Assembly: GCF_026151205.1 (NCBI RefSeq)
Contig: NC_087076.1
Coordinates: forward strand, 15,832,419-15,896,418
DNA from: Bolinopsis microptera
Taxonomy: Eukaryota; Ctenophora; Tentaculata; Lobata; Bolinopsidae
Length of the DNA stretch: 64,000 bases
Direction of reading: 5' to 3'
A program made the position numbers and the translations under genes. The notes under the pieces were generated by a model. It saw only the letters and a list, made by a program, of their open reading frames with translations. It made no database searches and was not told where the DNA came from. Positions 1 to 64,000 of this stretch are shown here, piece by piece. Within the stretch, counting starts at the first letter, position 1. Each line of letters starts with the position of its first letter.

Positions 1-818
1 GAGGACATGCGGTCTTTGGCATATTTAACAGATTTTCTGTACAGCTTATTAATCATAACCGAATCCTTTAGAGTTAGCTGCACGAGATTCTCTAAAGTAT
101 CAAACACCTCCTCAAAAAGTGCTTCGTTATCGGTGATACATAAAGAGAGGTTTATATTCTGCAGCAGGAATCGGGAGGTTTCATCAAGCACCATTCCTTG
201 CTTCTCTATATTTTGTTTTACAATGTGCAGCAGAGAAGATGGACTGTTTTGAGTAATCTGAATGATACAATTCAGTTGAATAGCATCTAGTCCAACATAG
301 TTCAGCTTCATGTAGGGTTCAACAAATATCTCAGCTCTGTTCTCCAGACCACAAATCTTCTGTACCACCACGTCCACAAACTTGTCACATTTCATCACTC
401 TCATACAAAACCTGGCCTCCTCAAACAAGAACAACAAAGTCTGGTAGTCAGTGTGAACACTAACATCACCCACCAGACCAGTGAAGTAGTCCCAACATCT
501 CCCTGACAACCACTCCACTTTGAAGACGTGACAGAGCTTGTTGACATCTCTGAACAAGTGCCTCACTAGTTGGATCTCCCCGCTGTACAGGGCCCCCAGG
601 AAACTCTTCACCGCCTCCCCCACAAAGTCCTCCATCTCCAGAACAGACTGTTGTAGTTCCAGGAACAGGTGAACAAACACTGAACTGTGGTAAGACAGGA
701 TTAGAGAGTTTGCTTTTATGTCCTCTCCTCCTCGTAACTTTAGGACCACGTTACCGTGAAACTGAGAGTGTAGGTTCTCTATACCAAAATCTGCCGGTAC
801 CACCACTTTAGGAGCCAT
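1..818 (-). CDS. BTB/POZ-domain protein, copy A (3' part beyond window edge)
   Basis: The minus-strand frame opens with ATG at 818 (MAPKVVVPADFG) and stays open for about 272 codons to the left edge, so this is the N-terminal half of a protein that should be about 550 aa by comparison with copy C. Residues about 15-105 look like a BTB/POZ fold: a DVVL-like strand (HGNVVLKL), the ANSLILSYHSSVFVHLF helix pair, then EAVKSFLGALYSGEI. A helical BACK-like stretch follows. BTB domains usually mediate dimerisation and often act as cullin-3 adaptors; no partner can be inferred here. After the codon near 312 the sequence departs strongly from copies B-E although alignable residues remain (LYRKSVK near 35-50). 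No introns are visible. Whether A is intact depends on sequence outside the window. Confidence 0.82.
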   Translation of the reverse strand, partial: MAPKVVVPADFGIENLHSQFHGNVVLKLRGGEDIKANSLILSYHSSVFVHLFLELQQSVLEMEDFVGEAVKSFLGALYSGEIQLVRHLFRDVNKLCHVFKVEWLSGRCWDYFTGLVGDVSVHTDYQTLLFLFEEARFCMRVMKCDKFVDVVVQKICGLENRAEIFVEPYMKLNYVGLDAIQLNCIIQITQNSPSSLLHIVKQNIEKQGMVLDETSRFLLQNINLSLCITDNEALFEEVFDTLENLVQLTLKDSVMINKLYRKSVKYAKDRMS

Positions 819-1189
819 GATATTCTAGTGGATTGATATTGTTAGTAAACAACACATTTTTGAGCTATTTTATAAAGAAAACGTTTAAGCACAAACTTGA
901 AGAGCTATTGTGCTGTTTAATATCTAATGACAGTTATAATAACATCAATCATTGATGAAAACAAAGAAGATTTGACAAAAAAAAACACTATTGAAAATTA
1001 TTCAATTTTATTTAAACGTATTAGATTCCCTGATATAAATGATTCACAGGGTACGGTGTTTCAAAAGTAGATTGGTATAAAGTGGTAAAGTTATTCAACA
1101 TAAATCGTAATTTCACCTACGAATCTGAGGATCTATAGCCACTCCAAACCAGTGGAATATCTAAAACTCGTAAAAATTGCTCAAAAGAA
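819..1189. other. Spacer between BTB copies A and B, duplicated at 13815-14183
   Basis: AT-rich spacer holding the 5' flank of copy A and the 3' flank of copy B. Most of it reappears almost base for base in the spacer between copies D and E, for example the block with GATTTGACA at about 970 and the block with AAAGTAGATTGGTATAAAG at about 1063. This shows that the spacer was duplicated together with its neighbouring genes. No separate gene is seen. Confidence 0.75.
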
Positions 1190-1435
1190 TCACAAAGTTA
1201 TGAACGCAGACAGCTTAAGAAAGTCACCAGGGGATAAGTATACACCACCTACTTTCCATGCTAACATTGATCCCTCATCATATTTTATCACAATACCGAA
1301 CTCATTCCAGGTAAAACTGGCTAAGAAGTATCTCATTCCATGGTCATACTCAAACAAAGGCACCAAATGAATTTTGTCCGCTTTCACAAAGTCAGGATGA
1401 ATATGAAGTCCCTCAGGATATTCTTCTTGATCTAA

Positions 1436-3393
1436 CAACAATACGGTTTTCGGCCGGGTCGGTCGTGTGAGCATGCGCTCCTTGATGCAACCAACACGAT
1501 TAGACACGACCTCTCCAAAAAAGAGGTCTCTCTACTCCTCCTACTTGATTTTAGCAAAGCGTTTGATGTAATTTCCCACGATATTCTCTTAGACAAACTG
1601 TATCATTATGGCATAAGAGGACTAGCACACCAATGGTTCAAGTCTTATCTAAGTTCCAGGAGTCAGTATGTTTCAATAGGGGGCACAAATTCTTCCTCAC
1701 AGTCCATGAGACACGGAGTGCCGCAAGGCAGTATTCTAGGACCTTTACTTTTCATAATATATATCAATGACATGCCAAAAATCAAATCGTACGCAAAATT
1801 TGTTTTATATGCTGACGACGCAAACATAATTATCTCAGGTAAAAATCATCAAGAAATACTACAAAAGATGACAGAATTTTCACCTTTATTGATAAACTGG
1901 GTAGATCAAAATGGTCTTTCGTTAAACCTTAAGAAAACGTGCTACATGCTCCTCTCACCCAACAGAACCTCAACACCTGACGTAAATATTCAAATTGCAG
2001 GCACCACTATTGAGCGAAAAACTGAGGCCCGATTTCTTGGCGTAATTGTTGACGAAAAATTGACCTGGACCAGTCACATTACTGCTCTTAAAGCGAAAAT
2101 GATGCGGTATATTGGTATTATGTACAAAATAAAAAGTCGGCTGCCGATTAAAGTTAGACTCCAGATATACCAAAGCTTTGTACAGTCTCATATAAACTAT
2201 TGTTCATTGATATGGGGTTTTGCTGCAAAAAGCCATATAGATGCTTTATTCAGCAAACAGAAGCAAGGAATAAGGGCTATTATGCCTGGCTTCGTAAACT
2301 ACTACTTTAAGGAAGGTGCCTTACCACAACACACAAAGCCATTTTTCAGTGAACATGAAATTCTCACTGTGCATGGTCTTATCGTTTACAACACAATTAT
2401 CTTGATGCATAAAGTTAAAAACATGCCACAATTAGTCCCCAAAAACATCTCTCAAGCTTTTCCCGCCGACATACCCACAAAACTTTCTGATCACACGTCA
2501 GCCTGCTCCTGGCTCCAGTTATACGGGAAAAAAACACTTTCAAAACAGTATTTTCTACAAGGGACCACTGCTCTCTGTCTTCGCAGACAAAGCAGACGTT
2601 ACTACACTTCCGACATTATTTTCGATAAATCTGTTCAAGACTAGTGCCAAGAAAATGCTACTTAATCTTCAAAGTGATGGTGATGTTAACGAGTGGCAAC
2701 CATTCCTACTGCACAATGTTCCTGGCCTAAGACAGTCTAGACGTGAAATTTAAACTTTTAACATTTAACCTGAATCGAATTTCAACTGAAACGAATATAA
2801 TCTAAGTTTAAATTAAGTCTATTGTCTAATTAATGGCTTGCAACAGGGAGCAGTATGAAAATCACACAACCCAACACATAGAAACTACACTAAATGACAC
2901 AAATTTAAATAACAACTTGCAATTCCTGACTACCAATATAATAACCGCTCGCATAACTACCCCCACTTAGCGTAGATAAGCAAGCATTTCACTGCCGCTA
3001 AATTCTTTTTCCATACATTAATCTCAATCGCGCACTCATAATTACTGTAAGCGCTGAGTTACCGGCCAAAATCATTAATCACTGATGGTAAAATTTTGCA
3101 CAAAATTTTAAAAACAATAGTCTAAGCTGTTCAGTGCAATTCTAAACTTCTTAACCTATAGGATCGATATTATGGATGTGTAATATCATGTGTTGGTGAA
3201 GCGTTGTGTTTTTAAATCTGTAGTTCATAGTACTTCATGATCACAGTGTACTTTTTGATAAACCGTGTGCAGTGCCCTTTCCAGAGGGTTTTTTTAAAAA
3301 GAATTCTTTAACGTTACTATTTTCTATCTATTACTGTTTGTATTATAATTTTGAGTAAACATTAATCGAGTATACCGCTCGATTCCCAATCAA
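1436..3393 (+). mobile_element. 5'-truncated non-LTR retrotransposon (LINE) inserted in BTB copy B
   Basis: The insertion is bounded by ATCTAA at 1430-1435 and 3394-3399, a short target-site duplication that is single in the intact sister copies. It begins inside a reverse transcriptase reading frame with no endonuclease domain, as expected for 5' truncation by target-primed reverse transcription. The coding part ends at 2753. About 640 bp of AT-rich 3' UTR-like sequence follows, ending near a small hairpin (ATCGAG...CTCGAT, about 3363-3383). No long poly-A tail is present. Confidence 0.85.
1460..2753 (+). pseudogene. Reverse transcriptase domain of a CR1/jockey-like LINE, truncated and frameshifted
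   Basis: The frame is open from about 1460 (HALLDATNTIRHDL), well before the first downstream Met at 1706, so the fragment starts inside the RT domain. The visible RT motifs are motif A LLDFSKAFD (about 1540-1566), motif B GVPQGSILGPLLF (about 1715), the catalytic YADD (about 1809) and FLGVIVDEKLTW (about 2034). The frame closes at 2644 (SVQD-stop), but the adjacent frame continues with a typical LINE C-terminus (DVNEWQPFLLHNVPGLR) to a TAA at 2751-2753. This implies a one-base indel near 2625. The endonuclease and the first RT blocks are missing, so the copy is dead. The assignment to the CR1/jockey group is by motif flavour only. Confidence 0.85.
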
Positions 3394-3631
3394 ATCTAAA
3401 CAAAGGTTTACTTTAAAGTGACTAAGGTTTTTTTTTAACATATTTGATAGATTTACAGATCTGGCTTGACAAAAATTTTCAGAAAAAATCATGTTCGCGG
3501 GAAGCAAAAATCCGATGAGTTTTTTAGGGGGAGGGGTAGGGGGTTGAGGGGGGTTGGGAAGGGTTGTCACATGACGAAAAATTTTTTGCAAAAATTAAAC
3601 AATCTTTATTTGTTGATATTATTCACCCCTG

Positions 3632-4130
3632 TTGCCTAGAGTGGTGGGTCTGCACTTGAGAAGAGTGGGTCTGGCCGCTAGAATGGTGGGTCTGCAATCT
3701 AGAAGTGGGTCTGGCAACCAGAATGATGGGTCTGTACCCTTAAAGAGTGGTCTGACAACCAGAGTGGTGGGTGTGCACTTGAGAATAGTGGGTCTGGCAG
3801 CTAGAATGGTGGGTATGCAATCTAGAAGTGGGTCTGTTAACCAGAATTGTGGGTCTACACCCTTGAAGAGTGGGTCTGGCAGCTAGAATGTTGGGTCTGC
3901 AATCTAGAAGTGGGTCTGGCAGTTAGAATGGTGGGTCTGCAATCTAGACGTGGGTCAGGCAACATGAATGGTGGGTCTGCACCCTTCAGGCTTAAAGAGT
4001 GGGTCTGACAACCAGAGTGGTGGGTCTGCACTTGAGAAGAGTGGGTCTGGCAGCTAGAATGTTGGGTCTGCAATCTATAAGTGGGTCTGGCAACCAGAAC
4101 GGTCGGTCTGCAGTCTGCACCACCCCTGCA
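3632..4130. repeat. GTGGGTCTG satellite, block 1
   Basis: Tandem repeat of about 40-42 bp built on two half-units, GTGGGTCTGGCAACCAGAAT and GTGGGTCTGCACTCTAGAA. Copies are degenerate, with CTGGCAGCTAGAATG and CTGACAACCAGAG variants. Open frames across it on both strands (VGLATRMVGLHSRR and QTHHSGCQTHSS types) are artefacts of the repeat. Confidence 0.9.
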
Positions 4131-4784
4131 GATTTCGTCGATTTCAGGTGCCGTCGGCACCATAAAAATTAAAAGCAAACATAAATTTTTTCCCCTAAAA
4201 TCAAACGCTTTCTGCGCAAAAAATCGACCTCAACAGAAAAAATTAAACATGGCTTCAAATCCAAATTTGAACCAGAGATTTTTCACTTCCTCTCGATAAA
4301 CTTAATTTTCAACCCAAAATAAAGTCTCAAAGGGGTAAATTACTCAGGTCAGGATTGTAGGCAATGATTATGCCAAACCATACATTTTTGTAAATTCATT
4401 AAACTTTCAATTTAGCCTAAAACACCCTATTTCGCAAAATTTTTCCGGGGGGCTGCGCCCCCCTAGCCCCCGCCAATGTGGTCCGCCCCTTACCTGGACC
4501 CCGCTGGGGGCCGCGCCCCCAGACCCCTGCCACAGCTTGCAGCTTCGCTTGCCGACAGCCCCCCCCCCCCCCCCAAAGAAAAATCCTGGCTACGTGCCTG
4601 AGCAAAATATAGGTTAAGGGCTTTTCAGATGATTTGGCTCCTCAACAGATACCGACGTACATAACGGTCAATATGTAGTCTAGGTTTACCTGGCCCGTAG
4701 GTTACGAATGTGCCCGAGGAGGAAAAAAAGCAAACTTAAGAAAATTTCTCGGGAACTTAAAAGTTCACCTCAAAACGAAATCTG
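4131..4784. other. AT-rich linker with a GC-rich CCGGGGGGCTGCGCCCCCC block
   Basis: Separates the two GTGGGTCTG satellite blocks. Positions 4420-4600 contain AAATTTTTCCGGGGGGCTGC and a C-run, followed by GGCTACGTGCCTGA. This is the same family as the C-rich tandem at 6090-7840, so the insert interior is itself duplicated. No gene is seen. Confidence 0.6.
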
Positions 4785-6065
4785 CACCTATGGTCTGCAC
4801 CCTTAAAGAGTGGGTCTGACAACCAGAGTGGTAAATATGCACTTGAGAAGAGTGGGTCTGGCAGCTGGAATGGTGGGTCTGCAATCTAGAAGTTGGTCTG
4901 GCAACCAGAATGGTGGGTGTACGTACACCCTTGAAGAGTGGGTCTGACAACCCGAGTGGTGGGTCTGGACTTGAGAAGAGTGGGTCTGGCAGCTGGAATG
5001 GTGGGTCTGCAATCTAGAAGTTGGTCTGGCAACCAGAATGGTGGCCGGTGGGTGTACGTACACCCTTGAAGAATGGGTCTGACAACCAGAGTAGTGGGTC
5101 TGGACTTGAGAAGAGAGGGTATGGCAGCTGGAATGGTGGGTCTGCAATCTAGAAGTTGGTCTGGCAACCAGAATGGTGGGTGTACGTACACCCTTGAAGA
5201 GTGAGTCTGACAACCCGAATGGTGGGTCTTCACTCTAGAATAATAGGTCTGGTGGGTCTACACTTTAGAAGAGTGGGTCTGGCAACTAGATTGGTGTGTC
5301 TGCAATCTATAAGAGTGGGTCTGGCAACCAGAATAGTGGGTCTGCACTCTGCAATCAAGGGAATCAAGATGAGTGAGTCTGGCAATCAGAATGGTGGGTC
5401 TGCACCTTAGGGTAGTGGGTCTGGAAACAAGAATGGTGGGTCAGAATTCTTGAATAGTGGGTCTTCACTCTAGCTAAGAGTGGGTCTGGCAACAAGAATG
5501 GTGGGTAAGAATTCTAGAATAGTGGGTCTTCACTCTAGAAGAGTGGGTCTGGCAACCAGAATGGTAAGTCTACACTCTGTCAAGTGTCAACCAGAATTGG
5601 GGGTCTAAACTAGAATATAGGATATATGGCAACCAGAATTGTGCGTCTGGAGTCTAGAGTCTAGAATAGTGGGTCCGGCAACCCGAAAGGTGAGTGTTCA
5701 CTCAAGAATAGTGGGTCTGGCAATCGGAATGGTGCGTCTACACTCTAGAAGAGTGGGGCTGGCAACCAGAATGGTAGGTCTTCGCCTTAGAAGAGTGGGT
5801 CTGGCAACCAGAATGGTGGGTCTGCATTTTAGAATAGTGGGTCTTGACTCTGTACCTACTAGAAGAGTGGGTCTCCTCTCTAGAAGAGTGAATCTGGCAA
5901 CCAGAATGGTAATTCTTCACTCTGTCAACCAGAATTGGGGGTCTATGAACTAGAATATAGGAGATATGACAACCAGAATTGTGGGTCTGGACTCTAGAAT
6001 AGTGGGTCTGGCAACCAAAATGTTGAGTCTGCACTCTAATAGAGTGGGTCTGGCAACTAGAATGC
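4785..6065. repeat. GTGGGTCTG satellite, block 2, with a higher-order unit
   Basis: Same family as the block at 3632-4130. At about 4795-5220 the units are organised into a longer repeat of roughly 130 bp, each copy marked by the palindrome GGGTGTACGTACACCC (about 4915, 5050, 5188). Further right the array becomes irregular, with variants ending in AGAATTCT or CACTCTAGAA. Confidence 0.9.
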
Positions 6066-6089
6066 AGACACGTAGCCAAGGGGAAGACC

Positions 6090-7840
6090 CCCGGAAAAAA
6101 ATTGAACCCCAAAAAAAATAAGCCCCCTAGTCCCCATGGTCGCCTGGTAAGTGGGCTGTGTTTATGACTGTTTGATTAAACGACACGACAGGCAATCGAC
6201 TTTAGCATTTCGTAAATTATTCCCAAATCCCACTATACAATATGTACTTATTCCATTCAATGTGACAAGTACTGAGTTCCCCCCTAGCCCCCAACTTTGT
6301 ATTATTGTGATGTCTGAAATTACAAATTTCTAATGCCAAATGTCGTCTGAAACACCCTATTTCTCAAAAATTTTCCGGGGGCTGCACCGGGCACCCCCAA
6401 CTTTGTATTATCGCCGTCCTACAAATTTCTTTAATGCCTAATGTCGTCTAAAACAAATAATTTCTAAAAATTTTCTTGGGGGCTGCGCCCCCCCCCAGTC
6501 CCCCAACTTTATATTATTGTGATGTCTGATTATTACTGCGCCCCCCCCCCAGCCCACCAATCTTGTATTATTGTAATGTCTGATTATTGCTGTCTCACAA
6601 ATGTCGTCTGGAACACCCTATTTCTCAAAAATTTTCCGGGGGCTGCACCCCCAACTTTGTATTATCGCCGTCCTACAAATTTCTTTAATGCCTAATGTCG
6701 TCTAAAACAAATAATTTCTAAAAATTTTCTTGGGGGCTGCGCCCCCCCCCAGTCCCCCAACTTTATATTATTGTGATGTCTGATTATTACTGCCCCCCCC
6801 CCAGCCCACCAACCTTGTATTATTGTAATGTCTGATTATTGCTGTCCCACAAATGTCGTCTGGAACACCCTATTTCTCAAAAAGTTTCCGAAGGCCAGGG
6901 CTGCGCCTGCCTAGCCCTCCAACTTTGTATTAATGTGATGTCTGATTATAATTACTGTCCTACAAATTTCTTTAATGTCAAATGTCGTCTAAAACACATA
7001 ATTTCTCAAAAATTTTCTGATTGGCTGCGCCCCCCCCCCTCCCTAGCCAACCAACTTTATATTATTGTGATGTCTCAGGATTATTACTGCCCTACTAATT
7101 TCTTTAATGCCTAATGTCGTCTGAATCACCCTATTTCTCAAAAATTTTCCGGGGGGTGCGCCCCCCTAGCCTCCCAACTTTGTATTATTAGATTATTGTG
7201 ATGTCTGATTATTACTGTCCTACAAATTTCTTTAATGCCAAATGTCGTCTAAAACACATTATTTCTCAAAAATTTTCTGGGGGTTGCGCCCCCCCGGCCC
7301 CCCAACTTTATATTATTGTGATGTCTGATTATTACTATCCCCAAATTTCTTTAATGCCAAATGCCGTTTTAATCACCCTATTTCTCAAAAATTTTCCTGG
7401 GGGTTCGCTCCCCTAGCCCACCAACTTTATATTATTCTGATGTATGATTATTGCTCTCCTACAAATTTCTTTAATGCCAAATGTCGTCTGAATCACCCTA
7501 TTTCTCAAAAATTTTCCGGGGGTTGCGCCCCCCCCCCCCCCCAGCCCACCAACCTTGTATTATTGTAATGTCTGATTATTGCTGTCCTACAAATGTCGTC
7601 TGGAACACCCTATTTCTCAAAAATTTTCCGAAGGCCAGGGCTGCGCCCCCCTAGCCCCCCAACTTTGTATTATTGTGATGTCTGATTATTACTGTCCTAA
7701 AAATTTCTTTAATGCCAAATGTCGTCTAAAACACATAATTTCTCAAAAATTTTCTGGGGGGCTGCGCCTTCCCCCCTCCCTAGCCAACCAAAGGAGCTTC
7801 GCCCCGGCTACGTGTCGTGTCGGGCTACGTGCCGAGAATC
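6090..7840. repeat. C-rich tandem family with TTGTATTATTGTGATGTCTG units
   Basis: About a dozen degenerate units of roughly 120-160 bp. Each joins AATTTCTTTAATGCCAAATG, CACCCTATTTCTCAAAAATT, a GGGGGCTGCGCCCCCC core of variable length and an AACTTTGTATTATTGTGATG segment. Two larger duplications are evident, such as 6340-6600 against 6600-6850. Short ORFs over it are repeat artefacts. The region ends in GGCTACGTG motifs at about 7806-7836. Confidence 0.85.
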
Positions 7841-9449
7841 GAAAAAACTTAATCTTTAAATGAATAACGGAACCTTCATTATGAAGTTACGAGATGATAA
7901 TATAATTGGGAGGCAAAGTGGGTATCGGGCTTGGGGCTCATAATGCGCAAAATTTGGCCGCTGTCGAGTGGGTCTGCCTAAAATTCACAGATCTAGCTAT
8001 GGGTCTGAGACATTTGTAAAAAAAAAACCTTTAAAGTTTAAACTTGTGTGGTTCACCAGACTTCATATCAGGGGTACTTTTTAGAAGGAACCCACATTTT
8101 CCAGGTAAACAACAATCAATCGTGTTAGGGTGTTTGAAATGAAAAGAAAAAGATAGTGGTCTGTAAAACAGATCTCTAACTTTGAACTTATTTACCTTTG
8201 ATATTTTGTTATCAATTCCGACTGTCTTTCCAACCCGTCTCACACTCTCTTCCTTAGACGTAAGATCACAACCGTTTTCTTTTATAATATCAGCCTCTAT
8301 GACATCATTGTCATTCCATAATTCAAGGAATTCTGGTGATAATCGGCTCCATCCTCTCTTGCGACGAATCTGCTCTATTTTATGTACCATATTAGGTGTC
8401 AGCAATACTTTAAAATTGGAATTATCTTTGAATGCCAAAAATCCCTCGATGAGCATGTACAAGTTTCTAACAAGAGGAGACTCTTCTGTCACATCTAGAA
8501 ATTCACGTTTATTAAGTCCTCGAAATGACTTAAATGAACAAAAGATATTCGGAATTTATGTTGAACTTGAGGGAACTACAGAGACAGAGTATACTATATT
8601 TGATAGTCCTGATGAACAGCTTGAAGGCTGGCTTTTCTGTCTTTTCTTGAACTCTTTTACAGACTTCCTGTACAATGTGTTAACAAATAGTGCATCTGTA
8701 TCAGATGATTTCGTTGCACTATCTAAAACATCAAACAGCTCTTCAAAAAGAGCTTCGTCATCAGCAATACATTTACAAAGATCAACATTTTCTAACAGGT
8801 AACGAGAGGCTACATTGAATACTTCTCCCTCATTCTCCAGATTCTTTTTCATTATCTTCAGCAAGAACATTGGATTATCATATTTTGTTATCTGTATCAT
8901 GAGATCCAGTTGACTAGTTTCCAGTTCAGAGTAGTTCCTCATGTAGGGTTCAACAAATATCTCAGCTCTGTTCTCCAGACCACAAATCTTCTGTACCACC
9001 AGGTCCATAAACTTGTCACATTTCATCACTCTCATACAAAACCTGGCCTCCTCAAACAAGAAAAATAAGGTCTGGTAGTCAGTGTGAACACTAACATCAC
9101 CCACCAGACCAGTGAAGTAGTCCCAACATCTCCCTGCTAACCACTCCACTTTGAAGACGTGACAGAGCTTGTTGACATCTCTGAACAAGTGCCTCACTAG
9201 TTGGATCTCCCCGCTGTACAGGGCCCCCAGGAAACTCTTCACCGCCTCCCCCACAAAGTCCTCCATCTCTAGAACAGACTGTTGTAGTTCCAGGAACAGG
9301 TGAACAAACACTGAACTGTGGTAGGATAGGATCAGAGAGTTTGCTTTCATGTCCTCTCCTCCTTGTAACTTTAGGACCACGTTACCATGAAACTGAGAGT
9401 GTAGGTTCTCATTACTAAAATCTGCGGGTACCACCACTTTAGGAGCCAT

Positions 9450-10063
9450 GGTGTTCTAGTGGATTAACATTGTTAGCATCTTTCAAATTAAGTGTTTAAA
9501 ATTAAGAGAAGAAAAAAAAATTATTCTTGACTGAGCTGGGTCGGCTATAAAAGGAATTGATAAACGGTAAGGAAAATTATGAAATTATGAGAGTTATCAT
9601 TACTCCTTTTGTTAATTGGTTCATCACTAAACACGAAGTAACGTACATGTATAAAACGAAGGTAATATTTATAAATATTACCTTCGTGATATAAATATCA
9701 AAAAGTCCAATAACGGGTACACAATTTCTTTTTTAACAATTAGCAAATAAATAAAATTTCGTGAGAAATATTTTATACACGTGATGAGGAAATCAACACT
9801 GATTTAATAGCACGATTATTAGAAAGTAACATTAATGGAATGTAATAACTGAATTTATGAACTTATATGTTCCTCAAACTCAATGATTTATGCAGGCTGT
9901 AAAAAGAGTGCATGAATTAACACATGTCTATTCACGATAGTAGATATAACGTAAATCGTAGGTTTGTCAAAGAATTTTGGAATTAATAACCACTCCACGA
10001 TATAATATTTATATGAAACACGTTGAGTATTTTAATCTCGTAAACTTTCTGTTTCATATTGGA
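9450..10063. other. Spacer between BTB copies B and C, with a perfect palindrome
   Basis: AT-rich, no gene. Directly upstream of copy B the short GTTCTAGTGGATTAACATTG block is shared with the other copies. Positions 9656-9687 form a perfect 32-bp palindrome with half-site ACGAAGGTAATATTTA. The stretch 9950-10063 is the 3' flank of copy C. Confidence 0.7.
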
Positions 10064-11728
10064 TCATAACGTTATGAACGCACACAACTTCAAAGGTGTA
10101 TCTGAGTATATTTTAAAACTGCCGATATCCCAAACTGACAAAGATCCCTCACCTGTCACATTATTTACACCGTAGTCATTCCAAGTGAACATTGCTAAGC
10201 TGTATCTCATCCCAGAGTTGAATTCAATCAAAGGCACCAAATGAATTTTGTCCGCTTTTACAAACTCAGGATGAATATGAAGTCCCTCAGGATAATCTTC
10301 TTGATCAAAACAAAGGTTTACTTTAAACTTGTGTGGTTCACCAGACTTCATATCAGGGGTACATTTTAGAAGGAACCCACATTTTCCAGGTAAACAACAA
10401 TCAATCGTGTTAGGGTGTTTGAAATAGAAAGCAAAAGAGTGTGGTTTGTAAAACAGATCGTTAAGTCTACACTTATTTATCTTTGATATTTTATTATCCA
10501 GCCCGAATGTTTTTCCAACCCTTGGCCTTCTAACACTCTCTTCCTTAGACGTAAGATCAAAACCGTTCTCTTTTATAGTATCAGCCTCTTTGACATCAGC
10601 GTCATGCCACAATTCAAGGAACTCAGGTGATATTCTGCTCCATCCTCTCTTGCGACGAATCTGGTACATTTCATGTACCATATCGGGAGTTATCAACTGA
10701 TAATGACCATTATAACATTTGAAAGCTACAATTACTTCAATCAGCATGTACAAGTTTGATATAAGAGGAGATTCTTTAACAGCATCAAGAAATTCCTGGG
10801 TATTCAGTCCTTCAAACATCTCATACGAACAAAAAATATGAGCAATTTCTGTTGAACTTGAGGGTACTACAGATAAAGAGGAAGACACAGTTGATGAGTT
10901 TGGAGAACTTACAGGTGGTTTTTTCTTGAACTCTCTTACAGATTTTCTGTACAATGTGTTAACAAATAGTGCACATGAATCAGATGATTTAGTTGCACTA
11001 GTATCTAAAACATCAAACAGCTTCTCAAAAAAAGCTTCATCATCAGCAATGCATTTACAAAGATCAATATTTTCTAGCAGGTAACGAGAAGCTGCATTGA
11101 ATACTCCTCCCTCATTCTCCAGATTCTTCTTCATTATCTTCAGCAAGAGCTTAGGATTATGATTGGTGATCTGTATTATAAGATCCAGTTGACTAGTTTC
11201 CAGTTCAGAGTAGTTCTTCATGTAGGGTTCAACAAATATCTCAGCTCTGTTCTCCAGACCACAAATCTTCTGTACCACCAGGTCCACAAACTTGTCACAT
11301 TTCATCACTCTCATACAAAACCTGGCCTCCTCAAACAAGAACAACAAAGTCTGGTAGTCAGTGTGAACACTAACATCACCCACCAGACCAGTGAAGTAGT
11401 CCCAACATCTCCCTGACAACCACTCCACTTTGAAGACGTGACAGAGCTTGTTGACATCTCTGAACAAGTGCCTCACTAGTTGGATCTCCCCGCTGTACAG
11501 GGCCCCCAGGAAACTCTTCACCGCCTCCCCCACAAAGTCCTCCATCTCTAGAACAGACTGTTGTAGTTCCAGGAACAGGTGAACAAACACTGAACTGTGG
11601 TAAGACAGGATCAGAGAGTTTGCTTTCATTTCCTCTCCTCCTTGTAACTTTAGGACCACGTTACCGTGAAACTGAGAGTGTAGGTTCTCTATACCAAAAT
11701 CTGCTGGTACCACCACTTTAGGAGCCAT
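10064..11728 (-). CDS. BTB/POZ-domain protein, copy C (intact)
   Basis: Single-exon gene of 554 codons from ATG at 11728 to TGA at 10064. It is the reference copy of the array. Residues about 15-105 form a BTB/POZ domain (HGNVVLKLQGG, ANSLILSYHSSVFVHLF, VKSFLGALYSGEI, LCHVFKVEWL). Residues about 110-240 are helical and BACK-like. A low-complexity Ser/Pro linker follows at about 270-295 (KKKPPVSSPNSSTVSSSLSV). A C-terminal domain of about 250 aa is not recognised; it contains RRKRGWSRISPEFLELW, HPNTIDCCLPGKCGFLLK and EDYPEGLHIHPEFVKADKI. There is no signal peptide, so a soluble intracellular protein is likely. The usual role of such BTB proteins as cullin-3 adaptors or scaffolds is only family knowledge. 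The start matches that of all four sister copies. Confidence 0.88.
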   Translation of the reverse strand: MAPKVVVPADFGIENLHSQFHGNVVLKLQGGEEMKANSLILSYHSSVFVHLFLELQQSVLEMEDFVGEAVKSFLGALYSGEIQLVRHLFRDVNKLCHVFKVEWLSGRCWDYFTGLVGDVSVHTDYQTLLFLFEEARFCMRVMKCDKFVDLVVQKICGLENRAEIFVEPYMKNYSELETSQLDLIIQITNHNPKLLLKIMKKNLENEGGVFNAASRYLLENIDLCKCIADDEAFFEKLFDVLDTSATKSSDSCALFVNTLYRKSVREFKKKPPVSSPNSSTVSSSLSVVPSSSTEIAHIFCSYEMFEGLNTQEFLDAVKESPLISNLYMLIEVIVAFKCYNGHYQLITPDMVHEMYQIRRKRGWSRISPEFLELWHDADVKEADTIKENGFDLTSKEESVRRPRVGKTFGLDNKISKINKCRLNDLFYKPHSFAFYFKHPNTIDCCLPGKCGFLLKCTPDMKSGEPHKFKVNLCFDQEDYPEGLHIHPEFVKADKIHLVPLIEFNSGMRYSLAMFTWNDYGVNNVTGEGSLSVWDIGSFKIYSDTPLKLCAFITL

Positions 11729-12057
11729 GGTGTTCTAGTAGATTAACATTGTTAGTAACCTTAACATTTTTGAGCTATTTTTTAGAAACATTCTGTAATT
11801 ATTTGTACATCACTTTTAAAAGTAAGATAAAATTATGGGGTTTCAATGGGGTTTCAATACTTGAATGCAATGACAAAGGTCAGCGCTTATGAGTAATTGT
11901 ATTGCACAAGCGATTTTCAATCGCGCGTACTGGAAAATGAGCTAGGGTGAATGCACATAAACTGTAGACTCAACAGACATAATTAGGTTACTACATTTTC
12001 AAGAGATCATAACAAAAATTATCAAAAATTACAAATAGAAATGAAACACAATACAAA
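11729..12057. other. Spacer between BTB copies C and D
   Basis: Starts with the shared 5' flank of the BTB copies (GTTCTAGTAGATTAACATTG), then unique AT-rich sequence. Nothing else is recognised. Confidence 0.6.
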
Positions 12058-13814
12058 TTATGCGATAACGCAATCTCTGTTATTAGTTGGTGCAATTACG
12101 CAATCTCCAGAACTAGCTGGCGGGTCTGATATTGTGATGAAAGCGATCAACTTCAAACTAGTTACACACTGTATGTTGGCGTTACCTAATTGAAAATGTA
12201 GGGAATTAAAAAAAGAACCATACAGTTCGTAAAAAGCCGGCTGAAAAATGTCGCGTATACCAAACTCATTCCACGTAAAACTGGCTAAGCAATATGAGTA
12301 TTCCGACTCGCTAACTGTTTTAAGCATGGGAACCAAATGAAGTCTCTCCGCTTTCACAAACTCTGGATGAATATGAAGTCCCTCGGGATATTCTCTTTGG
12401 TCATAACAAATGTTTACTTTAAACTTGTGTGGTTTATTAAACTTCAAAATAGGCGTGCTTTTCAGTAGGAACCCACACTTTCCAGGTAGATTACAATCAG
12501 TAGTGTCAGGATGTTTGAAATGATAAGCAAAGGATTGAGGGTAAGAAAACAGGTCTGAAATTGTACAGACACTATTATTTGATAACTTATAGTCTGTTCC
12601 AACTATCTTCCCAACTCTCCTGACACTCTCCTCTTGAGAAATAAGATCTTGGCTGTTTTCCTTAATATTATCAGCCACTTTGACATCAAAATCAAGCCAC
12701 GATGCCAGGAATTCAGGTGATATTCTGCTCCATCTCTCTTGCGACGAATCTCCTCTATTTTATGTACCATATCGGGAGTCATTAACTGAGCATGACCATT
12801 ACAATATGTAAAAGCTACAATTGCTTCAATCAGCATGTACAGGTTTAATATAAGAGGAGATGTTTTTACTGCCTCAAGAAATTCCTTGTCACTAAACTCA
12901 CGAAAATACTCAAATGAACAAAAGATATGAGCAATTTCTGATGATTTTGAGGGACTTAATTGGATAGCGGGAACTGAAGTTGATGGGTCAGGGAAACTTA
13001 CAGGTGGTCTTTTCTTGAGCTCTCTCACAGACTTTCTGTACAATGTGTTAACAAATAGTGCATCTGAATCAGATGATTTAGTTGCACTATCTAAAACATC
13101 AAACAGCTCCTCAAAGAAAGCTTCATCATCAGCAATGCATTTACAAAGATCAATATTTTCTAGCAGGTAACGAGAAGATTTATTGAATATTCCTCCCTCA
13201 TCCTCCAGACTATTTTTCATTATTTTCAGTAAGAACATTGGATTATTATTGGTGATCTGTATCATTGTGTCCATTTGACTAGTTTCCAGTTCAGTGTAGT
13301 TCTTCATGTAGGGTTCAACAAATATCTCAGCTCTGTTCTCCAGACCACAAATCTTCTGTACCACCAGGTCCACAAACTTGTCACATTTCATCACTCTCAT
13401 ACAAAACCTGGCCTCCTCAAACAAGAACAACAAAGTTTGGTAGTCAGTGTGAACACTAACATCACCCACCAGACCAGTGAAGTAGTCCCAACATCTCCCT
13501 GCTAACCACTCTACTTTGAAGACGTGACAGAGCTTGTTGACATCTCTGAACAAGTGCCTCACTAGTTGGATCTCCCCGCTGTACAGGGCCCCCAGGAAAC
13601 TCTTCACCGCCTCCCCCACAAAGTCCTCCATCTCCAGAACAGACTGTTGTAGTTCCAGGAACAGGTGAACAAACACTAAACTGTGGTAAGATAGGATCAG
13701 AGAGTTTGCTTTCATGTCCTCTCCTCCTTGTAACTTTAGGACCACGTTACCGTGAAACTGAGAGTGTAGGTTCTCTATACCAAAATCTGCTGGTACCACC
13801 ACTTTAGGAGCCAT
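12058..13814 (-). pseudogene. BTB/POZ-domain gene copy D, single frameshift
   Basis: ATG at 13814 opens a 403-codon frame through the BTB and BACK-like parts. It goes out of frame near 12735, where copy C has CCATCCTCTC (plus strand) and D has CCATCTCTC, one base fewer. The correct frame continues without stops from the second Arg-rich segment to the C-terminal domain (CNLPGKCGFLLKSTP, REYPEGLHIHPEFVKAERLH) and ends at 12058. D has a C-terminal tail (SDPPASSGDCVIAPTNN) absent from B, C and E. One deleted base in an otherwise open gene could also be an assembly error, in which case D would be functional. Confidence 0.85.
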
Positions 13815-14183
13815 TCTATAACTCTATTAGATTAATATTGTTAGTACCGTAAACAACACATTTTTGAACTATTTTATAGAGAAAACTTTTAAGCACAAAC
13901 TTTAGGAGCCATTGTGCTGTTTAATATTTAAAGACAGTTATTGATGAAAACAAAGAAGATTTGACAGAAAAACATTATTGAAATTATTCAATTTTATTTA
14001 AACGTATTTGATTCCCCGATATAAATGATTCACAGGCTCACAGGGTACGTTGTTTCAAAAGTAGATTGGTATAAAGTGGTAAAGTAATTCAACATAAATC
14101 GTAACTTCTCCTACGAATTTAGGGATCTATAGCCACTCCAAACCCGTGGAATATCTAAAACTCGTAAAATTTGCTGAAACGAA
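13815..14183. other. Spacer between BTB copies D and E (duplicate of 819-1189)
   Basis: Aligns along most of its length with the A-B spacer, differing by small indels such as the missing TAATAACATCAATC segment. No independent gene. Confidence 0.75.
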
Positions 14184-15846
14184 TCACAAAGTTATGAACG
14201 CAGACAGCTTAAAATAGTTATCAGGGAATATGTATGCATCACCTACTACCCATTTTAATGATGATCCCTCATCATCATTTATCACCTCACTTATACCAAA
14301 CTCATTCCAGGTGAAAGTGGCTAAGCAGTATCTCATTCCAGAGTCGATTCAAACAAAGGCACCAAATGAATTTTGTCCGCTTTCACAAACTCAGGATGAA
14401 TATGAAGTCCCTCAGGATATACTTCTTGATCTAAACAAAGGCTTACTTTAAACTTGTGTGGTTCACCAGACTTCATATCAGGGGTACATTTTAGAAGGAA
14501 CCCACATTTTCCAGGTAAACAACAATCAATCGTGTTAGGGTGTTTGAAATGAAAAGCAAAAGATAGTGGTCTGTAAAACAGATCTCTAACTTTGCACTTA
14601 TTTACCTTTGATATTTTATTATCCATCCCGACTGTCTTTCCAACCCTTCGAACACTCTCTTCCTTAGACGTAAGATCGCAACCGTTTTCTTTTATAATAT
14701 TAGCCTCTTCGACATCAATGTCATGCCAAAATTCAAGGAATTCAGGTGATATTCTGCTCCATCCTCTCTTGCGACCGAATCTGCTCTATTTTATGTACCA
14801 TATTAGGTGTCAGCAATACTTCAAAATTGGAATTATATTGGAATGCAAAAAATCCCTCGATGAGCATGTACAAGTTTCTAACAAGAGGAGACTCTCCAGT
14901 CACATCTAGAAATTCACGTTCATTAAGTCCTCGAAATGATCGAATGAACAAAAGATATTCGGAATTTCTGCTGCACTTGAGGAACTACAGTGACAGAGTA
15001 TGCTACATTTGATAGTCCTGATGAACAACTTGAAGGCTGTCTTTTCTTGAGTTCTCTTACAGATTTCCTGTACAATGTGTTAACAAATAGTGCATCAGAA
15101 TCAGATGATTTAGTTGCACTATCTAAAACATCAAACAGATCCTCAAAAAGAGCTTCATCATCAGCAATGCATTTACAAAGATCAATATTTTCCAGCAGAT
15201 AACGAGAAGCTTCATTGAATACTCCTCCTTCATTCTCCAGATTCTTCTTCATTATTTTCAGCAAGAACATTGGATTACTTAATGTAATCTGCAACATTAA
15301 ATCTAGTTGGCTAGTTTCTAGTTCAGTGTAGTTCTTCATGTAGGGTTCAACAAATATCTCAGCTCTGTTCTCCAGACCACAAATCTTCTGTACCACCAGG
15401 TCCACAAACTTGTCACATTTCATCACTCTCATACAAAACCTGGCCTCCTCAAACAAGAACAACAAAGTCTGGTAGTCAGTGTGAACACTAACATCACCCA
15501 CCAGACCAGTGAAGTAGTCCCAACATCTCCCTGACAACCACTCCACTTTGAAGACGTGACAGAGCTTGTTGACATCTCTGAACAAGTGCCTCACTAGTTG
15601 GATCTCCCCGCTGTACAGGGCCCCCAGGAAACTCTTCACCGCCTCCCCCACAAAGTCCTCCATCTCCAGAACAGACTGTTGTAGTTCCAGGAACAGGTGA
15701 ACAAACACTGAACTGTGGTAAGACAGGATCAGAGAGTTTGCTTTCATGTCCTCTCCTCCTTGTAACTTTAGGACCACGTTACCGTGAAACTGAGAGTGTA
15801 GGTTCTCTATACCAAAATCTGCTGGTACCACCACTTTAGGAGCCAT
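14184..15846 (-). pseudogene. BTB/POZ-domain gene copy E, multiple frameshifts
   Basis: ATG at 15846 opens the same BTB/BACK-like start as the other copies, but the frame is lost after VVP near 14995 (one C missing relative to copy B). A further indel lies near 14940. An extra C near 14775 (TTGCGACCGAATC against TTGCGACGAATC in C) shifts the frame again. One base is missing near 14345. Between the lesions the frames encode FRGLNEREFLDV, CCLPGKCGFLLKCTPDMK and EVYPEGLHIHPEFVKADKI, and the end KLSAFITL with its stop at 14184-14186 is kept. With several independent lesions E is a true pseudogene. It is the closest relative of copy B. Confidence 0.88.
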
Positions 15847-16332
15847 TTCTGTTCTAGTGGATTAACATTGTTAGCCTTTCATACAATTTTATGAAACTAT
15901 TTTCAATGAACATTAGAGTCAATATTCTGTATAGTATTAAGAGCCAAAGTATACCATCACTTGAAGATTTAAAACGTTAAGTTGGCTGAGTTATGCCAAA
16001 CGAATAAAATCAAATTAATTTATAATTTGAGGTCGTAAGGTACAGAAATGTATCTTCACTAAAAAGATAAATTATTAGTGTGATTTGAAGAGATATTAAA
16101 ACTTGAACCACTTAGAAACGTAGAGCGTTATAATAAAACAATACAGAATGTATACAGCATGGTGGAATCTTCAAATAGAGACAACAGTGAATGAATGTCA
16201 ATGTTCTTCGCTTGATTGCATGGGTGGCTCATTAATAAGTCATAATAACCTCTTTAACCTCATTTTACCTTAGCTCATTATGAGAGGAAGTTCATATTCA
16301 TAATTACAGTCAATGTGTACTTATATTCTTGA
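15847..16332. other. Intergenic spacer between BTB copy E and MED6
   Basis: AT-rich sequence containing the 5' flank of copy E and, further right, the presumed 3' UTR of MED6. No other feature is recognised. Confidence 0.55.
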
Positions 16333-19300
16333 TCACCTTTGAGGCTCATCTTTTGTCTCCTGTTTGATGTTTGATTGTTCTGTGACAACTGGCCCAGTGC
16401 GCAGCATAAAATGTTGATACTTCTTAGTTAAAATGTCCATCAGCTTATCAATACTGAAAATAATGTATGTGATCAGTAATTTTAGAAACAGTTCAAGGCA
16501 TATTTGAATAATCAGAAATGAAAGAACATCACGATCAACTGCATCAACGAGATAAAGAGAGAAAATAAATACCTAAAAATCACAATCTACATAACCAATT
16601 ACTACCTTTCCTTTTGGAACTGTGAACAAGGTTCACTTCGTAGCTTCTCCTCCTTTGATGGTTCAGGAGGATCAAATGACCAGTAATGCCCTTTATTAGG
16701 ATCATACCTGAAATTTATTCGAGGTTCTCAAAACGTTGACATAAAGTTTCGTATACATTGATGAAATCAAAGGCTGCATCTCACTGTCAAATGTTCACTT
16801 CTATATTACAATAAATTGCAAAAAAATTGACTCTATGTGTGGAGGTAACTCAATAGAATAGGCAGGATGAGCACTTGTAGGTAGGATTGCACATTCATTA
16901 CTACAAAGGGGGGGGGGGGGGGGGGGGTGTCACGTCCGTCTATGTCCGCCTATGTCCTGTCCTTTTTGGATTCTATGAGACAACGGACGTGTTTTTTGGG
17001 ACATTGGCGGACACGGACGGACATTGGCGGACTCGGACGGACATTGGAATCCTTTTTGGATTCTATGAGACAACGGACGTGTTTTTTGGGACATTGGCGG
17101 ACACGGACGGACATTGGCGGACTCGGACGGAAATTGGCGGACTCGTACTCTGTTTTATAGATCTGGTACATTGTTGGCTCGGAATATTTGTTCAATATAA
17201 CACATACGGGGTGATGAAGTGATCACTGTGGATTAGTCTACCCAGCGGTCTCCAGTAATCTGTCTCTATCGGGTCCTTCAACGTTAAGCTGTTAAGCTGA
17301 TGTTGTCGTTCTATTGTTTATATTATCTCTATAATAGACGAAATAACGTACGCTCATTGGTCAGATATTTAATTGATAAACCAATGGACGCGGCGATCTG
17401 AACAGCGAGTCTCTTAACTTTAGGGGGGGAGGGGGGGTGTCACGTCCGTCTATGTCCGCCTATGTCCTGTCCTTTTTGGATTCTATTCTTTTTCGCAACT
17501 TCTATGTATTATAATTTTGTACAAAACAAAAGACTTATTTATCACACTAAAGCTATTAATAGCTTTAACTTATATCAAATTATATAGGGATCCAGGAAAA
17601 GGCCCCAGGAGGAGGAGGAGGAGGAGGACTGGGGAGGAGGAGGACTGTTGAGGACTGATGAGGAGGACTGAGGACGAGGAAGAGGAGTAGGAGGAGGACT
17701 GAGGAGGGGAGGAGGAAGAGGACTGGGGAGGATCAGGAAGACCCAGGAGGAGGACCCAGGAGGAGGACCCAGGAGGAGGACCTAGGAGGAGGAGGAGAAC
17801 TGAGGAGGATGACTGAGGAGGAGAAGGACTCAGGAGGAGGACTCAGGAGGACTGAGAAGGAGGAGGACTGAGGAGGATGGCTGAGGAGGATGGCTGAGGA
17901 GGATGACTGATAGGGAGGAGGAGGAGGAAGAGGAGGAAGAGGACTGAGGAGGAGGAGGGGAAGGACCCAGGAGGAGAAGGAGGACCCAGGAGGAGAAGGA
18001 GGACCCAGGAGGAGGACCCAGGAAAAGGCCCCAGGAGGAGGAGGAGGACCTAGGAGGAGGAGGAGAACTGAGGAGGATGACTGAGGAGGAGAAGGACTCA
18101 GGAGGAGGACTCAGGAGGACTGAGAAGGAGGAGGACTGAGGAGGATGGCTGAGGAGGATGGCTGAGGAGGATGACTGATAGGGAGGAGGAGGAGGAAGAG
18201 GAGGAAGAGGACTGAGGAGGAGGAGGGGAAGGACCCAGGAGGAGAAGGAGGACCCAGGAGGAGAAGGAGGACCCAGGAGGAGGACCCAGGAAAAGGCCCC
18301 AGGAGGAGGAGGAGGACTGGGGAGGAGGAGGACTGAGGAGGACTGAGGAGGAGGACTGACGATGACTGAGAAGGAGGAGTACTGAGGAGTACTGAGGAGG
18401 ATGGCTGAGGAGGATGGCTGAGGAGGATGACTGAGGAGGATGACTGAGAGGGAGGAGGAGAAGAACTCAGGAGGAGGACTCAGGAGGAAGAGGAGGAGGA
18501 GGGGAGGAGGAAGAGGACTGGGGAGGATCAGGAAGACCCAGGAGGAGGACCCAGTAGGAGGAGGAGGAGGAGGACCCAGGAGGAGGAGGAGGACTGAGGA
18601 GGACTGAGGAGGAGGACTGACGATGACTGAGAAGGAGGAGTACTGAGGAGTACTGAGGAGGATGGCTGAGGAGGATGGCTGAGGAGGATGACTGAGGAGG
18701 ATGACTGAGAGGGAGGAGGAGAAGAACTCAGGAGGAGGACTCAGGAGGAAGAGGAGGAGGAGGACTCAGGAGGAGGACTTAGGAGAAATGAGAAGGAGGA
18801 CTGAGGAGAACTGAGGCGGAGGAGGAGAAGGACTGAATAGGAGGAGAAGGAGGGGGACTGGGAGAGGACTGAGGAGGAGGAGGACTGATGAGAAGGATGA
18901 GGAGGAGGACTGAGGAGGAGGACTGAGGACCGAGGAGGAAGAGGAGGATGAAGAGGAGGAGGAGGACCCAGGAGGAGGAGGACTGAGGAGGACTGAGTAG
19001 GATGGCTGAGGAGGATGATTGAGAGGGAAGAGGAGGAGGACTGAGGAGGAGGAGGAAGACTGAATAGGAGGAGGAGGGGGACTAGGGGAGGACTGAGGAG
19101 GAGGATGGAGGACTGAGGAGAAGGATGAGGAGGAGGACTGAGGTGGACTGAGGAGGACTGAGAAGGAGGAGGACTGAGGAGGAGGACTGGGGAGGAGGAG
19201 GACTGTTGAGGACTGATGAGGAGGACTGAGGACGAGGAAGAGGAGTAGGAGGAGGACTGAGGAGGGGAGGAGGAAGAGGACTGGGGAGGATCAGGAAGAC

Positions 19301-22228
19301 CCAGGAGGAGGACCCAGGAGGAGGACCCAGGAGGAGGACCTAGGAGGAGGAGGAGAACTGAGGAGGATGACTGAGGAGGAGAAGGACTCAGGAGGAGGAC
19401 TCAGGAGGACTGAGAAGGAGGAGGACTGAGGAGGATGGCTGAGGAGGATGGCTGAGGAGGATGACTGATAGGGAGGAGGAGGAGGAAGAGGAGGAAGAGG
19501 ACTGAGGAGGAGGAGGGGAAGGACCCAGGAGGAGAAGGAGGACCCAGGAGGAGAAGGAGGACCCAGGAGGAGGACCCAGGAAAAGGCCCCAGGAGGAGGA
19601 GGAGGACCTAGGAGGAGGAGGAGAACTGAGGAGGATGACTGAGGAGGAGAAGGACTCAGGAGGAGGACTCAGGAGGACTGAGAAGGAGGAGGACTGAGGA
19701 GGATGGCTGAGGAGGATGGCTGAGGAGGATGACTGATAGGGAGGAGGAGGAGGAAGAGGAGGAAGAGGACTGAGGAGGAGGAGGGGAAGGACCCAGGAGG
19801 AGAAGGAGGACCCAGGAGGAGAAGGAGGACCCAGGAGGAGGACCCAGGAAAAGGCCCCAGGAGGAGGAGGAGGACTGGGGAGGAGGAGGACTGAGGAGGA
19901 CTGAGGAGGAGGACTGACGATGACTGAGAAGGAGGAGTACTGAGGAGTACTGAGGAGGATGGCTGAGGAGGATGGCTGAGGAGGATGACTGAGGAGGATG
20001 ACTGAGAGGGAGGAGGAGAAGAACTCAGGAGGAGGACTCAGGAGGAAGAGGAGGAGGAGGGGAGGAGGAAGAGGACTGGGGAGGATCAGGAAGACCCAGG
20101 AGGAGGACCCAGTAGGAGGAGGAGGAGGAGGACCCAGGAGGAGGAGGAGGACTGAGGAGGACTGAGGAGGAGGACTGACGATGACTGAGAAGGAGGAGTA
20201 CTGAGGAGTACTGAGGAGGATGGCTGAGGAGGATGGCTGAGGAGGATGACTGAGGAGGATGACTGAGAGGGAGGAGGAGAAGAACTCAGGAGGAGGACTC
20301 AGGAGGAAGAGGAGGAGGAGGACTCAGGAGGAGGACTTAGGAGAAATGAGAAGGAGGACTGAGGAGAACTGAGGCGGAGGAGGAGAAGGACTGAATAGGA
20401 GGAGAAGGAGGGGGACTGGGAGAGGACTGAGGAGGAGGAGGACTGATGAGAAGGATGAGGAGGAGGACTGAGGAGGAGGACTGAGGACCGAGGAGGAAGA
20501 GGAGGATGAAGAGGAGGAGGAGGACCCAGGAGGAGGAGGACTGAGGAGGACTGAGTAGGATGGCTGAGGAGGATGATTGAGAGGGAAGAGGAGGAGGACT
20601 GAGGAGGAGGAGGAAGACTGAATAGGAGGAGGAGGGGGACTAGGGGAGGACTGAGGAGGAGGATGGAGGACTGAGGAGAAGGATGAGGAGGAGGACTGAG
20701 GTGGACTGAGGAGGACTGAGAAGGAGGAGGACTGAGGAGGAGGAGGACTGAATAGGAGGACGAGGGGGACTGGGGGAGGACTGAGGAGGAGGATGGAGGA
20801 CTGAGGAGAAGGATGAGGAGGAGGACTGAGGACTGAGGAAGACTGAGGAGGACTGAGGAGGACTGAGGAGGAAGAGGAGGAGGATGAAGAGGAGGAGGAG
20901 GACCCAGGAGGAGGACCCAGGAGAACTAAAGAGGAGGAGGAGGACTGGGGAGGAGGAGGACTGTTGAGGACTGATGAGGAGGACTGAGGACGAGGAGGAG
21001 GAGTAGGAGGACTGAGGAGGGGAGGAGGAAGAGGACTGAGGAAGATCAGGAAGACCCAGGAGGAGGAGGTGGAAGAGTAGGAGGAAGCATCTAAATGTTA
21101 TTTCCATTTTTGTCCGTTTTTGTCCATTTTTGTCAGTTTTTGTCCGCTCTATTTTTTGTCCGTTTTGAAAACATAGGGTACCGAACGGACGAAACTACAT
21201 GATCCCCCTATAACAGCAAAAATTGAACATTTTATTTAGCAATTTAGGTGTCCATTAATGTCCGCTAATGTCCGTATATGTCCGTCAATGTCCGTCTATG
21301 TCCGCCTATGTCCGCCTATGTCCGTCTATGTGCGCCTATGTCCGCCTATGTCCTGTCCTTTTTGGATTCTATGAGACAAGCGGACATAGACGGACGTGAC
21401 ACCCCCCCCTACAAAACAAACTTCTAGTCTGTTCGATTGGTCAACTCCAAGAGCTGTTCAAAATTCCAAACAAGATCAGGTCACTTACCGACTCATTGTC
21501 AGAGTTTTATCCAAGGCTTCTTGAAGATGAAATAGTGTCCCAGCAAGCCGAGAATTGAGCACATGATGGAGATCAGGTGCTTGGTAAATAGTTCCTTGGA
21601 GGACGTAGTAATTAGCGAGTGGGACAACCTGAAGAATATTTATCATCTAAATAGTTTGTGAGTTAGGGTATTTAAGCCATTAAATCTACAATCATTTCTC
21701 ATCATAATTTGCATTTTATTATATTGTGTCATAAAATAGTTGACAGACTTACATGAGATGGGCTATGTCTTTCTTGTTTTCGGATTATCATGAGATCACT
21801 TGCTTCATCAACGTGAAGAAGAGTATATTCAATCCCTGAAATTGTATAGCATAGAAATAGAGCATAAATACTCAAATAGGTTTTGGAACTTGGAAAATAT
21901 TCAAGAGATTTGATTGCTGCAGCATTTGGTTGCAATTTGGTTCAGAAAAATCAGGAAAAAGGGCAGATTAACAACTAGTGTTACTACCCCCATAACTCTA
22001 CGCAATTACCCAGCAGTAAAATTAAAATTTTTGAGAAAAACCTTTCATGTGAAGAAGTTGATTTGGATTTAATCTTTGCATCTTTGCTATTTCGTTGTTA
22101 CATGTCTTATCATAAAAAAGATTGCTGCGTTGACAAAAGTAAGCAAGGACATTGTGAGGATTAAGTTGTTGGTTCCAGTTACTGTCCTTCCAAGATTTTG
22201 TCATAGGATTTTCATTAGCCATAGTCAA
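16333..22228 (-). CDS. MED6: Mediator complex subunit 6, five exons
   Basis: Minus-strand exons: 22228-22042, 21835-21753, 21628-21489, 16707-16606 and 16453-16333 (stop TGA at 16335-16333). All junctions are GT-AG and phases agree, giving about 210 aa. Conserved MED6 blocks appear in order: SWKDSNWNQQLNPHNVLAYF, SNLFYDKTCNNEIAKMQRL, GIEYTLLH...IIRKQERHSPSH, VPLANYYVLQGTIYQAPDLH, VLNSRL, the tryptophan-bearing HYWSFDP, and SQFQKESIDKLMDIL. MED6 is a head-module subunit of Mediator and links regulators to RNA polymerase II in the nucleus. The human protein is about 246 aa; the basic C-terminal tail is shorter here. Two Met codons (22228 and 22222) could start translation. Intron 3 (21488-16708) contains the 4.5-kb element at 16908-21409. 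Confidence 0.93.
16966..17150. repeat. Tandem duplication of the TGTCCG-type subterminal repeat
   Basis: Two copies of an about 89-bp unit (TTTTTGGATTCTATGAGACA, then GGACATTGGCGGACACGGAC) lie next to each other. They belong to the left subterminal region of the surrounding element. The three overlapping short ORFs here are artefacts of the repeat. Confidence 0.8.
17590..21085. repeat. GGA-rich polypurine satellite with about 1.55-kb higher-order repeat
   Basis: About 3.5 kb of almost pure purine on the plus strand, built from GAGGAGGACTGAG, GGACCCAGGAGGA and GGATGGCTGAGGA motifs. Long blocks recur in the same order: the segment starting GGACTGTTGAGGACTGATGA at about 17643 recurs at about 19199 and again, partly, at about 20950, giving an offset near 1556 bp. 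Smaller duplications (17765-18000 against 18045-18290) are nested inside. The 155-codon minus ORF at 20640-21107 (Ser/Pro/Leu only) is a repeat artefact. Confidence 0.9.
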
Positions 22229-23229
22229 TCAATTTTAAAGACTGTCTGAGAGTAATAATTAATGGTTTTAAAGTTAAAACCGTTTTTTCATTTAAGATAA
22301 ATATATTATTACAGTCAAAACTCTATATTATATACTGTGCCTCTCTACACCAGGTACCTTAACGTACCAGGCCTCTTCTTTCCCCCAAACTTTTAGTTAA
22401 TTAGCCCGTTTTGTGCAAGGAAAAGTGACTTATCATACTTCATAGTTCATATCGCATTTTATTGGTGATTTGAGTACATGATATAGAGCTGTCTTGCATC
22501 ACAATATATGCATACAAGGCCTGTATATGAGACACTTAATAGGTTATTTGAGAGACTGCAGATGCTGGAGATTAAGATCATGTGCGCCTCAGCATACCAG
22601 GTTTTAGTCTATATGTGCACTTTTCTTTCTCCTGAGAAGCCGATTTATAGAGGTTTGACTGTCCCAGGAAATCACAAGACAGGGAATTAACACAGGAATT
22701 AAGAATATACACATAAATTCAGCAATGATTATTAGTTCTATGTTAACAGTACACTACAAAGCAGATGTATAGATCTCCAACAAAACTCTAGATCCTACCA
22801 CACTCACTGCCACAGCAAGAGCAATCCATTCAATTCTCTCTGTGAACTAACAATATACAGCCTATTATAAGAGCCCAGATTTCCACTCAAATACTGGCAA
22901 GTGCATAATGCTATAGGACCTTAAAATAAAATTGAACTATACAAACTCGATTTATCTAATTTTCTAAAACTAGCATTATATAACATTTCTAAATTATCCC
23001 TACACACTTGTAAATAATTAGAATTGTGTAACTTAAATTATTTCAGAATTACAACTATTGTGTACTCAGTAAAGTAATTATCACTATTGTATCCTTGTAT
23101 CCTAGAAGGGGTATCCTAGGATGATTCTTGATATTTTAGTAAGGCCCTCCTCATTTAACCTTCGATCTCGTTTTCCATTAATCGGCTGAGTCAGCCGAGG
23201 AGACATTACACTTATGTGTCAACGGGAGA
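22229..23229. other. Upstream region of MED6, no gene seen
   Basis: AT-rich sequence with short open frames that lack codon bias or recognisable motifs. The MED6 promoter must lie close to 22229. No TATA or other element is called with confidence. Confidence 0.5.
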
Positions 23230-23703
23230 GAACTTCCTGCAGGGGCCAACAAAGCAGATGGAGCTAGATTAGATGTTAGTGCTAGGAGTGTATGGAACCC
23301 ATTGGAAAGGGCATTTTTAGATGTAAGAGTATTTCATGCTCAAGCTCCTTCCAATAAGGCTCTTGGATCTCCAACCACTATGTACAATAGCCACGAGAGA
23401 CAGAAAAAGAATTTATACAATAAAAGGATTGTAGAAGTGGAACATGGGACGTTTACACCAATAGTCCTATCAACCACTGGGGGTATGGGAAGGGAAGCTA
23501 ATAAGTTCTTCAAGAAATTAGCAGATAAACTTTCTAGGAAATCAGGCCAACGATATAGTGAGGCAATGACATTTATTAGGAAGAGAGTAAGATTTGACCT
23601 TTTGAGAACAACAGTTATAGCTCTTAGAGGAGAGAGAGGGTTAAAAAGTAGTAGTGCAGTAAAAATAGCAGAATTAGATATAAATTTGGAGCCAGTTCTT
23701 TAA
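23230..23703 (+). pseudogene. Fragment of a mobile-element ORF with the FFDVRV/TTGGMG-type domain
   Basis: The frame runs to TAA at 23701-23703 and encodes KADGARLDVSAR, LERAFLDVRVFHAQAPSN, VEHGTFTPIVLSTTGGMG and RFDLLRTTVIALRG. I recognise this pattern (GARLD, ERxFFDVRV, xAPSN, TPLVxSTTGGMG) from many invertebrate transposon-associated ORFs, but cannot give it a certain family name; the DVRV segment would suit a nuclease-type fold. The matching region starts without a Met, the upstream frame (open from 23182) does not match, and no partner ORF such as a reverse transcriptase is nearby, so it is a fragment. Confidence 0.6.
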
Positions 23704-26700
23704 ACTGGCTTACTTATACTACTTAAAGGGTGTTTATTTAGTTTTCTATTGAATTTTTATTGAATTTTTATATAGGGTAATTGTTATATTATGTGTATAT
23801 TGTTTGAATAATCTTACTACTACTTATGTGTAATTTTGCGTAGATGAAATTTATTGCCTAACTGAATAAATATGCACTTATGCTTTTATCTTGAAAAATA
23901 CGTCAGTTACATTTATCATCAGACAAGATGTAGCTCACGATTTTCTCAAATGAATAGCTGCTACAAGATGCAACACGGTTTTTTTGAGGCACGGTACTTT
24001 GGGTTTGCAAAAAATCAACCTTTGTATTGTGATTTCAGGGATGGTTTAACAGTTTTAAAGTAAATATTGTGGAGATCACACTCAGCTCTGCAAAATAAAT
24101 GTCAGTACTAGTCATCATTAAACCACGCTTTCAGTCACACATGATCAACAAAAAACAAGCACACATTCATTAAGGTGGAATAGTAATACCAAATCTGATT
24201 TATTTGATTATATTAGATGGGTTGATAACAGGTAAATTTTTATTGATAAAATTGTATAATAATAAAATAGTTTGGATGCATGAGCTGAGAAATAGTTCTT
24301 CGGCCGCGCGCTTGTTATTTCGTCATATCTTCAATCGATGCAATGTGTATAAAAATTTTATTATTAATAAACCTTCGAAAATCCTTAAAAACTCCTTTCT
24401 TCATTCTTACTAGCAACTTTTATAACAAACAACAAAGTTGCAAACGGCGCGCGTAATGCGTGGGCGCAATTGCATCAGTTAGCATCAATTAATAGCAGTG
24501 AGTAGCAATGAGTAGCAGTGATTAGCAGTTGGCAGCAGTTTATTTCCACGTTGGTCCGCCTTGTCATACGTTGTATGACCCGCCGCGCACGAGTGCGCGG
24601 CTCCCCTAGCTGTATCGTAGAAACTCTACCATTGTGAAACGACCGTGGGGGTCACAACATGATACAAGGTCCGCCTGTGAGGTACAATGAAATTTATAAA
24701 CTATCATACACATTATCACACATTATATTCATTTTTATAAACACACAATTATCATCACATTAGTTTAAAATACAAATAATTCTTTACCAACATAATAGTT
24801 CATTAAATACAATTTTATTAATCTCATATTATCAAATCTATAATAATCTATAAAAATTGAAAACCCTGATATTACTTATTTTGCGGCGCGGTGTAATACA
24901 AATTTATTCAAGCTTTTCATTTGAAATTTAATCAAGTCCTTGGCCTTTGCCCTTTATGCTTCAATTTTGTAAGTTTATAACTTACCAGGACGCGCGCCGA
25001 GTTGAACTCGTCGACGGTCATGTATAATATTGGAAACAAATATCTTACAAGTATCACTTGTTAACTTCAATTTAGTAGCCAGGGTGTGCAATGGCTGCAT
25101 TTAGTTTTCCTGAGTGCAAGTCCGAAATTGCTTACTTCGTACTGCGTAGTATTTAAGATTTTTGCCTGTGGTAAGCACATGCCAGCATAGCTAATGGCTT
25201 ACTAATGGCTTACTGAGGAACCTGGTGAGTATTTGAAATTGTAATTAATTGATATGTTGATATGCTCACATGACACTGGATCTGAGTTGATCTGATTTGA
25301 TACATGTTTCGTATCCCAATATCGGATACGCCTTCGGCGGCGCGCGCTTCACGCGCGAAAAGTGGCATGCAACGTATGTCATGATCTGATATGTTATGAG
25401 ACAATTAAAATTGCAAAATGATATAATAGGTCATTAAAACATTAAAATAAATTCATTTTGTCAATTCCTTATTTCCCACAAATTCAGCTTAATTTTAAAA
25501 ACTTTACAAACTTGTTGCACAAGGCTCATAAGTCATAGAATGAATAATATAATGACACTCTAAATATCACATCCTTTGATAAATACTACTGTTTAAGTCA
25601 ATATTTTATTCTATAATAAAATGTGCTAAAAATTAAATTTCTTGTTTCATTGAATATCACAAAATTTTCGAGCTGAAATATTTTCATTATTAACTATTAA
25701 CTATCATTTCTTTAGGATAGATATATTATATACTACTGTATAAGTAAAACAAAATTTTAAGTAAAACAAAATGTTGTTACTGTATATTTTTCTATATTTT
25801 ATGTGTCTCTCCGTAAAAATTACAATAACTTTTGTCGATGTGCGGTTATCATCATAAAAAGTTAAAAGGCAAAAGGCCCACATCCAGAAAGTTTATAATT
25901 TCCTCGCAGATACAAATTTTCTGTTTTCTGTGGCCCGCTCGCTTCGATCGCGAATTTTCCACTTTTGCAATTTGGGCGAGTGAAGCAAGACAGTCTTAAG
26001 CATTTGGAGCTAGGCCACAGAAAAAATGTTGGGTTTTTGCTTGGCCACATTAAAATCTACAATATCAAAATATCTGAAGTCCTTCAAAATAGTGTATTAC
26101 AAAACGGCTTTCTCCTACAACCCACAAGTAAAACATGGCCAGCTTGCATCATCTGTCGTAGTTATCACAAATTATTATATGTGCCTTGCAGAGTAGAGGC
26201 AACCATACCCTGAGAAATATAGAGTGCATACAACTTAAACTTTCGCACAGACAGGAATTGAAGATATGTTTGCCGCAGGTAAAAATTCTTGATGATTTTG
26301 CCCACACAGAAGGCCTAGAAGCAATTGGACAATAGAGATCACTTTCAAACACAGTTTCAAGAACGATTCGAAGAACTGTTAGTTTTTTCCGCTTTCATTT
26401 GTCAACAATTTTGGATTGTTTTTAGAAAATAAAACATATTTTTATCGGTATAAAATTTCACTAGATATTACCGAAAATACTGCCACAATACCATAAAATT
26501 GTAAAGAAATATTAGTGTTTTTGCCTTCCCAAGTAATCCAAGAAACAGTCCCAAACGTCTTCTAGCATGATAGAATAGGTAGTTTACTTAGATGTGAGCT
26601 TAAGAGGTTTATTTACATTTGTATACCTTTGGAACTGTAGAACTGTATGAACTGTTGAAATCCAGAGAAGGTTATTGACATTGTTCTCTTGAGGGTGCTG

Positions 26701-26889
26701 GCGTTTTACCTTATAATCATTCTGGAGACGGGAACGAGCATGTTACTGTTAACAAGAGTCAAAAATACCGGCTGGGCACTCAATTGAATTCCGTAAGTGT
26801 TCTGGGCGTGAAACATTGTCTTCAGGAGAAGGAATCTGTTGCTCCAAGTTATCAACAGGATAAGAAAATGGTTCACTGAATCACTTTAA
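23704..26889. other. AT-rich intergenic region with GC-rich hairpins
   Basis: No gene is recognised. Islands of GCGCGC sequence interrupt the AT-rich background. A perfect hairpin with arms GCCGCGCAC/GTGCGCGGC lies at 24582-24601, preceded by the inverted GTCATA...TATGAC at about 24563-24579. A second hairpin with GCGCGCG/CGCGCG arms lies at about 25338-25357. They may be decayed transposon termini. Short ORFs here have no supporting motif. Confidence 0.5.
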
Positions 26890-26899
26890 ATGCTTTACT

Positions 26900-27830
26900 G
26901 TATCTATTCGAGGAGAATTGGTATTTGGTGCACTACTGCAGTTCTCAGGAGAAAGAAACCCTTGGTCTACTGTTTTGAAGAGAGCTGGTGCACTACTGTT
27001 CTAAGGAGAAGGAAACCGTTGGTCTACTGTTTTGAAGAGAACTGGTGCATTACTGTTCTTAGGAGAAGAAAACCGTTGGTCTACTGTTTTGAAGAGAACA
27101 GGCGCACTACTGTTCTCAGGAGAAGGAAACCCTTAGTCTACTGTTTCGAAGAGAGCTGGTGCACTACTGTTCTAAGGAGAAGGAAACCGTTGGTCTACTG
27201 TTTTGAAGAGAACTGGTGCATTACTGTTCTTAGGAGAAGAAAACCGTTGGTCTTCTGTTTTGAAGAGAACAGGCGCACTACTGTTCTCAGGAGAAGGAAA
27301 CCCTTGGTCTACTGTTTTGAAGAGAACTGGTGCACTACTGTTCTCAGGAGAAGGAAACCGTTGGTCTACTGTTTTGGAGAGAACTGGTAATACACTACTG
27401 TTCTCAGGAGAAGGAAACCCTTTGTCTACTGTTTTGAAGAGAACAGGTGCACTACTGTTCTCAGGAGAAGGAAACCCTTGGTCTACTGTTTTGAAGAGAA
27501 CTGGTGCACTACTGTTCTCAGGAGAAGGAAACCGTAGGTCTACTGTTTTGAAGAGAACTGGTAGTACACTACTGTTCTCAGGAAAAGGAAACCCTTGGTC
27601 TACTGTTTTGAAGAGAACTGGTAGTACACTACTGTTCTCAGGAGAAGAAAACCGTTGGTCTACTGTTTTGAAGAGAACTAGTGCGTTACTACTTACTGTT
27701 CTCAGGAGAAGGAAACCCATGGTCTACTGTTTTGAAGAGAACTGGTACACTACTGTTCTTAGGAGAAGAAAACCGTTGGTCTACTGTTTTGAAGAAAACT
27801 GGTGCACTTCTCCCGGAGAAGAAAACTGAT
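26900..27830. repeat. 57-bp minisatellite
   Basis: About 16 units containing GGTCTACTGTTTTGAAGAGA, CTGGTGCACTACTGTTCT and AGGAGAAGGAAACCC. A period of 57 is a multiple of three, so several frames on both strands stay open (for example RRRKPLVYCFEENW repeats on plus). No start context, splice or domain argues for real coding. Confidence 0.9.
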
Positions 27831-29273
27831 GCTCTAATATTTTCAAAAGAAAGGAAGTGGTACTTTAGCAAGATTACTGGTAAACAGTAATAAAAGTCGA
27901 CAATTAGTTTTTGCGAAATTTGGAGAAAAACATTTTGAGAAAACATTTAGGCTTTGGCCTTCAGCAGAAAAATTATCGGTTTTATCGGTTTTATCTAGAT
28001 AAAACCTAAATTTTTATCTGTTTATCTAGATAAAAGATTTCATACCGATAATGGATTGCCTAATACCAGCACGAAAATCTGTGGAACCATACCTACCATA
28101 TCCCCAAATATAAAGTCAATTGGGTGAAAATTGAATATCTTCAATTTTTTAAAAGGGCATAATATATTAACATAGTCCTTTTTCAATAAACTGAACTGCT
28201 ACTGATATTTATAAAATAAAAGGGCACATGTCGACATAGGCCCTAACAAATTGTTGGAATGTGATGTTTTTGATGATGTTTTTGAAAAGTAGAAAGGGCC
28301 TAAGTCAACAAATGCCCTAACAAATTTTTGGAATGTGATGTTTTTGAAAAGTGCAGAAAGGGCCTAAGTCAACAAATGCCCTAACAAATTGTTGGAATGT
28401 TTTGTTGGGTGTCCAATCGACGGACTGAGGAGGGGAGGGGGTGGGGGGACTTGGGGCCGGCCCAAGCTCCCTCAAAACTACCGATTACATTACACACATG
28501 CACAGGGCCTCATGTATGTAATGTGTCACACTTCACAGATGACAGCAAACAAAAACAAAAACTTATAATATGGTTGAAACAAGACACCCACGTGTACAAT
28601 CTCAGCCGCGCAGTATCATAACAGTCGATAGTTCAAATTGCAAGGTGTCCTGGACAAGCAAATCATATAGATTACCTGTAGTGGATGCGCTTGATGTGCT
28701 TTGTACGATTAACTATGTGTTAAAACTGCGTGGCTTAGTTGTCCAAACGTAGGATTGGACAACCAACAACACAAAATTTCACAAAGATCATGCTTGCGCT
28801 TTCATTCGAACGTTTGAGTGAATATAAAGAGCTTTATATTGCGATTAGATATTTCCGAACACTATTACTTTAAAGCACTATTTCTATTTTTAAGCACCAG
28901 CCACCAGATGATAATTTTAGGGCTTCCACAGACGCCTGGACGCCCTCAATAGCCGCCTCTGGGACCTATGTACACATAAGCCCTGTAACAATTCTCACAT
29001 GTAATATGTTTCAATTAATTAAGAGGGGCCTATGTATCAAATTTTGTTTTAAATGGGCCTATGTCAAAATTAAATCAATTACCCCAATTAATTGAAAAGC
29101 TTCAGGAACATTTTCAGAGTGTAGGCCAGTCATTCTTTCCATTTAGGATACATAGAAATCAAATTAAAATGCCTATCCTAAAGTTAATTTCCATAAATAG
29201 GTTTTTGTGCATTTTCTCAAAACGACTTTTTTGGCATATAATGCCATTTCTGTTTGTAGGTGACGGTATGTAG
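27831..29273. other. Intergenic region with a small GGGCCTA tandem repeat
   Basis: Positions about 28215-28400 contain three units of roughly 70 bp with CCCTAACAAATTGTTGGAAT and AAAGGGCCTAAGTCAACAAA. A TTTATCTAGATAAAA palindrome occurs twice at about 27985-28035. No gene is seen. Confidence 0.6.
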
Positions 29274-29422
29274 CAGGGACAAAAGGATTTCGCGGTAATT
29301 TTGGCCAAAAATCGCGATACCGTGAATTTCATTTCGCGGTATATTAAACTATACATAAAATTTGTCGCAAATAATGGGAAAAATCGCGATTCCGTACATG
29401 CCGCGATTTCCTTTTGTCCCTG
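29274..29422. mobile_element. 149-bp hAT-type MITE
   Basis: The ends are inverted repeats: CAGGGACAAAAGGA at the left and its complement at the right. Similarity extends through TCGCGG to about 22 bp with two mismatches. The element is flanked by a perfect 8-bp direct repeat GTATGTAG (29266-29273 and 29423-29430). CAGGG termini plus 8-bp target duplications are hallmarks of the hAT superfamily. It has no coding capacity and is therefore non-autonomous. Confidence 0.9.
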
Positions 29423-29430
29423 GTATGTAG

Positions 29431-30078
29431 TATTGAAGTGATAAATACAATGCATAATTCATGCAGTCTAATAAGGTAACATCTCCACTTTTTTTCGTCC
29501 CTCTAGCGTTCTCTCTCTTGGAAGTGATACCTTGGTGAAACATTTTTAATTTCAAAGCTTTTAAAAGGGTTTGGTGATTCTTCTTCTTCTTCTTCGGGGG
29601 CTGTGGTCATTATCACTATAAGATAAAGCATGATCACTGTAAGATAGAGCATTGAAGCCCTGTGCTTACCCCAGTAAAATATTTATTAGTGGAAAAACGT
29701 TTAACTTTGTTTTTCCACATTTAGTAAATCGTTTTGTTGCTTATAGTAGAACAACTTTATAATACTCCTTAAGCCGATGATCTTTGGTAGTGAGAACTTG
29801 TCCACTATGTCTGTCACACTAGGGTTTGATGGTTATTTCATAATACTTCTATCATGAAGGAATTCCCCTGAAAAATGTCTCCCTGAATTTCGCATTGTCA
29901 TAAATCTCCATCCAGATCCCAAGATAAAAATGGATAATGGGAGGAATAGTATATTACCAAAGAATAGAATTAATCTGCTGACATAAACACATCATTCGTT
30001 TCATAGCGATCTATATGGGCAGAATTTAGCAGATGAGATGGAATAGATCATTTGACAAATTCGGAGAAAGTGAAGCAA
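29431..30078. other. Upstream region of the kinase gene
   Basis: AT-rich sequence with a short TTCTTCTTC tract at about 29578. It should include the 5' UTR or an upstream non-coding exon of the kinase. No promoter element is called. Confidence 0.5.
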
Positions 30079-47526
<17,448 letters not shown>

Positions 47527-47668
47527 CCATATCAAAACCATGTCATAACCATGTAATAACCATGTCAAAACCATGTAATAACCATGTCAAAACCATGTCA
47601 TAACCATGTAATAACCATGTCATAACCATGTCATAACCATGTCATAACCATGTCGCAACCATGCCGTC

Positions 47669-49773
47669 GGGGCTCTAGTCTATGACCCAAATGAATGCGT
47701 CCAATCATTAACATTTCGTTCTTTCGTGGCTTTGACAATGTTTACTGCTTTAAAGGGAAAGCAGGGTTAATGTTGGGAAATTAATTTTATAATTAATCTT
47801 ATAAGAAATGCTTTTAGTTTCCGATTTAACGCCATATATATACAATATTGGTCGCGATCAAGTTTCCAAGTATAAACATTGTCATTTCCAGTGAAGATAA
47901 TGGGTCAAATCCTAACCTTCACCGTTTAATTACATTCATATGGATGTTGATAGATTTACTCTTCAAGCGAATTTTGAAATAGATTCAACGTAAGTTACCG
48001 TGACGAATCAATGCATTTGGAAGGTTTTGTAGATTGAAATTTAAATGTACGATTAAATCGAACCGTAACCCAACCATGTTCGCAGAATTTCATACACTGT
48101 AAATGCAAATGTTGGTTTGTAAAATACACAAAGATTAAAAAGCACGCAGCATTCTATCTAAATTCTACATTAAAAATCTTTATCGAATCTTTGGGTTTCT
48201 TTTCTTGTGTGATGATCAGTGTATGGAGACTAATTCTGAATGTTTATCATTTTTGTTTGCTTGCTTTTTGGGATACCTGGCCATGGGATGTTAACGTTAT
48301 TCGCCATTTAATGACATGATATTATAACGAAATGATGCATAAAAAGGATTATTATTCATGCAGAATTTTTGCTTGAATGAGTTGCATAACCCGCATTTAA
48401 CTTGCATAAAACATAGGTCGCACTTTTACCCATTTTTACCAAATTAAATCATTGCATCTATTAGCTGTGACCCTCAAAAATCCAAAATATAATCATTTAA
48501 TGCTGCTCAGGACTCGCTACAGAAGATCAGAAGTTCAGATTGACACGACAAAGCTGGTTATACCCAGCAACCACGCATAGCACCTAGCAACCACGTAGCA
48601 ACCTTGCATAGCACCTAGGACTAGGAACTAGTAGAATGTACATTGTCAAAGGAACTTCAAGGACCCTTGGCATGTAGGAGAGAGTGGGTAAATGTAAGCC
48701 CGCGTGGGTAAATGTGAGCCGCGCCGTTCAAGTAGACGAGTGGTCTTATCGTGACGATATGGATCTTATCTATTGACTTGTTTGATTTTATTGTATTATA
48801 TCTGTGAATTCACGGCCTGACTTTAAGTTTACTTTATTTAATTTAAATTACGTTCGAGCTGTAGTTCTATATTATAATGGTGTAATTCCTTTCAACAGGG
48901 ATGCAGGTTATGAAGTATACTTAGCAGTTAGATCATGATTCATGCTCATAGTTTATCAATAGCCCCTTTTTGTTTTCAATTCTGAAAACATGCGATCACT
49001 TGGACATAGCCTGTTGTAGATTTAATCTTTTTTATTGAACATTTTCTGAGCTTAATCGATGTTTGTATAACCTTGTTAAAAGAAATTGGACTTGGCTATT
49101 TTAGATATAGGTAGAAAAGATGCTTTCTTAATTTGATAAATTATTTCTATATTATTTAAAGTTATATGTTATGTATGTTCTTAGTTTGAATCGCACGATC
49201 TTAATATGGATGTCTGAACATTTCAGTTTAAGACCTGTTTCATAATTATTATAAGGCTGTTTTAGCTTAATGCCCTTTATTCTGACATTTTAGTTGGGCT
49301 GCTGCTTTCGGAGAAAAGGCCTTTAGCTTAAGTTCTATCAGTTATTCAAAACTATTCTAGACTGTTTGACCGAGTAATTTGCCAAAGCTTGTTTATATTT
49401 GATTGATTCTGATTGCTATTATTAAACCCTGTAACATATATTTCTGTTTTGTACAAATTATTACCATTTATTCCCTCCAATATTCATTTTATATGTTACA
49501 CAGAACTGACTTTGTTTTCGGAGTTTTGAAATAAAAACCGTCCGTCAAACAGATGTGACTGAAAATTTCACACAAAAAAAACAATTTTCCAGATCATTCC
49601 GCTAAAAACCCCATAATAACAGATAAACAATATCCAATTAACGTTTTTAACTCTTTCTAAACATCAGTATCTCAATTTAGCCGAAGGTAGTAGACAACAC
49701 ACCAATACAACCCAAGAAGAAGACAGCGCATATTTGGCACTTTTCCAGAAGTGCATATTTGTCACTTGTCCAG
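47669..49773. other. No gene seen; possible last intron or downstream flank of the kinase
   Basis: AT-rich. A short repeat with AGCAACCACG and CATAGCACCTAG occurs at about 48568-48618, and GAGTGGGTAAATGT recurs at about 48684-48712. No domain or splice pattern is recognised. Confidence 0.5.
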
Positions 49774-49850
49774 ACAGTGGTGGTGATTCCTGGACGCTAT
49801 GGCTCCTCCGCTCAAACACTCCTCACACCTCCCATCTTGTCGATAGGTAA
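49774..49850 (+). CDS. Candidate alternative terminal exon of the kinase
   Basis: A CAG acceptor at 49771-49773 precedes an open stretch that continues in frame from a donor at 47456 (GAAG|GTCAC), giving DSGGDSWTLWLL and ending LVDR-TAA at 49848-49850. The same TAA overlaps a donor-like GTAAGC, so the exon could also splice onward. The evidence is frame and splice sites only; there is no homology. Confidence 0.35.
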
Positions 49851-51888
49851 GCGTGAAATATCAGCTTCAGAAAACCGAACTATCCCGAGTTTATCGCACA
49901 TGTTTTAGAAGGAATGCTGTAGGGGGTGGATTTGAGTGGCTCTGAGGATCATGTCGGCGGTATTCGGGGTGACTGACTGGCTGGCTGAGCTGGAGGTAAC
50001 GCTCAGGCCTGGTGTTGCTAGGAGACGGTGGCTCCCCCGTGCTCTGTGATAGTCTGGTGGCACCGCTCTCAAAAGAGTGGCGCATTCTCTGATCTGCTGA
50101 AATCTAGACAATAGTTGTGGGCATTTCGTTGTTTCTTGTTAGCTTTTGTCGTTGTGAGAGAACTGCCTGAAATCTAATGTCGAGGTCACTTTATGACCAT
50201 TTTCATTGTTATTTCTGGTTAATGTTGTCTTCAGGGACTATTTGGCTGTACTGATACGACAACATGGCTCTTATCCGTAAATTACGGGTGTTAACTGTAC
50301 GAATTTGACGTCAAACAATTGTGATAGAATAATAAACCAAGTGCAATTAGAGGATTTTCAGAGACTTCTTTCTCCCCTTAATTATAGTCTAGCACTAGTT
50401 ATAGTTCATACTTCTAATCAGTGGAACTATTTAGTAGTTGGGATATAAGCAGGCTAGTGGACAGAATATGTAATAACCACAGTGTATATTATGCTGACCA
50501 CGTACTAGTATACTAATAGGTTGGGTAGTCTGTAACATACCGAACATACTTATGTCATCATAATGGTGAGGTTTCTCGGAGATCATTAGAGTTACTCTCC
50601 AGGGAATCAGTGGGTTTACTACAGAGGAGAACAGAGTTTGATAGTGGTAAAGTGTACAGGGTGTTCCAAGACTCGTGTTCAAATTAGAAATTATCATCTT
50701 TCATTTTACGAAGGAGCAAATTATATGCAATCGGTTTTAGAATGCTTTTTAGGTTTTACATTTTATTTATTTCTTGCAAAATCGTTTCAAAACTAATTTT
50801 TTCACAAGTTTGCATTCTGAGTTCTTCTCTGGAACTCTGCTCTTTATTTTAGCAGGGTTTCAGTTTGAGGTTGATGCCTGAGGTAGTGATTTAAATTTTA
50901 AATTAGAGAGGAGACATGTCAAACTTAAAAGGTATAATCTTATGTTTTCCGTTATTACAACTAAATTGCCAGTAATAAGTTCCGTATCTCGAATATATAA
51001 AGATATTGTAGAGCTGTATGTACTACAGGCAGAATGAGATGCTGAATGGCAGAGTGCCAGTGTTATACAGATACAGAATGTACTGTGTATTATTATTATT
51101 GATTAATTACCCACGGATACACTTACAGAAGGGTAACTCCTCTCTTTTGGCCTACTTTTGATAAGTACATTATATCACGCCTCCTCTGGTCGTCTCGCCG
51201 TTATTACTTTTATATGTTGATTAAATTGTGTACTCAGTAGAACACGTGAAGTGTTTGCTTTTCTTTGTCGTCAGGTAGTCCGGATTCCACTACAGCAATA
51301 CCCTGCAGGTACACCCTGAACAAACTGTCTGAACGCCAGTCTTCAATTCTAATCTAATCATAGGTCGTACGTTTAAATATAATTGCTGGCATTATTTACT
51401 TGTTGCATTATAACCCATAAAAACTACTCCCGGCTCATAATAGAGCGTAAGCGTAGTTATTTTACAACCCTAGTCCCGGTTAAACTGTGTTAATAATTTG
51501 ACCGGCGGCTAGTTTGACGGCTCGTATGAGATGACTTTTTACAATATCCCGACGCACAGCTTGTCCTTTCTTTTTAAGTTTTCACCGACGAATCTCAGAT
51601 ATTTGAGATATTTGGTAGTGTCGTCAGGTCCCAGTACTGAGCTGAACAAAATGAGAACCTCTATCAAAGGAGTCAAGACCAGTGACAAATGACGTGTGCT
51701 CGAGTTAAAGAACGTTGCTTATACGTCCAGAAACAAGTTTCAATAATCGCAGGACACTTCTGATATTTACAATACCCTCTAAATCTAATATCCATCTCTC
51801 TCGTTTGAGTCGTTACCCCGCTCCATGCAGCATCGACCCGCTCACTAACTAACAGTAACAGTTAATACTGTCGGTACACTCGTCGGTA
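49851..51888. other. Intergenic, no gene seen
   Basis: Mixed composition. One short splice-flanked open stretch (51275-51310, after CGTCAG and before GTACAC) could be an exon, but it has a stop in the only phase compatible with the upstream candidate exon. Confidence 0.45.
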
Positions 51889-52015
51889 CACTCGTCATAA
51901 CACACTTGTAAGTACACTTGCACTTGTCAGTACACTCGTCAGTACACTCGTCAGTACACTCGTCAGTACACTCGTCAGTACACTCGTCAGTACACTCGTC
52001 AGTACACTCGTCAGT
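51889..52015. repeat. 12-bp GTACACTCGTCA minisatellite
   Basis: About ten units of GTACACTCGTCA; the first units are degenerate (CGGTACACTCGT, AAGTACACTTG). Confidence 0.93.
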
Positions 52016-52371
52016 CATCTCTCGTGCATTAACAGATTAAAATCCAAAATAACGGTCACGACGTCACGTATAAAATCAAATATGGTTCACCTCCTCACGT
52101 CCACTGGGCAGATATATTGTTTGACATTATTTTATTCGTTGGACCATTATATCGTGGTTATTCTACAGAATGAGATTGGGTTGGTTCGGCCGTTAGAGAG
52201 TATCGTTTACTTGTTTGCCTTGATCTCTTAATATACATCATTGTTCATGACCAACCGAAAGTTCAGAGCTTTCGGGCATCATGATGACTCTATTGAATAT
52301 TCTGAATAAATACATGCTTAATATGCCATACTCTGTTTATGGGTATATGCTTGATGAATTAGATATATTAT

Positions 52372-52430
52372 ATATTGTGAGGGTGGTTCAACCTATATAT
52401 CATATATAGGTTGAACCACCCTCACAATAT
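52372..52430. other. Perfect inverted repeat, 29-bp arms, 1-nt centre
   Basis: Left arm 52372-52400 is exactly complementary to 52402-52430 (ATATTGTGAGGGTGG...CTATATAT), with a single C at 52401. It could extrude as a cruciform or fold as an RNA hairpin. No target duplication is seen, so it is not called a MITE. Confidence 0.9.
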
Positions 52431-52650
52431 CACTACTTGGTTGCCGACTGTAACATGTGTGTTGGTGTGCTGTTTTATTCAGGGTATTCTGCTGTATTCA
52501 GGATATTCACGAAACATTGGAACGGCTTTAAATATTATGTTGTTTCCTTTAAATATCTATACATCATTTTATGAGGGAGCAGTCCACTATATTTTCCACT
52601 CATTTTCTTTAATCTGTTAAGATTTTGTTACAACCAGTTCAGATGTATCA

Positions 52651-53173
52651 ATACTAATAATCCCAAAATGTGTGTCTGTCTGTCTGTCTGTGTGTGGGAA
52701 ATTTCCGAACGGTTTAATCTAGAAAACGGTAAGAGTTATGGGACTGGCATGGGTTTTCCGGTATAGTTTCAAACAAACTCTGTCGAAGCCAATGTGCAAA
52801 TTTTAAAAAAATCGGCCTGTGGTAAGTGGTTTAATTGATGGTTTTGTACTGCAAATGTGATATCAAAGTGACTCACTTTTTGTCCCTCTCACACTCTCTC
52901 CTTAATCACCCTCTCTTCCCATTTACAGCTCCCCTAATTACCGCTTTGTACATAATTAGGTAATTTGGCAGTGGAGCCTATTAAGTATTACTATTGGATA
53001 CTTATAGTATTACGTGATGGGCCTCTCAAAATTAAATTTACTCTATAAATGGGGTCGGTTTCAACTGAGCGAGTTTATACTTTTGCACAATTTTAACTTT
53101 TGCACTGTTCATACTTTTGCAAATCAACTGCGATAGCGAAATCCCTGCCGTAGGCACGGGTTACACTAGTATT
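52651..53173 (-). mobile_element. Helitron/HINE-like repeat, copy 2 (opposite orientation)
   Basis: In reverse complement it starts AATACTAGTGTAACCCGTGCC, has a short CCTACGGCAGGGATTTCGC stem region, and ends with GACAGACAGACACACA then TTATTAGT. It shares with copy 1 both ends and the segment ACCATCAATTAAACCACTTA, GTCCCATAACTCTTACCG and CCGTTCGGAAATT. The middle is less similar. Confidence 0.6.
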
Positions 53174-54284
53174 ACATATTGTGAGCATGTATCTAAAATA
53201 TATACTTCATCTTGGCTTACTTGGTTTATAATTTAGCCACAGTAAATTATTTGCTCATTTCTCGTGCGGAATATATACCAGATATACATTCTGTACATGT
53301 ATGTAGTATGTTCTCTATGATATTATAATTTTATTTAATATTTCTTTGTATGTTACTTGTTCGTTTACAACATATAGTCTCATAATTTGTACGAAATAAG
53401 GTTTAAGTTTACCGTTAATTTTTCAGTAGATGCTTGGTCTGCCTGCTCCTAATTTTAGCTTTCAAAACGTGGCTATTACAAATAGGAAAACTTTCTGAGT
53501 AAATCAAATGTAAAATTAGAAACTGTAATTATGTCAATAAAACCATTAAAGTGAATATTCGCATAATTAAGGTGCCATTTAGTAGGGTGTGCATTGTGTA
53601 AATCTGGTGCTGGAAGAGGCAGCTGAGTTTAATACACTATAAGCACAATACACTGTGCAGTGTACATATAATACTGGGTTAAGTTCTCTTCAGTTGTGTC
53701 CCACAACGACAAGTTTTATGAAATAATGTATAAATTCGCTGAACCGAGCGCTTATCATCATCCACCACCTACACTTCTCTCTTGGCTCCTATTGGTTGAT
53801 ACCCCACACGTGGAGCTGTATGATCGTCTGATTGGAGGACCCCCAGCACACATGTGAACAGTAATAGTGCAGTAATTGTATATTAGAGAGACAGAGAGAG
53901 AGCGTATAACGATGTGTATAGTTGTCATGGTTACAATGGCAGTGTACTGGCTCACTACTGGGTGGGTATATGTGTAGTAGTTCAGCCTTGTACCTAATTC
54001 AGTTATTATATGTAGTATGCGTCTTTAAGTGAATATTACTGAAGTCTGAAGTCTGAACTCTTGTTGTTGTTGTTGTTGTTGTTCGAACGTGTGTTGACTT
54101 AGATTGTCATATTCGTGTCTAAGCGGGGCTAGTATTTCCTTCCTGTGTCCCATTATATGTCTCAGTCTGCTCTTAAAGATTATATTTTTATCATAAAGCT
54201 TACAGTTATAATCGTTCGTGTTATCAAATTTTACCTTGTAGCTGCATCAGTACTTTTAGCTATAATACTGTTATACAATACTAG
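53174..54284. other. Intergenic, no gene seen
   Basis: AT-rich. A (TTG)n tract of about seven units lies at 54062-54082. Nothing else recognised. Confidence 0.5.
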
Positions 54285-54712
54285 GTTCACCCTACACCCT
54301 ACACCCTACACCCTACACCCTACACCCTACACCCTACACCCTACACCCTACACCCTACACCCTACACCCTACACCCTACACCCTACACCCTACACCCTAC
54401 ACCCTACACCCTTCACCCTACACCCTACACCCTACACCCTACACCCTACACCCTACACCCTACACCCTACGCCCTACACCCTACACCCTACACCCTACAC
54501 CCTGCACCCTACACCTTACATCCTACACCCTACACCTTACATCCTACACCCTACACCATACACCTTACACCTTACACCTTACACCCTACACCCTACACCC
54601 TACACCCTACACCCTACACCCTACACCCTACACATTACACCTTACACCTTACACCTTACACCCTACACCTTACACCTTACACCTTACACCCTACACCCTA
54701 CACCCTACACTG
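54285..54712. repeat. Telomere-like heptamer array (ACCCTAC)n
   Basis: About 60 tandem copies of CACCCTA on the plus strand (TAGGGTG on minus). The first half is nearly uniform. The second half has ACCTTAC and ATCCTAC variants. A 7-bp unit gives a 21-bp coding period, hence the spurious HPTPYTL ORF. Confidence 0.95.
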
Positions 54713-57115
54713 TTTAACACTATACAGATGTCTGCTTCCATCATCAGATCAATCTCATTGATTAAATAATCTCCCAGCTCTGCTATCTTGTGTCATGTGT
54801 GTGTGGCTCCTACACATTCAGTGTGTTGGTGAGGTGTGACACGTGTGTGCTCCTACACATTGAATGTGTTGGTGAGGTGTGACATATACTGGCAGCACTC
54901 TAATAATGCACTCTGTCTGTCTGTCTTAACACTGATCTTATTTGTGATTGTGTCGCCGCTAAATTGACGCCGTTTTAATTCGATTCCAGTGTTCCATTTA
55001 CATTTATGTGATTAAGAGACGGTATTTTATTCGGTAATTGTTGTGGAGATAGGTCTGGCAAATTACCAAGCAAAATACCTGGAAGTGAGAGTGGGAAAGA
55101 AGGCGTGGCAGGGGAACAAGCTAAGAAACAACCACATTCCTGAAGAGCAGTGTGACGTATCTTTAATTAGGGTAATTGTTATCCGCATTAATGAGGAGGA
55201 GGAGTGCCCACACTGTCCGCGGTTGCAGGTTTCAGTTTTACATTGTTCTAATAACTTAATAACTTAATAAGATTTGTAAGAGAGGTAGTGGGTAGGAGGT
55301 CTCCGATAATATAAGCTATTTTTAGTACCAGTATATTTACTGTAGTGATCTATTTTGAGATATATATATCAGTATCACGGTCTTCTTTATCGCGTTACTT
55401 TCATTCAATTTACCGGCCGTTTTACGTGATAATTGTGCGTATTTACTGTTCAGTGGTCCGAATAGGAATATCAGTTGCTTGTTTTAGTGTTGCAGATATT
55501 CTGTGTAGTGAACCTTTATATTCTCATGTCGGAGAGTGAGTGATACCAGGTGACATTTATAGCCATACTACAGCCTGTTATATACTACACTTTATATATC
55601 ATTACTATACACACTGGCTTACTCACATCATAGTTTAAAGCTGCAGATTTAACAGTTTGATATAGGCTTATTGTTCTGCACGCTCTAGCTGCTGTGTTCA
55701 CTGTACGTTGTATAGTGTATAAGTATACTGTATACCTTAGAATGTATACTTTATACTCTATATTGTATATTGTAAAATGTACAATACACTATACAGTATA
55801 GTGTATACAGTCTACAGTGTCCGATCACCGATATGCACAACAGTTTTCAGGTTGTCTGTATAATATGTACGGGGTTTTGTCCTCCCGTTTTCCTGGTATA
55901 TATATAGACTATTATAGAGAGTATACTCTTCTGGTAGCAGTCATCGTCATAATATTGTGGCGAGTACTAACTAGTACACAAAATAAGTAAATAAATTTTA
56001 AGTTTTTTATCCGCACACTGCACTCGTAAAAGAAACGATCGACTTCAAGACTTTCTGAAATCGAAGGAAACAATTAATTAAGGTTCGCGGCCGATGAAAA
56101 ATGGGGAATGTGTGAGAAGTGAGTTAATAGAGATGGTGAAAAGAAGTTGAGAGTTCTATTTAAGCGTTGTCTGAGTGGTGGCTGGGAAGTGTGTTCCCGT
56201 ACTGTGTCCTAGTTCATAAGGTGTTGAAGTCGCTCTACACCCCATTTCTCGACAGCTCCTCTTTTAATTATCCTCGTCTCCTCGTCTCCCAAACAGTCGA
56301 GAGTTCCCTCTCAAAGTCTGAGCACTGCTCACATACTGCTTACGCTTTTTTTAATTATATTCCTCTGAAAACATTTAATTTCCCTTCCTCTGGGGATTCG
56401 AAACACGTGTTATCGTGTTCTGCCACGTGTTGTGTTGCCATGGTTACTAGACCACGACGCTGTCTGTATCTAGAAGTGTAAGCATGTCACAATATCTCCA
56501 TTTCATGCCTACTGTATTTTGGTTCTCTTAATTCATCACCAGTTTCTGCTAACTCGTACGCCTGGGTAACCGTTAGTTTTCAACCGATATCTCATTGACC
56601 TATTAACTTATTAACTCATTAAATGTACGATATTGTTTTATCGAAATGTACTATTTATGTGGCTTCAAACTGTTTTGTAACGGTTTTTATAAACACTAAA
56701 CACTTGGTACATCTTGTCTCCTGATAGCAATTTACTATAATATTATATACTACTGTTATAATTTATATAAAGCTAATATTTATATAGTTTGTAGTTACTG
56801 CTAAGGACTACTGTATAACAACTATTTATTATATGATATATGCGTATTTCTCAACAGCTAGACGATTCAATTTGTCTGAATTTTTGCTAACTCGAGCTTG
56901 AGAAATTCTCAATGTTGCTGTCGTAAATTGAAGCCTTTTACTTAGTCTTTAACTTTCACTACCGATCAGATTTATTGACGATTCATATTAAGGGTCAGAT
57001 TGCCGAGGTATTTGTGGGAATTTAAGAGAATTTAAGAGTATTCCGTCATTGGATTCCAAGTCAACTTAAAAGTTAAACATTTCGTTTTTTGACCCACACC
57101 CAGCACAATATTTAC
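54713..57115. other. Intergenic, no gene seen
   Basis: Contains a two-copy repeat with GTGTGNTCCTACACATTNA at about 54800-54870 and AT-rich self-complementary words around GTATACAGT/ACTGTATAC at 55725-55815. Two open frames (55043-55267 and 56167-56481) have no recognisable domain. Confidence 0.5.
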
Positions 57116-58018
57116 GCGTGTAGTTTATACACCTTGTACAGTTTACACACAATGCACGTGTAGTTTACATTGTACAATACACGTGTAGTTTACACTGTAC
57201 AATACACGTGTTGTTTACACTGTACAATACACGTGTTGTTTACACTGTACAATACACGTGTAGTTTACACACAATACACGTGTAGTTTACACACAATACA
57301 CGTGTAGTTTACACACAATACACGTGTAGTTTACACACAATGCACGTGTAGTTTACACACAATATACGTGTAGTTTACACTGTACAATACGCGTGTAGTT
57401 TACACACACTCACACAATACACGTGTAGTTTACACACAATACACGTGTAGTTTACACACAATACACGTGTAGTTTACACACAATACACGTGTAGTTTACA
57501 CTGTACAATGCACGTGTAGTTTACACACAATACACGTGTAGTTTACACACAATACACGTGTAGGTTACACTGTACAATACACGTGTAGTTTACACACAAT
57601 ACACGTGTAATTTACACACAATACACGTGTAGTTTACACACAATACACGTGTAGTTTACACACAATACACTTGTAGTTTACACACAATACACTTGTAGTT
57701 TACACACAATACACGTGTAGTTTACACACAATACACGTGTAGTTTACACACAATACACGTTTAGTTTACACTGTACAATTAACAATACACGTGTAGTTTA
57801 CACACAATACACGTGTTGTTTACACACAATGCACGTGTAGTTTACACACAATGCACGTGTAGGTTACACACAATGCACGTGTAGTTTACACACAATACAC
57901 GTGTAGTTTACACACAATGCACGTGTATTTTACACATAATACACGTGTAGTTTACACACAATACACGTGTAGTTTACACTGTACAATACACGTGTAGTTT
58001 ACACACAATGCACGTGCT
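57116..58018. repeat. ACACGTGTAGTTTAC array
   Basis: About 40 units of 22-23 bp made of ACACGTGTAGTTTACACACA and AT. A subset carries TACACTGTACA in place of TACACACA. The palindrome ACACGTGT (E-box core CACGTG) is retained in most units, with GCACGTGT, CACTTGT and CACGTTT variants. Direct repeats have no spacers of unique sequence, so it is a satellite, not a CRISPR array. Confidence 0.95.
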
Positions 58019-58369
58019 CGTTATGTAGCAATTTCCCACATTTCCTGGATCTCCTCATTACGGTCCACACTAACTATCTCATATCTGACGGACTCGCTTT
58101 ACTTCAGAGCTGCTATTGTCAGGATTGGTTTGCCCGGCAGAGTTTAGTTTATCCTAATCGTTTCACTAAACCTGGAGTTGCAACGCTTGATCGCCCTATA
58201 GAAATAAATGTAAAGCCCATATATATTGAGCTTGACTGTGGAATGAATTGAACGGTTTTAATTTTATCATATTATTTGTTAATCATATTACAGTTTGTAT
58301 TATAGTTGTAAGAATCATTGCTATTGTGCTGCATTGTGCTGCATTGCACAAGACATTGCCCAATAACTG

Positions 58370-59216
<847 letters not shown>

Positions 59217-59654
59217 GATTACTCAATTAGTATTATACCGTGTATACACTGTATAATGATTACACAGTACTAGGTGATCCTTTTGGTTCTATTTACAGTA
59301 TAGTGATTGTTGGGTGGTTACATCATATGGTTAACTGATCAACAATTATCCAGCGTGGTTGCACGTTTTGCAAATTGTAACCAAAATGGTACAGAAATGG
59401 CATTTCCACTTCGGGTGTGATGAAAAACTTGGTTTTCCTCCCACGCGACCTTCTGCAGGAATCCGTATTAGCTGCGAAAAACTCTACTGTTTCAATTACA
59501 TCAGAGTTGCTAATTGGTATCTGAATATTTGAACCTAGCTCTCTTTGAGATCTCCTTAGCTCACTCTTGTTACTATAACATACCTGTCTTGAGGTCTACT
59601 CAGTCAGATCTCATTACTTACTTCTCAGTACACACTTGTGTCACCACTAGTGAC
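59217..59654. other. Intergenic, no gene seen
   Basis: Mixed AT-rich sequence between the polypurine tract and the GTACCCCTCC array. Confidence 0.5.
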
Positions 59655-59824
59655 TCACTACCCCTCCTGTACCCCTCCCGTACCCTCTTGTACCCCTCCC
59701 GTACCCTCTTGTACCCCTCCCGTACCCCTCCCGTACTCCATCCGTACCCCTCCCGTACCCCTCTTGTACCCCTCTTGTACCCCTCCTGTACCCCTCCTGT
59801 ACCCCTCCCGTACCCTCTTGTAAA
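59655..59824. repeat. 10-bp GTACCCCTCC minisatellite
   Basis: About 16 units GTACCCCTCC or GTACCCTCTT. Short ORFs across it are artefacts. Confidence 0.92.
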
Positions 59825-60125
59825 CGGTGAGCTTTGTATCGCTCTAACATCCCAATGTACTATGGTCCCCTAATAAAGTGTTGTACCAATAGACAGGGTG
59901 TATTGCGCCACACTGCCCCCTCATTTGCGGTTTACTAGGGCCTCTTAACCCGCTCATCTCTCGTAGAACTGTTATCAGTATATGGTTCGTTACCGCTAAG
60001 ATAAGGTTCCCGCTCGATTCTCTTAACAGTTTAAGTGATATATGAACAATATAACACCACTCCTTTTTAAACTTTTAGATCGGTATACATTTTATGTACA
60101 CTGTACATTGTACATTGTACATGAT

Positions 60126-60831
<706 letters not shown>

Positions 60832-62499
60832 TACATGATACTTGTAGTGGTGTGCTCATGCCCTCTTACATTAGTTCTCCAAATGTGATATTGATGACAG
60901 TTTTAATGAGCAAATTCTAAGTTGAGGACTGCTGATCACGCCATACATGGGCGTGTCCTCTTCGGTAAAATGTATTGTACATTGTACAATGTACATGTAC
61001 ATTGTACATGTTTATTGTACAAGAACAATCAGAAATAAAACATTCAACTTAAAGTTTCCTGAGAATCTGCATTTTGGTTGTTTTCTTATGCCCCACTTCA
61101 CTATCACATTAGAAGAAATGTTTTCAAAACTTGTCTAATTTAAAAATGCGTGTGCCGGAAATTTGTTTTAAAGTTATATATCAAAGTAAAGCGGAATCCT
61201 AGTGTCACAGTGACGTCAGTTTATTCTGACGTCAGTATAATATATTTCTTATTTGATGAGTGAATGTGTAACACTGCTCAGGTTACAAATTAGCATAGCT
61301 TCCAAACAATGATCCTCCCGACACGTATCATTTTTCAGTGGTTTCCTTTACTTCGACCTGTCATTTCATTCCTGAACTAAATCATTCAAATATTTCGCAT
61401 ATTCTTCCTTTTTGTTTGTATTTTTATTGGTTGTTTGTATGACTTCAGTTCTCAGTGCGTTAAAACTTGGTGTCAAAAATGTGGTTCCAATAGCATTCCA
61501 ATGGAGGTGCACATTATCGTATTATCAGCCCTATATATTCTAGAACATAATACTTCTACAATATGCATATATTCAGAATATTTAGTGATCATTATATTCA
61601 GAACATTTGCAGTGATCACGCATATTTCTAATTTCATGCCAGCTCGAATAGCGGGCCCGTCACAGCACATGTGTCTAAATATTTCGCTCGATTATAGCCA
61701 GCTTTATTACAATATGACTTATTGACAAGCTCTGCGGTGTCCGACAAGTTGCGCCATGTCTAGTTAACAGTTTGTAATGAAGTTACTGTAGTCGGTATTG
61801 CAGACTCATGTACAACATCTGTCAACCGCCCTCCCCACAAATTAGCCTTCTTCAGCTACTTTCATTTTAATGTTTTTTAAATTACTTGACGAGCAAACCG
61901 TTGCGAAGGGTAAAGCTTACATTAGCTTTGACACTAAGTAAATCGTTCATCGAGTTATGGATAATCTCCATACCAGTGCAAGGGACAGGGGTGTAAGAGT
62001 GTACTGATACTAGTAATACACTAGGAAGTTATTGCTGTTTGTCTTTAGTTTGGTGCCTGGATGGCGGCCACTAGTGGTTATAAGGTCGTTATAAGGTTCG
62101 CTGCTCTTTGATCACGGACGGCTGCATCGCTGCGATTCTGTCATAGTGATCTGTACAGGTGTTGCTCAACACCCTTTTTAAAATGTAGTTACCAATACCC
62201 ATAACTGCAGTGTGACCGAGTATTTGCAACGTTTTATAATTTGACATTTTCCACGCTACTTCATTGCAACACATCTCTCAGTAAAACTTATTTTCTAGCT
62301 CGATTGAACCCTCTCTGTCGTTATGGGCCTGAAACTCTGATCTTACTCGGGAGAACGAGCCACACCAACACACGTGCGAGACAAGACGAACATTGCACGT
62401 GGTAGAAGTACGGTAGAAAGTGCGGACGTGCGATAAAGTGAGAGCACAACGCTTCGCGAGGGAGCTGGGTGGTTGTGCGCTGTAGTGGAGGTGGACTGC
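60832..62499. other. Intergenic region upstream of NAA60
   Basis: Overlapping GTACATTGTACA palindromes occur at about 60973-61020. A duplicated TGACGTCAGT (CRE-like core) occurs at about 61211 and 61229. The last 200 bp before the NAA60 start are more GC-rich, with CACACGTGCG and GCACGTGG, and probably hold the promoter and 5' UTR. Confidence 0.5.
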
Positions 62500-63908
62500 A
62501 TGCGGAGTACTGCCGCCAAATATCCGGACTACAAGCTCCGACCTCTACGGGCTGATGACGTGACCCAGCTCAAATATCTCCACACTCAGGTATATTGACT
62601 ATTTTTATCTGGTTGTGAATATCAGCACAATTAGCTGTGTTACTATTACAGGTCTTATTATATAGTTATTGTTTGGGTTATTAAATTTTATATTCTACTC
62701 TATAGCATAGACTCGGAGTTTATATACTTTTTAATACTTTCAACACTACTATATAAAAAAATAATTTGAGGAAACGATGTAACAGAGTCGATGTATTTTA
62801 AGTTTCATTACGTCTCAATATACTTAGGTTTAAACCTCATTTCTTTAATTATGGTGGTAAAAATTACTTAGTACTAATAATGAAGGTGGTGATGAGCTTA
62901 CTGACGTATTTCTTGGAATAAGGCATTTTTCCTAAGGCTCGTACAGGCCGATCAACACTACTATATAAAAAAATAATTTGAGGAAACGATGTAACAGAGT
63001 CGATGTATTTTAAGTTTCATTACGTCTCAATATACTTAGGTTTAAACCTCATTTCTTTAATTATGGTGGTAAAAATTACTTAGTACTAATAATGAAGGTG
63101 GTGATGAGCTTACTGACGTATTTCTTGGAATAAGGCATTTTTCATAAGGCTCGTACAGGCCGATATGTGCTCTTTTATATTATCATCTATATAAGAGTAA
63201 CATATTAATGACATGATACATAGCAACATGTCCCATTATCTTACAGTGGTTTCCGGTGGAGTACCCGAACAGTTGGTATCATGATATTACCACTGACACG
63301 GAGAGGTACATGACACTAGCAGCCGTCCAGGAGGACACCATCATTGGACTTGTTGTCACCGAGGTAATTATCCGGTAATTACATAATTACATAATTACAT
63401 AATTGCATAATTACTTCATTACTGGAGCTATAATCTCTCCTAGCTCATCCAGGGTCTCATTTATTCGTTCTATAATTATTCAGTTCTGATGGAGTAATAA
63501 ACTACAATTTCATGGTATTCAGAATTTATCACTCCACGATCTACTATACCATAATTATCATTTTCGCTTTCTTTTCGGATGTGCACTAACTTTACAACTT
63601 TACAACAGGACATTGCTTCAAAAATCTTCATGATAGCTTACAATAGAATATCATTATGAACTTTAATAGGCTGATTATATCATACACAACCACCTTTAGT
63701 CTGGTCATTTAACATCTTCAAGGACATCTACCTGCAAATCTCATAAATGACTGGACTACTTAAATAACCTGATCCGACCCCTCTCAGTTGAGACAGAGTA
63801 AGTCTTGTTCTCCGGACGAGATAGCTCTCCTTGACAGAGCACAATTGAGGGATAGTATCCTGACTTATATCATGACACTTGGAGTCAGACAACCCTTCCG
63901 CCGTATGG
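62500..63908 (+). CDS. NAA60: N-alpha-acetyltransferase 60 (5' half, runs off window)
   Basis: Exons 62500-62589, 63247-63363 and 63788-63908 have GT-AG junctions and matching phases; the next exon lies beyond the edge. The protein starts MRSTAAKYPDYKLRPLRADD. It then shows the NAA60 signature QWFPVEYPNSWYHDIT, the strand AAVQEDTIIGLVVTE, and YIMTLGVRQPFRRMG, the start of the GNAT acetyl-CoA loop (R-x-x-G-x-G/A). NAA60 acetylates N-termini of membrane proteins with cytosolic N-termini at the Golgi (known for human NAA60). The C-terminal Golgi-binding helices are not in the window. The start ATG is the first in frame in a GC-rich leader. Confidence 0.92.
62741..63164. repeat. 212-bp tandem duplication in NAA60 intron 1
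   Basis: 62741-62952 and 62953-63164 are two adjacent copies starting CAACACTACTATATAAAA and ending CGTACAGGCCGAT. They differ at about one base (TTCCTAAGG against TTCATAAGG). The near identity indicates a very recent duplication or a polymorphic or assembly-derived copy. Confidence 0.95.
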
Positions 63909-64000
63909 GTACGTCTTCAAACACAAGGAAATATTATCTTAAGTCACGATTTTTACTTCAGCTATTGTACAGTTTATTGATAACAGATAACCTAAATCGT

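What the first reader, a model, noticed from the sequence alone, without database searches (positions are those of the whole stretch)
1..15846. BTB array with homogenised 5' ends and diverged 3' parts
All five copies share almost the same first 190 or so codons, including synonymous sites, over about 570 bp. The boundary is sharpest in copy A near 312: upstream coding sequence matches copy C closely, whereas downstream only scattered residues match. This suggests ongoing gene conversion of the BTB-coding half, or repeated capture of one BTB cassette by different C-terminal halves. Conserved N-terminal and diverged C-terminal halves are what a diversifying adaptor family would show.
Basis: partly seen in the sequence, partly recalled or inferred. 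Interest (0 to 1): 0.75.

Follow-up and report, generated by a model that had tools for sequence, protein, structure and literature searches.

The report
Comb-jelly BTB genes sharing front halves
In what appears to be a comb-jelly genome, neighbouring BTB genes seem to have repeatedly copied the same front half onto one another while their back halves drifted apart, and several other rows of this large gene family show the same pattern.

Summary
Five minus-strand BTB copies (A-E) share a 5' block from about 31 bp before the ATG to codon ~171 (about 510 coding bp, slightly shorter than reported). Synonymous divergence is 0.01-0.09 in the block; in codons 172-272 it is 0.16-0.42 among B-E and 1.6-2.6 for A. 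Protein-level selection cannot produce this, and nucleotide constraint alone does not fit: the block differs by dS 0.24-0.53 between this array and a sister group. Copy A's block groups with B-E, but its 3' half appears to branch before the B-E/sister-group split. Gene conversion of the 5' half (for A, at least one longer exchange) is the best explanation. The genome (264.65 Mb; about 1,500 ctenophore-type spliced leaders; probably Bolinopsis microptera) holds at least 150 BTB-half matches. Six of ten arrays compared show a 5'-homogenised pattern; four show none, or only a far-3' drop. The C-terminal half has no significant Pfam or PDB relative. Diversifying selection was not shown. Closest parallel: regional gene conversion in clustered protocadherins, where the 3' part is homogenised.

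The parts
306..848 (-). Copy A, homogenised 5' block (31 bp before the ATG to codon ~171)
   Evidence: Block DNA match 98% (G000:C5:15832724-15833266)
1..305 (-). Copy A, start of the diverged 3' half (continues outside the window; 556 codons open in all)
   Evidence: dS 1.61-2.55 to other copies in codons 172-272; full copy G000:C5:15831575-15833236
1190..1435 (-). Orphan C-terminal end of a further copy (A2), next to sequence leading into a reverse-transcriptase ORF
   Evidence: blastn and tblastn to copy C
1706..2644 (+). Reverse-transcriptase ORF (retrotransposon remnant) beside A2
   Evidence: RVT_1, E 3.6e-14
8935..9476 (-). Copy B, homogenised 5' block
   Evidence: 97% DNA match
8031..8934 (-). 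Copy B, 3' part: stop at codon 298, homology lost near 8031 (about codon 470)
11214..11760 (-). Copy C, homogenised 5' block
   Evidence: query
10064..11213 (-). Copy C, diverged 3' half (intact gene of 554 aa)
13300..13846 (-). Copy D, homogenised 5' block
   Evidence: 97% DNA match
12058..13299 (-). Copy D, diverged 3' half with a frameshift (homology to copy C ends near 12130)
15332..15874 (-). Copy E, homogenised 5' block
   Evidence: 99% DNA match
14184..15331 (-). Copy E, diverged 3' half with frameshifts and stops
819..849 (-). Copy A: branch-point/3'-splice-acceptor-like sequence (CTAAC...CTAG) directly before the ATG; with its counterparts before the ATG of B-E it is where identity among all five copies starts
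   Evidence: acceptor-like sequence close before the ATG in nearly all copies printed; read by eye, no transcript evidence

Best explanation
A tandem array of single-coding-exon BTB genes whose 5' coding half (start of the coding exon through the BTB domain, codons 1-~171) has repeatedly been homogenised by ectopic, possibly GC-biased, gene conversion, while the 3' half escaped and diverged. Proposed mechanism: a double-strand break or strand exchange near the 5' end of one copy is repaired from another copy. The upstream intron/promoter sequence is mostly too different to pair and the 3' half is too heterologous, so tracts are confined to the shared exon start. Each round keeps the 5' half pairable and leaves the 3' half free to drift. 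Selection for compatible BTB (dimerising) surfaces may help to fix converted copies. Copy A additionally records at least one longer exchange that joined D/E-type upstream sequence and block to an older 3' half. SHOWN: the homogenised block, its two edges, low within-group against higher between-group synonymous divergence, tree conflict for A, raised GC3 in the C5 and C3 groups. INFERRED: conversion as the process, breaks starting at the 5' end, GC-bias as the cause of GC3, selection on BTB pairing, any adaptor role, whether it is still going on. My odds: conversion or an equivalent ectopic exchange as the cause about 0.85; breaks starting at the 5' end about 0.4; GC-biased repair about 0.45.
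For: Block dS 0.009-0.093 versus 1.61-2.55 (A) and 0.16-0.42 (B-E) in codons 172-272. Median dS within C5 B-E against C5 B-E to C3 array: block 0.057/0.063 (codons 1-85/86-171) against 0.243/0.530; codons 172-478 0.30-0.72 against 0.77-0.97, so the block is not fixed by nucleotide constraint alone. A: median block dS 0.051/0.032 to B-E, but 1.4 to 3.0 (the cap) beyond the block to both B-E and the C3 array. Block DNA tree: C5 including A 100/100, AU rejects A with the C3 group (p 0.019). 3' protein tree: A outside C5_C + C3 group (SH-aLRT 91), AU rejects A+C5_C (p 0.037). Third-position runs test (19 copies, 400 permutations): 11 of 171 pairs globally significant, all 11 fragments within codons 5-177. 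GC3 100/171 in copy C's block vs 124/382 beyond it (p 1.4e-8); singletons in the C3-group block run GC to AT (40 of 250 GC sites vs 10 of 261 AT sites, p 4e-6), so GC is held against mutation there. Other arrays, change points with the 5' side lower: C3:20.4 Mb 28 of 28 pairs (8 intact of 10 copies), C8:3.88 Mb 6 of 6, C8:4.0 Mb 4 of 6, C5:15.13 Mb 2 of 3. C2:7.36 Mb: in two of three pairs codons 1-170 are at dS 0.00-0.18 and codons 271 on at 1.03-1.85 (no permutation test). Two C8 arrays about 117 kb apart on opposite strands share codons 1-100 at dS 0.03-0.06, later segments 0.41-1.13 (14 of 16 cross pairs with the 5' side lower), which simple unequal crossing-over between direct repeats does not explain.
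Against: Four of ten arrays show no early 5' contrast (C2:8.5, C2:9.84) or only a late 3' drop (C11:20.6, C2:4.86). Some significant change points go the other way: 1 of 5 in C8:4.0, 1 of 1 in C2:8.5, 2 of 5 in C2:4.86, 1 of 15 between the C8 arrays. Dispersed copies on C7, C10, C13 and C3:7.65 Mb have a block as similar to the C3 array (dS 0.06-0.09) as array members are to each other, so either conversion also runs between chromosomes or the block has a lower synonymous rate; codons 1-85 are also slow between groups (0.24 against 0.77-0.97). Pair B-E shows no contrast. Incompatible sites do not single out the block: in C5 3 of 6 pairs, all through one site (180), and in the C3 group 87 of 231 pairs in the block against 230 of 630 just after it. 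Raised GC3 is strong only in the C5/C3 groups, and the GC-to-AT excess in the C5 block alone is not significant (11 of 242 vs 5 of 269, p 0.12). The DNA tree of codons 173-272 is unrooted and does not place A (A's branch 0.91; C5 on one side, 86/100). The 3' protein tree is a quick one and warns of long branches meeting at A; the protein AU test on the BTB half was not significant (p 0.386). No population or read data, so 'ongoing' is not shown.
Confidence: 0.8

Rival explanations
1. Strong purifying selection or nucleotide-level constraint (RNA structure, regulatory or splicing signals) on the BTB exon keeps it identical without any exchange.
For: Block dN is low, and codons 1-85 evolve slowly at synonymous sites even between groups (0.24 vs 0.77-0.97 downstream); dispersed copies share the low block dS.
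Against: The same block differs by dS 0.53 (codons 86-171) between C5 and C3 groups and by about 1 to saturation between most deeper arrays (exceptions C11:20.6-C2:8.5 at 0.40-0.45 in codons 1-100 and the two C8 arrays), yet is 0.00-0.15 between members of the C5 and C3 groups; A's block is C5-type although its 3' half appears older than the C5/C3 split.
Confidence: 0.08
2. Chimera formation by unequal crossing-over or segmental duplication: one BTB front half (with its upstream sequence) is joined to different back halves, without recurrent conversion.
For: A matches D over the upstream sequence too (K 0.08 at -370..-35, 0.12 at -620..-370; the other pairs compared 0.5-1.0), so A's shared tract with D is at least 1.1 kb; the C10:12.6 Mb array carries related BTB halves on unrelated tails; the 3' half of one C8:3.88 copy groups with C8:4.0 copies.
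Against: Most pairs diverge upstream of the block as well as downstream, so the block is an island rather than a front half; A's block is closer to E and C (dS 0.018, 0.028) than to D (0.057), although among the pairs compared only D shares its upstream; many pairs are affected in several arrays, including opposite strands.
Confidence: 0.25
3. RNA-templated conversion: cDNA of one copy, made by retrotransposon reverse transcriptase, rewrites the others.
For: Single coding exons, identity beginning at or just before a splice-acceptor-like site, a reverse-transcriptase remnant inside the array.
Against: cDNA synthesis from the 3' end should homogenise 3' ends, whereas the 5' end is homogenised here; poly(A) and target-site signs were not looked for.
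Confidence: 0.06
4. Assembly artefact: reads of near-identical blocks collapsed or mis-joined.
For: Tandem near-identical blocks are hard to assemble; reads were not available.
Against: The pattern recurs in six of ten arrays on several large contigs, between dispersed copies and on opposite strands, and copies carry private substitutions inside the block.
Confidence: 0.04

Closest known systems
Clustered protocadherins (fugu, also zebrafish and human): regional gene conversion
   Same: Tandem variable exons; one part homogenised at the nucleotide level with a discrete boundary, the other diverged; GC3 raised in the homogenised part (passages of PMC1852091 seen).
   Different: There the 3' part of the variable exons (from EC4 or EC5 on) is homogenised and the 5' part diverges; here the 5' BTB half is homogenised. 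Different proteins; here also sharing between arrays in opposite orientation.
MATH-BTB (BATH) and F-box adaptor expansions in nematodes and plants
   Same: Large lineage-specific expansion with a conserved interaction domain and a diverged partner-binding part (recalled, from no call).
   Different: No MATH, Kelch or F-box match here; order is BTB first, then an unknown C-terminal half; diversifying selection is the claimed driver there (recalled), whereas pooled pN/pS in the C3 array's diverged half is below 1.
General concerted evolution of duplicated genes by gene conversion (review PMC3924837, abstract start and passages)
   Same: Within-group similarity exceeds between-group similarity.
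   Different: Confined to one half of the coding exon and repeated in several arrays of one family.

Membership tests
BTB/POZ domain proteins (PF00651) | Match to the BTB profile above the curated cut-off | tested here: met
   The 5 window N-terminal frames scanned score 32-36 bits, cut-off 20.5; 25 of 25 aligned family members match at E up to 1
BTB-BACK(-Kelch) proteins | BACK domain and Kelch repeats after the BTB domain | tested here: not met
   No BACK or Kelch match in Pfam (at E up to 1, up to 5, up to 10; the program's filters drop weak matches); the region after the BTB domain is called BACK-like here only by position
MATH-BTB (BATH) adaptors | MATH domain | tested here: not met
   No MATH match
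CUL3 substrate adaptors | Binding to CUL3 through the BTB domain | not testable with these tools
CNOT11 C-terminal domain | Homology of the C-terminal half to CNOT11 | tested here: not met
   E 4.7e-4 with a 6-sequence profile, but no CNOT11 hit at E up to 5 with a 21-sequence profile and no Pfam support
Regional gene conversion / concerted evolution (protocadherin type) | Much lower dS in one region than in the neighbouring region of the same gene pairs | tested here: met
   (9 of 10 pairs; not B-E)
Regional gene conversion / concerted evolution (protocadherin type) | Within-group similarity far above between-group similarity in the homogenised region | tested here: met
Regional gene conversion / concerted evolution (protocadherin type) | Raised GC3 in the homogenised region | tested here: met
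   Met for the C5/C3 groups; weak or absent in other arrays
Regional gene conversion / concerted evolution (protocadherin type) | Copies more similar to array neighbours than to orthologues in a related species | not testable with these tools
   No second ctenophore genome was within reach

The most novel reading that the evidence does not exclude
A ctenophore family of at least 150 BTB-half loci, many of them single-coding-exon genes in tandem arrays, is organised as a conserved, repeatedly re-copied BTB 'head' and a free-running, previously undescribed C-terminal 'recognition' half (with invariant Cys/His positions), the heads acting as a homology anchor through which tails are exchanged between copies, arrays and even unrelated domains (nucleoporin-FG, KH). 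It would be a modular, fast-evolving recognition or protein-turnover repertoire in an early-branching animal lineage.
Probability: 0.2. Interest if true: 0.8.

Novelty: new variant of a known kind. Interest (0 to 1): 0.55.

Why it matters
Regional gene conversion that spares part of a coding region is known from a few families. Here it seems to recur in several arrays of one large family of a ctenophore, with the 5' side homogenised in the six arrays that show it clearly. That makes testable where exchange starts in an animal outside the bilaterians, whether conversion is GC-biased there, and whether a re-copied interaction domain with free tails builds a recognition repertoire. The C-terminal half also looks like an unclassified protein domain.

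Tried and rejected
CNOT11 relationship of the C-terminal half: seen with a small profile, lost with a wider one; rejected. Relatives in plasmids and genome contigs: none found. Positive selection: pooled 30-codon pN/pS in the C3 array (10 copies, broken ones included) is below 1 in every window beyond codon 120; codons 91-120 have no synonymous difference; the one window above 1 (61-90, 1.60) lies inside the block on few changes. In C5 the short segment 273-300 gives pairwise dN/dS 0.88-2.38 in five pairs, on about 20 synonymous sites. Site-level tests not run. Control family (GPCRs, PF00001) for a genome-wide 5' bias: not completed. Rfam and tRNA scans of the window: nothing.

Papers: nine searches were answered. 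In the rows listed (titles and abstract starts; long lists were cut, e.g. 12 of 145 and 10 of 23) I saw no description of this family; (ctenophore + 'BTB domain') listed 4 of 4 papers, none about it by title. Only passages of PMC11797021, PMC10232365, PMC8527503, PMC1852091 and PMC3924837 were read.

First readings that I corrected: the loci lie in contig orientation, so the first 20-copy alignment was wrong and was replaced. Rows dropped before counts: the C13 copy from the runs test; proteins under 480 aa and the C10:12.6 Mb array from the array dS table and change points; the wide profile took copy C and 24 of the 39 frames listed, and its C-terminal version left out the three C2:4.86 Mb copies and one C8:4.0 copy. 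Copy B is still in the within-C5 median for codons 479-554 (1.33), which its unrelated sequence inflates; I do not use that value.
Full report
What is there. Window 1-15846 holds five minus-strand copies (A-E) of a BTB gene and a sixth orphan C-terminal end at 1190-1435 beside a reverse-transcriptase remnant. Copy C is intact in one open frame (554 aa). A is open over 556 codons in the genome. B has a stop at codon 298, D a frameshift (first stop at codon 404), and E frameshifts and stops (first at codon 308). The only Pfam match with E below 0.001 is the BTB domain (the best of the others, DUF7830, reaches 0.0036).

The block. From about 31 bp before the ATG to codon ~171 the five copies are nearly identical; all ten pairs are 92-100% identical in every 50-bp bin from 0 to +500. 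From +550 to +800 A is 54-66% identical to the others, and B-E take intermediate values. Synonymous divergence is 0.009-0.093 in the block; in codons 172-272 it is 1.61-2.55 for A against the others and 0.16-0.42 among B-E. A change-point test on third positions finds a break in 9 of 10 pairs (at most 3 of 2000 permutations); pair B-E shows none. At fourfold sites 9 of 10 pairs differ between block and rest at p below 0.05, again not B-E.

Genome context. The window is G000:C5:15832419-15896418 in a 264.65-Mb genome of 232 contigs. It holds 1527 matches (716 + 811; reversed-pattern control 0) to a sequence closely similar to the spliced leader published for the ctenophore Hormiphora californensis (passage of PMC8527503; search), which marks it as a ctenophore. 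Its size fits Bolinopsis microptera (265 Mb, 13 chromosomes, 346 scaffolds; passage of PMC11797021): the eight contigs whose lengths I saw are 16-24 Mb, and the matches listed lie on contigs numbered 1-13 apart from one BTB match on C76. The scaffold count differs, so the name is an inference. The BTB half gives 150 matches (150 of 350 candidates scored), most in long open frames and many in tandem arrays; the C-terminal half gives 131; the BTB profile gives 148 (150 of 309 scored). All three are lower bounds. The block DNA occurs nearly full length at 20 places of 32 matches: five here, ten in an array at C3:20.38-20.41 Mb, and five dispersed (two at C3:7.65 Mb, C7, C10, C13).

Why exchange and not constraint. 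Within C5 B-E the block has median dS 0.057/0.063 (codons 1-85/86-171), but 0.243/0.530 against the C3 array; for codons 172-478 the medians are 0.30-0.72 within C5 and 0.77-0.97 between. Between deeper arrays the BTB half is mostly at about 1 or saturated (exceptions are C11:20.6-C2:8.5 and the two C8 arrays). A's block is C5-type (medians 0.051/0.032), while beyond the block A is 1.4 to 3.0 (the cap) from both C5 B-E and the C3 array. The block DNA tree joins all C5 copies (100/100; AU against grouping A with the C3 copies p 0.019). The DNA tree of codons 173-272 is unrooted and does not place A. The 3' protein tree, a quick one that warns of long branches, puts A outside C5_C plus the C3 group (AU against A+C5_C p 0.037); the protein AU test on the BTB half was not decisive (p 0.386). 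A GENECONV-like runs test on third positions gave 11 of 171 pairs globally significant, all inside codons 5-177. Site incompatibilities do not single out the block: three of six informative pairs in the C5 block, all through one site, and in the C3 group 87 of 231 pairs in the block against 230 of 630 in codons 173-272.

Copy A in detail. A also shares D's upstream sequence (K 0.08 at -370..-35; 0.12 further up, where the preceding copy ends), while the other pairs compared there are at 0.5-1.0. So A carries at least one longer exchange, D/E-type upstream plus block joined to an old 3' half, in addition to the homogenisation (A's block is nearer to E and C than to D).

Generality and its limits. 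Ten arrays were compared by dS. Six show a 5'-low, 3'-high contrast: this one; C3:20.4 (28 of 28 pairs, breakpoints at codons 176-280); C8:3.88 (6 of 6); C8:4.0 (4 of 6); C5:15.13 (2 of 3); and C2:7.36 (two of three pairs, no permutation test). C2:8.5 and C2:9.84 show none; C11:20.6 and C2:4.86 drop only at codons 361-485. A few significant breaks run the other way: 1 of 5 in C8:4.0, 1 of 1 in C2:8.5, 2 of 5 in C2:4.86, 1 of 15 between the C8 arrays. The two C8 arrays, about 117 kb apart on opposite strands, share codons 1-100 at dS 0.03-0.06 but 0.41-1.13 later. Dispersed copies share the block with the C3 array as closely as array members do, so conversion between chromosomes or a lower block rate must also act.

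GC. GC3 is about 0.6 in the block and 0.3 after it in the C5 and C3 groups (p 1.4e-8 for copy C), although singletons in the C3-group block run from GC to AT (40 of 250 GC sites vs 10 of 261 AT sites; in the C5 block 11 of 242 vs 5 of 269, not significant). This fits GC-biased conversion, as inferred for fugu protocadherins (passage of PMC1852091), but other arrays show raised GC3 weakly or not at all.

Gene structure. In nearly all copies printed a 3'-splice-acceptor-like sequence stands close before the ATG (by eye). With a spliced leader in the genome, the coding exon is probably joined to it or to a 5'-UTR exon. In C5 the identity begins at or just before this acceptor.

The back half. The C-terminal half has no significant Pfam or PDB relative; an initial CNOT11 hit vanished with a wider profile. 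Among 21 aligned members two Cys and two His are invariant and a third His nearly so (C153, C159, H193, H205; H195; numbering of the aligned segment), perhaps a metal site. In the C10:12.56-12.59 Mb array the BTB halves carry unrelated tails; of five proteins scanned one has nucleoporin-FG repeats (E 3.8e-23) and one a KH domain above cut-off (E 2.9e-6).

Function. BTB domains usually dimerise and many serve as ubiquitin-ligase adaptors (recalled). Nothing here tests that. Pooled pN/pS in the C3 array's diverged half stays below 1; only a short C5 segment gives dN/dS above 1. A 'diversifying adaptor' is a possibility, not a result.

Verdict. It is a new variant of a known kind (regional gene conversion), interesting for its 5' polarity, its repetition across arrays and its unexplored host family.

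Noticed in passing
window 36255-36283 (-): Exact copy of the genome's common spliced-leader sequence; a diverged tandem pair lies at 62740-62770 and 62952-62982 inside a 212-bp repeat.
   Followed up: partly
G000, whole genome: 1527 dispersed spliced-leader-like sequences, some as inverted pairs tens of bases apart, about twice the 718 reported for Hormiphora (passage); they may ride in a repeat.
   Followed up: no
L034-L036 (G000:C10:12559001-12589000): Array of related BTB halves with unrelated tails: nucleoporin-FG repeats, KH domain, PT/PSA repeats, proline-rich.
   Followed up: partly
L028-L030 (G000:C8:3.87-4.02 Mb): Two opposite-strand arrays share the first 100 codons; the 3' half of C8_3.88_5711 groups with C8_4.0 copies, so tails may move too.
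   Followed up: partly
window 17607-21085, 41990-42673, 54288-54710, 58375-59217: Long low-complexity or tandem arrays: AGG-rich, 44-mer x 15.5, (CACCCTA)n, (GAGG)n.
   Followed up: no
window 23182-23703 (+): 173-codon open frame without a Pfam match at E up to 5; it resembles mobile-element proteins of marine invertebrates (recalled).
   Followed up: no
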